DNA of 64,000 nucleotides, taken from an uncultured Bacteriovoracaceae bacterium. Lineage in GTDB: Bacteria; Bdellovibrionota; Bacteriovoracia; Bacteriovoracales; Bacteriovoracaceae. Below, piece by piece: positions 1 through 64,000 of the stretch (positions are counted from its first letter, which is position 1; each line of letters begins with the position of its first letter). The stretch is taken from the NCBI GenBank assembly GCA_938034385.1, contig CALHLC010000012.1, forward strand, positions 1-64,000. The letters run 5' to 3'. The notes beneath the pieces were generated by a model that searched no databases, was not told the DNA's origin, and worked only from the letters and a program-made list of their open reading frames with translations. The translations under genes and the position numbers were made by a program.

Positions 1-53
1 ATACCTCTTAAAATCTTAATAATTTGTTCTGGTTTAAAGTTTTTTCTTCCCAT
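1..53 (-). CDS. IS3-family transposase OrfA, N-terminal fragment
   Basis: The minus-strand frame from ATG at 53 reads MGRKNFKPEQIIKILRG and then leaves the window. The pattern 'F..EQII.IL' is the typical N-terminus of the small helix-turn-helix OrfA of IS3-family transposases, which binds the terminal repeats. A GGAG six bases before ATG 53 supports this start; an in-frame ATG at 65 (MEKK...) is the alternative and has no ribosome site. Only 17 codons are visible, so nothing can be said on whether the element is intact. Confidence 0.72.
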   Translation of the reverse strand, partial: MGRKNFKPEQIIKILRG

Positions 54-130
54 TTTCTTCTCCATTTGTTGCGTCCAGATAACGCAATGCTTACGACATA
101 ACGACTGGACTAGTCAATGGGGGAAGGTCA
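1..130 (-). mobile_element. Terminal end of an IS3-family insertion sequence (partial)
   Basis: Read on the minus strand, the segment begins at position 130 with TGACCTTCCCCCATTGACTA, which resembles the terminal repeats of IS3-family elements (TGA start, C-rich run; IS407-like group is my best guess). About 75 bases further in, a transposase OrfA reading frame starts and runs off the window edge. The exact terminus is inferred from the TGA end and from the abrupt change from a lipoprotein reading frame. The other inverted repeat and the target duplication lie outside the window. Confidence 0.7.
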
Positions 131-295
131 AGAGCTAGAACAAGAACCATTGATATCATATTGACCCGGAGCGTTGATATGACTAATACTATTTAAATCA
201 ACTGACGAAGAGCCAGATATGACATTTGTACTTTTTTTGTCTCCACATGAAAGAAGTAGGCCTAATAGAAGACACAAGAATAAAGGTTTCAACAT
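128..295 (-). pseudogene. Small lipoprotein gene truncated by the IS insertion
   Basis: The minus-strand frame from ATG 295 reads MLKPLFLCLLLGLLLSCGDK..., a classic lipoprotein signal with lipobox LLSC (Cys17), followed by a Ser/Asn-rich mature part. It continues for 55 residues to ...NGSCSSS and then stops at TGA (130-128). Those three bases are also the first three bases of the inferred IS end. The simplest reading is that the gene was longer and the IS supplied the stop codon. It is also possible that the natural protein was already about this short. It is too small to place in a family. Confidence 0.55.
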
Positions 296-386
296 TTTAA
301 ACATTATTACTTATTAAGTTGACTTTTACAATTTATAATTAAGTTTAAAATTTAGTTTGAGTTATTGAGGAGCTAAAAATTAGAAG

Positions 387-581
387 TTATTCATATTCAA
401 ATGAGTCCAGAAATTTATCTTTTTCGTTTTTAACAAAAAAGGGAGCTCTATCATCATTGACATGAAGACATCTTCCAATTTTAAAAATATGAGCCTTGTT
501 CTCATTTCCACTTTTTAAAGACTCTAAATTCTTCAAATGCTTAGTATGCATAGAGCTAAATGAATCAAGAGATTTATTTTT
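387..581 (-). pseudogene. In-frame continuation of the transglycosylase gene past TAA
   Basis: Directly after the TAA at 582-584, the same frame stays open for 64 codons. It begins KNKSLDSFSS and ends FLDSFEYE before a TAA at 387-389. The composition is protein-like: charged, with aromatic and proline residues and an APFF motif. There is no ribosome-binding site or good start at its beginning, so it is most easily explained as the former C-terminus of the transglycosylase. An independent small gene starting at the internal ATG (MHTKHLK...) is possible but less likely. Confidence 0.45.
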
Positions 582-1562
582 TTAAACATTATCAATAATA
601 CTTTTACCTCCGTTATAAGCAGCAGCTAAAAGTTGAAGTGCACGAAACCTATCAAGGTCATTATTGATGAGTGAATCTATATTATCGAGAATTTCTTGAT
701 GCTCAAAACCAGTCTCGAGAAATTTCTTTCCTCTGTAGTACAAAAAACCATCTATCTTAGTGGTCAAAGAAAAAAGATGAAAAGAAGATAGAAGAATATT
801 ATGTTGATAAAAGTATGGATAGATTTGCTTACTCATAATATCACTCATATCCAAAACTTTTTTCCAATTTAGTGTATCTGGAATAATTAGTGTTAAAGGA
901 TTACGATCATAAAAGTATTCTTTTGCAAAAGTCGTATATTTTTCAGCTCTATAGACCTTTCTAAAAATGTTTGAACACCACTCAATGGCTTTAGAGCACT
1001 CTTTTAGTACTTTCGAATCAGCAGGGTCACATTGGAACTTTGAGAGGAATCTTTGGTATGTATTATCTTCTCCAAAAAGTGGGATTATTTCACGACATCT
1101 TGTGTATTTTCCTTCTTCTAAGCTTTCATATTTTACATCTTTCATTTGCTCGGTAATAGATACTTTACTAATTTGAGCAATTCCATGAGCAGGGGAGCTG
1201 TTTTCACTCTCATTAAATCGCGACTCAACAAACATATTACAAGTATTAAATTTCCATGGAATACCCGTGATTTCTTCTACTTGTTTTGATTTTTCAATAA
1301 TTGAATCTATATAATCTTCAAAATTATTATGTAGAAAACTCTGCGAAGTTTTATCTTTATATTTGATTAGATAATCTCGTAGTTGATCTTCGCTTTTTAG
1401 ATAGATATTAGGCTCTTGAAATTTACTTAAAAAAACAGTGGTTTCTCTAGCTTCTTCAATATCAGTAATGGTCTTTTTTGAGACATATTCAGGTGGCTCA
1501 GAACGAACAATTTGTTTCTTGCTGCAAGAGAAGAAAATGGCTAATAGTAGGTATATTTTCAC
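582..1562 (-). CDS. Lytic transglycosylase-like lipoprotein (SLT fold), possibly interrupted by TAA
   Basis: The 326-residue frame starts at GTG 1562; a stop codon lies directly upstream, so no longer start exists. The N-terminus MKIYLLLAIFFSC looks like a lipoprotein signal with lipobox FFSC (Cys13). Residues about 95-135 match the SLT lysozyme-like fold: FVESRFNE with candidate catalytic Glu113, followed by S-P-A-H-GIAQIS. A second block, AAAYNGG near residue 312, is the typical later motif of soluble lytic transglycosylases. Such enzymes cleave peptidoglycan glycan strands with 1,6-anhydro ring formation. The protein ends abruptly after GGKSIIDNV, where family members normally continue. 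The frame stays open for 64 more codons after the TAA (to 387), so the gene may carry a nonsense mutation. Confidence 0.75.
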   Translation of the reverse strand: MKIYLLLAIFFSCSKKQIVRSEPPEYVSKKTITDIEEARETTVFLSKFQEPNIYLKSEDQLRDYLIKYKDKTSQSFLHNNFEDYIDSIIEKSKQVEEITGIPWKFNTCNMFVESRFNESENSSPAHGIAQISKVSITEQMKDVKYESLEEGKYTRCREIIPLFGEDNTYQRFLSKFQCDPADSKVLKECSKAIEWCSNIFRKVYRAEKYTTFAKEYFYDRNPLTLIIPDTLNWKKVLDMSDIMSKQIYPYFYQHNILLSSFHLFSLTTKIDGFLYYRGKKFLETGFEHQEILDNIDSLINNDLDRFRALQLLAAAYNGGKSIIDNV

Positions 1563-1700
1563 TTAGATTATTTTATCATATTTGGCTGATTGAAAGGGCC
1601 TCAAGAAGATTTTTACAATTATGATTAAATTTTAGTCATATTTTGAAATTTTGATAGAGCGGGAGCTAAACTCGAAATATGAGCAGTAAGATAATAGACT

Positions 1701-3836
1701 ATGAACAAAGTCATTATTGTTTTTATTACACTCTTATCGCTGTCTATGAGCTCTCAAGACGTAGGAATAGGTATTTCTTCAAAAGGTTTTCAAAAAGCTT
1801 TAAAAGCATCATTGACCAATCTACTTGGTACTAAAAAAATACTTTCTTTGGATAAAGAGCAAGTCAAATTTGGAGTAAATTTAGGAATTTTGAATAAAGA
1901 AAAAGTGGCAAAAACGGACTTTTTACTAGTTTATGGAAAGCATATGTTAAATATCAACTTTGATGAAGCCTTCAGACTAGGGTTTGTTCTTTCAGGATTA
2001 AATGCGAATATAGAAATCAAAAATGTAGATCTAAACTTAGGCAAGTCTCAAGAAATCTCATCAGGGGTTCTTATTCCTATTTCTGGGACAATTGATCTAA
2101 AAAATATAGGAATAGATATTAATAAGGTAGAGCTAGATAAGGCTACTTTAACGGATAAAAACGTATCTAAGCAAAGGCTACTTATCAAGAAGCTTCATGA
2201 CTTAGGAAGTATAGAAACTTTTAGTGTTGAGGAAAAGCTTGAGTTAAAGAAGTCTCTACAAATAGATGCTTGTATCAAAAAAGACTTTAAATCATCTCGA
2301 AATCATATAAACGTAGTCTCTGGAAATCATAATGTAGAAATACAAAACCTAAAACTCAGATTTCAAGCTAATGCTCAGATCATTTATAAAGATAAAGCTG
2401 GGCTAGTAACTTTTCAGAACTTTAAAATCGAAGATAACCTAACAACTGAGAACTATAATAAACATATGAAAGTTGATTTTAATACTACCGGTTTCAAGTT
2501 GTATGAAAATAAGGCCGTTACAGACTCTGGAGATTCAAGTTTAAAAGTAAATTGCTATAATTTAAAGAATACGCAAACAGGAATGAGACAAAAACTCATT
2601 TCAGGAATGCTTATTCCTAAAGTTCAAGAGGTTCTCTCAGTTCAAGTAGCAGACCTCCTTGAACAAAAAGCATATCCTGAGTTATTAAAATCAGTAGAGA
2701 AAAAAGAAATAAGTTTTAAAAGAGCTTTTGATATTAAGTTTAGTCCAAAGAAATCAATTGAAAAAGAAGGTAAGGAAATTGAAAATCTTCTTTCTCAAAG
2801 TTTTAATGAGCTAGTTATGAATCCCAAAATTAATAAGATGAACACTAATGCTAATAATGTCTTTATTGGTCTTGAAAATGTAATAGAAATTGATGATAAA
2901 AGAATTACATGTGATTACTCAAATGAAGAAAATAGTGAGAATTGTGAAAGATTTTCAAGCTCTCCAATTGCTAGTGAATTTAAGACTGATTCTCAAGTTA
3001 GTTTTAATGGCACATTATTAACGAGTGTAATCAATAAATTTGATGATTTATTATTAAACCATTACTCAGGCAAAGTTGATTTATTAAATGATGAAGAAGG
3101 GAGGCCTCTTCTTACTCTTAGAAATCATGATCTCTTAGTAAGTCCAGTAAGTGAAAACATAATTGATATTTCTTTATTATTAAATATTGAGACAAATTCA
3201 TTGAAAAAAATTCTTAAGCTAGCACTTTTTAATAAATTTAAAATTAAAAAAACTTATTGGGGATTTAAAAACAAATTCTGTAAGTTGGTTACTAGGGTTC
3301 ATTGGATTAATGCCTATCTTTTGCCAACGTGTATTGATGAAGCACCAGAGTTTGAAGAGAGTGAAGACCTAGAGTTGGCCCTTGATTTTAGATTAGAGCT
3401 AAAAGAAAACAAGGGAGAATACAAATTTAATATTTACCTTCCAAATGCAGAAGATATTTTTAAGAGTAGATACTCAGAAACAAACTTTGAAGATTTTTAT
3501 GTTTTAAAGCTAGTACGCAACTTATTAAATGAAAAAGATATTTCAATAGATTTGAAAAGCAAGTTACCTTTTGGAAAAATAACGATTTTTAAATTTCCTG
3601 GTCTTTATAAAAAAGTTCTAAACAAGATAGAAGACAAAACCAAGTTAAAGTTTTCTTATCTTGATAAAACTCCTTATATTACTGTTCCGATTGATTTAAG
3701 TAAGGTTAATGAGAAGTCACCTGTAGTAATAAAGAAGATACACTTAGACAAAGTAGGACATTTTCACTTTGATCTAGACTTTACAAAGAAGATATTTAAT
3801 AAAGTTCCTTTAAAAAACGAAGTGAGAATTAAATGA
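1701..3836 (+). CDS. Large exported protein of unknown function
   Basis: This 711-residue protein begins with a signal peptide (MNKVIIVFITLLSLSMSSQ, likely cleavage before Gln or Asp) and has no further membrane segment. The mature part alternates long amphipathic beta-type stretches (for example residues 100-145, SGTIDLKNIGIDINKVELD) with Lys/Asn-rich helical stretches. I do not recognise a family. The extended, repeated beta character recalls lipid-transfer (TULIP-like) or AsmA-like periplasmic proteins, but this is only an impression. Its stop overlaps the start of the next gene by 4 bp (ATGA), so the two are translationally coupled. The next gene encodes a protein of similar size and layout. 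Confidence 0.7.
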   Translation: MNKVIIVFITLLSLSMSSQDVGIGISSKGFQKALKASLTNLLGTKKILSLDKEQVKFGVNLGILNKEKVAKTDFLLVYGKHMLNINFDEAFRLGFVLSGLNANIEIKNVDLNLGKSQEISSGVLIPISGTIDLKNIGIDINKVELDKATLTDKNVSKQRLLIKKLHDLGSIETFSVEEKLELKKSLQIDACIKKDFKSSRNHINVVSGNHNVEIQNLKLRFQANAQIIYKDKAGLVTFQNFKIEDNLTTENYNKHMKVDFNTTGFKLYENKAVTDSGDSSLKVNCYNLKNTQTGMRQKLISGMLIPKVQEVLSVQVADLLEQKAYPELLKSVEKKEISFKRAFDIKFSPKKSIEKEGKEIENLLSQSFNELVMNPKINKMNTNANNVFIGLENVIEIDDKRITCDYSNEENSENCERFSSSPIASEFKTDSQVSFNGTLLTSVINKFDDLLLNHYSGKVDLLNDEEGRPLLTLRNHDLLVSPVSENIIDISLLLNIETNSLKKILKLALFNKFKIKKTYWGFKNKFCKLVTRVHWINAYLLPTCIDEAPEFEESEDLELALDFRLELKENKGEYKFNIYLPNAEDIFKSRYSETNFEDFYVLKLVRNLLNEKDISIDLKSKLPFGKITIFKFPGLYKKVLNKIEDKTKLKFSYLDKTPYITVPIDLSKVNEKSPVVIKKIHLDKVGHFHFDLDFTKKIFNKVPLKNEVRIK

Positions 3837-5851
3837 GATACTTGTTTTTAATTTTTTTATTGACGTCAGCATTCTCACAAGATCTTGTGAAGAAACATCT
3901 TGGAAATGAAAAAGCACCTCATGTTTTGTTTCAAATTAAATCAGGAGAAGTTGCCAGGAATTACTTAATTGAACAAATTTATGCTTTTTTGAGTGAGAAT
4001 AAGAATGGGACCAATTTATACAAAAGTAATGTAAAACTAGAAAACAGTGAAATACCAATTTTATTAATGATGAAAGGAATGAAAGATAATCTCTCTGAGA
4101 TTCTTAATCAATCATTGCTTTTAAACTTTGGATCAGCTGATAAGTTTACTCCTGAAGAGATGGAGACTATTTCAAAAGGAAAACTTCCTGAAACTTTAGA
4201 TGATAGATTCTTAAATAGAATGATGCTGAATTTAAAACTTAAGAAGCTCTCATATGAAATTGACCCTGCAGGCCTTGAGCTTAAAGAGTTTAGTACCAGA
4301 ATTGAAGGAGATGAACTTAAAGTCGATCTTAGGATTGATTTTTCAAAGATCAAGGTAAATGCTGACGATATATGCATTAACATAAATACTTTTAAGAAAA
4401 TTAATGGCACTGTAAAAAAAGTAAAGTCGAATTATGACTGTAATAAAGAAAATAAAACAATTGAAGATCAAGTCGATGACTTCTTAGAAAGCTATTTAGA
4501 AACTAGGAAGATTGAAGCAAAAGTAATTGATACAGAGTCTCCAGATTATCTAACAGATATAGGAGCGACTTTAAAAGACATCGTTTTAAAAATCTCTAAT
4601 GAAGCTCCAATGTTTTTGAAGTTAAGTTATTCTTTAAAATCCACTCCTGAAGGAATTGTAGGCAAGATAGAAAGTGGATCCATTGATAAAATAATGCAGC
4701 ACTTAACAGAGGTTGGATTACAAGAGAATATCGACCTTGAATTCAACAATGATAAAGTAGTTCATATAAATGGTCTTTCAGGATTTTCAATACAAGGATC
4801 ACCTCTTCTTTTTTCTGACAAAGATTTAAATGAAGCATTGCAAACGAGAAAGAAAGAATTAATGAACTTAATTCTAACTCCTATTGAAAAAACTTTACAA
4901 AAAGCTATCTCTGAAAATCAAGAAAATGGTGCTTTGAACAAAGAAATATTACTTGCGGGAAAAATCAAAACAGGTAAAGAGTCCTCAAATATTAATTATA
5001 GTGTTGATCAACTTTCATTTTTAGGTCATGAAGGAAATAATGAATATATTGGTGCTGGAATTAATTTTGATTTTGGAACTAAAGATCAACGGTTTTCTCA
5101 AGTAGGGTATAGCTGGGATCAAGAAAAGATTAATCAATATATTGGAGATGACCTAGATTTACAAAAAGGTCATATGGTTTTAAGTATTAGTGAAGAGTTT
5201 TTTAATGAGTTAATTGACTTTTCTTTAGAAAAATTTGGAAAGCAAATTGAAGGAACTCCTTTTAAGCCAGAAAATATTAAATTTCATATTGATCAGTATT
5301 CTCAGAGTTCTTTAGATTTAAATAATTCAAAAAAAGTGGAATTCCCATATATTACAGGATGTGTAGGCTTTGCTCCACCTAAAGGAATTGCCAAATTGGG
5401 TGCAAAGTTAGTAGGTGGAAAAAACGGAGTTAAAATTCCTCTACTTGCATATAGTACTCTTTCTTTTGCAAATAATAGTGAAGATGTTCCAGAGTTGAGT
5501 TTTAATATTGATCACATAGAATCAGAGAAAGAATTTTTATTAAGTGATCAAAACTGTAAAGTTTCAAAGATTTTTAAAAAACTAGTTGCTAAAATGGCAA
5601 AGAAAAATATTGATAAAAGCTTTAATGGCTACTCTGATCATCCATTAGTAAAACTTGAAATCCCTGCTCTTAAAGGAATCAGTAAGAATATTGTAAACCT
5701 AGTATTTGATAAAGAAATGAAGCGAATTCATATAATAATCTCATTTTCTGACCTTCCTAATATTAAAGAACAAATCACGAAGAGATTTGAAAGTTCAAAG
5801 GAAAAAATCAGAGTTACATTTCCAAAGATCGAAAAATTAACTAAGAAATAA
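3833..5851 (+). CDS. Large exported protein of unknown function, possible paralogue of the upstream gene
   Basis: This is a 672-residue protein with signal peptide MRYLFLIFLLTSAFSQD. The mature start 'QD' is the same as in the upstream protein. There are no transmembrane segments after the signal. Composition and layout resemble the upstream gene: beta-rich segments, a C-terminal hydrophobic beta stretch (IHIIISFSDLP), and isolated cysteines. It starts inside the stop of the upstream gene, so the pair probably forms a two-gene operon and may work as a complex. I cannot name a family. The gene ends one base before the convergent HupE/UreJ-like gene, with no clear hairpin terminator between them. 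Confidence 0.7.
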   Translation: MRYLFLIFLLTSAFSQDLVKKHLGNEKAPHVLFQIKSGEVARNYLIEQIYAFLSENKNGTNLYKSNVKLENSEIPILLMMKGMKDNLSEILNQSLLLNFGSADKFTPEEMETISKGKLPETLDDRFLNRMMLNLKLKKLSYEIDPAGLELKEFSTRIEGDELKVDLRIDFSKIKVNADDICININTFKKINGTVKKVKSNYDCNKENKTIEDQVDDFLESYLETRKIEAKVIDTESPDYLTDIGATLKDIVLKISNEAPMFLKLSYSLKSTPEGIVGKIESGSIDKIMQHLTEVGLQENIDLEFNNDKVVHINGLSGFSIQGSPLLFSDKDLNEALQTRKKELMNLILTPIEKTLQKAISENQENGALNKEILLAGKIKTGKESSNINYSVDQLSFLGHEGNNEYIGAGINFDFGTKDQRFSQVGYSWDQEKINQYIGDDLDLQKGHMVLSISEEFFNELIDFSLEKFGKQIEGTPFKPENIKFHIDQYSQSSLDLNNSKKVEFPYITGCVGFAPPKGIAKLGAKLVGGKNGVKIPLLAYSTLSFANNSEDVPELSFNIDHIESEKEFLLSDQNCKVSKIFKKLVAKMAKKNIDKSFNGYSDHPLVKLEIPALKGISKNIVNLVFDKEMKRIHIIISFSDLPNIKEQITKRFESSKEKIRVTFPKIEKLTKK

Positions 5852-5852
5852 T

Positions 5853-6719
5853 TTATCTTTCATGTCTATGACTATGTCCATCAGGACTATGTTTGTGACC
5901 ATGATCTTCATAGTCGTGATCATGTCCATGGTGACCTTGCTCAGGCTCTTCTAGCATTTCAGGAATAGGATGGTCTGAGTGTTGTAAGACCGGCATAATC
6001 CCTTCAATCTGTTGAGTTTCATGACTATTATGCTCTAACTCCTCATCATGATGAGAATATCCATGCATTTGCATGAGAAATAGCATAAAGCCAGCAAAGA
6101 TTAATAACCAATTTGCTAGTTTAGAAAACTTTTTAAAAGCTCCAGTGTTTCTGAAACCAGCAAGTAAACCAATCATTATAGTGAGAGCTACAATTTGACC
6201 AAGCTCTACTCCGACATTAAATGAAATAATCTTCATTAACATCGAGCTTCCCTTTGGTCCTAGAGGTAACTCTTGAAGTCTCGTTGATAATCCAAAACCA
6301 TGAATAAGACCAAAAATAAAAACCATTCCAATTAAATTGGGAGACTTTTTAAAACCAAGATATTTTGTAAATCCATCAAGGTTATCAAAACCTTTATAAC
6401 AAACAGTTAAAGCAATTACGGCATCTACTAACCAATAATTTGCACTAATTCCTAAAAAAGTTGCACATATTAGAGTAATACAATGACCTATAGTAAAAGC
6501 TGAAATAAATTGAACTATATCTTTAAAGGACTTTAAAAAGAAAAGTACTCCAAATAAAAATAAAAGATGATCATATCCTGTAAGCATGTGCTCAGCACCA
6601 AGCCAAATATATTTTAAATACCCACCTTCGAGCATCGCAGTTTTTGCATGATCACTGATACCATGGGCCAGTAAGTTATTACTAAAAATGAAAAAGATGC
6701 TTGCTAATAATTTATTCAT
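5853..6719 (-). CDS. HupE/UreJ-family membrane protein with His-rich tail
   Basis: This 288-residue polytopic membrane protein has a cleavable-type N-terminus (MNKLLASIFFIFSNNLLAHG) and about six hydrophobic segments. The block GAEHMLTGYDHLLFLFGVLF near residues 40-60 and the GHCITL motif are characteristic of the HupE/UreJ_2 family, whose members are linked to nickel or cobalt transport. The C-terminal 60 residues are very rich in His, Asp and Glu (HGHDHDYEDHGHKHS) and could buffer or bind divalent metal. No urease or hydrogenase gene is visible in the window, so the metal and physiological role are open. An AGGAAA lies just before the ATG. It lies 12 bp downstream of the phnA-like gene on the same strand. 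Confidence 0.85.
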   Translation of the reverse strand: MNKLLASIFFIFSNNLLAHGISDHAKTAMLEGGYLKYIWLGAEHMLTGYDHLLFLFGVLFFLKSFKDIVQFISAFTIGHCITLICATFLGISANYWLVDAVIALTVCYKGFDNLDGFTKYLGFKKSPNLIGMVFIFGLIHGFGLSTRLQELPLGPKGSSMLMKIISFNVGVELGQIVALTIMIGLLAGFRNTGAFKKFSKLANWLLIFAGFMLFLMQMHGYSHHDEELEHNSHETQQIEGIMPVLQHSDHPIPEMLEEPEQGHHGHDHDYEDHGHKHSPDGHSHRHER

Positions 6720-6731
6720 ACTATTTCCTAT

Positions 6732-7292
6732 TTAAGTGACTTTTTTTAAGAAGTTCGATACGAGAACAATTTGTGAGCCATTAACTTTACCTTCTATATG
6801 CAAAGGATTATTTGTGAGTCGTATATTTTTAACTAAAGTTCCTCTTTTCGCTGTAAAGCCTGCTCCTTTTACAACAAGATCTTTTATAAGAGTAACACTA
6901 TCTCCTTCATTCAAGGTCGCACCATTTGAGTCTTTGGTTGTACTCTGATTTGTTTCTTCAACCTCTAGAACACTAAGCTCATCAACCATCGATTGGGCTA
7001 GATCATCTAAGTATAATTGTTCTTTTAAACTGGAGGCCCATGATTGCTCTTTCAAGAAGTTTAAGATTTTCCAACTAAGTGCTTGTACTTCAGGAAATTC
7101 ACTCCACATGGAATTACTCAAACATCTAAAGTGATTAGGTTCAAGTGACTCTGGGGTATTAATTTGATTGCAGCATATCTCACAAAGAAGGACTGCTTGG
7201 TCACTTATACTAAATTCGCTCAAAGACTCAGTTTGAGCGCATAACTCACATTGATTATTGGCCCTTTGGGCAAGCTTAGGTGAAATATCCAT
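6732..7292 (-). CDS. PhnA/YjdM-like zinc-ribbon protein
   Basis: This 186-residue protein has two parts. Residues 10-45 form a zinc ribbon (Cys15, Cys18, Cys37, Cys40). The C-terminal about 70 residues match the PhnA C-terminal domain (KDSNGATLNEGDSVTLIKDL... VKGAG). Proteins of this family are named after the E. coli phosphonate-region gene yjdM/phnA, but they are not required for phosphonate use and their biochemical role is unsettled. GAGG six bases before the ATG supports the start. It is probably co-transcribed with the following HupE/UreJ-like gene. No C-P lyase genes are present nearby. Confidence 0.88.
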   Translation of the reverse strand: MDISPKLAQRANNQCELCAQTESLSEFSISDQAVLLCEICCNQINTPESLEPNHFRCLSNSMWSEFPEVQALSWKILNFLKEQSWASSLKEQLYLDDLAQSMVDELSVLEVEETNQSTTKDSNGATLNEGDSVTLIKDLVVKGAGFTAKRGTLVKNIRLTNNPLHIEGKVNGSQIVLVSNFLKKVT

Positions 7293-7334
7293 AAATGACC
7301 TCGATCTATAGTATTGTATGGTTTATGCTAAGCT

Positions 7335-8498
7335 ATGTCTCACTATGATGCTATTATTGTTGGTGCCGGAGCGGCGGGGTTGTTTTGTGCAGCTAATATA
7401 AAATCTGACAAAAAAGTTCTAATTTTAGAAAAAAATAAGAAAGTAGGACTAAAAATTCAAATATCAGGTGGAGGGCGATGTAACTTTACAAATTTATCAG
7501 TCAGTCATAAGGACTTTATCTCTAAAAACCTGCACTTCAGTAAATCTGCATTATCTCAATACAACTCAAGTGAATTCATTGATCTTGTAGAGAAAAACGA
7601 AATTGATTTTTACGAAAAAAAGTTGGGACAACTCTTTTGTAAAAAAAACTCTCTAGAAATTATTAATATGCTCTTAAAGCTTTGCAAAAAAAACTCTCAC
7701 CATATTAAAACTGAAGTAGAAGTTAGATCTTGTACCTATAAAGAGAAATTTTTTGAAATTAAAACAGATAAAGATTCATACACTGCTTTAAATATAGTTA
7801 TTGCTTCTGGAGGATTATCTTTTCCTAAGCTTGGAGTCAGTGATATTGGTTACCGAATAGCTAGTAAGTTTGGAATGGATTTGGAAGAAAATTATCCTAG
7901 CCTGGTTCCTTTTCTTTATTCTGGTTATAAGGGTTTAAGTGGGATTTCTTTACCAGTTGATATCAAAGTAAATAAGAAAAAAATCTCAGATGATTTATTA
8001 TTTACCCATAGAGGATTTTCAGGACCAGCTGTCTTAAAAATTAGTCTATACTGGAATCCTGGAGATGAAATCTTCGTAGATTTTCTACCAGAGTTTAACC
8101 TTGAGGAACATTTACATAAATTGAAAAAAACAAAACAAAACTCAAAAGTAAAAAAAGCATTAATTGAATATCTGCCAGAGAGATTGGTGCAACATTGGTT
8201 TAAAGACTTGGATAAAACATTCCAAGAAACATCTTTTAAAGAAATAATTAGAATTTGTGAAAAATTAAAAAATTGGAGCTTTATCCCAGAAGGAACAGAA
8301 GGTTATAAAAAGGCTGAAGTCACTAAAGGTGGAGTTTCTACAAAAGATTTAAACTCTAAATCAATGGAGTCTAAGAAAATGGAAGGGCTATATTTTATTG
8401 GAGAAGTCGTTGATGTTACTGGACTTCTTGGAGGATATAACTTTCAATGGGCCTGGTCATCAGCATATAGTTGTGCAAAGGATATTAATAATGGGTGA
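7335..8498 (+). CDS. HI0933/BaiN-family NAD(P)/FAD-dependent flavoprotein
   Basis: This 387-residue flavoprotein opens with the FAD-binding Rossmann motif AIIVGAGAAGLFCA (residues 6-19). It contains the family-typical ISGGGRCNFTN block and ends with the characteristic GEVVDVTGLLGGYNFQWAWS motif that closes the FAD site. The family (HI0933-like, also called BaiN/YhiN) contains flavin oxidoreductases; the substrate in most bacteria is unknown. The length is normal for the family. The last 8 bp overlap the start of the SrkA-like kinase gene, which suggests coupled translation. Confidence 0.9.
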   Translation: MSHYDAIIVGAGAAGLFCAANIKSDKKVLILEKNKKVGLKIQISGGGRCNFTNLSVSHKDFISKNLHFSKSALSQYNSSEFIDLVEKNEIDFYEKKLGQLFCKKNSLEIINMLLKLCKKNSHHIKTEVEVRSCTYKEKFFEIKTDKDSYTALNIVIASGGLSFPKLGVSDIGYRIASKFGMDLEENYPSLVPFLYSGYKGLSGISLPVDIKVNKKKISDDLLFTHRGFSGPAVLKISLYWNPGDEIFVDFLPEFNLEEHLHKLKKTKQNSKVKKALIEYLPERLVQHWFKDLDKTFQETSFKEIIRICEKLKNWSFIPEGTEGYKKAEVTKGGVSTKDLNSKSMESKKMEGLYFIGEVVDVTGLLGGYNFQWAWSSAYSCAKDINNG

Positions 8499-9525
8499 TT
8501 ACGTATGGGGAAATACTAAAACCCAGTTCTTTTTTAATTTAACTCCGGAAACTATATTAAATGCTATTGAAAATACTGGATTTAAAGTTACCGGAAGATG
8601 CTTAAGCTTAAACTCTATGGAAAACAGAGTATTTGAAGTAGAGATTGATATAGATGATAAAGATGTACATGTTCCAAGTGATAGATTTTTAGTTGCAAAG
8701 TTTTATAGACCTGGAAGGTGGACTAAAGAGCAAATCTTAGATGAACATAACTTCTTATTAGATTTAAAGGACAATGAAATTCCGGTCATTGCACCTCTTC
8801 AAATAAATAATGAAACCTTATTCACCGATAAAGAAACAAATTTATATTATTGTTTATTTCCTAAAAGAGGAGGAAGAATTCCTCAAGAAATGAGTGATGA
8901 ACAATTGGAAATCACTGGACGATTATTAGCAAGAATCCATAACGTTGGTTCCATAAAAAAAGCAGAACATAGAATTATCTTAAACCCAACTAGCTTTGGT
9001 AGGAATAATTTAAAATTCATTCTAGATCAAAAAATTATTCCAACCCATCTTGAATCATCGTATCAAGATTTAGTAGAAGAAATTTGTGAAATAGGTGAAC
9101 CCTTATTTAAGAAAACTGAACAAATACGAATCCATGGAGATTGTCACTGGGGAAATCTAATTGTTAGAGATGAGGAGATTTCATTTATTGATTTTGATGA
9201 CATGCTAATGGGACCGCCTGTCCAAGATATTTGGTTAGTCACTCCCGGAAAAGATGCTGAAAATACTCGCCAAAGAAATATCTTACTAGCAGCTTATGAA
9301 ACGATGAGAGACTTTGATAACTCTAGTCTAAAGCTTGTAGAGGTTTTGCGTGCCTTTCGTTATATTCATTTTTCTGCCTGGATAGCAAAAAGATGGGATG
9401 ATCCTTCTTTTAAGAATGCTTTTGCTCACTTTGAAGACCAGAATTATTGGGAAGTTCAAACAAATGACTTAAGAGTTCAGCTAAGGGATATTAAAACAAT
9501 TACTTCCCCATATCCGTTATATTAG
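8491..9525 (+). CDS. srkA: SrkA/YihE/RdoA-like Ser/Thr protein kinase
   Basis: The start is set at ATG 8491 (MGDYVWGNTKTQF); this leaves only an 8-bp overlap with the preceding gene and matches the family N-terminus. The 344-residue protein has the aminoglycoside-phosphotransferase-like kinase fold. The catalytic loop is RIHGDCHWGN, with candidate catalytic Asp and Asn, followed by the metal-binding SFIDFDDM and GPPVQDIWLV. This block is diagnostic for the stress response kinase A family, which in E. coli counteracts stress-induced cell death. Longer upstream in-frame starts overlap the flavoprotein gene by 100 bp and are not supported. Confidence 0.88.
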   Translation: MGDYVWGNTKTQFFFNLTPETILNAIENTGFKVTGRCLSLNSMENRVFEVEIDIDDKDVHVPSDRFLVAKFYRPGRWTKEQILDEHNFLLDLKDNEIPVIAPLQINNETLFTDKETNLYYCLFPKRGGRIPQEMSDEQLEITGRLLARIHNVGSIKKAEHRIILNPTSFGRNNLKFILDQKIIPTHLESSYQDLVEEICEIGEPLFKKTEQIRIHGDCHWGNLIVRDEEISFIDFDDMLMGPPVQDIWLVTPGKDAENTRQRNILLAAYETMRDFDNSSLKLVEVLRAFRYIHFSAWIAKRWDDPSFKNAFAHFEDQNYWEVQTNDLRVQLRDIKTITSPYPLY

Positions 9526-9538
9526 ATACTCTGGTTGC

Positions 9539-12500
9539 GTGAATTTAATTAAATTTTTTCAGAAGCAAAAACTCTTTATTCATTATAGTTCAATTTTAAT
9601 TGTTATTTTGGGCGGCTATATCATGATGAATATGCAAAGAGAAGCTCGTCCTAATGTAAATTTCAATAGATTAAATGTTAGTGTAGCTTATCCAGGAGCT
9701 GCTCCAGGAGATATAGAGGAATTAGTGATTGATCCTATTGAGGATAAAATCTCAGAAGTTGATGGAGTAAAAAAATTTCGATCAGTTTCTTTCACTGGAG
9801 CTGGATCTATCTCGGTTGAAATTGATGATACTTATCCAAATCCTGAAGATATTGTAGATGAACTTAGAAGAAAAATTTCAGAAGTTAGAAATCTTCCAAG
9901 TGATGTCCTTGATCCAGTTATTTCTGAAGCAAAAGCTAGTTCTATTCCAGTTTTAAGCTTAGCTCTCTATGGAGATGCTGATCCTTTTACTTTTAAACTT
10001 GAAACAGAAAAGCTTAAAGATTTTTTAAAAAACCAAAAAGGAATTCAAAGCGTTAGCTCGAGTGGAATCTCAGAGCTGCAGCTAAAAATCTTAGCTGATG
10101 CTAAAAAACTTGAACAAGAAGATATCACCTTAGATGAGTTGATGGGGCAGTTAAGGTCTTGGGCCAAGCAAAGACCAGGAGGGTTATTTGAAAATGAGAA
10201 TGAGGTAGGTAGCTTAACAATAGGTGAAGACTTTAATGATCTTGAAGAGTTACAAAACTTTGTTATTAGAAGCAATTATTCGGGGAATTCCGTCCTTTTA
10301 TCGGATGTTGCAGAAGTTGAATTTAATTTAAAAAAACTACAAAATGCAAAATTATTTAAGGATAAAGAATCGGTTCTTTTGACTATAATAAAAAAACCAT
10401 TTTATGATTCAGTAAAAGCCGTTGATAACTTAAAAATTGCTTTGGATAAGTATATAGTGAACCTTCCAAAGTCTTTATCTATTAAGCAGTATAAAGATCA
10501 ATCTATTCGAATACGAGATAAATTAAAAATTGTAACTTCTAATGCTCTTACAGGCCTATTATTAGTTTTAATTATTCTTCTAATCTTTCTAGATTGGAGA
10601 TCGGCAATTGTTACTTCTATAGGGATTCCTATCGCGATATTAGGAGGAATCATTCTCCTTGCCTGGATGGGAAATACAATGAACTCCCTTGTGGTCGTTG
10701 GGATTATTATAGTTCTTGGGATGTTAGTCGATGACGCCATTGTTGTTTGTGAGAATATTTATTCTTATGTTGAAAAAGGTTTTAGTGCTCATGAAGCAGC
10801 TTATCTTGGAACTAAAGAAGTTGCTAAGCCTGTTATTGCTTCTGTTTTAACAACTGTTTTTGCTTTTTTACCAATTGTGTTAATGCAAGGAATAATGGGA
10901 CAGTTTATAAAAGTCATTCCTATTACAGTTATTACATTACTGGCTGTTTCGCTGATTGAAGCTTTAGGGATATTACCAATTCACGCTGAAGAGTTAATGA
11001 AACCTAAGAAAAAAAAGAAGCGATTTTTTGCAAAGATTGAAAATGCTTACAGAGCATTTGTGAGCTTTAGTATAAGATTTAAATGGATAATGGTCTTAAT
11101 TCTTATCGGGATCTTTGCTTTTTCTGGCTTGCAAGGAAAGAAAATTTTTGAAAAATTCAGTCTTTTTCCTGCTGAAGGTTTAGATGGGTTAAGTGTCCGA
11201 ATAGAGCTCGATAAAAACACTCCTTTGAATAAAACAAAAGAAAAAGTGAAGCTATTAAGCTCACAGCTTTTAAAAGTGAGTGATGGGACCTTTGATACCC
11301 TGACTTCCGATATAGGACAAGTCATCACTGGAGGGATGTCAGGGAGTCGACAAAATGGTCCTAACCTTGCCATGATAAATGTTAACTTTGTTTCAGATTC
11401 AAACTTCATTTATAAAGAACAAGAAATCTTAAAAAATATTAGAAAAACAGTTAAGGACTTTCAAAGTAATCATCAAGTGAAAACTTCGATTACTCTCGAT
11501 AGACCAGGTCCACCAATAGGCAAGCCAATTCAATTCCAAGTAACCTCAAGAGACTTTGATCTTGGTGAATCTATTGTTACTCAAATAAAAGCTAAGTTGG
11601 AACAAATTAAAGGAGTAAACTCCGTTGAATCAGACCTTGATGGAAATACTTTAAGTTATAGAGTTAGAATAAATAATAAAAAAGCAATTATAGCAGGGAT
11701 AGATCCTTCTAAAATCTCAAGTACAATTTTCTCAGCTACAACCGGGCTAGTTGCAACAGAGATTTTAAAAAACAATGAAAAAGTGGAAGTTCTAGTAAGT
11801 CTACTAGATAGTTCAAAAAGTTCAGTAGATGAAATATTAAATTTAAAAGTTAGAAATAAACGAGGGATTGCAGTCCCTTTAAAATCTTTTTCAACTTTAG
11901 AGGAACAGAGAGGCCCATCATCTATACAAAGATTAAATGGTTTGAGGACAATTACTCTCTTTGGAGAAGTTGATGATAAAATAATCACTGGAAAAGAGGC
12001 CAATAAGATTATTGCTCCTTTTGTAAAAGAAGTTCGTCAAAAAAATCCATCAATTAATATCGCTGTCGGAGGTGGAGAAAAAGATAGAATGAATGCACTT
12101 AAAGATACAATGAGATTATATATCTTAGCTATTTTAATGATTTTCATGGTTATTAGTTTAAGCTTTAATTCTGTTCTTTATCCATTCCTAGTTTTAAGCG
12201 CAATCCCAATGGGATTGAGCGGAGTGATTTGGTCATTAGTAGTTCATGGAAAATCTTTAACCTTAATGGGAATTATAGGAATTGTTGGTTTGAGTGGAGT
12301 CGTAGTAAATGTCTCCATTTTATTTTTAAAATTCATTCAAGATAAAATTCAAAGTGGTTCTGGTTTTGAAGATGCTATTATAGAAGCAGGTGCTTCTAGA
12401 CTTAGACCAATAATTATGACAACTCTCTCTACCCTTATAGGACTTCTTCCAACTATTTATGGAATAGGAGGAGTAGATACATTTGTTCAGCCCATCGCTC

Positions 12501-12604
12501 TTGTTTTAGGATGGGGTCTATTTGTTGCTACAAGTTTAAGTTTACTTTTTCTACCGGCTTTAGTTTCTTGCTTTAAATTTTTTATTTTTAAACCTACATC
12601 TTAA
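9539..12604 (+). CDS. RND-family efflux transporter permease (AcrB/MdtB-like)
   Basis: The 1021-residue protein has the full RND layout: one N-terminal transmembrane helix, a large periplasmic loop (about residues 35-330), transmembrane helices 2-6, a second periplasmic loop and a C-terminal helix bundle. The proton-relay motif in helix 4 is present as GMLVDDAIVVCENIY (two adjacent Asp). GAAPGDIEELVIDPIE near residue 55 is typical of the porter domain. It probably exports hydrophobic compounds or metals by proton antiport. The gene starts with GTG 13 bp after the kinase gene with a poor ribosome site. No membrane-fusion protein or TolC-like gene lies beside it, so partners must be encoded elsewhere. 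Its 3' end overlaps a convergent gene by 45 bp. Confidence 0.93.
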   Translation: MNLIKFFQKQKLFIHYSSILIVILGGYIMMNMQREARPNVNFNRLNVSVAYPGAAPGDIEELVIDPIEDKISEVDGVKKFRSVSFTGAGSISVEIDDTYPNPEDIVDELRRKISEVRNLPSDVLDPVISEAKASSIPVLSLALYGDADPFTFKLETEKLKDFLKNQKGIQSVSSSGISELQLKILADAKKLEQEDITLDELMGQLRSWAKQRPGGLFENENEVGSLTIGEDFNDLEELQNFVIRSNYSGNSVLLSDVAEVEFNLKKLQNAKLFKDKESVLLTIIKKPFYDSVKAVDNLKIALDKYIVNLPKSLSIKQYKDQSIRIRDKLKIVTSNALTGLLLVLIILLIFLDWRSAIVTSIGIPIAILGGIILLAWMGNTMNSLVVVGIIIVLGMLVDDAIVVCENIYSYVEKGFSAHEAAYLGTKEVAKPVIASVLTTVFAFLPIVLMQGIMGQFIKVIPITVITLLAVSLIEALGILPIHAEELMKPKKKKKRFFAKIENAYRAFVSFSIRFKWIMVLILIGIFAFSGLQGKKIFEKFSLFPAEGLDGLSVRIELDKNTPLNKTKEKVKLLSSQLLKVSDGTFDTLTSDIGQVITGGMSGSRQNGPNLAMINVNFVSDSNFIYKEQEILKNIRKTVKDFQSNHQVKTSITLDRPGPPIGKPIQFQVTSRDFDLGESIVTQIKAKLEQIKGVNSVESDLDGNTLSYRVRINNKKAIIAGIDPSKISSTIFSATTGLVATEILKNNEKVEVLVSLLDSSKSSVDEILNLKVRNKRGIAVPLKSFSTLEEQRGPSSIQRLNGLRTITLFGEVDDKIITGKEANKIIAPFVKEVRQKNPSINIAVGGGEKDRMNALKDTMRLYILAILMIFMVISLSFNSVLYPFLVLSAIPMGLSGVIWSLVVHGKSLTLMGIIGIVGLSGVVVNVSILFLKFIQDKIQSGSGFEDAIIEAGASRLRPIIMTTLSTLIGLLPTIYGIGGVDTFVQPIALVLGWGLFVATSLSLLFLPALVSCFKFFIFKPTS

Positions 12605-13012
12605 ATACATATAGATGGCTTGAGAGAAAAAACTAACACTGAATTTATTATTAATAGATTGAGAAATAATATCAATATCTGATTTATCTAATTCACAAAA
12701 TCCAGACTCTATGTAGCAACCTGGATGTTGTGAATAAGCAATCTTTTTAACTTTTGAACATCTTGAAACTCTATCGTTAACAAGCTTCTGAGAAAGTTTA
12801 TTTATTAAACACTTCTCCGTTTTTTTACTCCAAGTAAGACCTTGTGGACTTAATTGATCATTAATCTCCGATCTAAACTTAGTACAATACTTATATCCAT
12901 AGCTTTTAGGGTAATGAGATCGTTTACACTCAAGATCTTCATGAATCTGTAAGTACTCATCACAAGGAAGTGCTGATAAGCTAAAAAGTAATAATGAGAG
13001 CCAAACTTTCAT
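12560..13012 (-). CDS. Small cysteine-rich exported protein, unknown
   Basis: The 150-residue protein starts with a signal peptide (MKVWLSLLLFSLSALP, cleavage near CDEY). The mature part has about eight cysteines spread in pairs, which suggests a disulfide-bonded periplasmic or secreted protein, and ends in a basic tail (CRFKNKKFKARN). I recognise no family. Its last 15 codons overlap the end of the RND gene on the opposite strand, so the C-terminal tail may be shorter in relatives. It is expressed from its own promoter region, shared divergently with the ABC-F gene. Confidence 0.65.
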   Translation of the reverse strand: MKVWLSLLLFSLSALPCDEYLQIHEDLECKRSHYPKSYGYKYCTKFRSEINDQLSPQGLTWSKKTEKCLINKLSQKLVNDRVSRCSKVKKIAYSQHPGCYIESGFCELDKSDIDIISQSINNKFSVSFFSQAIYMYLRCRFKNKKFKARN

Positions 13013-13137
13013 AGTTTTTATTTATTAAAAAAATACCGTCTTGAAAAGTCATTTCCTACCTTATTACTAGGCCATATTCGAGTACATAACTTTTTCCAAT
13101 AGATGCTTAATATGTGTAGCTAAGGTATGATAACAAA

Positions 13138-14751
13138 ATGCTAAGTATCTCAAATGTTTCAAAAATTCTCGGTGGTAAAACACTTTATGAAAACGCTAGC
13201 TTTCAAATAAATCCTGGGGAGAAGGTAGGATTAGTAGGGCCTAATGGAGCCGGGAAATCAACATTTTTTCGCATGATTATTGGAGAGGATAAACCTAACT
13301 CAGGAGAAATTTCTTATCCTGAAAAATTAAGAATTGCCTATTTTTCTCAAAGTGTAGGCGAGATGCATGGCAAGACGGCACTTCAAGAAGTTGTAGAAGG
13401 TGATGCTAAAATTGCAGAACTCCAAAAACAATTAAAGTCTTTTGAAGATCAAATGAGTGATTTTGAAAATATCTCGGAATCTGAAATGAATGATTTGCTT
13501 ATAAAGATGGGAGATGTTCAAACCGAATTTGAAAAAAGAGGTGGTTACGATTTAGAGGCAAGAGCGGAAGAGATTCTAACTGGCCTTGGGATTATGCCAG
13601 AAGATCACCATAAATTAACTCAAGACTTCAGTGGTGGATGGAAAATGAGAATCGCTCTCGCTAAGGTTCTTGTGATGAAGCCAGATCTTATTTTAATGGA
13701 TGAGCCTACAAATTACCTTGATATGGAAACTATTTTATGGTTAGAAGTTTGGTTGAAAACTTATGAAGGTGCAGTCTTCATGACTACTCACGATAGGTTT
13801 TTTATGAATAATATTGTGAAAAAGATAGTAGAAGTAAATCATAGCACTGTCACAACCTATTCAGGCGACTATGATTTTTATGAAAAAGAAAGGGAATTAA
13901 GACTTGATCAATTAAAAGCTCAACACTCTAGACAAATGGCCATGCTAAAAAAAGAAGAAGAGTTTATTGCAAAGTTTAAAGCAAGGGCCTCTCACGCTGC
14001 TCAAGTTCAATCACGTGTGAAGAAAATCGAGAAGATTCAAAGAATCGAAGTACCGACTGAACAAGCAGAAATTAAATTTTCTTTTGATTCTCCTCCAAGA
14101 GGCAGTGATGAAGTGGTGGTGTTAAAAAATCTCTCTAAAACTTATAAAAAATCAGATGGATCTGATTTAAATGTTTTTCAAGACTTAAGCGTAACTGTGA
14201 AGAGGTTAGAGAAAATCGCCGTCGTAGGAGTAAATGGAGCTGGTAAATCAACACTTATGAAAATTATTGCTGATCATTCTGAACCAACTTCGGGATCATC
14301 AACATTAGGAGCCAGTACTAAACTTGGATATTTTTCCCAATTTAGTTTTGATGTACTAAACCCTGAAAGTACTGTGTTTGAAGAGGTGAGATCAACTTTA
14401 GTAAATGCTAGTGACGGTTTCTTAAGAAATCTTCTCGCTGCTTTCTTATTTCGTGGAGATGATGTTGATAAGAAGGTTAAATTCTTGTCTGGAGGGGAGA
14501 AGTCCAGATTAATACTCGCAACATTATTAGCTCAAAAAAATAATTTCTTAGTTTTAGATGAGCCAACAAATCACCTTGATATTAAGTCTCGTGAAGTTCT
14601 TTTGAAAGCTCTTCAAAACTTTGAAGGAACTGTAATGATTGTAAGTCACGATAGGCATTTCCTTGAAAGATTAGCTGATAAAATTTATGAGGTTGATAAG
14701 GGTGAAATAAGAATTCACCCTATGAGTTATTCTGAATATATAAATCGTTAA
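13138..14751 (+). CDS. ABC-F family ribosome-associated ATPase
   Basis: The 537-residue protein contains two ABC cassettes in one chain and no membrane segments, the hallmark of ABC-F translation factors. Cassette 1 has GPNGAGKS, signature FSGGWKMR and Walker B LILMDEPTNYLD. Cassette 2 has GVNGAGKST, LSGGEKSR and FLVLDEPTNHLD. The charged linker between them (about residues 245-300) carries the P-site tRNA interaction motif region. The short first-cassette arm and absence of a long C-terminal coiled coil fit the YbiT-like subgroup better than Uup. Family members act on stalled or initiating ribosomes, and some protect against antibiotics. It ends 4 bp into the convergent slyD-like gene. Confidence 0.92.
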   Translation: MLSISNVSKILGGKTLYENASFQINPGEKVGLVGPNGAGKSTFFRMIIGEDKPNSGEISYPEKLRIAYFSQSVGEMHGKTALQEVVEGDAKIAELQKQLKSFEDQMSDFENISESEMNDLLIKMGDVQTEFEKRGGYDLEARAEEILTGLGIMPEDHHKLTQDFSGGWKMRIALAKVLVMKPDLILMDEPTNYLDMETILWLEVWLKTYEGAVFMTTHDRFFMNNIVKKIVEVNHSTVTTYSGDYDFYEKERELRLDQLKAQHSRQMAMLKKEEEFIAKFKARASHAAQVQSRVKKIEKIQRIEVPTEQAEIKFSFDSPPRGSDEVVVLKNLSKTYKKSDGSDLNVFQDLSVTVKRLEKIAVVGVNGAGKSTLMKIIADHSEPTSGSSTLGASTKLGYFSQFSFDVLNPESTVFEEVRSTLVNASDGFLRNLLAAFLFRGDDVDKKVKFLSGGEKSRLILATLLAQKNNFLVLDEPTNHLDIKSREVLLKALQNFEGTVMIVSHDRHFLERLADKIYEVDKGEIRIHPMSYSEYINR

Positions 14752-15230
14752 TGGTGGTGACCACCTGGGCCATGAACATGCCTATGAGCAACTTCTTCAT
14801 CTGTTGCTTTTCTTATTTTCATGACTTCAACATCAAAACTTAATTTCATTCCGGCCATAGGATGATTTCCATCTAAAACAATTTTATCATCTTGAACTTC
14901 AGTAACTACTAAAAGAATTGGTCCACCTGGAGAGTCCATTTCAAAATGAGTTCCTACTTTAATATTATCAGCATCAGGAAATTCAGACTTTGGAACGGCT
15001 TGTACTAATTGCTCATTTCTAGTTCCATAAGCTTTTTCAGGTTCTATATCAACACTTATCTTGTCACCTGTAGACTTACCTTCTAATGCTTCTTCAAGAC
15101 CAGGGATAATATTTTTATGCCCTTGGAGATATACCAAAGGTTGTTCCCCAACAGAGCTTTCTAATTGCTTACCTGAAGAGTCTTTCAAAGTGTAATGAAT
15201 ACTCACAACATGATCTTTTGTAATGTTCAA
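14748..15230 (-). CDS. slyD: SlyD-like FKBP-type peptidyl-prolyl isomerase
   Basis: The 160-residue protein has the SlyD order: an N-terminal FKBP half (VSIHYTLKDSSGKQLESS), the IF chaperone insert (GLEEALEGKSTGDKISV... AYG), the NHPMAGMKLSFDVEV return strand, and a short His-rich tail (HRHVHGPGGHHH) that could bind Ni2+ or other metals. It should catalyse prolyl cis-trans isomerisation and act as a cytoplasmic chaperone. The start codon is TTG at 15230, preceded by AAGGA at good spacing. It is convergent with the ABC-F gene and overlaps it by 4 bp. The His-rich tail is much shorter than in E. coli SlyD. Confidence 0.92.
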   Translation of the reverse strand: MNITKDHVVSIHYTLKDSSGKQLESSVGEQPLVYLQGHKNIIPGLEEALEGKSTGDKISVDIEPEKAYGTRNEQLVQAVPKSEFPDADNIKVGTHFEMDSPGGPILLVVTEVQDDKIVLDGNHPMAGMKLSFDVEVMKIRKATDEEVAHRHVHGPGGHHH

Positions 15231-15266
15231 TTTTATCCTTTGGTCAAGAGTAATATATTTTATCTC

Positions 15267-15674
15267 TTATCGATTAAAGTTTTTCTTTTCGTTTGGATTT
15301 CTACTCTTAGAATTATTATTAGGTCTCTTGCCTTTACCAGCTGAGTTTGCTTCTTTTTTTAAGTTTCTAGTTGGCCCATAATATCTTCTATATTTATTTT
15401 GTGTCGCAAAGTCACTTTGATCAGTGACTCTAAAGTCATCATGAATTTCATTCTTATCAGCACAATTAACACAAATCCATTTGGCGTCAATTAATCTATT
15501 TCTATGATTAAACTTTTCAACATCTGGCTGAGTACTTTGGCAAACCTCACAATAGTTACGAGCAAATTGGTGCTTTTCACTATTTTTTTTCTCTCGCTTT
15601 GGTTTGAAGTCTCTTTCGTTTTCTGATTTAGTAGGCTTTAAGCCGGCTTTCAATAAAGCATCTTTTAGTGACAT
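15267..15674 (-). CDS. Zinc-ribbon protein with basic tail, unknown
   Basis: This 135-residue protein begins MSLKDALLKAGLK, a short motif resembling the start of YaiL/DUF2058-type proteins, followed by a Lys/Arg-rich segment. A putative zinc ribbon follows (Cys42, Cys45, Cys68, Cys71). The C-terminus is low-complexity, rich in Asn, Lys, Arg and Ser. The composition suggests nucleic-acid binding, for example RNA or ribosome contact, but this is inference. GGAGAGGAAG directly before the ATG is a strong ribosome site. It lies 36 bp upstream of slyD on the same strand and may be co-transcribed with it. Confidence 0.7.
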   Translation of the reverse strand: MSLKDALLKAGLKPTKSENERDFKPKREKKNSEKHQFARNYCEVCQSTQPDVEKFNHRNRLIDAKWICVNCADKNEIHDDFRVTDQSDFATQNKYRRYYGPTRNLKKEANSAGKGKRPNNNSKSRNPNEKKNFNR

Positions 15675-15814
15675 ACTTCCTCTCCTGTCCCTCCATTTTA
15701 ATCACAGATCTATAAAAATCAACTATTTAGAGTGATTTTATGCTCAAATCCCACCGAAACCTTTCTTAAAACTAACCGTATATTTATATATCAGGCAATT
15801 CTTTGGAGGATAAG

Positions 15815-16159
15815 ATGGCTAAGTTATTATTATTATGTATTTTTCTTCTATCTCTGCTTTCTTGTGAGGGAGTATATTACGAAGTAGATGTTGAAGTTGA
15901 GTCTCCTTATACTTATGAAATATGTGACACAACTTGGGTTAGCCATTATGACGTCATAGAAGAGGAATGTGTTGCTGTTTATACAGAAAATGATATCGAT
16001 TATTGTGTGGATCTTATTGATGAATATGTAACTACTTATCCAGAGATAGAATGTGTAGTTGGAGACTCATCTGGTTATAGCTATACAGGCCTTCATTTAA
16101 CAGTTGATCACCTTTATACTATTCGTGAAGACTTAGTAGCCAATCGAGAAGAATTCTAA
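15815..16159 (+). CDS. Small acidic lipoprotein
   Basis: The start is ATG 15815, preceded by GGAGGA at 5-6 bp. The 114-residue protein has a lipoprotein signal MAKLLLLCIFLLSLLSC with acylated Cys17. The mature part is very acidic, rich in Glu, Asp, Tyr and Val, with five spaced cysteines (CDTTW, ECVAVY, YCVDL, ECVVGD), which suggests disulfides. There is no known domain. It is followed by 180 bp without a gene and then another lipoprotein gene on the same strand. Position +2 (Glu) does not give the inner-membrane Asp signal, so outer-membrane location is likely. Confidence 0.72.
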   Translation: MAKLLLLCIFLLSLLSCEGVYYEVDVEVESPYTYEICDTTWVSHYDVIEEECVAVYTENDIDYCVDLIDEYVTTYPEIECVVGDSSGYSYTGLHLTVDHLYTIREDLVANREEF

Positions 16160-16341
16160 AATTCACGACTAGATTAACAATAATTTCTATCTTTTTAATT
16201 ATCACTAAAAAATGAGTACTTTTCTTGGCATCTCTTTCTAGTCGCCTAATAGCACTTAACCTGGCTTCAAATAATTAGACGATTTTCAACTAATGTTAAA
16301 ATTATATCTTATATAACCGAGAAGTTCTCTGAGGTATCTTA

Positions 16342-18521
16342 ATGGTAAAGAGTACAATATTTATTTTAAATATTATGTTTTTTTGAATTCTTGTATAAAC
16401 AAAAATGTAAATGTGTTTACAAGTACGCAGATGGGCAAGGTTACATTTATTGAAAATGACTTAAACTCTTCCCCTGATTGTCCAATTGATTATCAAAATA
16501 GAACTTTTAATATGACTCAATACGGGGGAAGTGCTAATCATATCTTTGCTGACGAACAAGAATTTGAAAACTTCTTTGAGGCTGCAACGGATAAAGATTG
16601 GGTTTTTGATTCAACTAACTGTTCTTGGAGTGCACTCCATTACTCTAATGAAACGATTTCTTTAGGTTTACCAATTTGTAAAAGTTGTGATCTTGATTAT
16701 GATGATGCTGCAAGGACTTTGCGCTTTGATGATTTAATCTCAAATCCAAGCAATAGTGGACATTTTGTTTCTTCCGTTTATGACCTAGAAGATAATTTAA
16801 TCGCAAAATTTGCAAGTGGAAGCTTATACAAAGTTTCGGAGCATTACTCTACAGGGGAGTCCATCCCCTTAATGCCAGGCAATTATAAAGTTAAAAGTTA
16901 TAGTAAAAAATGTGTTTGTGAAAATGACTTAGTAATATCTCCATATAATATTTGCACTGACTTTATTCGACAAAAGTATAATGGACCAACGGCAGGGCCA
17001 GGAGCAAATCCGAGCTATAAAATTCCAGTGAGCTCAAATATGACTAACCTGGACTTGTGGTGGGCAACTCAGCATACGCCAGATAGGATAATTTTAAAGT
17101 ATAATGGGAATATTATCCATGATTCAGGACTTGTTTCTACTGGCTTAAGTGCAGATTACAATAGAATTCCATTTAGCTATATTTCAGGTGTAGAGTGGAT
17201 TGAAGTTGAAGTTTTAGCTAACCCTTTAGCTGGAGCAGACACAATATGGACCTTTGGACTTGGGTGTTGCCCAACAAGAAGTTGTAGTGCCCCTATACCT
17301 AAAAGAGATCTTTTGGTAAATAAGGTTCTTTCGGGTACAAACGGAACCGTTCAATGGCATACGCAAATGCCTTACACAGGTAAATCGGTATATTATAGTT
17401 CTGTTTCAGGGAGTTTCAGTATAAGAAAAACAGGCGGTCCAGAAAATAGTTATACACAAAAAATCTCTGACCCTGACTTTGCAGGATGTGTAGCCGGTTC
17501 AAATAACTTTGCAGCTACAAAAGAACTTTCTTGGATTTATCAATCATCAACTCCTAAGTTTTTATATTTACCTGGTGGATGCAATACGGTTACAAAATTT
17601 ACCGATTACACTTGTTTTGACGTTGCTGATGGATCAAATCCAATGAATGCTTACGAAACTGCTCCAGGATCTAAAATTGTTCACTTAGATTTTGGAAACT
17701 CTTCATATTACAATACATTTAAAAATAAGTTGAAACCACAAATTGATTCATTTTTGGCAACAGAATTAATTAGCTTTAATCCAAGGATTAAGCGAGAAGT
17801 TTGTTCAAGTGATCAACCGGTTGGCTATGCTCACTTGATAGGCTTTTATAAAGACTGGATTAATTTTGATGATACTAACAATAGGGTTGTTATAGATTAT
17901 TCAAGCTATACTTTTGATCCTACCTCATGTGAGAAAACTCTTTATCCTTCTTCTGGATCTACAGAAAGTATTGTTAATTGGCAGATTGAAAGATGGAAAA
18001 CATATTCTAGTGCAAAAGGTAATTTTAGTTATGGTTTATCGACGAAATATCCTCTTCCATATGTTAGATCAAAGCAAACCTTAGTTATGAGAAGTGATTG
18101 TGGTGGAAGCTTTGAACAAGAATATAATTTGTACTTTAACTCTTCTGACCCTGAAAACACTTGGGAACTTTATAGAGGTGATAACCTTTCAGGGACAAAA
18201 ATCCAAGATTATGCAACATTTAACCCTGAGTTAACTCAGAATGTAAATGTAGGAATAGTAAATAGAACAAATTATATAGCAGTCCAAAACATGAACGGTT
18301 GGAATATAGATTGCACTGATATTGATTTTAGCAAACCCTTTAATCTTACAGGAATTGATTCTCTGGCGACGCAAACAAGTTTCACTGATGGAATTTCGAT
18401 AGCAACTTATTTAACTAGCATCACAGGTAAAACATGGAAATGGGATATCAACTTTTGCATGCCTTATGAAACAACCACTGTCCTTCCATTTGATGCAAAT
18501 TCTATTCATCCTATAAATTGA
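16342..18521 (+). CDS. Large lipoprotein, out of frame at a T7 tract (candidate phase-variable)
   Basis: A clear start lies at ATG 16342, seven bases after GAGG (16331-16334). It reads MVKSTIFILNIMFF and then hits TGA after a run of seven Ts (16378-16384). The long open frame (from 16383, TTG) is offset. With eight Ts the reading would be MVKSTIFILNIMFFLNSCIN, a perfect lipoprotein signal with Cys18, followed by about 710 residues. So the gene is either switched off by a slipped tract, frameshifted by ribosomal slippage, or the sequence has one T missing. The mature protein is Cys- and Asn-rich, with a beta-sandwich-like block near LDLWWATQHTPDRIIL and no family I can name. It looks like a surface or adhesin-type protein. 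Confidence 0.72.
16378..16384 (+). repeat. Homopolymer T7 tract in the signal-peptide coding region
   Basis: Seven consecutive Ts follow ATG at 16375-16377 within the signal sequence of the large lipoprotein gene. One added T restores a continuous reading frame from the well-spaced ATG at 16342 through the full protein. Homopolymers at this position are the classic site for slipped-strand on/off switching, but a tract of seven is short for high-frequency variation, so a sequencing error is a real alternative. Confidence 0.6.
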
Positions 18522-18530
18522 AGAGAAGAA

Positions 18531-19226
18531 CTATCTAGCACTTGCAATTCTTCTTTGAACTGATTTCTTTTGAATTCTTTTCAATCTAGAGTTAACCACT
18601 GAATAATTCTTTTTAGAAAACGAGAGGCTTTCTCGTGTCGTTGCAATGATCTTACTTAGTTTTGGATCCTTTAAGTAAAAAGTTAATGCAGTAATCTTTT
18701 TAGTAGAAACATCTTTGAATAAGTAAAGATTCTTAAGCTTAGCAAGTTCAAGATTGAACTCTTTTGAGTGAGTATTTGAATACTTTGTATAATTTGAAAT
18801 AGCATCAAGTTTTTTAGACGAAACTTTATTTAGGTTTACTCTCATAAGAAAGTGTTCGAGTTTTTTATCATATAAAGAATCAGCTCTCTTTTTTAAAGTG
18901 TTTTTAACAATAGAGCTCCTGAAGTACTTTGATAGTTTCTTTTTTTGAGAATCATCTAATGAATGATAATTTTTTATAATAGATTCAATTTTAACTCTCT
19001 GGGAATCAAGGTTGTTTTTTTGAAACCCCATTAATTGTTTTTTTAGGAACTCTTTACCCTTATTGTTTAAGTGAGAGCTTTTTTGAATATTTTGAAAAAG
19101 CTGATTAGTGTAAACCTGTAAAGTTGAAAACTTCTTAATTTGTCTATCTAGCGTCTTTATTCCCAACTTGGACGTCCCAAAAGAGTTGAGAGAGAAGATG
19201 AATATAAAGCCTATTATTTTTATCAT
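18531..19226 (-). CDS. Basic exported helical protein, unknown
   Basis: The 231-residue protein has a signal peptide (MIKIIGFIFIFSLNSFG, cleavage near Gly17). The mature part is highly charged and Lys/Ser/Leu-rich, predicted mostly alpha-helical, with a strongly basic C-terminus (RLKRIQKKSVQRRIASAR). I recognise no domain. It lies only 9 bp from the end of the convergent large lipoprotein gene, with no clear terminator in between. Its isolated position gives no functional clue. Confidence 0.65.
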   Translation of the reverse strand: MIKIIGFIFIFSLNSFGTSKLGIKTLDRQIKKFSTLQVYTNQLFQNIQKSSHLNNKGKEFLKKQLMGFQKNNLDSQRVKIESIIKNYHSLDDSQKKKLSKYFRSSIVKNTLKKRADSLYDKKLEHFLMRVNLNKVSSKKLDAISNYTKYSNTHSKEFNLELAKLKNLYLFKDVSTKKITALTFYLKDPKLSKIIATTRESLSFSKKNYSVVNSRLKRIQKKSVQRRIASAR

Positions 19227-19476
19227 ACTAATATTCTAATTCGAAAATATCTTCGAGGTGAGAAAAGTATGAGTTTTTAGGTACTTAGCAAATTTTATTT
19301 TCAATATTATGCCGACTTTTAGTGGCAAATGTACTTAAATTAGACTCCTTAGCAGACAAGAGATTTGCATGAAGAGTAACCATCTTTTATTTAAGGATAA
19401 TCTTACTATCTTGAAGGATATAAGCTATATATGTCAAAATAGACTAATCATAAATTTAGAGAGAAAGGTGTTGGAA

Positions 19477-21132
19477 ATGGATAAGATTTGGACCGAGCAT
19501 TATGAAGCTGGAGTAAGAAGAGAGATTAACGTTAACGAATATAGTTCGATAACGGAGATTCTAGATCATTCTTTTGCTAATTTTTCTGAAAAAAAATCCT
19601 TTCATAATATGGGAACTGATTTAACTTATGGAGAGTTAAAGGAAAAGAGTTATAAGTTTGGTCAATACCTTCAAAGCCTTGGGTTAAAAAAAGGAGATAG
19701 GGTTGCTTTAATGATGCCTAATATTCTTCAGTATCCAGTTGCGCTTTTTGGGATCTTACAAGCTGGGATGATTGCTGTTAATGTAAACCCTCTATATACA
19801 GCAAGAGAATTAGAGCATCAGCTCAAAGACTCTGGGGCTAAGGGGATTATCATTTTTGAAAATTCAGCTCACAACTTAGAGAAAATTTTATCTAATACAA
19901 ATGTTGAGCATGTAATCGTGACAGCTGTAGGTGATTTATTAAAATTTCCAAAATCTATGCTTGTTAACTTTGTTTTAAAGTACGTTAAGAAAATGGTTCC
20001 TGCATGGAATATAAAAAGTGCAGTGAGTTTTAAAGAGGCCCTAGCAAAAGGTGATAGTTCAAAATTTGAAAAAGCTAGTTTAAATCATGATGACATTGCA
20101 TTTTTGCAATATACTGGGGGAACAACAGGTGTCTCTAAAGGAGCGATGCTTACTCATAAAAATATTATTTCTAATGTTTTACAAGCAAAAGAATGGATCA
20201 AAAATGCAATTGTTGATGGACAAGAAATTGTTATAACTCCTTTGCCTCTTTATCATATCTTTTCATTAACAGCTAATTGCTTAGTGTTTTCTTCAGTAGG
20301 AGCGACTAATATTTTGATTACAAATCCTAGAGATATTAAGGGGTTTGTTAAAGAATTGAGTAAGTGGAAATTTACGGCTCTAACAGGAGTAAATACATTA
20401 TTTAATTCTCTTATCAATAATGCTGAGTTTAGAAAGCTAGACTTTAGTCACCTTAAAGTGACTCTTGGTGGAGGAATGGCCGTTCAAAAAGCTGTTGCTC
20501 TTAAATGGCAAGATATTACAAAAATGCCTCTAATTGAGGCCTATGGATTAACCGAAACTTCGCCTGCAGCTTGTATCAATCCTATGACTCTTGATGGTTT
20601 TAATGGCTATATTGGGCTTCCTATTCCATCGACCATGATTGCTATCAAAGATGACTTAGGAGCTGACCTTGCTCATGATGAAGTTGGTGAAATATGTATT
20701 AAGGGACCTCAGGTGATGAAAGGGTATTGGCAAAGACCTAAAGAGACTTCTGATATTATGACGACTGATGGTTTCTTAAGAACTGGCGATATAGGCTTTA
20801 TGACTAAAGATGGATATTTTAAAATCGTTGACCGAAAGAAAGACATGATCTTAGTTTCAGGGTTTAACGTATTTCCAAATGAGATTGAAGATGTTGTTGC
20901 TCAGCATGATATGGTTCTGGAATGTGCTGCTATAGGTGTGGCTGATGAGAAAAGTGGAGAAGTTGTAAAAGTTTTTGTTGTTAAAAAAGATGAAGGTTTA
21001 ACTGCTGCTGATCTGAAAGCTTTTTGTAAAGAAAATCTTACTGGATATAAAGTTCCTAGGCATATTGAATTTCGAGATGATCTTCCAAAATCTAATGTTG
21101 GTAAGATATTAAGAAAAGACTTAAGGGCCTAG
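19477..21132 (+). CDS. fadD: Long-chain fatty acid-CoA ligase
   Basis: The 551-residue protein is close to E. coli FadD over its full length. It has the N-terminal GDRVALMMPNILQYPVAL block, the AMP-binding P-loop YTGGTTGVSKGAMLTH (about residues 206-222), the YGLTE motif, the TGDIG and DRKKDMI blocks, and C-terminal LPKSNVGKILRKDL with the catalytic Lys. It activates long-chain fatty acids to acyl-CoA using ATP, at the inner face of the cytoplasmic membrane. I place the start at ATG 19477 (MDKIWTEHYEAG), preceded by AAGG and matching the FadD N-terminus, rather than 36 codons upstream. It stands alone, without other beta-oxidation genes. Confidence 0.94.
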   Translation: MDKIWTEHYEAGVRREINVNEYSSITEILDHSFANFSEKKSFHNMGTDLTYGELKEKSYKFGQYLQSLGLKKGDRVALMMPNILQYPVALFGILQAGMIAVNVNPLYTARELEHQLKDSGAKGIIIFENSAHNLEKILSNTNVEHVIVTAVGDLLKFPKSMLVNFVLKYVKKMVPAWNIKSAVSFKEALAKGDSSKFEKASLNHDDIAFLQYTGGTTGVSKGAMLTHKNIISNVLQAKEWIKNAIVDGQEIVITPLPLYHIFSLTANCLVFSSVGATNILITNPRDIKGFVKELSKWKFTALTGVNTLFNSLINNAEFRKLDFSHLKVTLGGGMAVQKAVALKWQDITKMPLIEAYGLTETSPAACINPMTLDGFNGYIGLPIPSTMIAIKDDLGADLAHDEVGEICIKGPQVMKGYWQRPKETSDIMTTDGFLRTGDIGFMTKDGYFKIVDRKKDMILVSGFNVFPNEIEDVVAQHDMVLECAAIGVADEKSGEVVKVFVVKKDEGLTAADLKAFCKENLTGYKVPRHIEFRDDLPKSNVGKILRKDLRA

Positions 21133-21275
21133 AAACTGTCTAAACTTTTTACATATTTTTAAATACTATGCACATTTTTACACTTTGATAGTACAAACCA
21201 TTGAAATTACTTCTTTCTAAGTTGGTATGTTCATTGCAATGAAGTAGTTGAATCTTTTATAAGGAGACAACGACT

Positions 21276-23240
21276 ATGAAATTACTTATCAGTCTAACAC
21301 TTTTATTTTTTGTATCTTGTGGACATAAAGTCCCTGAAGTAACAGAAGGTAAGCTAGAAACTACAACGACTACTACTGGACCTGTTCAACCTATTGCCCC
21401 AGCAGTTAGGAATCATCAAGTAGTGGGAATCATTTTAAATGATGAGAATGATTTTAGTTCAACTCTTAACCTTGGATCTTTAGGAGTAGAGACATTATCT
21501 TATCAGATTTTACCTCAAACTCTTCATGGAGACATTGTTGATAATGGAAATGGAGAACTTGAATATAACTTTGATCAAGTCTTGTTAACTCAAATAGATC
21601 AATTCGAAGATGGTCGTTTTCAAGATGTTATTGAAGTTTTTGCAACAGACTCTGAAGGAAAAACTCTTCAACATAGAATTGCTATCTCAGGAATTATTAT
21701 TACAGACTTTGATGGTTCAGATGTTTCTGGTAGCGATGGTGGTTCAGATGATAGTGGTTCAACAAATGCAGGAAGTGATGATGGTGGAGTTGATAATGGA
21801 GGTGATGAAGATTCATTTGAAGCTCAAATTAATAGTGATAGATTTACGATTCATAAAGATGTTTTAAGTAATGGAGAAGCTAGGTTTATTGATGTTCTTG
21901 ATAATGATGAGTTAAGAGGTTTTAGTGTTACTGGAATCGCTGTAAATAACGTAAGTCCTTTTGATACAGTAAGTATTAGTACTTTAGATAATCAAGGGGT
22001 TATCGTTAGAGGACTAGATACTATTAAGCCTCAAGGTTTTTCTGTTAAATATACTGTTTTTGGAAGAAATAATGTTACAGGTATTGCTGGCGAGTTAGGA
22101 TCAGCGACTTTATCTATTATCGTTGAAGGGCTGCCTAGCGGAGGTGATGACAATGGCGATGACAATGGTGATGACAATGGTGATGACCAAGATGATGATC
22201 AAGATGATGATCAAGGTCAAGTAACACCAATAGAATCACCAGAGCATGAAGATATTTGTAATGCGTTTGCTCAATCTGAAAATACGAAACTTGAAGGTGT
22301 ATATACTCATAAAGGTCATTTCGGTGAGAACGCGAAACCAGCTTGCTCTATTTCAAAGTGTTTTGGGCAAGGTGATAAATTAAAAGATCAAATCTTTAGA
22401 AATAACGCCGTTCATATTGATGGTAAGAGATATAGATTAAGAGTAGAGGATTTCGATGGAGTTGAGATCGCAAGACTTTGCTATGCTCCTTTGGATAAAG
22501 ATAATCAGTTATCTATTCATAATGAAGATTTAGATTTCTTAAAAGGAACAGAAGGGTTTGAGAAAACGATTACAGTTATTGAAACTAAAGGAGAAATGCC
22601 TCTTGAAATAAATGGATTGAGCACAACTAAGACTATCATTAAAGGAAGTTTAAGTAATGTTCCTGGGACTCACCTTAGAGTATTAAGTGAAAGTGTTCTT
22701 GAAAATGGTAATACTCTTAATTTTAGATATGATATCGAAGACTTAAATATTATTGCTAACTTAGATAAGAATATTTTTTATCACGATAGTTACACTGTTG
22801 AGATAAAGGATAATGCAAGAGTTATCTATACAGTTAAAGTTAATGTGAGTTTTAGAATTAAAGGAGTTCAAGAGTTTGTTTTAAGAGATCAGATTACTGA
22901 ACACAAAATTGATGTATTTACTTTCTTTGGAAGTAATAACCCTGATAAGATCTTAGACGAAGAAGTTAAACTTGAAGGTCTTGCAACAGTATTCTTAGAA
23001 GACGAACATACGATTATTAGCCTTGATTGTTTAGCTGATGATAAATACGACCTTCAAGAAAATGATGACTCAGAAGGAGAAAGCTCTTTTCACTTTGTTT
23101 GGAGAGACCCTGATCTTGGAAACTTTCCTGCCGGGGATGCAGCTGTAAGTGTTACTTGTACTGGAAGTTTTTTAAATGAGCGAACTGGTAATATCATAAA
23201 AGCAAATGATGAGAATCCACTAAGAATAAAGTTTGATTAA
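21276..23240 (+). CDS. Large lipoprotein with Asp/Gly-rich linkers
   Basis: The 654-residue protein has a lipoprotein signal MKLLISLTLLFFVSC (Cys15) and a strong ribosome site (AAGGAG). A Thr-rich spacer (LETTTTTTGP) follows the lipid anchor. Then come beta-rich modules of about 100 residues separated by two acidic linkers, one Gly/Ser/Asp (about residues 150-180) and one built from six 12-bp repeats encoding GDDN/QDDD units (22143-22214). The C-terminal half has more beta structure and paired cysteines. The architecture suggests an extended cell-surface protein in which acidic linkers may bind calcium. I cannot assign a family. A good intrinsic terminator follows at 23252-23276. Confidence 0.72.
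   Translation: MKLLISLTLLFFVSCGHKVPEVTEGKLETTTTTTGPVQPIAPAVRNHQVVGIILNDENDFSSTLNLGSLGVETLSYQILPQTLHGDIVDNGNGELEYNFDQVLLTQIDQFEDGRFQDVIEVFATDSEGKTLQHRIAISGIIITDFDGSDVSGSDGGSDDSGSTNAGSDDGGVDNGGDEDSFEAQINSDRFTIHKDVLSNGEARFIDVLDNDELRGFSVTGIAVNNVSPFDTVSISTLDNQGVIVRGLDTIKPQGFSVKYTVFGRNNVTGIAGELGSATLSIIVEGLPSGGDDNGDDNGDDNGDDQDDDQDDDQGQVTPIESPEHEDICNAFAQSENTKLEGVYTHKGHFGENAKPACSISKCFGQGDKLKDQIFRNNAVHIDGKRYRLRVEDFDGVEIARLCYAPLDKDNQLSIHNEDLDFLKGTEGFEKTITVIETKGEMPLEINGLSTTKTIIKGSLSNVPGTHLRVLSESVLENGNTLNFRYDIEDLNIIANLDKNIFYHDSYTVEIKDNARVIYTVKVNVSFRIKGVQEFVLRDQITEHKIDVFTFFGSNNPDKILDEEVKLEGLATVFLEDEHTIISLDCLADDKYDLQENDDSEGESSFHFVWRDPDLGNFPAGDAAVSVTCTGSFLNERTGNIIKANDENPLRIKFD
22143..22214 (+). repeat. Six-unit 12-bp tandem repeat (GDDN/DDDQ linker)
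   Basis: The unit GGTGATGACAAT occurs about six times with small changes (later units GATGATGATCAA). It keeps the reading frame and encodes an acidic linker. Copy number changes would alter linker length by four residues without breaking the gene. Confidence 0.85.
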
Positions 23241-23251
23241 TTATTAGGACT

Positions 23252-23276
23252 AAAGGCCTCGAAAGAGGCCTTTTTT
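23252..23276. terminator. Bidirectional Rho-independent terminator
   Basis: The arms AAAGGCCTC and GAGGCCTTT pair perfectly around a GAAA tetraloop and are followed by a T run on the plus strand; the left side gives an A run that becomes T-rich on the minus strand. It sits between the ends of the convergent lipoprotein gene (stop at 23240) and the 115-residue exported protein gene (stop at 23275). Confidence 0.9.
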
Positions 23277-23622
23277 AATAAGGTGTTTTCTTCTTCCAGA
23301 CAACATTATTAAATCTAAATTTTACATACTTTTTATCTAATCCAAAGTCAGCAAGTTCTACATTTAAAGGTTGTGACCATGTTGAATAACTTCCATTTTT
23401 TTTCAACATTAAAGACATTTTGAAATTTGAAAACTCTGTTCTAAGGTTTTCTACTCCTAAAGAATTTGTTGTTGTATGAAATACTTTATCGATTTTTCTT
23501 CCAGGCTGGTCAACTTGGAATCTTATATAGTAAGCATCAGGTTTGAAATCTCTCCAATAAAAATACGTTCGAGAAAAAGAAGGAAGAGATAAAAGTGTAA
23601 TAAAAATAATAAATGCTTTCAT
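23275..23622 (-). CDS. Small exported protein, unknown
   Basis: The 115-residue protein has a signal peptide (MKAFIIFITLLSLPSFS). The mature part is rich in aromatic and basic residues (TYFYWRDFKPDAYYIRF) and alternates like a beta-sandwich domain. I recognise no family. It is the last gene of a minus-strand set (24647 to 23275) that also includes an acidic lipoprotein and a 216-residue exported protein, separated from the latter by 21 bp. Confidence 0.65.
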   Translation of the reverse strand: MKAFIIFITLLSLPSFSRTYFYWRDFKPDAYYIRFQVDQPGRKIDKVFHTTTNSLGVENLRTEFSNFKMSLMLKKNGSYSTWSQPLNVELADFGLDKKYVKFRFNNVVWKKKTPY

Positions 23623-23643
23623 GCATCTATTATAGATTGAGCT

Positions 23644-24294
23644 TTATGAGTTTTGCCACTTGTTGAAGAAATTTCTCCAATAACTTTTAAAGAAAGTCTT
23701 AGCATTAAATAAAAGACCTATGACTTGGCTACTAATAGGAATGCCTTTTCTTCTCATTTGTATGATTGATTCATCTTCAATAAGTTCGTATTCCCGATCA
23801 TTTATGTCGGCAAAGTATGAAATATTAATACTACTTTTATCACTTAAGCTGCAGGCCGTAGAAGCGTCTACTATTCCTACTTTGAGATTAAAATCATCTA
23901 GAGCAAAGTGGGGAAGGTCTTTGATCATGTCACAAGTAAGAGTAAATTCTTTGGTATTGCTAGTACATTTTAAATAAAACCTTGGATATAATCTTCCGGG
24001 AAGATCAGTGGAGTTGGGCAGAGGTCTTAGTCGAATCTTTAAAATACTAATTAATGTATCTTTCTTCTTAACTTCTTTTACAACATTGGATTCAATCATA
24101 TCCATAGTATTCATTTTTATAACGTTTAGGAATCTATGTTCATAACCTAAACCATCTATAGTGTGGTATTGATTAAACTTTGAAAATTTATTTACAAGTG
24201 ATTTTTTATCTTTTTTTACACATTCAGATAATTCCTCCGAAATAGTCAGAGACAATGAGATATTAGCAATTAAAACAATTAATAGAAATTTCAT
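23644..24294 (-). CDS. Exported protein, unknown
   Basis: The 216-residue protein has a signal-type N-terminus (MKFLLIVLIANISLSLT). The mature part contains four cysteines (ECVKKD, LKCTS, LTCDM, ACSLS) and mixed beta structure, with a basic aromatic C-terminus (FKSYWRNFFNKW). The start overlaps the stop of the upstream acidic lipoprotein by one base, indicating translational coupling. There is no recognisable domain; function unknown. Confidence 0.65.
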   Translation of the reverse strand: MKFLLIVLIANISLSLTISEELSECVKKDKKSLVNKFSKFNQYHTIDGLGYEHRFLNVIKMNTMDMIESNVVKEVKKKDTLISILKIRLRPLPNSTDLPGRLYPRFYLKCTSNTKEFTLTCDMIKDLPHFALDDFNLKVGIVDASTACSLSDKSSINISYFADINDREYELIEDESIIQMRRKGIPISSQVIGLLFNAKTFFKSYWRNFFNKWQNS

Positions 24295-24647
24295 TATTGG
24301 TCTTCCTTCTTACTTTCTTCTTCGTCGTCAGATTCTTCTTCGTCGTCAGACTCTTCTTCGTCGTCAAACTCTTCTTCGTCTAAAACTATATCTTCAATAT
24401 TTATTTCATCCGGATCTTCTTCATCTTCAGATCTAGTGAGTTCGGCTTGCTTTGTCGCCGTTAACATTAATTTCAATTCAGTCATTAATTCCTTTGCTTC
24501 AGGAAGAAAGCCTTCTAATTGGTCATTAAGACGTTTCATTTCTTGGGCCATAGATCCAGTTTCTTTAGCCATGGTTTCAGTATCGTTTTTATAACCACAT
24601 GAAGTGAGTAAAAGACCTAAGAAAAGAATATAAAATTTATTTTTCAT
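24294..24647 (-). CDS. Acidic lipoprotein with Asp/Glu repeat tail
   Basis: I place the start at ATG 24647, giving MKNKFYILFLGLLLTSC with lipobox TSC (Cys17) and a 117-residue product; a start six codons further upstream would disturb the signal. The middle is a short coiled-coil-like helix (MAKETGSMAQEMKRLNDQ). The C-terminal third is almost only Asp, Glu and Ser, encoded by 18-bp tandem repeats, each giving DDEEES. The pattern suggests an outer-membrane-anchored helix with an acidic, possibly cation-binding or electrostatic tail. No family recognised. Confidence 0.7.
   Translation of the reverse strand: MKNKFYILFLGLLLTSCGYKNDTETMAKETGSMAQEMKRLNDQLEGFLPEAKELMTELKLMLTATKQAELTRSEDEEDPDEINIEDIVLDEEEFDDEEESDDEEESDDEEESKKEDQ
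24316..24380 (-). repeat. 18-bp tandem repeat encoding DDEEES
   Basis: The unit TCTTCTTCGTCGTCAGAY (plus strand) is repeated three full times at 24316, 24334 and 24352 and partly once more to 24380. It is nearly perfect and frame-preserving, so length variation between strains is likely. Confidence 0.88.
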
Positions 24648-24672
24648 TTGACGCAATATAGCCAAAAAGAAA

Positions 24673-24695
24673 GGCCCCGTCTAATAGACAGGGCC
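24673..24695 (-). terminator. Rho-independent terminator after the nadE/H1-like operon
   Basis: The arms GGCCC-GTCT and AGAC-GGGCC pair around an AAT loop with one internal C/A mismatch. On the minus strand the stem is followed by TTTCTTTTTGG. It lies about 60 bp after the stop of the lysine-rich protein gene and just upstream of the acidic lipoprotein gene. Confidence 0.82.
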
Positions 24696-24755
24696 CTACA
24701 TTCATTAGACAGATATTATTTATATCTTTTTTGAATTTATTTGAGATAAAAGTGC

Positions 24756-25316
24756 TTATTTTCTCTTAGTTTTTCTTCTAGAAGTCTTTCTAGCGCTCTT
24801 TTTAACCTTCTTTTTTGTTTTTCGTATAACCTTTTTAGCTCTCTTCTTTGTGCTTTTAGTCTTCTTTCTAACTTTTTTAGCCTTTTTAACTACTTTCTTT
24901 TTAGTTTTCCTAACTACTTTTTTAGCTTTTCTCTTTGTCTTTCTTACTTTTTTCTTCGCTTTCTTTTTTGTCTTTTTGACTGCTTTCTTAGCTTTTAAGA
25001 TTGATTTCTCAAGGTTTTTTTGAAGAGAATACAAATCATCAACAGCTTCATTCATAAAGGACTTTGCAGTAGCAATTTCTGTTTTTAATTTCTTATTAAT
25101 AACTTTCTCAATTTTCTTTTTCTCTGAAAGAAACCTTTTCTTTAGATCATCTAAGTCATTATCAACATAAGAATTAATTTCTTTCGTTGTTTGTTTTACA
25201 AGACCATCTAAGTTTTTCTTGAGATCATTTAGATCTCCACTTGAGATAAGTTTGTTTACTCCTTTTTGTAGCTTTTTAAATCTTTTTGCTAACCCTTTAC
25301 TTTTTTTCTTTGCCAT
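24756..25316 (-). CDS. Lysine-rich histone H1-like protein
   Basis: The 186-residue protein has two halves. Residues 1-115 form a charged, amphipathic helical domain (LKKNLDGLVKQTTKEINSYV, FLSEKKKIEKVINKKLKT) that is likely a coiled coil. Residues 116-186 are almost pure Lys, Arg, Ala, Val and Thr in repeats of the KKxxRKTKKK type, like eukaryotic histone H1 tails and bacterial H1-like or AlgP-like proteins. It should bind DNA or another polyanion. GGAGAAAAA directly before the ATG is a good ribosome site. It starts 8 bp after nadE and is followed by a terminator, so it is the distal gene of a nadE operon. Confidence 0.8.
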   Translation of the reverse strand: MAKKKSKGLAKRFKKLQKGVNKLISSGDLNDLKKNLDGLVKQTTKEINSYVDNDLDDLKKRFLSEKKKIEKVINKKLKTEIATAKSFMNEAVDDLYSLQKNLEKSILKAKKAVKKTKKKAKKKVRKTKRKAKKVVRKTKKKVVKKAKKVRKKTKSTKKRAKKVIRKTKKKVKKSARKTSRRKTKRK

Positions 25317-25324
25317 TTTTTCTC

Positions 25325-27067
25325 CTAATCGAAATAAAATCCAGTATGTTTATTTATCGGTATTCTGTATCCAAAACCAAAGCTTTTTGTCTTTAATTTT
25401 ATTATCGGACAAAACTGCATTCTCTTAAATTCTGACCTTGCATAAAGTTTAAGTACTAGGTCTATGTCACGGGCCTCAAAGCCCATTTCAATCAGGTCAG
25501 ATCTATCATATCTGTAGGATAAGAGACATTCTAAAATAGCATCTAAGATAGGATAGGGTGGTAGAGAGTCTGTATCAAACTGATTTTCTCTAAGCTCAGC
25601 GGTCGGTTTTCTCTTAATAATCCCTTCTGGGATAATATTATCGTGAACTTCATTAATATAGTCACACAGATCAAAGGCCTCTGTTTTATATAGGTCCCCG
25701 ATAATACTAAATGCTCCAACACTATCTCCATAAAGAGTAGAATAACCCACTGCAATTTCAGATTTATTTGAAGTATTGATAACTAAAGAGCCAGATTGAT
25801 TAGATCTAGCAAAGATAAGTGCTCCCCTGAGCCTGGCTTGAATATTCTCATCTGGTAGACCTTCAAATGGTTCTTCAAAGTAGTCAGTGAAAGTCTCTCT
25901 CACCATAGTATGAATAGACTTTATCGGTAATACTTTAAAGGGAACATTAAGACTTTTGCATAACTGTTCAGATAACTCCAAGCTTTGAGTACTAGAGTAT
26001 TGACTAGGCATATAGATGGCCTCAACTGACATATCGTCTTTAAGAGCTAGCTTAATTAATGTTAATGCTAAACTTGAGTCAAGTCCGCCAGATAAAGCGA
26101 GTTGGAATTTATTGAATCCATTTTGTTTTGCATACTCTCGAATAGCAAAAGTTGTCGCTTTTAAAATATGATCTTTCTGATCATTCGTAAGAGAGATTAG
26201 TTCAGCACTCTCTTTTGAGATATTTACTCTTGGCTGAAATAGGCTCTCCCATGAATGAGTAATCTCTAATCCTTCGTTATCATAAGTAGTCTTTTTTAGA
26301 TCTTGAATTTGAAGCTCTAATTGATCTGCTTGGAAAAATTTAGCTTGAGCTGTGATTTCATTACCATTAACAAGAAAGCTTCCTCCATCAAAGAGAACTT
26401 CATCTTGTTCAGCAACCATATTTACGTAGGCAAAAGGAGCTTTAAGCATATTTGAGATATCTTGAGCTTGAGCAATTCTGCTTTCATTTTTTGTGATTCC
26501 AAAAGGACTAGCACTAATATTAACGATGAGATCATAGTTATCGCTTGATTCTATTAAATCAGCGACTGGATTTGCTTTATAATGAACTGATTGCCACATA
26601 TCTTCACAAATTAAAAGGCCTATATTTAAACCATCCCACTGAATTGATTTTGAAGTTTCACCTGGAGTGAAATATTTCCTTTCATCAAAAATGTCATAAT
26701 TAGGGAGAAGTCGCTTTGAATAGATCTTCTTTAAAGGAGATCCTGGTGAGAGTGCATAGATTGAGTTTTGAATCTTCTGGGTTATACCTGATTCAGAAAA
26801 TTCATAGTGGAGCCCTCCTATTAGATGAAGTGACTCGCTTGGTTTCAAACTTGAGCTATATTCATTGATCTTTTTAAGAAAATTTTGATAAGTTTCAAAA
26901 AATGATTTTTGAAGACATAAATCTTGAAGAGGATATCCGCTTAAAAACAGCTCTGGGTAGATATGTAGGGCCTTATCCTTATTTTGAAGATTTGACTCTA
27001 AGACATTGAAAATAGATTCAAAATCTGCAATTTTTTCATGGCATTGGTGGATTATAATTTTACTCAT
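25325..27067 (-). CDS. nadE: Glutamine-dependent NAD+ synthetase
   Basis: The 580-residue protein joins an N-terminal nitrilase-type glutaminase domain and a C-terminal NAD synthetase domain. The glutaminase triad is visible as Glu39 (PELFLSGYP), Lys in YSKRLLPNY and Cys in LLICEDMW. The synthetase has the PP-loop SGGLDSSLALTL, and later STLYGDSVGAFS and KRKPTAELRENQ. It amidates nicotinic acid adenine dinucleotide to NAD+ with ATP and glutamine. I choose ATG 27067 (MSKIIIHQCHEK), preceded by GGAGAAG; the longer frame to 27136 would overlap trmFO and lacks support. It is divergent from trmFO. Confidence 0.95.
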   Translation of the reverse strand: MSKIIIHQCHEKIADFESIFNVLESNLQNKDKALHIYPELFLSGYPLQDLCLQKSFFETYQNFLKKINEYSSSLKPSESLHLIGGLHYEFSESGITQKIQNSIYALSPGSPLKKIYSKRLLPNYDIFDERKYFTPGETSKSIQWDGLNIGLLICEDMWQSVHYKANPVADLIESSDNYDLIVNISASPFGITKNESRIAQAQDISNMLKAPFAYVNMVAEQDEVLFDGGSFLVNGNEITAQAKFFQADQLELQIQDLKKTTYDNEGLEITHSWESLFQPRVNISKESAELISLTNDQKDHILKATTFAIREYAKQNGFNKFQLALSGGLDSSLALTLIKLALKDDMSVEAIYMPSQYSSTQSLELSEQLCKSLNVPFKVLPIKSIHTMVRETFTDYFEEPFEGLPDENIQARLRGALIFARSNQSGSLVINTSNKSEIAVGYSTLYGDSVGAFSIIGDLYKTEAFDLCDYINEVHDNIIPEGIIKRKPTAELRENQFDTDSLPPYPILDAILECLLSYRYDRSDLIEMGFEARDIDLVLKLYARSEFKRMQFCPIIKLKTKSFGFGYRIPINKHTGFYFD

Positions 27068-27090
27068 TTGCTCTTCTCCGCTATGAATGA

Positions 27091-27118
27091 ATTGTAGAAT
27101 ATTTCTAAACATTTGTAA
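27091..27118 (-). promoter_or_regulatory. Candidate sigma-70-type promoter for nadE
   Basis: On the minus strand, TTACAA (27118-27113) and TACAAT (27096-27091) are separated by 16 bp and lie about 24 bp upstream of the nadE start. The match to -35/-10 consensus is moderate. In A+T-rich DNA such matches also occur by chance. Confidence 0.35.
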
Positions 27119-27127
27119 GGGGTAATA

Positions 27128-28480
27128 ATGAGTCAAGTTTTTGCTAAGCGAGTTGCTGTCATAGGAGCAGGTTTGGCCGGAGTTGAGAGTGCTATGTACC
27201 TAGCTTCCAGAGGAATTAAAGTTTTTCTCTTTGAAAGTAAGTCTATTCAAAAAACACCAGCTCAAAAGACTCAAGATTTTGCTGAACTTGTTTGTACTAA
27301 TTCCCTTAAATCAAAAGACCCTAATTCAGCTCATGGAATATTAAAGTCTGAAATGAATGCTCTAGGATCTCTAGTTTTAAAAGTCGCTGCTGAATGTGCT
27401 GTTCCTGCTGGAAATGCATTGAGTGTTGATAGAGAAAAATTTGCAAGTCTAATTACTAAAGAAGTGAGCAATCATGAATTTATTGAAGTGATTCATGAAG
27501 TTGTAGAAGACCCTGAAAAGATTAAAGAAGAATATGATGTTGATTTTGTTGTTATTGCTACAGGACCATTAACTCTTGAGGGACTTGAGAAATGGATAAA
27601 AACTGAAATAGCTGACGATAATTTATACTTTTATGATGCTATTGCTCCAATTGTTGATGCTGATAGTTTAAATATGGATATCCTTTATTTTAAAAATAGA
27701 TATGATGATGAAGGAGTGAATGCCGATTATTTAAATGTACCTCTTAATCAAGATCAATATTTAGAGTTTGTTGATGATTTAGTGGGTGCTGAAATCGTTG
27801 AGCCTCAAAACTTTGAAGATCCAAAGTTTTTTGAATCTTGTTTGCCAATAGACGTGATGGCAAGTAGAGGAGTTGATACATTAAGGTTTTCATGTATGAA
27901 GCCTGTTGGGTTAGAGCAAAATGGAGAGATGGCCTACGCTGTAATTCAACTTAGAAAGGAAAATCTTTTAGGTTCTTCATTTAATATGGTCGGTTTCCAA
28001 AATAGACTAAAGTATAAAGAGCAATTGAGAGTTTTTAGAAAACTCCCGGGATTTGAAGAGGCGGTTTTTCATCATCTTGGATCAGTTCATAGAAATACTT
28101 ATCTTCATGCAGCTCAAGTATTAAATGCTGATTTGAGTTCAAAGAAAAATGATACTCTCTTTTTTGCAGGACAAATTTCAGGGGTTGAAGGTTATACGGA
28201 AAGTGCTGCCATGGGGTTATTTGTTGCTCATCAAATTTGTAGACGTTATGAAGGATTAACTCCTTGTGTGTGGCCTAAGGAATTAGCAATCGGTGCTCTT
28301 ATTAATTATATTATGACGAGCAAAAAACCTCGACCTTCAAATATTAATTTTGGATTATTGCCTTCAGTTAATCTTACTAGAGAACAAAGAAGAAATAAGT
28401 TTAGAAAAAGTATCAAAAAAGAACTAGTTGCAAAAAGAGCAATAGAGAAGCTTTCAAGTTTTAAAGAAACGAATCTATGA
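27128..28480 (+). CDS. trmFO: tRNA (uracil-54-C5)-methyltransferase, folate-dependent
   Basis: The 450-residue flavoprotein matches TrmFO. It has the FAD motif VAVIGAGLAGVESAMYLA, the diagnostic block KTQDFAELVCTNSLKSKDP followed by HGILKSEMNALGSLV, and FAGQISGVEGYTESAAMG near the C-terminus. It methylates U54 of tRNA using methylenetetrahydrofolate and FADH2, instead of the SAM-dependent TrmA. AAGGGG five bases before the ATG supports the start. It overlaps the next gene by 4 bp and heads a run of seven closely packed genes. Confidence 0.95.
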   Translation: MSQVFAKRVAVIGAGLAGVESAMYLASRGIKVFLFESKSIQKTPAQKTQDFAELVCTNSLKSKDPNSAHGILKSEMNALGSLVLKVAAECAVPAGNALSVDREKFASLITKEVSNHEFIEVIHEVVEDPEKIKEEYDVDFVVIATGPLTLEGLEKWIKTEIADDNLYFYDAIAPIVDADSLNMDILYFKNRYDDEGVNADYLNVPLNQDQYLEFVDDLVGAEIVEPQNFEDPKFFESCLPIDVMASRGVDTLRFSCMKPVGLEQNGEMAYAVIQLRKENLLGSSFNMVGFQNRLKYKEQLRVFRKLPGFEEAVFHHLGSVHRNTYLHAAQVLNADLSSKKNDTLFFAGQISGVEGYTESAAMGLFVAHQICRRYEGLTPCVWPKELAIGALINYIMTSKKPRPSNINFGLLPSVNLTREQRRNKFRKSIKKELVAKRAIEKLSSFKETNL

Positions 28481-29346
28481 ATTCACTCTATATCATTTTT
28501 GCCTGTCTATTATGGGCAGGCGATAGCCTAATTAGATATCCGCTTGTAGGAAAAGGAATCTCTAGTACTCAAATCGTATTTTATGAACACTTAATTGCAA
28601 TCAGCTTATTGAGTCTCTTTTTTTACAAATCTATTTCAAAAGTTTTAAAGAGCAAATATAGAGTTTCATTTTTTATTATAGGAGCTATGGGCTCAGCACT
28701 TGCAACACTTTGCTTTACTGAAGCTTTCAGCTTAATGAATCCATCAGTTGTTATTCTTATTCAAAAACTGCAACCTATAGTAGCTATTATATTGGCCAGT
28801 ATTATATTAAAAGAGAAAATTCCTCCCCATTTTATGATTGCTGCGCTTGTAGCTATAACAGGTGCGATTTTTTTAAATGCCAATTATTTAGATCAAATAG
28901 TCTTTGATTTTAATATTAAAGGAATCATTTTTTCTCTAATAGCGGTAATGGGCTGGGCCGGAGCAACAGTCTTTGGAAGAAAGTTATCTGTTGAAGGCTT
29001 GAGTGAAATAGAGATTATGATGGGCCGATTTATTTGGGGAACGATTATGCTCATTCCCTTTTTAGGAATTGCTCAAATAAATAACACAATCGTAAATATT
29101 GATTCTATAGATGCAATGAAAATTTTTAGTTTAGTTCTCATCTCAGGCCTAATTGCAATGTACGCTTATTACAAAGGTCTTAGAGTTACAGAAGCTAAAA
29201 TTGCAACTATTCTTGAATTGTTTTTTCCCTTTTTCGCTGTCATTATAAATTGGGTGTTCTTAGATCAGGCTCTTAATAGTATCCAGATTGTTGGAGGAAT
29301 TATATTGATCCTAAGCTCAACTTATATGCAATTAAAAAGAGTTTAA
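28477..29346 (+). CDS. EamA/DMT-family transporter
   Basis: The 289-residue membrane protein has about ten hydrophobic helices in two EamA repeats. Family signs are VILIQKLQPIVAIILASIIL-type helix 4 and the second-repeat ATILELFFPFFAVIINWVFL helix. Members of the drug/metabolite transporter superfamily export amino acids, nucleotide sugars or small metabolites, but the substrate cannot be read from sequence. It overlaps trmFO by 4 bp and shares one base with the next gene. Confidence 0.88.
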   Translation: MNSLYIIFACLLWAGDSLIRYPLVGKGISSTQIVFYEHLIAISLLSLFFYKSISKVLKSKYRVSFFIIGAMGSALATLCFTEAFSLMNPSVVILIQKLQPIVAIILASIILKEKIPPHFMIAALVAITGAIFLNANYLDQIVFDFNIKGIIFSLIAVMGWAGATVFGRKLSVEGLSEIEIMMGRFIWGTIMLIPFLGIAQINNTIVNIDSIDAMKIFSLVLISGLIAMYAYYKGLRVTEAKIATILELFFPFFAVIINWVFLDQALNSIQIVGGIILILSSTYMQLKRV

Positions 29347-30347
29347 TGAAAGTAGTTATAGTAAATGATTATATTGAAAAATATGATTCTTCGAGATTAA
29401 TTCTTGAAAGTCTTGTGGGAATTGGTGAAGAAGTTGAAGTGGCTACGCTTTATCTGAACGAAGAGAATTTAGAAATTCCATTGTCGCTATCAAGAATACA
29501 TTCAACTGCATTATCGAAGATCTTCAAAAATGCTCACTCATTATTTAAATGGCCAATTTTTACTACTCAGGTGGCAAAAAAGTTCAAACTTCCTGAAGCT
29601 GATTTTTATATTATCTTATCTTTAGGATTTGCTCATAATGTAAAGGTTCCAGCAAATTCTTTGGTCTATATTTATGATCGACCATATAGAACGAATTCTT
29701 TTTTTCAAAAAGGCTTAGATAGGAGATATTTTAGGAGCATTCAAGAACTTGATGGGAGAGTTTATTTCTCAACACATACTCTTGCAAAAGAACTTGGTTA
29801 TGAAAAAGAATATGAAATTTTAACTAGGCCATTTGCCAGTCAAGATTTTAAAAGTATTGATAATTATAAAGCACATCAAAAGATAGTAATAAACATAGAT
29901 GAGTTTTCTGATAGTTTTCATGAATTTGTAAAAACACTCGGTCCAGACCGAGAGTTAGTCGTTATTACTAATAAGAAATGTGCCAAGAAAATAAAGAAAG
30001 AATACCCATTTCTTGATGTCCTCACAGGTGTAAATAATTATGAACTCTTTGTTGAACTTATTAAATCCCATATTTATATAGATCTTAGGAGAGTTTTTCC
30101 TGAAAGAATTTTCTGCTCATTAGCAACAGGTGTTCCTTGTATCGTTCTAGATTCTGATCTTAATAGAGAGGTTTTTGGAGATGGAGCGGTAAAATTTGTA
30201 AATTCGATGGAAGACTTAGTTTCCGGGTTTGATTCTTTGATTAAAAATACGATTGATGGAGAGACCTTACGACGCTTCTCTCTAAGGTATAATGAAAGAG
30301 TTTTTAAAAATAAAATTTTGAATATTTTAAGGAAATTAAAAGCATGA
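29346..30347 (+). CDS. Glycosyltransferase-like protein (GT-B/GT4-like)
   Basis: The 333-residue protein starts with a Rossmann-type strand (MKVVIVNDYIEKYDSSRLIL). Its C-terminal half carries a GT4-like acceptor region (IDLRRVFPERIFCSLATGVPCIVLDSDLNREVFGD is the diagnostic region, around residues 238-275). The expected EX7E pattern is only partly visible. It probably transfers a sugar in envelope or capsule synthesis, but donor and acceptor are unknown. Its start overlaps the EamA stop by one base and its stop overlaps the next gene by 4 bp. Confidence 0.7.
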   Translation: MKVVIVNDYIEKYDSSRLILESLVGIGEEVEVATLYLNEENLEIPLSLSRIHSTALSKIFKNAHSLFKWPIFTTQVAKKFKLPEADFYIILSLGFAHNVKVPANSLVYIYDRPYRTNSFFQKGLDRRYFRSIQELDGRVYFSTHTLAKELGYEKEYEILTRPFASQDFKSIDNYKAHQKIVINIDEFSDSFHEFVKTLGPDRELVVITNKKCAKKIKKEYPFLDVLTGVNNYELFVELIKSHIYIDLRRVFPERIFCSLATGVPCIVLDSDLNREVFGDGAVKFVNSMEDLVSGFDSLIKNTIDGETLRRFSLRYNERVFKNKILNILRKLKA

Positions 30348-30718
30348 TTAGATTTAATAACTTTGATAGCTCAGAGTTTAAAACTAAGATTTTTTGCGGA
30401 ATGACTCATAAGGAATATAAAGAATACAAAAAAAGTTCTTTTCATCTACCGGAGAGTTATACGCAAGAGAGATTTATACATTGTTGTAAATTTGATCAGC
30501 TCACACATGTAAGTGAAAAACATTTTGATGAAGATCAATACTTCTTACTCGTTATGAATGAATCTTTAGGAGAAAAGTTGAAATATGAAGGGGAGAATGA
30601 ATTATTCCCTCATTTGTATAGAAAGATTGATAGCAGTGAGGTTTTAAATATTCTTCATATAGATAGAATAGATCAGAAAACATTCGAAGTGAGTAAAATA
30701 GAGGGAATGGATGTTTGA
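30344..30718 (+). CDS. DUF952 family protein
   Basis: The 124-residue protein matches DUF952. It shows the blocks KIFCGMTHKEY, RFIHCCKFDQLTHV and NELFPHLYRKID, with the conserved FIHC and FPHLY elements at family spacing. These small soluble proteins are structurally related to glutathione S-transferase-adjacent or ADP-ribosyl-type folds in some reports; no activity is established, so I give none. It is coupled to the genes on both sides by overlaps of 4 and 8 bp. Confidence 0.82.
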   Translation: MIRFNNFDSSEFKTKIFCGMTHKEYKEYKKSSFHLPESYTQERFIHCCKFDQLTHVSEKHFDEDQYFLLVMNESLGEKLKYEGENELFPHLYRKIDSSEVLNILHIDRIDQKTFEVSKIEGMDV

Positions 30719-31352
30719 CTTACCCATCTACTGTGAAAATAATACTTCTTTTCTTTTTAATGAACCATTTAATATAATAACAAACTTAACTTTTTTTGTG
30801 AGTGCTTTTTTTCTTTTTAAGAGAAAGAGTTTTTTTAAGGAGATGAAAGATCCTTTAGTATGTCTGTTTTTTTTGATGATTATAGCAACGGGTTTAGGAA
30901 GTACTCTCTTTCATTCTTTTAGATCTACATTGACGCATGCGCTTGACTTTGTACCAATATATATTCTATTTATTACTCTTTTTTATGGCTCCATTCGAGC
31001 AATGAGTAATGGAGTGATTTGTGTTCTTAGTACATTGATATTTATAACTGTAGAGGTTTTAATCGCACAGAATGTAACAAGAGAAACCCTTTCTTTAAAC
31101 GGTAGTATTAATCATTTATTTACTATCTTTGTGTTCTCTATCATTATTTTCTTGTTAAAAGGTAATGTAAAAACACAAAGTGGGCAAAGAGCATTGAAGT
31201 TATTTTTTATGGCTCTTATGTTTAGAATTATTGACCTTAGAGTTTGTGAAACAGTAAATGTTGGTACTCATTTTCTTTGGCACTTACTTTGTGGAACAGC
31301 CGTTTATTTTTCTTATCTTTTCTTATTGGAATGCCGCAGAGGTGTTAAATGA
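30711..31352 (+). CDS. Ceramidase-family (CREST) membrane hydrolase
   Basis: The 213-residue protein has seven hydrophobic segments and the metal-site pattern of alkaline ceramidases: YCENNTSF... FNIITNLTFF near the N-terminus, STLFHSFRS (Ser and His), HALDFVPIY (Asp) and a final HFLWHLLCG (HxxxH). Family members hydrolyse amide bonds in lipids using zinc in the membrane. In bacteria the substrate is unknown; a ceramide-like or N-acyl lipid is possible. It lies inside the trmFO run and overlaps its neighbours by 8 and 4 bp. Confidence 0.8.
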   Translation: MFDLPIYCENNTSFLFNEPFNIITNLTFFVSAFFLFKRKSFFKEMKDPLVCLFFLMIIATGLGSTLFHSFRSTLTHALDFVPIYILFITLFYGSIRAMSNGVICVLSTLIFITVEVLIAQNVTRETLSLNGSINHLFTIFVFSIIIFLLKGNVKTQSGQRALKLFFMALMFRIIDLRVCETVNVGTHFLWHLLCGTAVYFSYLFLLECRRGVK

Positions 31353-31786
31353 AAAAATTAAAAAACTTAGATCTTATACATATTGAGCAGCGCTTAAATA
31401 GCTTGAAAAATCAAGACTTAGTTGCAAGGCCCCCTCGAGGTTGGATTAGATTTATTCGAGAAGCTCTTAATATGAGTTCGAAGGCATTGGCCAAGAGAGT
31501 CGGGATTTCTCCCAATACAATGAGCGAAACAGAAAAGGCTGAAATAGAAGAAGCAATAACCTTAAGAAAATTAAAAAGGGTAGCTGATAGTTTAAATTGT
31601 GATTTTGTATATTACTTTCTTCCAAGAAAGCCTATTCAGACAATGATGGATGATAGACTACGATATATTACAGAACAAAAAATTAGAAACTCAAACCTTG
31701 AATTATCAGAAGATGAAATAGAAAAATTAGTTCAAGGTGAAGTAAATGAATTACTATATAATAAAAAAATGTGGGATAATATTTAA
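31349..31786 (+). CDS. Mobile mystery protein A-like HTH regulator
   Basis: The 145-residue protein matches the 'mobile mystery protein A' family. ARPPRGWIRFIREALNMSSK leads into an XRE-type helix-turn-helix (LAKRVGISPNTMSETEKAE), then ITLRKLKRVADSLNC and FVYYFLPRKP. This family is usually encoded directly before mobile mystery protein B, a Fic-domain protein, as a toxin-antitoxin-like pair. Here the next gene is an exported barrel-like protein instead. The gene overlaps the ceramidase-like gene by 4 bp. It probably binds DNA as a dimer; its targets are unknown. Confidence 0.85.
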   Translation: MKKLKNLDLIHIEQRLNSLKNQDLVARPPRGWIRFIREALNMSSKALAKRVGISPNTMSETEKAEIEEAITLRKLKRVADSLNCDFVYYFLPRKPIQTMMDDRLRYITEQKIRNSNLELSEDEIEKLVQGEVNELLYNKKMWDNI

Positions 31787-31787
31787 G

Positions 31788-32618
31788 ATGAAATATCTAT
31801 TAATTATAATTTCATTAACTTGTTATGCTTCTGAAGACTCTTTTCTTTTAAAGAAATTCAAGGACTTAGGTGTAAAGTTAAGACTTGGAGCTATTTTTTC
31901 TGAACATGAATTGAAAGCAGAAGGTGTAAAGCTTAAGGAAGCTAAATTTGATGGAAAAGCAAAGTTTCCTATTATTCCAGTCTTTAAGTCTAAGGATGGT
32001 CGTAATAGTTATACTCAAACATTTTTCGATTATGAGTTTCCCTCCAAAAGTTCTAACCAAAAACCCCTAAGTGCAACAAACCGATCTATTATTCAATCAA
32101 AATATTTAGAGGGAAGTGCTCTGAACTTTACTAATAATAATCCTGATTGGAATTTAAGTGGAGATGTTAGTACATGGTCGTTTGCGGTTGGTTATCAGTG
32201 GGGCTGGTTCATTCGGTTAAGTGAGGCATCTAGATTATTTAAAGTGGGGCTTGGACCAATACTAGGCTATATGAGCTATATATATTCTTTGAATTTATGT
32301 TCAGAGTATATAGAAAATCCAAAAATAATAAGTGTAAATAAGATTAGCTCTGGAGACTGTCGAGATAAGACAAAGCTTGATGAACTCAAGTTTTCTGGGT
32401 TTGGTTATGGATTAGCCTTAAATTTTACAATCTTTGAAATCGTAAAAAAGAAGTGGAGTTTGGGGCTATTAAATTTTGAAGTAGGCGTTTTGATTCCCTT
32501 CAAGGGGAAGAGATTAAATGGTTCTTTAGAGGCCATTAAACTCTCAAATGAAAAGTTTAACTTAAATACTCAATACGGATCAGTTGATCTTTTAAATTTT
32601 TCTTATTTTTTTAATTAG
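31788..32618 (+). CDS. Exported, probable outer-membrane beta-barrel protein
   Basis: The start is ATG 31788, one base after the preceding stop; a longer frame would run into that gene. The 276-residue protein has a signal peptide (MKYLLIIISLTCYA, cleavage before SEDS). The mature part alternates Gly, aromatic and polar residues in beta strands (WSFAVGYQWGWFIRLSEASR, FGYGLALNFTIFEI) and ends in aromatic residues (NFSYFFN), typical of small outer-membrane barrels. A single cysteine pair may form a disulfide. No family recognised. Its end overlaps the convergent phosphoesterase gene by 8 bp. Confidence 0.65.
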   Translation: MKYLLIIISLTCYASEDSFLLKKFKDLGVKLRLGAIFSEHELKAEGVKLKEAKFDGKAKFPIIPVFKSKDGRNSYTQTFFDYEFPSKSSNQKPLSATNRSIIQSKYLEGSALNFTNNNPDWNLSGDVSTWSFAVGYQWGWFIRLSEASRLFKVGLGPILGYMSYIYSLNLCSEYIENPKIISVNKISSGDCRDKTKLDELKFSGFGYGLALNFTIFEIVKKKWSLGLLNFEVGVLIPFKGKRLNGSLEAIKLSNEKFNLNTQYGSVDLLNFSYFFN

Positions 32619-33618
32619 CCTGTTGTTTTAGAAACTCTTCAATTTTAATAAGACTATTTTTAATGATTTCATTTTTATCAAATCCGGGGGGGATTTCAAA
32701 AGCGGTTGCAGCACTATGAGCGTGTCCTCCGCCGCCTAGCTCTTCAGCTATTTCAGCAACATCTATATCGCCATGGCTTCTCATGCTCAGTCGTATGATC
32801 CTGCCATCCTCTCTAAACATGCAAGCAACTTTAATATTTTCAAGAATAAGAAGATTATTTATATAGGAATGGGTATCTTCTACTGTCGAGTTAAATTGAT
32901 CGAGATCTTTTTTGTGAATTTCGATCCATGCAATATTATTAGACTTATTGGTTTTACAATTATTTAAAATATGACCAAGTAAGTGCATATTACATAATTT
33001 CTTTGTCCCGTATATGTCGTTATAGGCATCTGTTGTTTTCATACCTGTTTTTAATAATTCAGCTATTAGAAGATGGGTCTCATGAGTGACTGAAGGATAA
33101 CGAAATGTATTAGTATCAATTAAGATCGCAGTATATAGCGCTCTTGCAATTGTTGGAGTGTAGGGGATTTTCATATCCTTTAGAAGGTGGCCGATAATTT
33201 GTCCAGTAGCAGCGGCATGAGTGTCTATATAATGTTTGCTCTCGATTGGTTTTTCAAAAGGGTGATGATCGATAAAGATCATACTACTGAACATGGATAA
33301 AAATTGTTTCATTTTTATACCAGTTCTTGAGATTTTATTTGTATCAATGATGATGATTAATTCGGGGTTAAAGTTTTTCTTTAAGTTTAAAAACTCTTCA
33401 AGAGATAAAATTGCTTTATTACTATTTAAGTATTCATATCTTCTATCGAGAGGTTCTTCATTAACACAAAGTACAGATTTTCCAATTGAGCTCAAGGCCT
33501 CATGAAGAGCAAGTTGACTTCCTATTCCATCAGCATCTGGGATGACATGAGTAGTAATAAGAATATTATCAAACTTCAAGATATGTTTTTTAAGAAATTT
33601 GTAAAAATTAGGGTCCAT
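32611..33618 (-). CDS. nrnA: DHH/DHHA1 phosphoesterase, NrnA-like
   Basis: The 335-residue protein has the DHH fold: HVIPDAD (His24, Asp28, Asp30), IIIDTN near residue 92, the name-giving IDHHPF near residue 117, and a C-terminal DHHA1 substrate loop GGGGHAHSAAT. This order fits NrnA-type enzymes, which degrade nano-RNA from the ends and dephosphorylate pAp. The first motif has Ala where most have Gly (PDAD for PDGD), which is tolerated. It should be cytoplasmic and Mn2+-dependent. It is divergent from the ABC operon. Confidence 0.88.
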   Translation of the reverse strand: MDPNFYKFLKKHILKFDNILITTHVIPDADGIGSQLALHEALSSIGKSVLCVNEEPLDRRYEYLNSNKAILSLEEFLNLKKNFNPELIIIIDTNKISRTGIKMKQFLSMFSSMIFIDHHPFEKPIESKHYIDTHAAATGQIIGHLLKDMKIPYTPTIARALYTAILIDTNTFRYPSVTHETHLLIAELLKTGMKTTDAYNDIYGTKKLCNMHLLGHILNNCKTNKSNNIAWIEIHKKDLDQFNSTVEDTHSYINNLLILENIKVACMFREDGRIIRLSMRSHGDIDVAEIAEELGGGGHAHSAATAFEIPPGFDKNEIIKNSLIKIEEFLKQQAN

Positions 33619-33696
33619 TCCCTTTATTATAGCCTGTTTTCTCTCTGAATGAAGTTTTCAATTCAAGACTGAGTTTGCTACTATGTTATTTAAGTC

Positions 33697-34569
33697 ATGA
33701 AGTTCATTGAATATAAAAATGTGTATAAATACTATGAGTCCTTTTGTGCTCTAGTAAATGTTAGTCTGAAGATTAAGAGTAATGGGGTTCATGCACTTCT
33801 GGGACCTAATGGGGCCGGTAAAACATCAACTATAAATTGTTTGATTAGGAAAGAATTTCAGGACACCGGTCATATTGATTCTATTATACCTACTAGTTCT
33901 ATAAACTATCTTCCTGAAAACCCTCCATTAATAGAAGATGTAAAAGTCATAGATTATCTGAAGTTCTGTCGAAGTTTAAAAAGTGGAAAAGAGTTCATTG
34001 GAATGCAAGAGCTTATTGGGCGTTTAGAGTTAAAAGAATTTGAAAATAAAATTATTTCAACTTTGTCGAAGGGAAATAAGCAAAAGGTTAATTTGGTTCA
34101 AGCATTTTTGGGAAATCCGAAGTTAATAATTTTAGATGAGCCCAATACTAATATTGACCCTAAAATTATTAGAGTTGTTCGTCATATAATTTCTGAATTA
34201 AAATCAGAAGTTTCCTTTTTAATTTCAAGTCATCAACTTTTAGAAGTTGATGCTATTGCCGATGATATTACAATTTTAAATGATGGAGCGGTTCTCTTTA
34301 CGGGCTCTAAGAATGAACTTTTAGGAAATAAAAGACAAATTCGTTTTTTAATCGAAGAACAAGTTGATCCAGAGAAAGTCATGAGTTTTTTCAAAGACAA
34401 TCAAATTGAAGAGTTTTCTCAAAAAGAAAATTGGTTTCAGATAGGTGAGATCAAAGAAGATGAAACCTCTTCTTTAATTAAAGAGATTTCGTCAAAGATA
34501 CCTGTTTGTGAAATTTATTCTCAGACAAGATCTCTAGAGCAAGCTTACTTTAAGGAATTTCCACTATGA
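33697..34569 (+). CDS. ABC transporter ATP-binding protein, Gld-type
   Basis: The 290-residue ATPase has Walker A GPNGAGKTST (from residue 36), signature LSKGNKQKVN and Walker B LIILDEPNTNIDP. The D-loop region reads DEPNTNIDP where most relatives have DEPTNGLDP. It has the C-terminal extension of exporter ATPases of the GldA/NosF type. It is the first of five genes with 1-4 bp overlaps, followed by a permease, a GldG-like protein, a DUF4340 protein and a small membrane protein. In Bacteroidetes, GldAFG support gliding; in other bacteria the exported substrate is unknown. Confidence 0.88.
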   Translation: MKFIEYKNVYKYYESFCALVNVSLKIKSNGVHALLGPNGAGKTSTINCLIRKEFQDTGHIDSIIPTSSINYLPENPPLIEDVKVIDYLKFCRSLKSGKEFIGMQELIGRLELKEFENKIISTLSKGNKQKVNLVQAFLGNPKLIILDEPNTNIDPKIIRVVRHIISELKSEVSFLISSHQLLEVDAIADDITILNDGAVLFTGSKNELLGNKRQIRFLIEEQVDPEKVMSFFKDNQIEEFSQKENWFQIGEIKEDETSSLIKEISSKIPVCEIYSQTRSLEQAYFKEFPL

Positions 34570-35297
34570 AATATTTAAAGTTCGAATTATCTCGTTTTCT
34601 TAGTAGGCCAGTTATTTTTTTACTAGGCGGTGTTTTTAGTATTTTAAGTGGACTTGTTTATATTTCATTAAAAATGAATGTTTTGGGTATGACACAAAGC
34701 CTTGATTCTCCTATCACTACTTTATTGATAAGTTTTATTTCCAATTTAAATATTTATGTCCTGCTTTTATGTTCACTTGTTTGTGGTTACTGTTTTTCTA
34801 ATGAGAACAAGAGTTTCTTTACTCTCTTGAAATTATCAAGTTTAAAGACGAGAGATTATATTTTGGTGAAATTTATTTTAGCTTTTAGTATCTCATTTGT
34901 TTGTATCAGTGGTTTAGCTTTTTATGGGATCTTGTTTTCATCATTTGGCTTAGCTGATATGAATTATTTAATGTTTAATTATACCGCTCTGACTTTAAAC
35001 GCTATTTTATATTGTGCAGTTGGAGTATTTAGCGGATCTGTTTTTCAAGGATCTATACTTTTAAGTTTTTTCTTTTCTATGACGACTTGTTTGTTAATTA
35101 ATTTCCTTCCTCAATTATTTTCAGGAATAGGGAATTCTTATATTCATGAATTAATCACTTATCTTTCTGTTAATTCTCATTTTTATAATATTCAAAGAGG
35201 TTTTCTAAGTACTAGTGACATAATTTATTATGGAAGTATGATATTCACCTTTCTATTTCTCTCATTTAAAACCTTTGAATTTAGAGAGAGAGCATAA
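34566..35297 (+). CDS. ABC-2 type permease, GldF-like
   Basis: The 243-residue integral membrane protein has six hydrophobic segments and the general layout of ABC-2 permeases: a short cytoplasmic N-terminus (MKYLKFELSRFLSRPVIFLL), then paired helices with a middle amphipathic segment (LLKLSSLKTRDYILVKFILA) where the ATPase docks. It overlaps the ATPase gene by 4 bp and shares a base with the GldG-like gene. It should form a channel with the preceding ATPase. Confidence 0.82.
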   Translation: MKYLKFELSRFLSRPVIFLLGGVFSILSGLVYISLKMNVLGMTQSLDSPITTLLISFISNLNIYVLLLCSLVCGYCFSNENKSFFTLLKLSSLKTRDYILVKFILAFSISFVCISGLAFYGILFSSFGLADMNYLMFNYTALTLNAILYCAVGVFSGSVFQGSILLSFFFSMTTCLLINFLPQLFSGIGNSYIHELITYLSVNSHFYNIQRGFLSTSDIIYYGSMIFTFLFLSFKTFEFRERA

Positions 35298-36745
35298 TGA
35301 AGATATTATCAATGTGGGCTGTTTTTTTGTTATCATTGACCTTTGTTTTTATTACTTACCTCAGTGAAGTATACTTTTTCCCAAAACAAATAGAGGTATC
35401 ACTGAGTGTTTTGTTTGTTCTTGGACTATTTATTACTTACTTCAGTTTTTTTCACAAAAAGAAAAATAGGTATATACAAAAGAAATTAGGGATAATCTTT
35501 AATGTTTTTTTAGTATTGAGTATTTGTGGAGTGTTGAATTACCTCGGCTATAAGAATGCAAAACGATTTGATCTTACGAATAATAGAAAGAATTCGATTT
35601 CTCAATATTCAAAACAATTATCTCAAAAAATGAGCTCTCCATTAAGTGTTACTATTGTAAGTCCACAGAAGCTATGGGCCCAATCATTTGAATTTCTATC
35701 ACTTTATAAGAATTCAATGGATCTAAAAGTGATAGCTCTAGATCCTGACAGAGACTTTGTTGAAGTCTCAAAACTTAATTTATCTCAACAACCTGCTTTT
35801 ATTTTTGATTATGAAAAAAGCAGGAGAGTGCTATATTCTGACCTTTCTGAGAAAAAGATGGCAATTATCCTAAAAAAAATCATGAAACCCTCGGAGGAGA
35901 AAATTTGTTGGTTACAAGGACATGGAGAGCTAGATCCAGCTCAAAACTCTAAAGATGGAGCAAACTTACTTCTTAAAAGATTAAGAGATGGTGGATATAA
36001 AGTTTCTACGGTAGAGACACTTGATAAGACTTGTTCGTTAAATTTAATATTGGGTCCTCGTTTAGACTTTACAAATGATGAGTTAGATAAAATAAAAAAC
36101 ACTAAAACGATTTTAGCCATTGATCCTAGTTTGAATACGAATAGTCTGAGTGGACTTAGAAATGTTTTCAGTCCAGAAGGGATAAAGATTAGAAATGATG
36201 TTATTGTTGATGCTCAATTATCAAAAAATACGGGCAATGCAACTGTTATAGAGCTAGTAGATAATATCCATAAAGATTTTAATAAGAGTTTAGATTCAAG
36301 GTATACTCTTAGTTATACTAGCTCTTTGGAACTAGGAAAAAATGCAAGTCCTATCTTTAAATCATCAGGGTTTCCTAAAAGTTGGTCTGTAAAAAGCTTT
36401 GATTCTAAATCTTCAAATATTAAATACCAAGACACTGATATTAAAGGTCCTAATACTATAGCCGCAACAGCGCAAAAGCTTGGAAAACCACATATTGTTG
36501 TTTTTGGTTCGAGTAGATTTTTAAGAAATTCAGAGATCTTAAAGACTCAAAACTTTTCTCTTTTGCTCAATTCTATTGATTGGTTATTAGGTATGAAAAA
36601 ACTTAGCATCAAAAGACCAGAGAGCTTAAATGAAGTCTTATCTGTGAACTCTAGTGAGCTAAAAAGAACAATTTTTGTCATTTTGATAATTATTCCATTA
36701 TTCTTTTTCATAGTGAGTTTTTATTTTTACAGAAGAAGGTTATGA
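35297..36745 (+). CDS. GldG-like auxiliary ABC transporter protein
   Basis: The 482-residue protein has two N-terminal transmembrane helices, a large extracytoplasmic domain (about residues 90-450) and one C-terminal helix (TIFVILIIIPLFFFIVSFYF), ending in basic residues. The soluble part resembles GldG-type domains: ICWLQGHGEL near residue 206, and LVVFGSS-like IVVFGSSRFLRNSE near residue 405. It is a presumed accessory subunit of the exporter. Position and overlaps place it in the Gld-type operon. Confidence 0.82.
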   Translation: MKILSMWAVFLLSLTFVFITYLSEVYFFPKQIEVSLSVLFVLGLFITYFSFFHKKKNRYIQKKLGIIFNVFLVLSICGVLNYLGYKNAKRFDLTNNRKNSISQYSKQLSQKMSSPLSVTIVSPQKLWAQSFEFLSLYKNSMDLKVIALDPDRDFVEVSKLNLSQQPAFIFDYEKSRRVLYSDLSEKKMAIILKKIMKPSEEKICWLQGHGELDPAQNSKDGANLLLKRLRDGGYKVSTVETLDKTCSLNLILGPRLDFTNDELDKIKNTKTILAIDPSLNTNSLSGLRNVFSPEGIKIRNDVIVDAQLSKNTGNATVIELVDNIHKDFNKSLDSRYTLSYTSSLELGKNASPIFKSSGFPKSWSVKSFDSKSSNIKYQDTDIKGPNTIAATAQKLGKPHIVVFGSSRFLRNSEILKTQNFSLLLNSIDWLLGMKKLSIKRPESLNEVLSVNSSELKRTIFVILIIIPLFFFIVSFYFYRRRL

Positions 36746-37965
36746 AAAAAAATGTAGTATTATTATTATCTTTAACTTTATTGCTAGTATTTACTTTCTA
36801 TTTTCAGGAAAAAAAAGAAATATTTCAAACAACTAAATTTAATTTTATCTCTAACGAACTTCCAGATAGTTTAGTCATTGATGATTCAATTCTTCAAAGA
36901 TTTCCTGAAGGCTATCTTTACAGAAAGCACCTTATAAATGATGAAAGTATAAAAAAATGGTTGAGCTTGTTTCAGGATCTTGAGGTTGTTGGAGAAGTAG
37001 AAAAACCTTTTGGGGGAGTTGTTTCAAGACTGAAACTTGATGAACACTTAGTACGAATTTATGAATTAAATCAAATGAGCGGTAATTTTTGTATTCAAGC
37101 CAATGGAAAGTTATATCTAGTTGCTTCCAAACATGAATTTAATGGCTTTTATAAAAATGAAATAGAACGAAAAGCTAGATCTTATGAATTTTTTGTTCAT
37201 CAATTAAAAAATTTAAAAAGCAATATTTTTTCTCCTGTTTTTTCAAAAGTTAAATCTTTTAAAAGAATAGTAGGAGATGTTGAGAAGGTTGTATCATTTA
37301 ATGATTTCTCTACAAGCCCAGCTCCACTTAAACCTTTGGGAATTGATAAAACATCATTTAATAGTTTCAAAAAAAAGATCGAGACCTTAACTCCTATTAA
37401 TGTTCAAGACTTAAGTACTGAAGAGCTTGAAGAAATGGCTACCTTTGAAGTTGATGACTCTCAAGGAGTAAGGAAGTTCAAGTTTTATCAGTTTGGAGAG
37501 GAAAATTATTTAAAAGACTTAGAAACCCAAGCCTATCTTGAGTTCAAAGAATCTGATTTAGACTTTTTATTTTTACCAATGAAAGAGTTCTGGAATAAAA
37601 AAATTATAGATTTAAGTATTGTTGATAAATTAGATATTTTGATTAAGGGAGAAAGTGAGCATAAGTTTAAAGTTGATAGGCAGTTAAATATTTTTAGTGA
37701 TAGTGGGAAAAGAAACAAGCTACTAGAGCAGTCATTAAAAGAAATTTTATGTTATATGAGTCATTGTCGAAAAAACTATAGCTATTTAGATGTGACGACT
37801 CTAGATAATAGCTTTGATAATGGAAAAAATATGAATATTTTAGGGCAATCATATTCACTGGAACTTAAGCACAATATTTTGCATATTAATGATAAAAAAA
37901 ATAATCTTCAATTTAAATATTTATGGCCACTTGCCAATAAAGAAAACCCATTTTTAAATCTCTAA
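36742..37965 (+). CDS. DUF4340-like membrane-anchored protein
   Basis: The 407-residue protein has one N-terminal membrane anchor (KKNVVLLLSLTLLLVFTFYF) and an extracytoplasmic mixed alpha/beta part. DUF4340 proteins are the regular neighbours of GldG-like genes; size, anchor and position fit, but sequence conservation is weak, so I rely partly on context. It probably works with the GldG-like subunit outside the inner membrane. It overlaps both neighbours (4 bp and 1 bp). Confidence 0.65.
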   Translation: MKKNVVLLLSLTLLLVFTFYFQEKKEIFQTTKFNFISNELPDSLVIDDSILQRFPEGYLYRKHLINDESIKKWLSLFQDLEVVGEVEKPFGGVVSRLKLDEHLVRIYELNQMSGNFCIQANGKLYLVASKHEFNGFYKNEIERKARSYEFFVHQLKNLKSNIFSPVFSKVKSFKRIVGDVEKVVSFNDFSTSPAPLKPLGIDKTSFNSFKKKIETLTPINVQDLSTEELEEMATFEVDDSQGVRKFKFYQFGEENYLKDLETQAYLEFKESDLDFLFLPMKEFWNKKIIDLSIVDKLDILIKGESEHKFKVDRQLNIFSDSGKRNKLLEQSLKEILCYMSHCRKNYSYLDVTTLDNSFDNGKNMNILGQSYSLELKHNILHINDKKNNLQFKYLWPLANKENPFLNL

Positions 37966-38564
37966 TGGAGTTGGTAAAAAAATATTTTAAAAATCTAGTC
38001 GTTCCAGAAGAGAATTTCTTTACTCCTAATATTAATTTTAAAAGGGCCCTGTTTTTATCATGGCCATTTTATATTTTTTCAAAGGTTGTTTTTTTAATTT
38101 GTATTGTTATGTTCTTACAAACCTTTATGAATTATATAGGAAATTTCCCAGAAGAGATGGGCCTTGGATTTTTAAGTAAGTTTTTTAATTATTCAGCTAT
38201 TTTTAAAATGTTTTTTATATCTTCACTTATTGGTATTATCTTTTTTCCTCTCATTGCATTGATGGACTATATCTTTTGGAAAATTTTATTAAAGTGGTTA
38301 TTACAAAAGACCGGTCGGATAGTAACTGATGAAAATTTGAAATTAATAGTGACCTCAAGCTTTAGCTCGTATATTTTTTTAATATTTCCATTTATAGGAC
38401 ATTCATTAAAAACCATATCTCAACTATATTTATTAACAAGATCTTTGGGGAAAACTCAGAATATTTCTACATCTCTAAGTTTATTCATTGTGTGCTTTCC
38501 GATGATTTTACAATTTTGTCTTTTTATTTCATTGGTAATGGCAGCTTATGTTGCAGGGATTTAA
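37965..38564 (+). CDS. Yip1-like multi-pass membrane protein
   Basis: The 199-residue protein has a short polar N-terminus (PEENFFTPNINFKRAL, as in many Yip1-domain proteins) and about five transmembrane helices. It is the last gene of the Gld-type operon, sharing one base with the DUF4340-like gene. Its role is unknown; it may be an assembly or membrane component of the exporter. Confidence 0.6.
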   Translation: MELVKKYFKNLVVPEENFFTPNINFKRALFLSWPFYIFSKVVFLICIVMFLQTFMNYIGNFPEEMGLGFLSKFFNYSAIFKMFFISSLIGIIFFPLIALMDYIFWKILLKWLLQKTGRIVTDENLKLIVTSSFSSYIFLIFPFIGHSLKTISQLYLLTRSLGKTQNISTSLSLFIVCFPMILQFCLFISLVMAAYVAGI

Positions 38565-38694
38565 AGCTTAGCTCTTAAAGGCATTGAGGGTTATTTCAGG
38601 GCCTTTGCGTTGCGAAAACCGACATCTTAATATTTTCTCACAATTGATTTGTTCCTCTTATCAGAGACTATCCTTTGATATATTCTTGAGCACT

Positions 38695-39309
38695 ATGAAT
38701 CACCACTCTATATATTTTCAAGGTCAAATTGAAGTTGTTTGCGGTCCAATGTTCTCTGGGAAAACAGAAGAATTAATTAGGCGGGTTAGAAGGTCTCAAA
38801 TCGCAAGGCAAAAAGTCCAAATTTTTAAGCCATCTATTGATGTTCGATATGATGAGGAAAAAGTAGTAAGTCATTCTGATCAAAGAATACCAAGTGAGCC
38901 AGTGGATAATGCTCTTGAGATTTTAGATAAAATTAAAGACTCAACTAGAGTTGTTGCTATAGATGAAGTTCAATTTTTTGATGTTGAAATTGTAAAAGTT
39001 GTTAAAAAGCTTGCAGATCGAGGATATAGAGTTATTTGTGCTGGCTTAGATCTAGATTACTTAGCCAAACCTTTTGGACCTATGCCAGATCTATTGGCCA
39101 TCGCAGATGAAGTTTCTAAGATAAAGGCTATTTGTACGATTTGTGGTGCTCCGGCTTCTAGAAGTCAAAGAGTTATTAATAGTAATGACCAAGTCTTATT
39201 AGGTGAAACTGACCATTATCAAGCCAGATGTAGGGCCCATTATGAGGAGCTAGCTCATCAAGGTTTTATGAGACCTAATTCTCATACTGAGAAAAATCAA
39301 CTAACATAG
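38695..39309 (+). CDS. tdk: Thymidine kinase
   Basis: The 204-residue protein is a type II (TK1-like) thymidine kinase. It has P-loop GPMFSGKTEELIRR (from residue 17), DEVQFF with the catalytic Glu-type position, a lasso region with the zinc site (CTICG and a later CRAHY), and LDLDYLAKPFGPM. It phosphorylates thymidine with ATP for dTMP salvage. I choose ATG 38695 (MNHHSIYFQGQIEVV); a longer frame from 38584 adds 37 residues with no family support. It starts a salvage-type gene run. Confidence 0.93.
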   Translation: MNHHSIYFQGQIEVVCGPMFSGKTEELIRRVRRSQIARQKVQIFKPSIDVRYDEEKVVSHSDQRIPSEPVDNALEILDKIKDSTRVVAIDEVQFFDVEIVKVVKKLADRGYRVICAGLDLDYLAKPFGPMPDLLAIADEVSKIKAICTICGAPASRSQRVINSNDQVLLGETDHYQARCRAHYEELAHQGFMRPNSHTEKNQLT

Positions 39310-39315
39310 ACAGGT

Positions 39316-40119
39316 ATGTATTACCAAGAAGATTATATTTCTTCAGAGTCTAGTCATAGGCTCCCAAAGAATATTCATATTTTTCAAAATGATCCATTGA
39401 TGCAAATGCTTCTAGCTAAGCTTGGTCATGCTGATACATTTCAACCTAAATTGAATCGTTATTTTCAATACGCTTATGAATACTTATTAAATAAATCACT
39501 AAATTTGATGGTAGAGGTTCAAGAAAAAAGTTCAGAAACAAGAATGAAGCAAACTCACGACCAAGGAGTTGTTAGATATAAGTCACTTGATCCTCAAAGT
39601 GAATTTAGTGTTCTTGATCTGGCTAGAGCTGGGACTTGGCCTAGTCATATATGTTTTGATTATTTAAATCACCATTTTTCTCATCGAAATATTAGGCAGG
39701 ATCATATTTATATAAATAGAAAAGTTGATGAATCCGGCAAAGTCATAGGAGTTAATTTCACAGGTTCTAAAATTGGTGGAGACTTTAATAATAAGTACAT
39801 TGTTATTCCTGATCCAATGGGAGCTACTGGTAGTACTATCTCACATGTTGTGAATATGATTAGAGAATCTAAGGATAATTTTAAAAAGATTATTGTTCTC
39901 CATTTAATAATGACTCCTGAGTATGTAAAAAGAATGGAGAAAGATTTCCCTGAAGTTGAAGTTTTCTGTCTTAGGTATGATAGAGGGCTAAGTGCAGAAG
40001 AGATACTATCAACTCCTTACGGAGAAAGTTTTGATAAAGAAAGAGGCCTAAGCGATATTGATTATATTCTTCCTGGAGCAGGAGGAATTGGAGAAGTTTT
40101 AAATAATTCATATGTGTAG
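39316..40119 (+). CDS. Uracil phosphoribosyltransferase-like protein
   Basis: The 267-residue protein has the type I PRTase fold. NIHIFQNDPLMQMLLAKL resembles the N-terminal flexible part of UPRT. YIVIPDPMGATGSTISHVV is the PRPP loop (DPMLATG in UPRT), and the C-terminus DIDYILPGAGGIGEVLNN replaces the UPRT PGLGDAGDR uracil loop. It is 50-60 residues longer than Upp and the nucleobase loop differs, so substrate may differ from uracil. It lies between tdk and hpt, in agreement with nucleobase salvage. Confidence 0.75.
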   Translation: MYYQEDYISSESSHRLPKNIHIFQNDPLMQMLLAKLGHADTFQPKLNRYFQYAYEYLLNKSLNLMVEVQEKSSETRMKQTHDQGVVRYKSLDPQSEFSVLDLARAGTWPSHICFDYLNHHFSHRNIRQDHIYINRKVDESGKVIGVNFTGSKIGGDFNNKYIVIPDPMGATGSTISHVVNMIRESKDNFKKIIVLHLIMTPEYVKRMEKDFPEVEVFCLRYDRGLSAEEILSTPYGESFDKERGLSDIDYILPGAGGIGEVLNNSYV

Positions 40120-40128
40120 GAAGTTATT

Positions 40129-40650
40129 ATGAGTAATATTTCAGTTTTTATTAGTGAAGAGAAATTACAAAGTAGAATCACAGAGCTTGGAAGAGAAATT
40201 CGAGCCAATTATGGTGATGAAGAGATTATCTTAATTTGTATTTTAAAAGGTGCCATCATATTTTGCTCGGATCTTTTAAGGGCCATTGGTGGAAAAACTC
40301 AATTAGAGTTCTTAAGTGCTGCTTCTTACGGAAATGCTACAGAGTCTTCTGGAAAAGTTGATATTAGTTATAAGTTATCTCAATCTTTAAAAGATAAGCA
40401 TGTTCTTATTATTGAAGACATTGTTGATACTGGATTAACTCTTAGTAGAGTTTTAGAGAAACTCTCAGAAGAAGAAAAACCTAAATCAATGAAGCTTGCA
40501 AGTTTATTATCTAAGCCATCAAGACGAGAGATAGAAGTTCAAATTGATTATTTAGGTTTTGAAATTGAAGATAAATTTGTGATTGGGTATGGATTAGATC
40601 TTGCTCAAAACTATAGAGAATTACCTTATATAGGATTAATGAATGGCTAA
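40129..40650 (+). CDS. hpt: Hypoxanthine phosphoribosyltransferase
   Basis: The 173-residue protein matches bacterial HPRT: ILICILKGAIIFCSDLLR, the PRPP-binding loop VLIIEDIVDTGLTLS, and the C-terminal KFVIGYGLDLAQNYRELPYIG block that contacts the purine base. It converts hypoxanthine or guanine and PRPP to IMP or GMP. It follows the UPRT-like gene by 9 bp and overlaps the GHMP kinase gene by 8 bp, so all are likely one transcript. Length is normal. Confidence 0.95.
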   Translation: MSNISVFISEEKLQSRITELGREIRANYGDEEIILICILKGAIIFCSDLLRAIGGKTQLEFLSAASYGNATESSGKVDISYKLSQSLKDKHVLIIEDIVDTGLTLSRVLEKLSEEEKPKSMKLASLLSKPSRREIEVQIDYLGFEIEDKFVIGYGLDLAQNYRELPYIGLMNG

Positions 40651-41659
40651 TACAATCGGTTATCCACGTGTTGATTTAGTAGGTGGTACGCTTGATATTT
40701 TTCCTATAAATTTCTTATTCAAAGATGTCTTAACAATTAATTTGGCCCTTGATCTTCCAACTCTTGTAACTATAGAAGAAAATAATACTGACTTTATCAA
40801 GGTTGTTTCAAAAAATTATAATAATACAAAGAAAATAAAGTTTTCTGAATTAAATGAGGATATTTTCTTTTCAGACAATGAATTTAGTACAGATCAGTTT
40901 GAAGAACTAAGCTTTGTTTTTTTGATTATTAGTTATTTTAAATTAAAGACTGGAGTGACGATAGAGATTGATGCTCAGGCACCTCATGGAGCAGGCCTTG
41001 GAGGTTCTTCAACTTTAGGGGTTACACTCTATAAGGCCCTCGCGAATTTTACTGGTTCTCGTTTCGAGAAGCTTCAAGCGATTAAAATTGTTCAAAAGTT
41101 TGAAGCTTTGATTTTAAATCAAGGAATGCCGGGATACCAAGATTATTATCCTGCCTTGTTTGGTGGAATCCTTGCATTGAAATCAAATATTACCGAAATT
41201 GAAGTTCAGCAGCTCTATTGCTCTGAGTTTGAAGACTACTTATTAGAAAACGTTACTCTTGGCTTCACAGGTAAGAATAGAAGTAGTGGTATTAATAATT
41301 GGGGAATGTATAAGAATTTCTTTGATGGAGATCGGTCAGTTAAACAGGGATTAAAAAAAATCAATGAAGTTTCAAAAAGTTGCTATGAAGCTATCATTAA
41401 TAAGAAATATGAAAAATCTTTAGAGTTTGTAGCTCAAGAGGGCCTTTTAAGAGAAAGTCTTTTTCCTGGGATTTTGACTAGTGAGCAAGAGAAATTAAAA
41501 ACTGATTTGATGAAAATTGGGGCAAATCTTAAAATTTGTGGGGCAGGTGGAGGCGGATGTTTCATCATCATTGGAAATAATAAAAATGAAATTCGCTCTT
41601 TATTAGAGCAACACCAGATGCGTAAATTAGAGTTTAAAGTCCAAGGACCTCTACAATGA
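40643..41659 (+). CDS. GHMP-family sugar/metabolite kinase
   Basis: The 338-residue protein has the three GHMP motifs: motif 1 PRVDLVGGTLDIFP (residues 8-21), motif 2 HGAGLGGSSTLGV (ATP loop, about residues 115-128), and motif 3 LKICGAGGGGCFII near residue 300. The motif 1 pattern 'R.DL.GG.LDI.P' fits the sugar-1-kinase/heptose kinase branch (HddA, glucuronokinase), but the exact sugar is not readable. It overlaps hpt by 8 bp and the next gene by 4 bp. Confidence 0.82.
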   Translation: MANTIGYPRVDLVGGTLDIFPINFLFKDVLTINLALDLPTLVTIEENNTDFIKVVSKNYNNTKKIKFSELNEDIFFSDNEFSTDQFEELSFVFLIISYFKLKTGVTIEIDAQAPHGAGLGGSSTLGVTLYKALANFTGSRFEKLQAIKIVQKFEALILNQGMPGYQDYYPALFGGILALKSNITEIEVQQLYCSEFEDYLLENVTLGFTGKNRSSGINNWGMYKNFFDGDRSVKQGLKKINEVSKSCYEAIINKKYEKSLEFVAQEGLLRESLFPGILTSEQEKLKTDLMKIGANLKICGAGGGGCFIIIGNNKNEIRSLLEQHQMRKLEFKVQGPLQ

Positions 41660-42537
41660 AAAAGTCGATTGCTGGAATAGGTGTTGGAAGCGGGAGAAAA
41701 GAGAGCTTTTATTTTAGTGTTTTAGAGTTTTTTGAAAAAGAAAACAGATGGTTTTTGAAAACTTGTCAGCAATTAAGAGAGTTTGAATATCCTGAAACAG
41801 AAGATAGTCTTCTTGCTTGGATTAATGATTTTGATCTCTCTACTGTGATTGTAGACTTTCCTCTTAGCATGCCGCCATGCTTTGATTGTAAACTAGATTG
41901 TCCAGGATCAGTAAAATGTCCAGAGCCTGAAGTGATTGCAAAAAGAAAAACCATTGAAGATCTTTTAAGAGATGATCAAGATAAAATAGAAAACAATCCT
42001 AAGAAATATGAAAAAGAGAGACTCAATAACTCTTCACTACTTCTGTCTAAATCTTTGAAAAGAAAATTAAGAAAAGGCTTTGTTCCTTATTGGAATAGAG
42101 TAGAGGATGTTGACTTATGGATTGACTATCATGATGATTTGATGAGTTTTTTCAAAAAAGGGCTTTCATCTTTTGGAAATGAGAACTCTATTCAGGTCTT
42201 AAGGTTTAAGTATCTTGAAAGGCACTTTCCTAAAAGCGTAAAAGTTTTAGAGACGAACTATGAAGTTGCATTGATAGAGTTAAAAAGACATAAGGTTATA
42301 AGTTCTAAAGACTTAGCATTACTAGGAACATTTGATTCTTCTGATTTAGCTCGAGAGAGCATAGTAAAGAAGATAGAAAAAAAGTTTGATCTCTTTATCT
42401 ATGAAAAGGATAGAGAAACATTGATTAAGCGCCCTAGGGCCTTTAAAAGCCTCTTGTTAACGTTGGCAGGGCTTGAAACACAAACGCTTCAGGATAAAGA
42501 TTTCTTTATTTCTAATTTTGATTATTCAAATACTTGA
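41656..42537 (+). CDS. DUF429-like (RNase H-fold) protein with Cys cluster
   Basis: The 293-residue protein resembles DUF429 predicted nucleases: strand GIGVGSGRKESFYFSVLEF, then VIVDFPLSMPP (acidic residue after a hydrophobic strand) and C-terminal DSSDLARES. Unusually, a compact CxxCxxxCxxxxxC cluster follows (PPCFDCKLDCPGSVKCP), which could bind zinc or another metal. Biochemical function is unknown. It is coupled to the GHMP kinase by a 4-bp overlap, and its end overlaps the convergent cytochrome-like gene by 16 bp. Confidence 0.55.
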   Translation: MKKSIAGIGVGSGRKESFYFSVLEFFEKENRWFLKTCQQLREFEYPETEDSLLAWINDFDLSTVIVDFPLSMPPCFDCKLDCPGSVKCPEPEVIAKRKTIEDLLRDDQDKIENNPKKYEKERLNNSSLLLSKSLKRKLRKGFVPYWNRVEDVDLWIDYHDDLMSFFKKGLSSFGNENSIQVLRFKYLERHFPKSVKVLETNYEVALIELKRHKVISSKDLALLGTFDSSDLARESIVKKIEKKFDLFIYEKDRETLIKRPRAFKSLLLTLAGLETQTLQDKDFFISNFDYSNT

Positions 42538-43448
42538 AGTCTTTCAAATGAGACCTGAATGGAATCTTCACTTAATCCACCTTCTTCAGGTTTTTTAAGG
42601 GTTTGTGTGAAGTCAGTTCCACCAATACCATTAGAAATATCTTCCTCTGTAGTGTTATTTAGAACAACACCAGTAAGTTCTACTAAACTATTTGCACTAA
42701 CTTCGAAGGACTCGTTAATATGTACTCTAAGCCCAGAGTAGGCGATAGGTTTATTTCCTGTTGAAATAGTGACATTTTTTATGAAGTATCTTGGAAAATA
42801 TGTTTCAGATTCTTTATCTGTATCCTCGTAGATCTCAAGTGAAATAGTGATATCTTTTAAAGAAGCTTGAGTATATGTTAGTTCTACTTTTTTACCTGTT
42901 AGTTCTCGTTCATCTTCTGGGTCAAGGCGAGTCGTTATATCTTCAGTACTGGATGATATTTTCATTAAAGCAGAAACAACACCTTGAGGTTTAAATGATC
43001 TCTTATCAAGCTTTGGTTCCCATTTCTTTAGAGCTTCAAGGATATTTTGTGCTACTTCAGGACAACCAAAAGATTCACAATTATGTTTATCAGCTGCTGA
43101 TCTTAAATGAAGTCTTGAGTTGTCTATTTTGGCGATATTTACTTTTCCTTGTGAAATAATAGAATCATGGCTTCTAGCAATCTTAGCATCTGCAAAATAG
43201 GGACTAGCAGGTGTCTCAGCATTTGAGTTATGACATTCTATACAATAATTCCTAAGTACTGGATGAACATGTTCCTGAAAAGCTAGAACAGACTCTATGT
43301 AAGTATTATCAGAACCTTCAGGAATATCATCTACCGTAGGTTCATCAACTCCACCATTGCTTCCACCAGTATCAGTAACAGTCAAATCGGTTTCAGGTTT
43401 ACAAGAAACAAATCCAAAAAGTAATGAAAAAATAATTAAAAATTTCAT
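42522..43448 (-). CDS. Heme-c lipoprotein (single CxxCH)
   Basis: The 308-residue protein has a lipoprotein signal MKFLIIFSLLFGFVSC (Cys16), a Gly/Asp/Glu-rich spacer, and one heme-c motif CIECH (Cys69-His73) in HVHPVLRNYCIECH, resembling planctomycete-type (PSCyt1) cytochrome domains. An extra NCESFGC pair near residue 120 may form a disulfide. The remaining about 170 residues form a beta-rich domain. It is the last gene of a four-gene minus-strand set with the DUF1501-like, lipoprotein and cytochrome-like genes. It likely carries electrons at the outer membrane. Confidence 0.75.
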   Translation of the reverse strand: MKFLIIFSLLFGFVSCKPETDLTVTDTGGSNGGVDEPTVDDIPEGSDNTYIESVLAFQEHVHPVLRNYCIECHNSNAETPASPYFADAKIARSHDSIISQGKVNIAKIDNSRLHLRSAADKHNCESFGCPEVAQNILEALKKWEPKLDKRSFKPQGVVSALMKISSSTEDITTRLDPEDERELTGKKVELTYTQASLKDITISLEIYEDTDKESETYFPRYFIKNVTISTGNKPIAYSGLRVHINESFEVSANSLVELTGVVLNNTTEEDISNGIGGTDFTQTLKKPEEGGLSEDSIQVSFERLQVFE

Positions 43449-43453
43449 CGATT

Positions 43454-45016
43454 TTAAGCATGTTCCTTAACAACTAATACGGAATTTAAAGTTGCTGGAT
43501 CTGAGAAAGGATTAGTTAGACCTAACCTTTTTAGAACCGCATCTAATTGATTTATTTTACCATGCATATTTAAATAATTAGCGGCCATTGCAATGCTTTT
43601 AGTTGTTTGGTTATTACTAATTGCATTAGCTCCAAGCTCAATTGCACCGGCTTCTGTAAATCCACCAATTTGATGAGTCGTAAATTCTTCTTTATAACCT
43701 TTAGGGTGGTAAGTTGCGAGGATTTCTCCTCCTACACTGGCATCTTCAACTCTATTTGCATAAAAACCAGCTCCAGAAATATCAGAGTTTCCACTTAATG
43801 CTCCACCTCTACAAGAAGCAGAACCATCAGTTGTTATTTGCATAGTGAAGCTTTTTCCTTCTTTGACTGCTGCAGCGATTATTTTACCAACTAATAAAGC
43901 TGCTTCATATCGCTTATTATGCCCACTTCGATCATTTCCGGCGTTAGCACCATTGTGATAATCATATCCACCTAAGACTATTCCTCCTGCTCTTGCATTG
44001 CCTTTTAATACTAATTTGGTAATTGCAGCTTTTTGAAAGTCATTCCCAAAGGCCGTTGTATAGATTGCATCTCCAGCTGGACTAATTTGAGTAATATCAT
44101 TTCCAAAAACAGTTGAGTTTGCTTTGTAATAGCCACATTCAATCAAGGTTTTCAATTGATCTGAAACTGTTTGTTTTTTAAATGATGCTAATCTTCTTGC
44201 ACTCATTTTCTCAGCTGCTTGTAAAATTTTCTTGGCTTCATCTTCACTAAGGTTTTGAGCAATAACTCCTAGGTCTACGAGCCCATTAACTGAAGATGGA
44301 TTGTTTGAAATCGGAGTAGAGGAGTATTTATTAATATTTCCTGCAGACTTTGATCTAATTCCATTGACTGTACTTCCTGTACCAATTAATTCGGTAAGTT
44401 TTCCTGCACCTGTTATTTCTCGAATAATATTATTACATGAACTCTGACTGTTTGAGTTGTCATTTTCAGATCTAGCAACAATGGAAATAAATTTTAATTT
44501 TCCTTTCAAGTCAGCTACGTCTATTCCATTATCTTGAAAAGCTTTAAGTAGGCCCTTGTAAAATGAAGAGTCTGTATGGATATCAGCACCAAAGTCAGAA
44601 GTCGTATTGTCCTTAGAAGGAATAATTCCTGGTGAAAATCCAAATTTAGCATAACCGGCTGCTGATAATGGAGCACCATTTTTTCTATAAGGAACAAAGG
44701 CTCCTCCTAGACAAGCACCACCTGCTAATTCAATATGAAAATTTCCTGCAAACTCATCAGTTGCTGGAGTATTACCATTATCTCCACATTTTTTTTCCAT
44801 GTCTTGAGCATTGGCTTTATTAGAAATCAAAGATAGGATTCCAGGAAGAGCAAGCATTGAATATCCACCAAGGACACTCACTCCCATAAAGTCTCTTCTT
44901 GAGTACATCTTTTCATGTTCGCGAATGAACTCATATTGTTCCTTGTCTTCTTTACGAAGTCTTTCGAGTTCTTGCTTAATTAAAAACTTTTCAAATTTTG
45001 TTAATTTATTGCTCAT
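43454..45016 (-). CDS. Tat-exported DUF1501-like protein
   Basis: The 520-residue protein has a long, charged N-region and then a twin-arginine signal YSRRDFMGVSVLGGYSML (Arg40-Arg41) with cleavage near ANA-Q (residue 70). The mature part contains FVPYRKNG..., GGYDYHNGANAGNDRSGHN near residue 355 (like the GG-DTH block of DUF1501) and TTDGSASCRGG. DUF1501 proteins usually pair with DUF1588/1592-type cytochrome-like proteins in Planctomycetes and Bdellovibrionota; here a cytochrome-like partner is two genes upstream. Export through Tat implies folding or cofactor loading in the cytoplasm. Exact activity is unknown. Confidence 0.75.
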   Translation of the reverse strand: MSNKLTKFEKFLIKQELERLRKEDKEQYEFIREHEKMYSRRDFMGVSVLGGYSMLALPGILSLISNKANAQDMEKKCGDNGNTPATDEFAGNFHIELAGGACLGGAFVPYRKNGAPLSAAGYAKFGFSPGIIPSKDNTTSDFGADIHTDSSFYKGLLKAFQDNGIDVADLKGKLKFISIVARSENDNSNSQSSCNNIIREITGAGKLTELIGTGSTVNGIRSKSAGNINKYSSTPISNNPSSVNGLVDLGVIAQNLSEDEAKKILQAAEKMSARRLASFKKQTVSDQLKTLIECGYYKANSTVFGNDITQISPAGDAIYTTAFGNDFQKAAITKLVLKGNARAGGIVLGGYDYHNGANAGNDRSGHNKRYEAALLVGKIIAAAVKEGKSFTMQITTDGSASCRGGALSGNSDISGAGFYANRVEDASVGGEILATYHPKGYKEEFTTHQIGGFTEAGAIELGANAISNNQTTKSIAMAANYLNMHGKINQLDAVLKRLGLTNPFSDPATLNSVLVVKEHA

Positions 45017-45035
45017 ACGTTCTCCGAGTTATTTT

Positions 45036-45677
45036 TTATAACATCCAAATTGGCAAACTAGATAAAGTACCTAGGCATGTTGAAAAAACTATTTTATTTA
45101 ATTTTTGAGTATTATTACCGGCTCCAGAATTAATTGAATTAATAGTAATTAGAAATTCTTTTATTGCCTCATTTTGAAAAGCAATATCTTCACGACCCCA
45201 GAAATTTCGAACAAAACCTTCAGCAATGGCCTGAGGATTAATTGAGCTTGCACTAAGTCCTGGCACGATTTCTTGATACCTTGCTGGAGTATTTTTAAAT
45301 TCATTGCAATACTCAGCTGCTAAAAGAGCGACTGCTTTTTGAGCAGAAGCGTTATACTTATTTAGTTCATTTGCATTTGGTAGTGATGATTTTAAGTCAG
45401 CGTAAGCAGCTTGGATTCTAGGATTTGTACTAGCAATTCCTGTTAAATTACTCATCGTCTGATTAAGAGCTGAATAAGTTTTCATTCCTACACTGGAAAC
45501 GAATCGATCTGGATCGTGAGCATCTCCAATTTTTGGGTGAGTGGTCGGAGTTGTTGTTGGGGGAGTACTTTTTCCATCTACAACTTCTTCAATACCAGTT
45601 TCACCTTGAACACCTCTAACTTTTCCTAAACAAGACATAAGTAAAAGTACTAAAATTGTGTGTGATAACATTTTCAT
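45036..45677 (-). CDS. Lipoprotein in the cytochrome cluster, unknown
   Basis: The 213-residue protein has a lipoprotein signal MKMLSHTILVLLLMSC (Cys16), followed by a Thr/Pro linker (TPPTTTPTTHPK) like that in the divergent tri-heme lipoprotein. The remaining part is helical, with two cysteines (EYCNEF and STCLGT). No heme motif is present. It lies between the DUF1501-like gene and the cytochrome-like gene with 10-20 bp gaps, so it is probably an accessory subunit of the same system. Confidence 0.7.
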   Translation of the reverse strand: MKMLSHTILVLLLMSCLGKVRGVQGETGIEEVVDGKSTPPTTTPTTHPKIGDAHDPDRFVSSVGMKTYSALNQTMSNLTGIASTNPRIQAAYADLKSSLPNANELNKYNASAQKAVALLAAEYCNEFKNTPARYQEIVPGLSASSINPQAIAEGFVRNFWGREDIAFQNEAIKEFLITINSINSGAGNNTQKLNKIVFSTCLGTLSSLPIWML

Positions 45678-45687
45678 ATATAAATCC

Positions 45688-46827
45688 TTACTCTTGATAA
45701 CAAGTTACTGTAGCTGCCATTTTTTGAAATAAATTTTTCATATTATAATTATTATTTGTAAACTCTACTCCAAGCGTTGATACAATGCTTCTCTCTTTGG
45801 CAGAAACAGGCTTGTGAAGACAAATTTTTTCAAATACTTTTTGACTCATACATTTTGAAAAGATAGATGAGTTTGTTAATGATTTCCCAAGAGATTTTAG
45901 GCCATTACCAGATTGATTTCCTTTAAAGTTAAAATCTTTAGTAACACCTTTTGAGTAATAATTAATCCAAGAATCATTTACAGTTTTAAAACCTGTTCTA
46001 TTATTTTCTGGGTTAATATTGTATTTCTCATGAACACTATTAGGAGTATATGCAAGTTGATTATTATCAAAAGAATAGTGAGCAAAGGCTCCTCTCATTG
46101 CATCCATAGCCGTATGACATGACATACAATATGTTTGGTGTAGATCTGGTACTGATTCATTTGGAATTAAGAAAACATCTCTTCCAATTTTTTGACCTGG
46201 TCTAGTACTATCTCCAGTTTGCTCCATTTCTGAACAAAACAAGTGGTTATTTATGAATTTTATTGCAGCTCTATTTGTTCCTGCTTCTAAGAAGCTTTGA
46301 GCAAAGCCTCGTGTTGTAAAAATTCCTGCAGTTGCATCTGGTGCAATTCCATAAACGTTTGAAATCGTATCAGGTTCTAATTTTTGAGCGAGGTTAACAT
46401 TGTCGGTAGTTGCTCTAACATAGTGAGCATTATTATTTCTTCTGATAGCGGCTACGCCATCTACTTTGTAAAGAAGGTCAGCAGTGAAGATTTTGTTAAA
46501 TGGTTCATCATCTCTAATCATACCAATTAAAGTTGCAGAGGCATCAGTTAATTCTCCGTCTATACTATTTGCATTTTCAGGGTCAAAAAACTTTTTTGAC
46601 CACTCTAGAAGAGTAATATTGTAAAACGAATCTACTTTTGTAGCTTCAGCAGCAGCGCCAGCTTTATTGCCTTGGTCTAATAATGTTTTCATTTTTACGA
46701 TGACAGGGTCATTGGTTCTGGTTTGAGCTCCAGCGATTCTTTCATACATCTCCATTGCTAATTGCAAATTTGTTAAGCTATAAGCTGATGGTATAAAAAT
46801 AATAAACATGGCTAAAAAAAGTTTCAT
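45688..46827 (-). CDS. Exported heme-c protein, DUF1588/DUF1585-like
   Basis: I place the start at ATG 46827, preceded by AGAGGAAAA, giving a clean signal peptide MKLFLAMFIIFIPSAYS; an upstream in-frame start adds 10 residues. The 379-residue protein has one heme-c motif CMSCH (Cys234-His238) in a block (YCMSCHTAMDAMRGAFAHYS) that recalls the CxxCHxxMDPxG motif of DUF1588/DUF1585-type cytochrome proteins. The N-terminal half is helical (RDDEPFNKIFTADLLYKVDG). It is the first gene of the minus-strand set and lies divergent to the tri-heme gene, with a shared regulatory region. Confidence 0.78.
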   Translation of the reverse strand: MKLFLAMFIIFIPSAYSLTNLQLAMEMYERIAGAQTRTNDPVIVKMKTLLDQGNKAGAAAEATKVDSFYNITLLEWSKKFFDPENANSIDGELTDASATLIGMIRDDEPFNKIFTADLLYKVDGVAAIRRNNNAHYVRATTDNVNLAQKLEPDTISNVYGIAPDATAGIFTTRGFAQSFLEAGTNRAAIKFINNHLFCSEMEQTGDSTRPGQKIGRDVFLIPNESVPDLHQTYCMSCHTAMDAMRGAFAHYSFDNNQLAYTPNSVHEKYNINPENNRTGFKTVNDSWINYYSKGVTKDFNFKGNQSGNGLKSLGKSLTNSSIFSKCMSQKVFEKICLHKPVSAKERSIVSTLGVEFTNNNYNMKNLFQKMAATVTCYQE

Positions 46828-46937
46828 AAGTTTTCCTCTTAAGGATAATTTTATCATCTTATCAATTTCCTATCGGTGAAATAGTTAAAAACTTTAGTGA
46901 TTTTAGCTAATTAGCAAATCTATCAAGTTTAGAAAGC

Positions 46938-47027
46938 GGCAATTTTTCTGGGCATAAAATGGTATCAAACTAAAATGGGCACAAATTTCGTTGGCATAAA
47001 TTATAAGGCAAAATTTCTGGGCATTAC
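46938..47027. repeat. Four regularly spaced TGGGCATAAA-type boxes in a divergent promoter region
   Basis: Boxes TGGGCATAAA (46949), TGGGCACAAA (46976), TTGGCATAAA (46991) and TGGGCATTAC (47018) lie in the same orientation with start distances of 27, 15 and 27 bp. The first and last are part of an 18-bp repeat (46938-46955 and 47007-47024) that differs at only two positions. They sit between the start codons of two divergent cytochrome gene sets. The arrangement suggests operator sites for a dimeric or multimeric regulator. Confidence 0.75.
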
Positions 47028-47065
47028 TTGAGAGTATTAAGCGGTAATTGAGAGGAAAATATCAC

Positions 47066-48238
47066 ATGATAGATATTAAGCTGTTTTATCGTATAATTTT
47101 ATCAATGAAGATTTTAATAATACTCTTATTTACCTTTTCCTGTAAGCCAATAAGAAACTCATCTGAAGAATATGGTAGAGGTCCTTCAACTGTACCTGGC
47201 GAAGAAAGTCCTGAGTTTCTTGCAGCTAAAGAGTTAATTGATTCGAAGTGTGTAAGTTGTCATACAAGTTATCACAACTCATGGAAGAACTCTTCTGAGA
47301 AAAGCTTGATCGACTCGAGATATATTGTTGCTGGAAAACCAGTCGAGTCAAAATTATATCAAAGTTTATTTAATGGCGGGATTAATACTGGAAGCTTAAT
47401 GCCTAAAGAAGATAGTGAATTCTCTGAAGAGGAAAAGAAAGTTATTTTAGATTGGATTGTTTCAATAAAAGAAGAAGAAGCTCCTCCTACAACGACGCCT
47501 ACAACACCGACAACAAAACCAGGTGTTGTTTCATCAGTAGAAGGGACAGAAGAATTTAAAAAATTCTTTAACTTAGTAGAACAAAAATGTATTTGGTGCC
47601 ATGATACAAATGATAAGTATGAAACAAGTCCTAGCTTCAGGTTAACAACTGCTCAACAATGGTTAGAAGCAACAGTTGATGGTGCTGCATTAATAGTAGA
47701 TGGTGATAAAGATTCATCTCAGTTTTATGATTCTATTGCTGACGGAGGAAATTCTAGAATGCCACCAGAGGGACTTCCTAAATTAACTTCTTCACAAGTA
47801 AAGATTGTTGAAGATTTTATTGCAAGTGCGAGTGTAACGACAACGACGACTTCAACTTCAACGACAACAACCTCAACTACTGAGCCAGGTCAGACAACCT
47901 CAACCACCTTAGCTAATAATGCTCGGTGGATCGCTGCAAGGGATGTAATAAATCAAAACTGTACAGGTTGTCACCACGCTACTAGTAATGGTTTTAGGAC
48001 TGCCGGTGTAAATCAATTATTAAACTTAACAGAAGCTGAATTTATCGACCTTGAAAATAATGACAATTTTATAAATCAAGGAAATGCTGCTGCGTCTATT
48101 TTCTATATTCGAACTAAGATCGCGGGAAAAACTCCAGCTGGTAATACAAATATGCCGAGAAATGGAGGATCATCTGATGGTTCTGAATTATCAGAAGCTG
48201 ATGGCAAGATTTTAGCTGACTGGATAAACGGACTTTAA
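47066..48238 (+). CDS. Tri-heme c-type cytochrome lipoprotein
   Basis: I use ATG 47066, preceded by AGAGG; this gives 390 residues with a lipoprotein signal ending in LFTFSC (Cys26). Three cytochrome modules follow, each with CxxCH and a distal Met candidate: CVSCH (Cys62) with Met112, CIWCH (Cys175) with Met232, and CTGCH (Cys299) with Met363. Modules are separated by Thr/Pro linkers (PPTTTPTTPTTKP and a long Thr/Ser run near residues 257-282). Each module resembles a PSCyt1-type domain ending in 'LDWI'. It is likely an outer-membrane-anchored electron carrier. Confidence 0.85.
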   Translation: MIDIKLFYRIILSMKILIILLFTFSCKPIRNSSEEYGRGPSTVPGEESPEFLAAKELIDSKCVSCHTSYHNSWKNSSEKSLIDSRYIVAGKPVESKLYQSLFNGGINTGSLMPKEDSEFSEEEKKVILDWIVSIKEEEAPPTTTPTTPTTKPGVVSSVEGTEEFKKFFNLVEQKCIWCHDTNDKYETSPSFRLTTAQQWLEATVDGAALIVDGDKDSSQFYDSIADGGNSRMPPEGLPKLTSSQVKIVEDFIASASVTTTTTSTSTTTTSTTEPGQTTSTTLANNARWIAARDVINQNCTGCHHATSNGFRTAGVNQLLNLTEAEFIDLENNDNFINQGNAAASIFYIRTKIAGKTPAGNTNMPRNGGSSDGSELSEADGKILADWINGL

Positions 48239-48285
48239 TTATTCTTTCTTTACAGACCTCTTAAACATTCGAAATAATAAGCTTA

Positions 48286-49467
48286 GTGCTAAAGTTAATT
48301 ATTACACTCATTTTATTTATAAGTTCAAGTGCGTATTCATATGCTAATTTCATAGGCTATGGATATGGGAGCTGTTTAACTTGTCATTATAATGCATTTG
48401 GAAATGGTCCATTAAATGATTATGGGCGGGCCCTTGGTGCAACCATGGTGGCCGGGAGATTGTTTACTTCTAATTCGACAGATGAAGAAAAGCTTGCTTC
48501 CAGATCTGGCTTCTTTTTTAATACACCAAAACAAACTTGGTTAAGGCCATCTATTGATTATAGAGGTTTATATCTTCCATCAAGCGGTGGTAGTGAAGCT
48601 CGTTATCTTCACATGCAAACAGATTTAAATGTGGTTTTAAAGTTTTCAGAAGATAAGTTATGGATGTCAGGAACTATAGGTTTGGCTCCAGCCGCAAGTT
48701 CACCAGGAGTTCCTCCAGGAGAGCAAACTTTATATTCTAGGGAGCATTACCTAGCTTATGCTCTTGGCGATCGTCACAGAATTTACCTTGGAAAAACTGA
48801 TCCTCTTTATGGCCTACGGATTCCAGATCACACTGTAACCGCAAAACGAGGAATAGGATTAGCTGAAAATGATCAAACCTATGGACTTACATATCACTGG
48901 TACTCAAATAAAATAGAAGGTGGAATACAGATTTTTGCAGGAGATGTTTTAGTAAATGAAGCAGGAAACTTTTTAGGAGCTTCAACTAAGCATGAATTTT
49001 CTCTTTCTGAAAAAGCAAGAATAGGAGCATCTGTTTATTATGGTACTCATGATACATCTACTAAATTAATGGCGGCACTTCATTCAAAGCTAGGTTTCAG
49101 AAAGGGATCAAGTTTATTAGCTGAATTTGGAATGATGATAAAAACAGATTCATTGACCTCCGGAGCGACACAAGATACACAGCTGATGTATGGATTTGTA
49201 CAAAATTCAATAAACTTATTTCGAGGCTTTAACTTATTACAAACATTTGATTACGGAAATACGACTTTTACAAGTAGTACTGGAGCTGCAGCAAGTTCTC
49301 TGCCTTTTTCTAATTGGCAAGTTTTACTAGGTTTTCAATTTTTTCCAATTCAAAGAATGGAGTGGAGAGCTGAGATAGGTTTATTGCGAAGGTATGGAGA
49401 AGATCAAGGAAAAGGAAATAAAGAGGATAGTAAGCAAATACTCTTACAGACACATATATGGTTATAA
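48286..49467 (+). CDS. Outer-membrane barrel with N-terminal heme-c motif
   Basis: The 393-residue protein starts at GTG 48286 with a signal peptide (MLKLIITLILFISSSAYSYA). Immediately after it lies a heme-c motif CLTCH (Cys30-His34) in GYGYGSCLTCHYNAFGNGP. The remaining about 330 residues show outer-membrane barrel alternation: LHMQTDLNVVLKF, GGIQIFAGDVLV, and a C-terminal strand ending HIWL. A heme site fused to the periplasmic mouth of a barrel suggests an electron-conduit protein. It follows the tri-heme gene by 47 bp and overlaps the next gene by 10 bp. Confidence 0.78.
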   Translation: MLKLIITLILFISSSAYSYANFIGYGYGSCLTCHYNAFGNGPLNDYGRALGATMVAGRLFTSNSTDEEKLASRSGFFFNTPKQTWLRPSIDYRGLYLPSSGGSEARYLHMQTDLNVVLKFSEDKLWMSGTIGLAPAASSPGVPPGEQTLYSREHYLAYALGDRHRIYLGKTDPLYGLRIPDHTVTAKRGIGLAENDQTYGLTYHWYSNKIEGGIQIFAGDVLVNEAGNFLGASTKHEFSLSEKARIGASVYYGTHDTSTKLMAALHSKLGFRKGSSLLAEFGMMIKTDSLTSGATQDTQLMYGFVQNSINLFRGFNLLQTFDYGNTTFTSSTGAAASSLPFSNWQVLLGFQFFPIQRMEWRAEIGLLRRYGEDQGKGNKEDSKQILLQTHIWL

Positions 49468-50687
49468 GATTTTTTATTTTATTTTTACTCTTTTCGCTTC
49501 AGGCATATTCTGGAATAGAGAAGATTTACGAAGTAAGAAAAAAAATAACACTAACTTATCAAGAACATGAACTTTATCGGCCTAAATTAGAAATAAGAGA
49601 TTATGTTCAACATGTTCAACAATATGGTGATAGTTTTGAATTCTCTGATTTTCAATTAAAGCTTTGGTATTTTCTTGGAAAAATTGAAGCTTATATTTAT
49701 CTGAAGCAAAGAAAAAGAGAGAATTTAGTAATTTCTAGAAATGCATTTTATCTTTGTAAGTATTTTGGTTACGAAGAAAATAATTCTAATAAATTCTTGA
49801 AACTTTTGGGAGTAAAAGGGAAGAATTTAACCTTTTCTAAGAAATCAAGAACTCAAACTCAACAAGACATCCAGAAAGAAGAAGAGAGTTATACTTACCA
49901 AAAGGATACCTCGATAGATGAGGCAATGGATGCATCATTAAGTTGGGAAGAAGAAACTGGTGATGGTGAAAGTGAAGTAGACCAGTCCTCAGAAGTGAGT
50001 ACCGAAGAAATAGGTGGAGAAAATATTGATGATATAGATAAAGAGTGGGAGGACACCGGGGGAGATGATATAGAGCTTCCAGATGATGGTGATGATATGG
50101 AACTTCCAGATGATGGTGATGTTAGCGATAGATTAGAAGATAATGATGAACCTGAACAAGTTGGAAAATTAGGGAAAAAGTTTGCTTTTGGTTATAGTTA
50201 TATCAGTTGGCAGGAATTAATAAGCTTGGTCAATCAAGGCAATCTTAATAGTTCTGCAGTTTTAAACTTTCGAGGTCATAGTTTAGGGATTAATTTTGAA
50301 TTTTTAGATCTTGGTCGTTTTCATATTCATACTCATGCTCACTTTGTCTACGGTATTAGTAATACTGAAACTGAACCAAATTCAAGTTTTGACTTTTTTG
50401 AAGCCAATACTCCATCTATAGGAGCTACCTTTGGACTTGGATTAAAGTATGATATTGAAAAAAATAAGTTAAGTTTGGGGTTAGGAGTAGATGCTCTTTA
50501 TAGGCAATCTTCCTTTCAAACCCTGGGAACTGGTAATACTTATACAACTGATAGAGAAACATTTTTAGGTATTTCACCATACCTAGATATTGAAAATCGT
50601 TTTGGAAATTTCGCTTTTTTTACAAGAACAGGTTATGCAGATCAGAGTTTATATTGGCAACTAGGTATGCATTTATACGTATTTTAA
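49458..50687 (+). CDS. Exported barrel-like protein with acidic repeat region
   Basis: The 409-residue protein has a signal peptide (MVIRFFILFLLFSLQAYS). Residues 20-115 are helical and charged. Residues 130-230 are very acidic and include two copies of DDIELPDDG/DDMELPDDG encoded by 27-bp repeats (50064-50117). The C-terminal 170 residues alternate as outer-membrane strands (FAFGYSYISWQELI, GATFGLGLKYDI) and end in an aromatic-type strand (WQLGMHLYVF). There is no heme motif. It overlaps the heme-barrel gene by 10 bp, so the two are probably partners. Confidence 0.7.
   Translation: MVIRFFILFLLFSLQAYSGIEKIYEVRKKITLTYQEHELYRPKLEIRDYVQHVQQYGDSFEFSDFQLKLWYFLGKIEAYIYLKQRKRENLVISRNAFYLCKYFGYEENNSNKFLKLLGVKGKNLTFSKKSRTQTQQDIQKEEESYTYQKDTSIDEAMDASLSWEEETGDGESEVDQSSEVSTEEIGGENIDDIDKEWEDTGGDDIELPDDGDDMELPDDGDVSDRLEDNDEPEQVGKLGKKFAFGYSYISWQELISLVNQGNLNSSAVLNFRGHSLGINFEFLDLGRFHIHTHAHFVYGISNTETEPNSSFDFFEANTPSIGATFGLGLKYDIEKNKLSLGLGVDALYRQSSFQTLGTGNTYTTDRETFLGISPYLDIENRFGNFAFFTRTGYADQSLYWQLGMHLYVF
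50064..50117 (+). repeat. 27-bp direct repeat encoding DD(I/M)ELPDDG
   Basis: Two tandem 27-bp units differ at a few positions (GAGCTT against GAACTT) and encode the acidic ELPDDG element of the barrel-like protein. Confidence 0.85.
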
Positions 50688-51160
50688 AAGAACTTTCTCG
50701 TTCCGAAAAAAATAATAATATAAATAGGAATTAAGGCAATAAATACAAATGCCCAAAATATTGAAATAGAAAAAGCTTCAAGAACCGTAACAACACTAAA
50801 GAGTATACCGAATAAAGCAGTTCCAGATTTAACAAAGTCAATTCCCCATTTTTTTTCTTTATAAAATAAGAAGTAGAAAAAAAGAGCGATGATTAAATAG
50901 ATAATAATGAATACATTTAGAGATAAAACTATAAGTTTCAAGATTTCGAGTTTAGATGTCTCTGGAAGATTTTGGATTCGACTAATCTTATCGATCCATG
51001 AGTATTCTTGCAGAAAATTATTGAAATTTTCAGGGATCAACACAGCAGTTTTATAAAAAAGAATAAATAGAAGATCACCTAGGAAACACCCGAGTATACT
51101 AAACCATTTAAAAGACTTCTTACTAAACTTATTAAGTATTGAAGATAAAATACTTTTCAT
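50684..51160 (-). CDS. Small polytopic membrane protein, unknown
   Basis: The start at ATG 51160 gives 158 residues; a longer frame to 51226 would overlap the divergent exchanger gene and has no ribosome site. Four hydrophobic segments are visible (WFSILGCFLGDLLFILFY, LIVLSLNVFIIIYLIIALFF, ALFGILFSVVTVLEAF, IFWAFVFIALIPIYIII). No family recognised. Its end overlaps the convergent barrel-like gene by 4 bp. Confidence 0.6.
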   Translation of the reverse strand: MKSILSSILNKFSKKSFKWFSILGCFLGDLLFILFYKTAVLIPENFNNFLQEYSWIDKISRIQNLPETSKLEILKLIVLSLNVFIIIYLIIALFFYFLFYKEKKWGIDFVKSGTALFGILFSVVTVLEAFSISIFWAFVFIALIPIYIIIFFGTRKFF

Positions 51161-51217
51161 AGATAATAAATTATACTTAATAAATAGTTGTGTCGAGATA
51201 TTATTAAAGGAGCTATT

Positions 51218-52138
51218 GTGAACCATTTTCTAATTTTTGTTGTATCTTTGATAGGACTCTTATTAAGTTCCAACTTTGTTTTAGAAAGCTCCGAAAAAAT
51301 TGGTAAAAAATTAGGCTTTTCACCTCTTACGATAGGTATATTTTTTATAGGTTTTGGAACATCTTTGCCTGAGTTAATAGTATCTCACCTTGCCTGTTTA
51401 GAAGGTAGACAAGCAATCTCTCTTGGAAATATTTTAGGATCAAATATTTCAAATACGGCTTTGATTTTAGGGATTGCTGCATTAGTTCAAAATGTAAATT
51501 TAAAAGGAACAATTCAGAAAAAACAAATTCTTTTTCACCTTTTTATCACATTAGTGCTTGCAGGATTCTACTTCTTTTTAAAGACCTTTAATCCAATAAC
51601 AGGGACAATCTTTTTAGTTTTATTTGTTTTATATATGTGGAAAGTTATTTTTGCTGATTCTGGGCTAGATGAAAATGTAGAAGTTGGCAGTGATGAAAAC
51701 ATGATTAAAGCTGGGGGAGTTTTATTTGTTGCATTAGTTTTAATGTTTATCTCTGGGAAATACTTAGTCAGCTCAATCTCGGATCTTGGAAAAATGCTTG
51801 GGATTTCAGATTATATTATTTCGGCAATAGTTCTTGCCTTTGGAACCTCCGCTCCAGAACTCTTTACAACAATCATCGCTACTGTAAAGAATAAAGATGT
51901 AAATTTAATTTTAGGAAATATCCTTGGCTCAAATGTTTTTAATTTGTGTCTTGTTTTAGGAACAACTTCCTTTTATAAATACCAAATAACACAGCCTTTA
52001 GATTTTGAAATTGGAGTTTTAGTTATAATGAGTTTGTATATATTGGCGATGAATTTCTTTAAAGGATACTTGGCCCGAAAATCAGGCTTCGTTTTAATTT
52101 CGATTTATGCTTATTCAATTTTTCATTGGTTGAACTAA
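51218..52138 (+). CDS. Calcium/sodium antiporter (YrbG/CaxA-like)
   Basis: I choose GTG 51218, preceded by AAAGGAG at good spacing. The 306-residue membrane protein has the two inverted alpha-repeats of the CaCA superfamily: GFGTSLPELIVS with GNILGSNISNTALILG, and AFGTSAPELFTT with GNILGSNVFNLCLVLG. The Glu and Asn/Ser residues in these repeats bind cations. It should exchange cytoplasmic Ca2+ for Na+ (possibly with K+) at the inner membrane. The length is normal for YrbG. No operon partner is visible. Confidence 0.92.
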   Translation: MNHFLIFVVSLIGLLLSSNFVLESSEKIGKKLGFSPLTIGIFFIGFGTSLPELIVSHLACLEGRQAISLGNILGSNISNTALILGIAALVQNVNLKGTIQKKQILFHLFITLVLAGFYFFLKTFNPITGTIFLVLFVLYMWKVIFADSGLDENVEVGSDENMIKAGGVLFVALVLMFISGKYLVSSISDLGKMLGISDYIISAIVLAFGTSAPELFTTIIATVKNKDVNLILGNILGSNVFNLCLVLGTTSFYKYQITQPLDFEIGVLVIMSLYILAMNFFKGYLARKSGFVLISIYAYSIFHWLN

Positions 52139-52140
52139 AT

Positions 52141-52278
52141 TTAAGCCGCTTTATCAGTTTCTTCATTGTTTTGTTTTTTTCTTGGCAATTGAATGACCTC
52201 AGTCTGAATATTTTTCTTCTTGAGACTGAAGATTAAAAAAACGGGAAGAATCAATACTAATAAAATGATATAGTTCAT
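52141..52278 (-). CDS. Small single-pass membrane protein (45 residues)
   Basis: A 45-residue frame from ATG 52278 encodes MNYIILLVLILPVFLIFSLK, one transmembrane helix, followed by a charged tail (KKKNIQTEVIQLPRKKQNNE...). The tail reads as a normal protein. There is no clear ribosome site. It lies in the gap between the convergent-oriented exchanger gene end and the IMP dehydrogenase-like gene. The layout is like many small membrane proteins; it could also be chance. Confidence 0.45.
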   Translation of the reverse strand: MNYIILLVLILPVFLIFSLKKKNIQTEVIQLPRKKQNNEETDKAA

Positions 52279-52379
52279 ATGGTATGTTTTTCGGACGTTT
52301 AAGGTGAAAATATTACCTTCTCAGAGAACTCGAGTATTTTTCCTATTTTAAAAGCAGGGTAGTTTTGTTAGGTAATACT

Positions 52380-53456
52380 ATGAAGATTTTATCAACAACA
52401 AGCCTTTGTTATGACGATGTACTTATTTTACCTAATTTCTCAGAAGTAGTACCTGGAGAGGTAAAAACTGAATCTAGATTTTCAAAAAACATAACTTTAG
52501 AAATTCCTATAGCTTCTAGTGCGATGGATACAGTGACTGATGGAGCGATGGCCTCACAAATGGCTAAACTTGGTGGAATAGGAGTGATTCACAAAAACTA
52601 TTCAATTGAAGATCAAGTTCTTGAAGTTGTGAATGCAAAAATGAATGAGAACTTAAAGGTTGTTGCAGCTACTGGAGTAGGAGAGCAAGAATTTTTAAGA
52701 GCTCAGTCCTTAATAAGGGCAGGAGTTGATGCTTTAGTTATAGATACAGCTCATGGGCATTCAGTAGGTGTCATTGAACAAGTTAAAAAGTACAAAGAAG
52801 CTTTTGAAGTGGATATTATAGCAGGAAATGTTGCAACTGAGCAGGGAGCTAAGGCACTTGTTGAAGCAGGTGCAGATGCTGTTAAGATAGGAATAGGTCC
52901 TGGATCAATTTGTACGACTAGAGTGGTCGCAGGTATTGGAGTTCCGCAATTTCAAGCATTAGTAAATTGTTCTGAATATTTAAAATCAGTGAATATTCCA
53001 TTTATTGCAGATGGGGGAATTAGGCATTCCGGAGATATCGTTAAAGCTCTCGCTACAGGTGCAAGTTGCGTGATGTTAGGATCATTATTAGCTGGTTGTG
53101 ATGAAGCGGCCTCTGAGACTGTTATTCATGAAGGTGTTAAGTATAAAAGATATAGAGGGATGGGTTCTCTCACTGCGATGAGTATGGGATCGAAAGATAG
53201 ATACGGCCAAAGTGAAGTTCAGGAAAAGAAAAAACTTGTTCCTGAAGGGATTGAAGGGTTGATCGATTCTAAAGGACCATTGGGTGATTTTATTTATCAA
53301 TTAGTAGGGGGACTGAGATCTGGAATGGGATATGTCGGTGCAGCTAATTTAAAAGAATTATCTCAAAAAGCTCAGTTTATTAAAATCTCTTCAGCAAGTT
53401 TAAAGGAAAATCACCCACACAATATTTTAATTGATGTAGGTGCTCCTAATTATTAA
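52380..53456 (+). CDS. guaB: IMP dehydrogenase paralogue without CBS domains
   Basis: The 358-residue protein matches the IMPDH barrel: [25 protein letters not shown], the catalytic loop GPGSICTTR (Cys178), [18 protein letters not shown], and [29 protein letters not shown] runs directly into the barrel, so the usual tandem CBS domains are missing. The flap reads [14 protein letters not shown], where IMPDH has EGRVxYKG: the catalytic Arg is replaced by Leu294 and the following Tyr by Ser297. The protein may be an inactive or altered IMPDH, or act as a GMP-reductase-like or regulatory enzyme. ATG 52380 (AGG at -10) is preferred over an upstream TTG. Confidence 0.85.
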
Positions 53457-53458
53457 TA

Positions 53459-55093
53459 TTACTTTGATGTTTTTATAAGGTCTGCTTCACTCATTTCGAC
53501 AGAACCATTAGTCATCCTCTTCTCGAAAATTCTAAGAACAGATCGACCTGTTTGATTTTTTTCATTTTCATAAACAAAAAATCTCATTTTATCATCGCCG
53601 TAAAAAACATTTATATCTTCAACTTTTACCTCATAACAGTTTTGTTGAGTAAATGGTCTATATTCAACATGCTTAACTGTGTATTTATGCGGCTTCAATC
53701 CAGGGATAGATTGATTATCTAACATAGGAGAAGTATTTAATTTTATTTCTTGAGCATTATTAACATTATCAAAGTCTGAATCAACTGTTGCTGCAGGAGG
53801 AGTTGGATTATTTTCATCATTCCTGGCCGTAGAAGGTAGAGCAAACTTATGTAATAGATGATCTGGAATACTATTCCCGTTTGAGTCCCACTTATATTCA
53901 TTTGTTGAGTATAGTCTTTCTTCACAGTCTGGAATTAAATCATTATCTGTATCTAATATTCCAACTTTATTAACTCCATCTTCCCAGCATCCAGTGAACT
54001 CAAAAGCATTCTCAGGATCACAAGCTTTATCTTTACATGGAAAGCCATCAGCACTAACTGCAGCCTCAGCCCCATCACTAATACCATTTTCATCACTATC
54101 AGCTTTGAGTGGATTTGATCCAAGTAAAATTTCCCACTTATCAGATAATAAATCACCATCAAGGTCTGAAACTAATTGTTTAGATTCAAGGTCCCAAATT
54201 GAGTTTACGTTTTCTAAAGTTACATCTAATAAAGTAGTTGAAACTTTCTTGAAAAAGACTCTTGTTAACTGATCATAATCAATGGTTCCACTTCCTGTAT
54301 CAAATGCGTAAAATTCACCTTTCCCAACATTAGCAAGTTCTTCTAATAAATCTCTTGCAATAGGTAAATCTTGATTTTTATAATAGTAACCAGTATTTAC
54401 ATTTAATGATTCAATTGCCTCTCCAACAATAGGGTTTACTGGTAAAGTCATAATTTGGTTTTGTAATTTATTAAAAATTTGTGAATATGGAGGACCATCA
54501 TCAGTTGGAACTCCATCAGATAATACAACGACAACATACTTTGAAGTAATTAATGGAATTTCTTTAGCTTCCGCTTCTTCAATTGCTTTTTGAGCATCAG
54601 CTTCAATAATATTTAAAACGGCATCTTCCCACTTTAAATATGGAGTTCCTCCACCATCACTTGTAGCTCCTTTTTGTGTTGAAACAACATTAGCAAAGTC
54701 AGCATTTGTTTTAACAAAAGGTGCATCAGGTCCATTTAAAGCTCCTGGGGCAACGTCAGCTGAGTCTCCAGCAAATTCAATTAAACTAAAATATTCATAG
54801 GGATTATCATCTCTATCATTTAACCAATTTACTAGAGAGTCATATCTTTGAGATCTATCGGGGTCTGTAGCATCACGATTATTTGATGGTCCAGCATTAG
54901 ATCCTGAAATATCTAAAACAAATAAAAACTTAACTTTTTGTTCTATTAATGAGGGATCCAGTGTACAGAAATCAAAGACTGCTTCACCTACTTTTGGTTC
55001 TATAGGCTTTTGAGCATCTATAGTAGCATCTAGACTTCTTTGGCCACAGGCCAACACGAAGGTCATTAAAAAGAGTGCATAAATTATTTTCAT
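53459..55093 (-). CDS. VWA-domain lipoprotein with thrombospondin type 3-like repeats
   Basis: I choose ATG 55093, preceded by AAGGAAG, giving a lipoprotein signal MKIIYALFLMTFVLAC (Cys16); the product is 544 residues. A VWA domain follows (about residues 54-300) with MIDAS DISGS (Asp61) and GGGTPYLKWEDA. Then come several calcium-binding repeats of the DxDxDxxxD type: DLDGDLLSDKWE, DTDNDLIPDCEE, DSNGNSIPDH and DSDFDNVNNAQE. It probably mediates adhesion or protein binding at the cell surface in a metal-dependent way. Convergent to the IMPDH-like gene with 2 bp between stops. Confidence 0.85.
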   Translation of the reverse strand: MKIIYALFLMTFVLACGQRSLDATIDAQKPIEPKVGEAVFDFCTLDPSLIEQKVKFLFVLDISGSNAGPSNNRDATDPDRSQRYDSLVNWLNDRDDNPYEYFSLIEFAGDSADVAPGALNGPDAPFVKTNADFANVVSTQKGATSDGGGTPYLKWEDAVLNIIEADAQKAIEEAEAKEIPLITSKYVVVVLSDGVPTDDGPPYSQIFNKLQNQIMTLPVNPIVGEAIESLNVNTGYYYKNQDLPIARDLLEELANVGKGEFYAFDTGSGTIDYDQLTRVFFKKVSTTLLDVTLENVNSIWDLESKQLVSDLDGDLLSDKWEILLGSNPLKADSDENGISDGAEAAVSADGFPCKDKACDPENAFEFTGCWEDGVNKVGILDTDNDLIPDCEERLYSTNEYKWDSNGNSIPDHLLHKFALPSTARNDENNPTPPAATVDSDFDNVNNAQEIKLNTSPMLDNQSIPGLKPHKYTVKHVEYRPFTQQNCYEVKVEDINVFYGDDKMRFFVYENEKNQTGRSVLRIFEKRMTNGSVEMSEADLIKTSK

Positions 55094-55457
55094 AATAACT
55101 TCCTTTTGTACTGACTTAATCGGTCGGATAAATAAATACTTAAATGCGCGCAGAGATTTCTTCGATTTTTGAGATGATTGAGACAACATATTCTAACCTT
55201 TTTGCCCGATAACTTTAATCTGCAAGGGCGTTGTAAGTTATAGGTATTAAATCACAGTCTAAGAAAATTTAAGGAAAGACTGACTTTTACTAATAATTTA
55301 AACTACTTAGAATCGAGTATGATTTAAAGTGAGTTTTTATGTATTGCCAATAATTTATTGCAAGGGGATGATTTACTAAAAAGGATGTAATTTTTATTGG
55401 AAAGAGCACATCTCTTGAGTTTTTGAACTAATATGGACGAAAATTTGAAGGAAAGTC
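55094..55457. other. Intergenic region without a recognised gene
   Basis: The 364-bp gap between the VWA lipoprotein start (minus) and the next lipoprotein start (plus) is A+T-rich. I see no convincing ORF, RNA gene or repeat in it. It must hold divergent promoters. AAGGAAAG before ATG 55458 is the ribosome site of the right-hand gene. Confidence 0.5.
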
Positions 55458-55973
55458 ATGAAAAACATAATTTTAATAATTTTAATTACTCTAGTAGCTT
55501 GTAAAAATACTCCATTTGATGACAAAAAAGGCAGTAGAGACGCTAGCGATAGAGGAAAAGGGATTACTACTAAAGTACCTGAGCCGATTAATTCAAATGA
55601 GCCTTCAAGTCCAACTACTACAAAGCCTGAAGTTGAAAAGTTGATAGATAAAAAAGATTTTGAAGGTATGGTAAGAGCCGAAAAAAATTATCTTTTAGAT
55701 CAGAAAGTAAAACTTCATGAAGAAAAGAAGAAAAAATTGAATATCTGTGATATAGATACTGTAACTTTTGAAAAAGAGAGCTGTATTGCTTTATTAAACT
55801 CTCTCTTAATTACTACAAGAAATGTGAATATCGTTTCTGATCACCTTCTGAGTTTATTACTTGGAGATAGTCGTAGAAGTGAGATCGAAGAATTAAGTGA
55901 TTCAACCTATACATTTTATAGAGAGTATAAAGAGAGATTAAAAATAGTCTCAGAGCTAAAACAAGAACAGTAA
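55458..55973 (+). CDS. Small lipoprotein, unknown
   Basis: The 171-residue protein has a lipoprotein signal MKNIILIILITLVAC (Cys15), preceded by AAGGAAAG. A disordered Pro/Ser/Thr/Lys spacer (about residues 20-60, with SPTTTKPEVEK) leads into a helical, charged domain with two cysteines (NICDIDT and SCIALLNS). No known family. The Thr/Pro spacer resembles those of other lipoproteins in this window. Confidence 0.7.
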   Translation: MKNIILIILITLVACKNTPFDDKKGSRDASDRGKGITTKVPEPINSNEPSSPTTTKPEVEKLIDKKDFEGMVRAEKNYLLDQKVKLHEEKKKKLNICDIDTVTFEKESCIALLNSLLITTRNVNIVSDHLLSLLLGDSRRSEIEELSDSTYTFYREYKERLKIVSELKQEQ

Positions 55974-55976
55974 TTC

Positions 55977-56138
55977 TTATTTTTTAGTATTAACCTTATT
56001 AAAAACAGCTTTCAAACTCCTCACTTTCAATGGAATAAAACTCTTAGGTTTTTTCATTGAATTTGTTGGTTTAAGAGTAGCTACTTTAACAGAAGCAGAT
56101 TTTTTTGAGTTTTGTAATGTTGTATGTTGTTTTTTCAT
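55977..56138 (-). CDS. Small basic protein (53 residues)
   Basis: A minus-strand frame from ATG 56138, with AAAGGAAATT at proper distance, encodes 53 residues: MKKQHTTLQNSKKSASVKVA... ending KVNTKK. The protein is very basic (Lys-rich), without signal or membrane helix. It ends 3 bp from the convergent lipoprotein gene. It could bind nucleic acid, but no family is recognised. The good ribosome site makes it more likely real than chance. Confidence 0.5.
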   Translation of the reverse strand: MKKQHTTLQNSKKSASVKVATLKPTNSMKKPKSFIPLKVRSLKAVFNKVNTKK

Positions 56139-56366
56139 AATAATTTCCTTTAAAGCTCTTAAAACTTAAAAGAAATCTATTATGAGAGGCTCAGAAGTAG
56201 ATTTAACTAAGTTTTAAGAATTGAATCCTTTTATAGTAATCAATATCTTCTCCTTTTAGGGTTTTCAAGCTCTTTTACATTTAGTAAAAAAACTCTGTAT
56301 TAAGTACAATTATAACATATATCGGCATATTTGATAAATTCTTAAATAGTCGAAAAAAGGTTCAGG

Positions 56367-57986
56367 TTGAGTAAAAACCCTTATTCATTATTAAGATTTG
56401 ATCAAGAAAAGCTATCTCTTGAGCAATACCTCGATTCTGGTAAAGAGCTCTCAAATATTCCTTTATGGCCTCTATACTTTATTATTAGAAATGGTACCTC
56501 TCAGGAAATCTCAAGAGCGATGCCCATGCTTAGTTCAAATCAAAGAGAGTTTTTAATTGATTTAGATTGTTGGGATAAACAAGATTACGACCTTGAGAGC
56601 TTTGAGAAATGGTTAGAAATTATTTATTCAACTCAAGATTTAAAACTTTGTGGAGAGTTTGTTACTAATGATAATTTTAAGCTCTATTTAAAAGGAAAGT
56701 TTAATATCTATTCCTTTGATAATGAACATCCCGTTTATCCTGATCATGATAACTTTTTTATTACAGATGATTTTTCTTTTCTTATTGAGTATGAAGAGAA
56801 CTTTAAATTAGTCGATGAATTCAAATACTTAATGACAAATTTTTACGCTCAACTTGGAGTAGAGAAGAGTCAACTTGAGTTGATGACTATTATTTCTGAT
56901 AGTTACTTTGATATTCAGGAAACTGAATATAATTTAAAAAGAGGTCGCTTGGATGATGTTGGTTATGTTGATTATTATGAAGCTCTTAAAGCAAATCAAA
57001 TTCTCAGTCTTCAAAAAATAGAAAAACTCATTGATGCTAGATTAAAGAAATCTTATATCGCCACAGAGGTTGATGAACAAAGTAATTTCGAAGGTTATAA
57101 ATTAGAAGCAACAAAGAAGTTTGATTCTATTGAAGATGAAATCAAAGCAGAGCTTATAAAAGTTGAGGATGAAAAAGTGTTAAAGTTTCTTCCTATTGAT
57201 TATATTAGGACTCTCAATGCTAGATTCTCCTTGAATTCAAGTTTAAAAAAAGAAGATAAAGATTTGATGAATGACTCTCTTGAAACTCAAGGCCATATTG
57301 CTTTAGCATTTGATTACCTTAAAGATCATTTAAAGACTCAATTAAATGAAAAAAGCCTTTTTAAGTATTTTAGTTTCAAAGATCTCGCTCTGATTGGAAG
57401 GTCCTTAGTTGAACATCAAATTGTTTTGATTAAAAAAGTTTTGAAAAACTGTAACCTTTCAAGAGAAGATTATTTCCTTGGAGATTTCTTTATTATCTTT
57501 TTGCAAGATCTCTTTGATATGAATCGAAAGATAAAAATCCATGGTGAAATCCAAAATATTTCAACTTTAGAAAAATATAGATACTTTAAGAATAAGTCGG
57601 ATTTACTTTTAGATCTTGCTCCTCTTATGAAAAATTTCAAAAGTGAACTAGCAAGCTTTAAAGACTTAGAATATTTAAATTATAGTTTTGATGAAATCGA
57701 CTTTGAGGCCCTCTTTTTAACAAAGTATCTTAAGTTTCAATTGAAAATCGACTCTAAGAGCTATGGAATCAGTGTTGAGGAGTTTAAAAAGTTCATAAGT
57801 AATCCTGATCTAATAAATGATGAAGCAAGAAAGAACTTTATAACTAGTTATAAACTCGATATTGTTGATGAAATAGAGCTCTATCTAGAAGAAGTATTAA
57901 AAGATCACTTCACACATCTATTCAAAGAGAATGTCGACGATTCTGAACTCAAATTCACAAGTGGTGTTTTAATTAAAAAAGTTTAA
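56367..57986 (+). CDS. DUF6178-like cytoplasmic protein
   Basis: The 539-residue protein starts at TTG 56367, with AAAAGG six bases before. There is no signal or membrane segment. The block LWPLYFIIRNGTSQEISRAM... LDLDCWDKQDYDLESFEKWL near residues 32-90 resembles DUF6178 proteins from Deltaproteobacteria-type genomes (LYYLIKEVG... DLDLW). The rest is helical and acidic. Function unknown. Its stop overlaps the convergent hemE gene by 4 bp. Confidence 0.6.
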   Translation: MSKNPYSLLRFDQEKLSLEQYLDSGKELSNIPLWPLYFIIRNGTSQEISRAMPMLSSNQREFLIDLDCWDKQDYDLESFEKWLEIIYSTQDLKLCGEFVTNDNFKLYLKGKFNIYSFDNEHPVYPDHDNFFITDDFSFLIEYEENFKLVDEFKYLMTNFYAQLGVEKSQLELMTIISDSYFDIQETEYNLKRGRLDDVGYVDYYEALKANQILSLQKIEKLIDARLKKSYIATEVDEQSNFEGYKLEATKKFDSIEDEIKAELIKVEDEKVLKFLPIDYIRTLNARFSLNSSLKKEDKDLMNDSLETQGHIALAFDYLKDHLKTQLNEKSLFKYFSFKDLALIGRSLVEHQIVLIKKVLKNCNLSREDYFLGDFFIIFLQDLFDMNRKIKIHGEIQNISTLEKYRYFKNKSDLLLDLAPLMKNFKSELASFKDLEYLNYSFDEIDFEALFLTKYLKFQLKIDSKSYGISVEEFKKFISNPDLINDEARKNFITSYKLDIVDEIELYLEEVLKDHFTHLFKENVDDSELKFTSGVLIKKV

Positions 57987-59002
57987 ATACCTTGAATAAA
58001 CTCTACTGCTCTTCTCACATTTTCTTCAGGAGTTTTAGGTAATACACCATGCCCAAGTCCAGCAACCCATTTCTTTTTTAACTCAGGATGCTCTTGCATT
58101 TTAGTCGTAAAGGTCTGTAGATTCTTCTCTAAATCTTCCCATGGTAGATGTAACCAAACTGGATCAATATTACCTTGAACATAATAGTCCTTGCCTAGAG
58201 TCTTTAGAGCATCGACAAGGTCAATACGCCAATCAATTCCTAGAACATCAATTGATTTTGCCTGAAGGTTTTCTAAAAATCTAAGGTGAGTCTGCTTAGT
58301 ATAATAAATAATTTTCTTATCAGGATGCTTTGCTTTCACGCTATCAGCAATTTGATTAATCACTGGTTTAATAAATCGCATATAATCTTCAAATCCAAGT
58401 TCACCCACTGCAGTATCGAATAAACAGATAGCATCAGCTCCAGCATTTAATTGCATAGAGATATTTTCTAAAAGGTTAGGGAGCAATATATCCAAGAATC
58501 TCTGCCACCTTCCATCATATAATCCAGTTTTTGAAGCAATGAGTGAACCTTTATGTCCACCTTCAGTGGCATAGGTATAAAGAGTAAACGGAGCACCAAC
58601 AAATCCAAGAAGAGTCACATCTTTTGGAAGTTTTTCTTTTAATAATGAACAAGTATCAGATTGAAATTTATAAAAAGTATTAGCAGGCTCTATGATTTTA
58701 ACTTTTTTGTATTGATCAGCATTGCTTAAATAAGTCTCAAGTTTTGGTGGCCCATCATTATAGTGAAGTCCAAGATTCATCTGCTCTAGAGGAAATAATA
58801 AATCAGAAAACATAATGGCAGCGTTAAACTTAAAATCCTCAATTGGACCAAGAGTTACTTCACAGGCAAGTTCTGGGTTCTTACAAAGCTCCATAAAGGA
58901 GTGTTTCTTTCTAAAGCCCTGATAATGCCAATGATATCTTCCGGCCTGTCTCATAAACCATACGGGTTGCATTCCATTTTCTCTTTGTTCAAAAATATTC
59001 AT
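57983..59002 (-). CDS. hemE: Uroporphyrinogen decarboxylase
   Basis: The 339-residue protein matches HemE: PVWFMRQAGRYHWHYQGFR at the N-terminus (the catalytic Arg pair), AAIMFSDLLFPLEQMNLGL (conserved Asp), GFVGAPFTLYTYATEGG, and C-terminal GLGHGVLPKTPEENVRR. It decarboxylates the four acetate side chains of uroporphyrinogen III to give coproporphyrinogen III. It is the last gene of the minus-strand hem run, 3 bp after the response regulator gene. Confidence 0.96.
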   Translation of the reverse strand: MNIFEQRENGMQPVWFMRQAGRYHWHYQGFRKKHSFMELCKNPELACEVTLGPIEDFKFNAAIMFSDLLFPLEQMNLGLHYNDGPPKLETYLSNADQYKKVKIIEPANTFYKFQSDTCSLLKEKLPKDVTLLGFVGAPFTLYTYATEGGHKGSLIASKTGLYDGRWQRFLDILLPNLLENISMQLNAGADAICLFDTAVGELGFEDYMRFIKPVINQIADSVKAKHPDKKIIYYTKQTHLRFLENLQAKSIDVLGIDWRIDLVDALKTLGKDYYVQGNIDPVWLHLPWEDLEKNLQTFTTKMQEHPELKKKWVAGLGHGVLPKTPEENVRRAVEFIQGI

Positions 59003-59005
59003 CGT

Positions 59006-59701
59006 CTATTCCTTAATTATTAATTTATATCCTATGGCCCTTATTGATTGTATCTCTAATACATTAGAATCATCCGTCTCAGCCCACTTTCTAAGTTTCA
59101 CTATATAATTATCAACTGTTCTATTTGATGGATAACTATCTTCTCCCCAAACACTATTAATAATTTCATCCCTAGATAATACTCTATGTTTATTAATATA
59201 GAGAAGCTCTAATATCGCACATTCCTTTTGAGATAGGTCAATAAAAGTCCCGTCGGCGTCTTGAACTTGATAATTTGAAAAGAAAATCCTTAATTTACCA
59301 ACACCAATTTCATCAGGTAGGTTTCTAAGTTTTTGATCTAATTTTAAAATTCTATTTAACCTAAGTTCAAGCTCTTTTAGTTCAAAAGGTTTAACGATAT
59401 AATCTTGAGCTCCAAGTTCAAGCCCTTGAAGCCTAATTTGTGGATCATTTTGTGCTGATAAAAATAAGAATAAACATTCACTATTAATCGATCTCATCTC
59501 TTTAGCTAAATCAAGTCCACTTCCATCAGGAAGCCCAATGTCTAAAAGGCTTACCTTTATATCTTTATGGTTTTTAACAAAATAAGATTTGGCATCATTA
59601 TAAGTTTTAAACAAATGAGATTCAAAACCTTTTGATTTTAAATAATCGTTAAGAATTTCACCTAAAGATTCTTCGTCTTCAACAATAACAACCTTATACA
59701 T
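59006..59701 (-). CDS. OmpR-family response regulator
   Basis: The 231-residue protein has an N-terminal receiver domain with acidic pocket EDEES, phosphoacceptor Asp54 (SLLDIGLPDGSG), LFLSAQND and VKPFELKEL (conserved Lys). A C-terminal winged helix follows (LSQKECAILELLYINKHRVL ... RTVDNYIVKLRKW). It should bind DNA as a phosphorylated dimer. It pairs with the upstream kinase (8-bp overlap) and lies between hemL and hemE, so heme genes may be its targets. Confidence 0.93.
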   Translation of the reverse strand: MYKVVIVEDEESLGEILNDYLKSKGFESHLFKTYNDAKSYFVKNHKDIKVSLLDIGLPDGSGLDLAKEMRSINSECLFLFLSAQNDPQIRLQGLELGAQDYIVKPFELKELELRLNRILKLDQKLRNLPDEIGVGKLRIFFSNYQVQDADGTFIDLSQKECAILELLYINKHRVLSRDEIINSVWGEDSYPSNRTVDNYIVKLRKWAETDDSNVLEIQSIRAIGYKLIIKE

Positions 59702-60605
59702 TTGAGGCCTGGTAACTTAATTCTATACTAAGCTCGTGTTCGTTATTCATTTTAAATAATCCATTCATTCGTTCAGTGAACTTTTTGACTAAGTATAACC
59801 CAATCCCTGTACCTTGATGAGAATTATGTTTATAAAATAATTGTCCTAACTTATGAGTTTCACCTGAAAATTGACCTCCATCACTATATTTGAGAGTGAT
59901 AAAATCTTTACCTTGATAATTTAACTCATCTAAATCAATAGAGACCTGCTTATTCTTTGAATGCTTTAAAGTATTTTCGATTAAGTTTCTAAGAATAATT
60001 TTGAGTGCGTATTGATCAATTAAGACATCACTGGATTGAGTATTATCTTTGAGCACGCATTTTAATTCCTTGTCTGGATGTTTAGAGAAAATATTTTGTA
60101 TAAATCTTTTAAGATTAATACATTCCATATTTAAATAGCCAGACAGTTCTAATTTTGAAAGTTGCAGCATATTATCAAAACGATCCTCTAATTCATAACT
60201 ACCAGCATTTAAGAAATTTAAGCTTTTATTAACTTGGGGATTATTATTATCTTTTAATAAATCAAGTAAGAATTGAGTTTGAAGTCTTACATTTGCCAGG
60301 GGAGTTTTCAATTCATGTGTAAGTCCAGTGAAAAACTTTTGAAGACCGTCATTTTTTCTCTGATCTTTAAAGAATAAAAAAACGACTAAAGAAGTTGCGG
60401 CTACCAGAAGCAGCAAGAAAAAACTTCCTTCCCATTTGAGCATTCGATAGAGGTTTGAACTAAAAACCGATTCGATTTGTTGATCATTAAGAATACTAGC
60501 TAACTTATAAGCGACATATAACCACCATGAACCCATTGCTAAAACAATGAAGAGCCAAATGATGGTTGCACTATAGAGCCATTTTCTGTTTTTATTTAAC
60601 TCCAT
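59694..60605 (-). CDS. Membrane histidine kinase
   Basis: The 303-residue kinase has two N-terminal transmembrane helices (about residues 10-35 and 61-79) with a short periplasmic loop of about 25 residues. The dimerisation box is FFTGLTHELKTPLANVR with phospho-accepting His97. The catalytic domain has the N box LRNLIENTLKHS, a degenerate G1 (KYSDGG), and G2 GTGIGLYLVKKF. The small sensor loop suggests sensing in or near the membrane. It overlaps hemL by 10 bp and the response regulator gene by 8 bp. Confidence 0.9.
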   Translation of the reverse strand: MELNKNRKWLYSATIIWLFIVLAMGSWWLYVAYKLASILNDQQIESVFSSNLYRMLKWEGSFFLLLLVAATSLVVFLFFKDQRKNDGLQKFFTGLTHELKTPLANVRLQTQFLLDLLKDNNNPQVNKSLNFLNAGSYELEDRFDNMLQLSKLELSGYLNMECINLKRFIQNIFSKHPDKELKCVLKDNTQSSDVLIDQYALKIILRNLIENTLKHSKNKQVSIDLDELNYQGKDFITLKYSDGGQFSGETHKLGQLFYKHNSHQGTGIGLYLVKKFTERMNGLFKMNNEHELSIELSYQASNV

Positions 60606-61849
60606 AATCTTTTTTTCAATTCTTCAATCACCTCATCCGTATGGGCCTGACTGACAAAACCAACTTCATAAGCATTAGGCGAGAGATATATTCCTTTAGG
60701 AAGTAAAAGATTAGAGAGCTTATTAAACTTCTCTCCTAAATTTTGTGGTATTTTATCTACATTTGAGATCGCTTGATCAGAGCTAACAATCCAAAACAAT
60801 GAACTGTGAGAAATAATTGAATGCTGAGTATTTTTATCTAACCATTCTTTAAAAGTAGAAACAATTTTTTGAGTCTGCTTTTCAAGATTTGGATAAAAGT
60901 CTTTTTGGGCCAAGATTTCTAAATTAGCAAGACCAGCACACATCGCAACAGGATTAGCACTTAATGTTCCTGCTTGGTAGACACCACCAAGTGGAGCAAG
61001 GTGGTCCATAATCTCTTTACTTGCAGCGATAGCTCCAACTGGCATCCCACCACCAATGACTTTTCCATAAGTAACGATATCAGGAGTAATCCCTGTAATC
61101 TCGGCCATTCCACCAAAAGCAACTCTAAATCCAGAGATGACTTCATCAAAAATTAAGAGAGCGTTATGTTTTTTTGTAATGTCCTTTAATTTTCTTAAAA
61201 AATCTTCGGTTTGAACTAAGAGTCCATAATTTGCTGGTAGGGGTTCTACTATAATAGCTGCAATATCATCATGATCCTGAAAGCACTTCTCTAAAGCATC
61301 AAGATCGCCCAGATCTACGACTAATGTATCTTTAGAGCAATTTTCAGTAACTCCTAAACTAGAAGCTGTAGAAGTTCCAGCTAAACCAGATCCTGATTTT
61401 ATTAGCATCGAATCAACATGACCGTGGTAGCAGCCATTAAACTTTATAATCTTATTTTTTTTAGTATAACCTCTGGCAAGTCTTAATGCTGTCATAACTG
61501 CTTCAGTACCAGAACTTACAAATCTAATTTTATCTATAAAAGAAATTCTATCAATAATAAACTTTGCTAAATCAAGTGAGTACTTTTCACAAGCTCCATA
61601 AGTCCATCCTCGATTTACAGCATCAACTATTGCACTTTGAACCTTTGGATGTTTATGGCCAAGGATAAGTGGACCAAAGCTCATACAAAAATCTATAAAG
61701 TCTTTTCCTTCCTCATCGGTGATATAAGCTCCGTCAGATTTTTTAATAAACCTAGGACAAAAATCAAGTCCCTTGAAACTTCTTACTGGAGAGTGAACTC
61801 CACCCGGAATATAAATTTGTGCTTGTTCAAAAAATTGTTCATTATTCAT
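60596..61849 (-). CDS. hemL: Glutamate-1-semialdehyde 2,1-aminomutase
   Basis: The 417-residue PLP enzyme matches HemL: IPGGVHSPVRSF at the N-terminus, VSSGTEAVMTALRLARGYT (cofactor phosphate), FNGCYHGHVDSMLIKSGSG, LLIFDEVISGFRV and YGKVIGGGMPVGAIAA with PLP Lys263. It converts glutamate-1-semialdehyde to 5-aminolevulinate in the C5 pathway, consistent with hemA in the same run. It follows hemC by 10 bp and overlaps the kinase gene by 10 bp. Confidence 0.96.
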   Translation of the reverse strand: MNNEQFFEQAQIYIPGGVHSPVRSFKGLDFCPRFIKKSDGAYITDEEGKDFIDFCMSFGPLILGHKHPKVQSAIVDAVNRGWTYGACEKYSLDLAKFIIDRISFIDKIRFVSSGTEAVMTALRLARGYTKKNKIIKFNGCYHGHVDSMLIKSGSGLAGTSTASSLGVTENCSKDTLVVDLGDLDALEKCFQDHDDIAAIIVEPLPANYGLLVQTEDFLRKLKDITKKHNALLIFDEVISGFRVAFGGMAEITGITPDIVTYGKVIGGGMPVGAIAASKEIMDHLAPLGGVYQAGTLSANPVAMCAGLANLEILAQKDFYPNLEKQTQKIVSTFKEWLDKNTQHSIISHSSLFWIVSSDQAISNVDKIPQNLGEKFNKLSNLLLPKGIYLSPNAYEVGFVSQAHTDEVIEELKKRLWS

Positions 61850-61859
61850 AATTTCACTT

Positions 61860-63386
61860 TTAGTCTAAATAGGTATTTATTAAGACTTCATAACTAGCAA
61901 TAGGCGTATGAGCAATTTTATTAAGCTCAAATTCTTTGTGTGTTTTTCCTATGCCTGTGAAATGTACAATATCATTTTGTGATAGAAATTCGAAGTGTTC
62001 TGAGTATTTTTGGTATTGAAAAAAGCTAGTCCAATAAAATACTTTACATGTCTTTAGCCTTTGTTCGAACTCAGCCGAAATAGGTGCAATTTTTCTATCA
62101 TAACTAGAGACGATCTCACCAAGATCACTTTTTGATTGAGGATGAGTGAAGACTTTCCAAGGCGCATTAAAATCTGCCATTAGATTAAATGATTTCGAAC
62201 TTTGGATCTCACTTAAGGTCTGCTCTCCTAAAGAATCCAAACTTCCATGACACCAATAGGAGTTACTTGCAAGAGCTCTCATTGAGTTTATACCAGAGCA
62301 GAAGATCAGACCTATATGCTTTGATTTTTTAAAGTTTTCAATGGAATGGCTTGTAGCTAATAAGCTATTGGAGCTCGTTGATTGTTCAGATAAAACAGAG
62401 TTCTTTTCAATCATTTGGTCATTTACAATATGTTCACTTAACTTTCTTGAGAGTCCTATGAAAATACTATTTTGTTTAGCCATTTGAGGAAGAGGTACTT
62501 GGCTTGAAACTGAATTAATTTCTATATCTTTTAGATTTTTTCCTGATTGATAAGTGATGTCGCTTTTAACATAAATCCCAAGTGGAAGATAACATGTTCC
62601 TCCATTTTCATTAAAGATCTTTTTTTCTTGATAGATCTCTTGTCTGGTTTGTTCGTGGTTTAAAGCATTAATCATTTTTTTTAAATCTTCATTTTTATCC
62701 AATGTTTCAATAATGAGTGCACCTTGAGCTGCAGCTGGCGTATGTGTTCTGATAGGTAAAATACTAAAACTTAAATCTTTCATAAGTTCTTTAAGAACAG
62801 CTTCTCCTTCTTTTAAATAACTAACTCGTTCAATTCCAGCACTAGCTAAAATAATTGCATCGTATTTATTATCCAAAAGTTTTTGTATTCTAGTATCAAT
62901 ATTTCCTCTTAAGTTTTCATGCTTTAGAGTTATCTGACTCATACCAGGTAGCAAATCTTTTAAATAAGGAATTTGAGCAATTCTGCGAGGAGAACTTGTT
63001 CCAACAACAAAGAAGTCTTTATCAAAAGAATTTTTTATCAATTGTTGCTGCGTTGATTTTTTTATAAAAAGAATGTCATTAGGAAGAGCTCTTTTAGGTA
63101 CTGCAGCCGTGATTATTCCATCAGGTCTTTCACTCCCTAGATCTTTTCCAGAATGAATAACCAAGTCTACTTCATTTGTAAGAAGGGCGTAGTCTAATTC
63201 CTTGGTAAAGAAATCCTTACCTTCTAATTCTTGTAAGGGCCTATCTTGAATGATATCACCTTGAGTTTTTATAATTTCTAATTCAAAAGACTTATCAGGA
63301 TAATTTTTTTCTAAGATGTTTTTTATATAACTAGCTTGCGACCTGGCCAGCAAGCTTCCGCGAGTTCCTATTTTCAAGGTTTTCAT
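61860..63386 (-). CDS. hemC: Porphobilinogen deaminase fused to a HemD-like domain
   Basis: The 508-residue protein is far longer than HemC (about 310). Residues 1-280 are hydroxymethylbilane synthase: IGTRGSLLARSQASYI, VIHSGKDLGSERP (Lys81, Asp82), VGTSSPRRIAQI, LRGNIDTRIQKL and AAAQGALIIE. The dipyrromethane-cofactor Cys is probably Cys265 in NENGGTCYLPLG, one residue longer than the usual GGC loop. The C-terminal about 180 residues resemble uroporphyrinogen III synthase (HemD) only weakly: VFTHPQSKSDLG, VFYWTSFFQYQKY, HFTGIGKTHKEF. A bifunctional HemCD is likely. Its start overlaps hemA by 56 bp. Confidence 0.88.
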   Translation of the reverse strand: MKTLKIGTRGSLLARSQASYIKNILEKNYPDKSFELEIIKTQGDIIQDRPLQELEGKDFFTKELDYALLTNEVDLVIHSGKDLGSERPDGIITAAVPKRALPNDILFIKKSTQQQLIKNSFDKDFFVVGTSSPRRIAQIPYLKDLLPGMSQITLKHENLRGNIDTRIQKLLDNKYDAIILASAGIERVSYLKEGEAVLKELMKDLSFSILPIRTHTPAAAQGALIIETLDKNEDLKKMINALNHEQTRQEIYQEKKIFNENGGTCYLPLGIYVKSDITYQSGKNLKDIEINSVSSQVPLPQMAKQNSIFIGLSRKLSEHIVNDQMIEKNSVLSEQSTSSNSLLATSHSIENFKKSKHIGLIFCSGINSMRALASNSYWCHGSLDSLGEQTLSEIQSSKSFNLMADFNAPWKVFTHPQSKSDLGEIVSSYDRKIAPISAEFEQRLKTCKVFYWTSFFQYQKYSEHFEFLSQNDIVHFTGIGKTHKEFELNKIAHTPIASYEVLINTYLD

Positions 63387-64000
63387 GTATTTGCCTTCTT
63401 TTGATATTCTCTTCTAGCCATTTGATTCTACGCTTACTCATTTGGAAAATTTCTCTTTGGGCATCATTAATTTTCTTCATTTTTTCGTTGCTCTCAATTG
63501 AGCCAAGTTTATAAATATCTTCAAGTTTTAAATAATTGTCTTTACCTGCACTTTCAGGATAAGCAATGCTGGGATCTCCAAGATCTACAAAGAAGTTTTC
63601 TGGAGTTTTCCAATTTATTAGAAATTCTTGGGTAAGAATAGGTTCACTTGTTCCAATGGTATTAATTATTGTTTGGAAATCTTCATAAGTATTAAAATCT
63701 TTCCAACTAATTTTTGAGATTTGATGCTTATTAATGAGTAAATCTAAGTTTTCAGTATTTCTTGCTGTTATAAAAACGTTATGAGATTTTTTAAATTGAT
63801 TTATTAAATCTTCAGCTAACATTCCAGAACCAAGAATTAAAATGTTTTTATGAGTAGATTTTTTTAATATTTTCTTTGCTAGAGCAGCATAAGTTTTTTG
63901 TGAAATGCCTTTCAAAAACTTTGATCGAACGCTTTTTTGATCTTGAAGAATTTTTTGCAAGGTGGTCGTAATTTCATAAGATCTATGATGATGAGATAGA
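63331..64000 (-). CDS. hemA: Glutamyl-tRNA reductase, C-terminal part (runs off window)
   Basis: The minus-strand frame is open from the window edge to TAA 63331. The visible about 220 residues contain the NADPH-binding domain (HKNILILGSGMLAEDLINQF; GTSEPILT; NFFVDLGDPS) and the C-terminal dimerisation helices (WLEENIKRR). The preceding part (HHRSYEITTTLQKILQDQKS) fits the linker of HemA. The N-terminal catalytic domain with the active Cys lies outside the window. It reduces glutamyl-tRNA to glutamate-1-semialdehyde and leads the hem run. Confidence 0.82.
   Translation of the reverse strand, partial: LSHHHRSYEITTTLQKILQDQKSVRSKFLKGISQKTYAALAKKILKKSTHKNILILGSGMLAEDLINQFKKSHNVFITARNTENLDLLINKHQISKISWKDFNTYEDFQTIINTIGTSEPILTQEFLINWKTPENFFVDLGDPSIAYPESAGKDNYLKLEDIYKLGSIESNEKMKKINDAQREIFQMSKRRIKWLEENIKRRQIHENLENRNSRKLAGQVAS

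Follow-up and report, generated by a model that had tools for sequence, protein, structure and literature searches.

What would a compact set of putative heme proteins be doing in the envelope of a member of the Bdellovibrionota, and is this set a version of a system already described? The question is raised by an 8.2-kb locus of seven genes, here called g1 to g7 in order of position, in the window, by which we mean the whole 64-kb stretch of DNA that was analysed; its source genome (G000) measures 2.67 Mb and is 99% complete. The original prediction had read the locus as an outer-membrane electron conduit or an outward-facing oxidative enzyme system, with a DUF1501-like Tat protein, and had pointed to the pairing of DUF1501 with DUF1588-type cytochrome proteins in Planctomycetes and relatives. 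We know of no function for PSCyt/PSD and DUF1501-type envelope proteins, though they are abundant in several phyla. Based on the analysis below, we propose that these genes together provide an envelope module by which single electrons cross the outer membrane, a reading to which we give an even chance.

Gene layout and heme motifs

The seven open reading frames lie exactly where they had been predicted, four on the minus strand and three on the plus strand, and diverge around one intergenic region (46858..47104) between g4 (45688..46857, minus strand) and g5 (47048..48238, plus strand). Translation probably starts at ATG 46827 in g4 and at ATG 47105 in g5 rather than at the longest-ORF starts, so that the divergent region would be about 277 bp long. 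It contains an 18-nt imperfect direct repeat (at 46938 and 47007), which was not found in the closest relative, and a scan for promoters and terminators gave no excess over shuffles.

The motifs listed by the original prediction were all recovered. Six CxxCH motifs are distributed over four proteins as 1+1+3+1, namely CIECH in g1, CMSCH in g4, CVSCH, CIWCH and CTGCH in g5, and CLTCH in g6; lipobox-like leaders are recognizable by inspection in g1, g3 and g5; the single twin-arginine signal is SRRDF in g2; and of the two proteins thought to be barrel-like, g6 is predicted to have 16 strands and g7 has, by inspection, a barrel-like C-terminal part. Among the ORFs of at least 80 aa in the 64-kb window, no CxxCH was found outside g1, g4, g5 and g6. 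The corresponding DNA pattern TGYN6TGYCAY has 127 sites in the 2.67-Mb genome (both strands, any frame), against 30 for the reversed-pattern control; 7 sites, 6 of them in frame, fall in the 8.2-kb locus, where about 0.4 would be expected from the genome count. When all seven proteins were searched against Pfam and NCBIfam, g5 alone, a tri-heme cytochrome c lipoprotein with three class-I c domains (CBB3/PSCyt1), scored above cut-off.

The lipoprotein-like, mono-heme g1 (42522..43448, minus strand; 308 aa) is the last gene of the core operon, and its homologues have one to three hemes, or five in one 1475-aa case, with lengths up to about 1500 aa. The product of g3 (45036..45677, minus strand; 213 aa), also lipoprotein-like, has a conserved C16 (lipobox) and C124/C201. 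Overlapping g6, which it follows in relatives too, g7 (49458..50687, plus strand) encodes a helical N-terminal part, an acidic linker and a small C-terminal barrel-like part that ends in F (by inspection) and is of outer-membrane type.

Two linked units in relatives

The locus is made of two linked units: the core operon g4-g3-g2-g1, and g6-g7 with a cytochrome c (g5). Across 40 loci from relatives, the order of the core is mostly kept and the flanks are variable. Of 116 relatives, 47 genomes were positive, and 45 of these have g2 and g4 together, with g2 alone in 1 and g4 alone in 1 (Fisher 6e-30, uncorrected for phylogeny); g4 lies within 6 kb of g2 in 52 of 55 g2 matches. Both g6 and g2 are present in 39 genomes, g6 only in 7 and g2 only in 7 (p 1e-16, shared ancestry ignored). 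Of 50 g6 matches, 27 lie no more than 12 kb from g2 and 22 are on another contig; some of these splits are perhaps due to fragmented assemblies. The adjacency is independent of the p values that ignore kinship. Since g6 is often away from the core and some genomes have g6 without g2 or the reverse, the two units may work apart. Loci with the full layout, flanked by the same outer neighbours, are confined to the genus (L032, L033, L034). Thus, the predicted seven-gene module stands as a full set within the genus and resolves elsewhere into two separable units, and the scattering in relatives that had been named as a counter-argument is not seen for the core four and is seen in part for g6-g7.

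The separate contigs and the single-unit genomes could also mean that g4-g3-g2-g1 and g6-g7-cytochrome are two unrelated neighbouring operons with separate jobs. This seems very improbable to us: the 27 of 50 close placements compare with a chance adjacency below 1% in a 3-Mb genome, and the intervening genes and the orientation vary, so that the association of g6 with g2 is not just inherited synteny. In addition, g6-g7 adjoin a different DUF1501-like/heme pair in two genomes. In G074, the pair consists of a Tat protein with a weak DUF1501 match (25 bits) and a heme protein of PSD2/PSCyt3-like type. G101 has a DUF1501-like gene with a heme-bearing, g4-like neighbour, both about 6 kb or less from g7-g6. 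This parallel arrangement supports functional equivalence.

Other neighbours would suit a role in envelope maintenance, that is, repair or detoxification (redox stress, lipoprotein or isoprenoid handling) with the hemes as peroxidase or sensor centres. In many relatives, a paralogue of signal peptidase II (LspA) that carries an additional C-terminal part is encoded between g1 and g6; the two read as a single frame of 652 aa, LspA joined to g6, in L063, and the g6 ORFs of L120 and L143 are equally long (659 and 654 aa). Near g6-g7 of relatives, a mono-heme protein of 115-135 aa replaces the tri-heme g5 and is commonly paired with a YceI-like gene. We nevertheless regard a maintenance role as quite unlikely, since the loci of the window's genus contain neither LspA nor YceI and none of the seven proteins matches a peroxidase family in Pfam or NCBIfam.

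Related versions of the module are scattered through the Bdellovibrionota, among them relatives of known predators. The idea of a simple predation marker was discarded: about 60% of the relatives are without the module, and Gammaproteobacteria have it.

The Tat protein g2 and the putative heme protein g4

The Tat-exported g2 (43454..45016, minus strand; 520 aa) has no Pfam family, and the RRx[FLM] pattern of its signal is found in 42 of 43 family members. D186, D352 and H354 are invariant and D397 is near-invariant; the four residues are candidate metal ligands. The label “DUF1501-like” in the original prediction found no support in Pfam or NCBIfam, and the only ties between the two are their place in an operon, export through Tat and a weak match to the alkaline-phosphatase fold. 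None of the 43 family members matches PF07394 (DUF1501), even at E 0.01, and the same search of the window's own genome found only a gene on contig C14, where there is a separate, genuine DUF1800-DUF1501 pair. Compared by profile with 27 DUF1501 sequences, g2 gave a probability of 92.5% with the Tat signal and 2.8% (E 0.016) without it, unrelated-family controls for the Tat-stripped comparison giving 0.1-0.3%; the high score is therefore mainly due to the Tat signal, and membership of g2 in DUF1501 was rejected. Longer DUF1501-like proteins, tried as a bridge, did no better (51.8% and 39%). In the weak residual alignment, DYH of g2 lies opposite DTH of DUF1501. Searching by sequence found no solved structures for g2, g4 or g6. 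The best PDB match of the g2 model is TAB5 phosphatase, which is a weak match (E 7.7e-4, TM 0.24-0.32), and all 50 structural matches listed belong to the alkaline phosphatase superfamily or its relatives. A distant relation between g2 and DUF1501 is plausible, although not shown.

The exported, mono-heme g4 provides the firmest homology of the core: judged by its sequence, it is a diverged relative of planctomycete PSCyt3/PSD2 (DUF1588/DUF1585) cytochromes. Its CxxCH is invariant in 35 of 35 family members, of which 14 weakly match PSD2 (DUF1585) and 10 PSCyt3 (DUF1588), the best reaching E 4.6e-4 and 1.5e-5; g4 of the window itself gives E 0.07 and 13.8 bits against PSCyt3, where the curated Pfam cut-off is 27. 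Compared profile to profile, the family agrees with the PSCyt3-like heme partners of genuine DUF1501 genes at 97.6% (E 2.6e-12, 229 columns). The predicted pairing with DUF1588-type cytochromes was right for g4. The closest named records are from uncultured Bacteriovoracaceae, at 77% identity, which makes this the most likely family of the window's genome.

A predicted cytochrome-porin

A signal peptide with a hydrophobic leader and one N-terminal CxxCH (C30-x-x-C33-H34), invariant in 22 of 22 family members, characterize g6 (48286..49467, plus strand). Its AlphaFold2 model (pLDDT 75) has 16 strands after residue 85 and a poorly ordered heme-bearing N-terminus; a Foldseek search with this model returned porins with E down to 5e-10, among which OprP (2o4v) has the top query TM in the list, 0.60. 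On the basis of the model, g6 is predicted to be a fused cytochrome-porin with one N-terminal heme and a 16-strand barrel. The same architecture, a single-heme cytochrome-porin with OprP as the barrel template, was described for the iron oxidase Cyc2 (PMC8406198). The diagnostic Cyc2 motif AXPXFAR[QK][TY], located 5 residues before CxxCH (PMC8406198), occurs in none of the 22 g6 sequences, and a looser AxPxF-like pattern is present upstream of the heme motif in 20 of them. The spacing of the Cyc2 PXL motif, 4 residues after CxxCH, is not kept in the g6 family either; in the family signature, CLTCHYNPxGNGPLNDYGR, GPLNDYG lies further off and is not spaced as P-x-L. We therefore describe g6 as Cyc2-like by anatomy and do not class it as a Cyc2 member. 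A tblastn search found no g6 relatives on plasmids.

Gammaproteobacterial copies and flavinylation clusters

The core of the gammaproteobacterial copies consists of g4, then a large two-heme protein, then g2, and adjoins a divergent two-heme protein with a hydrazine-synthase-alpha middle domain; g6 is absent next to the core in the copies checked. The one large two-heme protein scanned, that of L106, contains a Laminin_G_3 domain. A tree built from 78 g2 proteins places all 16 gammaproteobacterial rows in a single clade (100/99), and the sisters of this clade are the Bacteriovoracaceae loci L051 and L055 (100/100), which share with the Gammaproteobacteria the layout g4-large Laminin_G_3 protein-g2. 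The tree points to one transfer of the core between the two groups, likely out of the Bdellovibrionota because the gammaproteobacterial clade is nested, with the root placed only at the midpoint.

Within the flanks covered, an ApbE relative is found in 11 of 21 gammaproteobacterial loci and a DUF3570 relative in at least 10, and the core adjoins ApbE-DUF3570-DUF4266-thioredoxin-like clusters (Pfam identities from L127). Genes similar to the flavinylation cluster are also present at one Bdellovibrionota locus (L138). DUF3570 has been experimentally shown to be flavinylated by ApbE, and such clusters were assigned to extracytosolic electron transfer (PMC8238504).

The domains of the variant operons suggest the main rival to electron transfer across the outer membrane, in which the core would oxidize a polymer (glycan) outside the cell or in the periplasm, the hemes would carry the electrons taken from this substrate, and g6-g7 would mainly be a porin for products. 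Laminin_G_3 lectin-like domains in central proteins of variant operons, Glucodextran_B and Ig-like domains in one large protein placed like g1, and the PSCyt3-like nature of g4 agree with this, since planctomycete PSCyt/PSD proteins have a suspected polymer-acting role and Verrucomicrobia PSCyt genes often include carbohydrate-binding domains (PMC5615132); DUF1501-DUF1800 pairs, likewise, sit with chitin synthase genes (PMC5122149). We find an action on polymers doubtful, as the window's version has no carbohydrate-binding domain match in Pfam and the gammaproteobacterial flavinylation neighbourhood would be only partly explained.

Proposed mechanism

Returning to electron transfer, we suggest the following scheme. 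The 16-strand barrel of g6 would sit in the outer membrane with its one heme at the periplasmic mouth, and small c-type cytochromes (g5, or the mono-heme protein in relatives) would pass electrons between g6 and the periplasm, from where they could be exchanged with a b/c-type complex and the terminal oxidase of the genome. The PSCyt3-like heme protein g4, g2, the heme lipoprotein g1 and the lipoprotein g3 with its two conserved cysteines would form a core complex, a catalytic or docking unit feeding, or fed by, the conduit; g2 is probably metal- or cofactor-bearing because it is Tat-exported. The inward direction of the electrons, to O2, is our guess, and we infer heme attachment and complex formation. 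The genome is equipped both to make c cytochromes and to use them: it encodes a cytochrome c assembly protein, a COX1 oxidase and, next to a gene for a cytochrome b C-terminal domain, an 8-heme protein. Taking together the single-heme porin, the small c cytochromes, the heme lipoproteins, the Tat protein and the flavinylation elsewhere, electron transfer across the outer membrane or in the outer envelope is the most economical reading. Against a conduit, a single heme is not obviously membrane-spanning, and the alkaline-phosphatase fold, which g2 weakly matches, normally belongs to hydrolases rather than to redox enzymes. To our knowledge, the way in which Cyc2-type single-heme proteins span the membrane is itself unproven.

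Comparison with known systems

Our confidence falls just short of even that this is a redox system of the outer membrane not described before, combining a Cyc2-like porin that has one heme with a Tat protein of alkaline-phosphatase-like fold and a heme protein of PSCyt3-like type, and that it is scattered in the Bdellovibrionota, was exchanged with Gammaproteobacteria and is there tied to protein flavinylation. No description of this gene combination was found in the open-access literature searched, nor was there the clear match to an already described system that had been named as an argument against novelty; the parts resemble known kinds, and their assembly appears new. If this is true, the Bdellovibrionota gain a Cyc2-like surface redox protein. 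The version here is compact, a four-gene core with two mono-heme proteins and a separable single-heme porin, and relatives in cultivable Bdellovibrio and Bacteriovorax make the question of PSCyt/PSD and DUF1501-type function testable.

Among known systems, the flavinylation clusters (ApbE/DUF3570/DUF4266/thioredoxin; PMC8238504) stand beside the core in many gammaproteobacterial loci, whereas none is at the window locus, and its own genome is without DUF3570. The DUF1501 (PF07394) Tat proteins are like g2 in Tat export, in the operon position beside a PSCyt3-like heme protein, in a D-x-H motif and perhaps in an alkaline-phosphatase-like fold, to which the g2 model is weakly matched, but g2 differs in that PF07394 matches none of 43 members and the similarity of the body almost disappears without the Tat signals. 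Planctomycete PSCyt3/PSD2 proteins share with g4 the context of the heme motif and a profile match, whereas the g4 family, of about 390 aa, stays under the curated Pfam cut-offs. MtrCAB and other porin-multiheme complexes also join an outer-membrane barrel to cytochromes; this locus, in contrast, has a predicted single-heme 16-strand fusion and no decaheme protein, its largest cytochrome being the tri-heme g5, which fits the predicted outer-membrane redox system distinct from MtrCAB/OmcB, with a conserved layout and g6 as a Cyc2-type single-heme fusion. The closest likeness in anatomy is to Cyc2 of Acidithiobacillus and Mariprofundus (PMC8406198), which has the same signal peptide, single N-terminal CxxCH, 16-strand OprP-modelled barrel and length over 365 aa, while g6 is set apart by its gene neighbours, g7 and, in many cases, the g4-g2 operon.

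From the layout of the core operon (g4-g3-g2-g1) and the g2 tree, we propose that a transfer between phyla likely took place. Two Bacteriovoracaceae loci, L055 (5224-8187) and L051 (10391-13651), share with Gammaproteobacteria an arrangement in which a large Laminin_G_3 protein is encoded between g4, the PSCyt3/PSD2-like mono-heme protein, and g2, the Tat-exported protein; the same two loci are sister to Gammaproteobacteria in the g2 tree. In most gammaproteobacterial loci, the gene divergent to the core operon encodes a large protein that has two hemes and a hydrazine synthase alpha middle domain (L106:5900-8590; L127:5690-8629).

The core operon is present twice, as diverged copies, in several genomes (loci L057, L065 and L066; genomes G001, G003, G046, G067 and G101), and in G038 and G103 both copies lie on one contig, about 10 kb or less apart. 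In L063 (11463-13421), an LspA (signal peptidase II) domain and the g6 cytochrome-porin occupy a single open frame of 652 aa; long g6 frames also occur in L120 (659 aa) and L143 (654 aa). If this gene fusion is real, it would tie LspA to the function of g6.

Between g4 and g5, the window has an imperfect 18-nt direct repeat, GGCAATTTTTCTGGGCAT (46938-46955 and 47007-47024), which was not seen in L032, the closest relative's locus. Outside the module, the protein encoded at 53459-55189 resembles a lipoprotein; it has what reads as a von Willebrand-like region and weakly matches TSP3 repeats. About 7 kb from the module, putative heme biosynthesis genes (57983-63960; HemE-, HemL-, HemC- and HemA-like by reading only) surround a two-component system.

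The same genome also encodes a classical DUF1800-DUF1501 gene pair on contig C14 (L170:272-3105), separate from the g1-g7 module.
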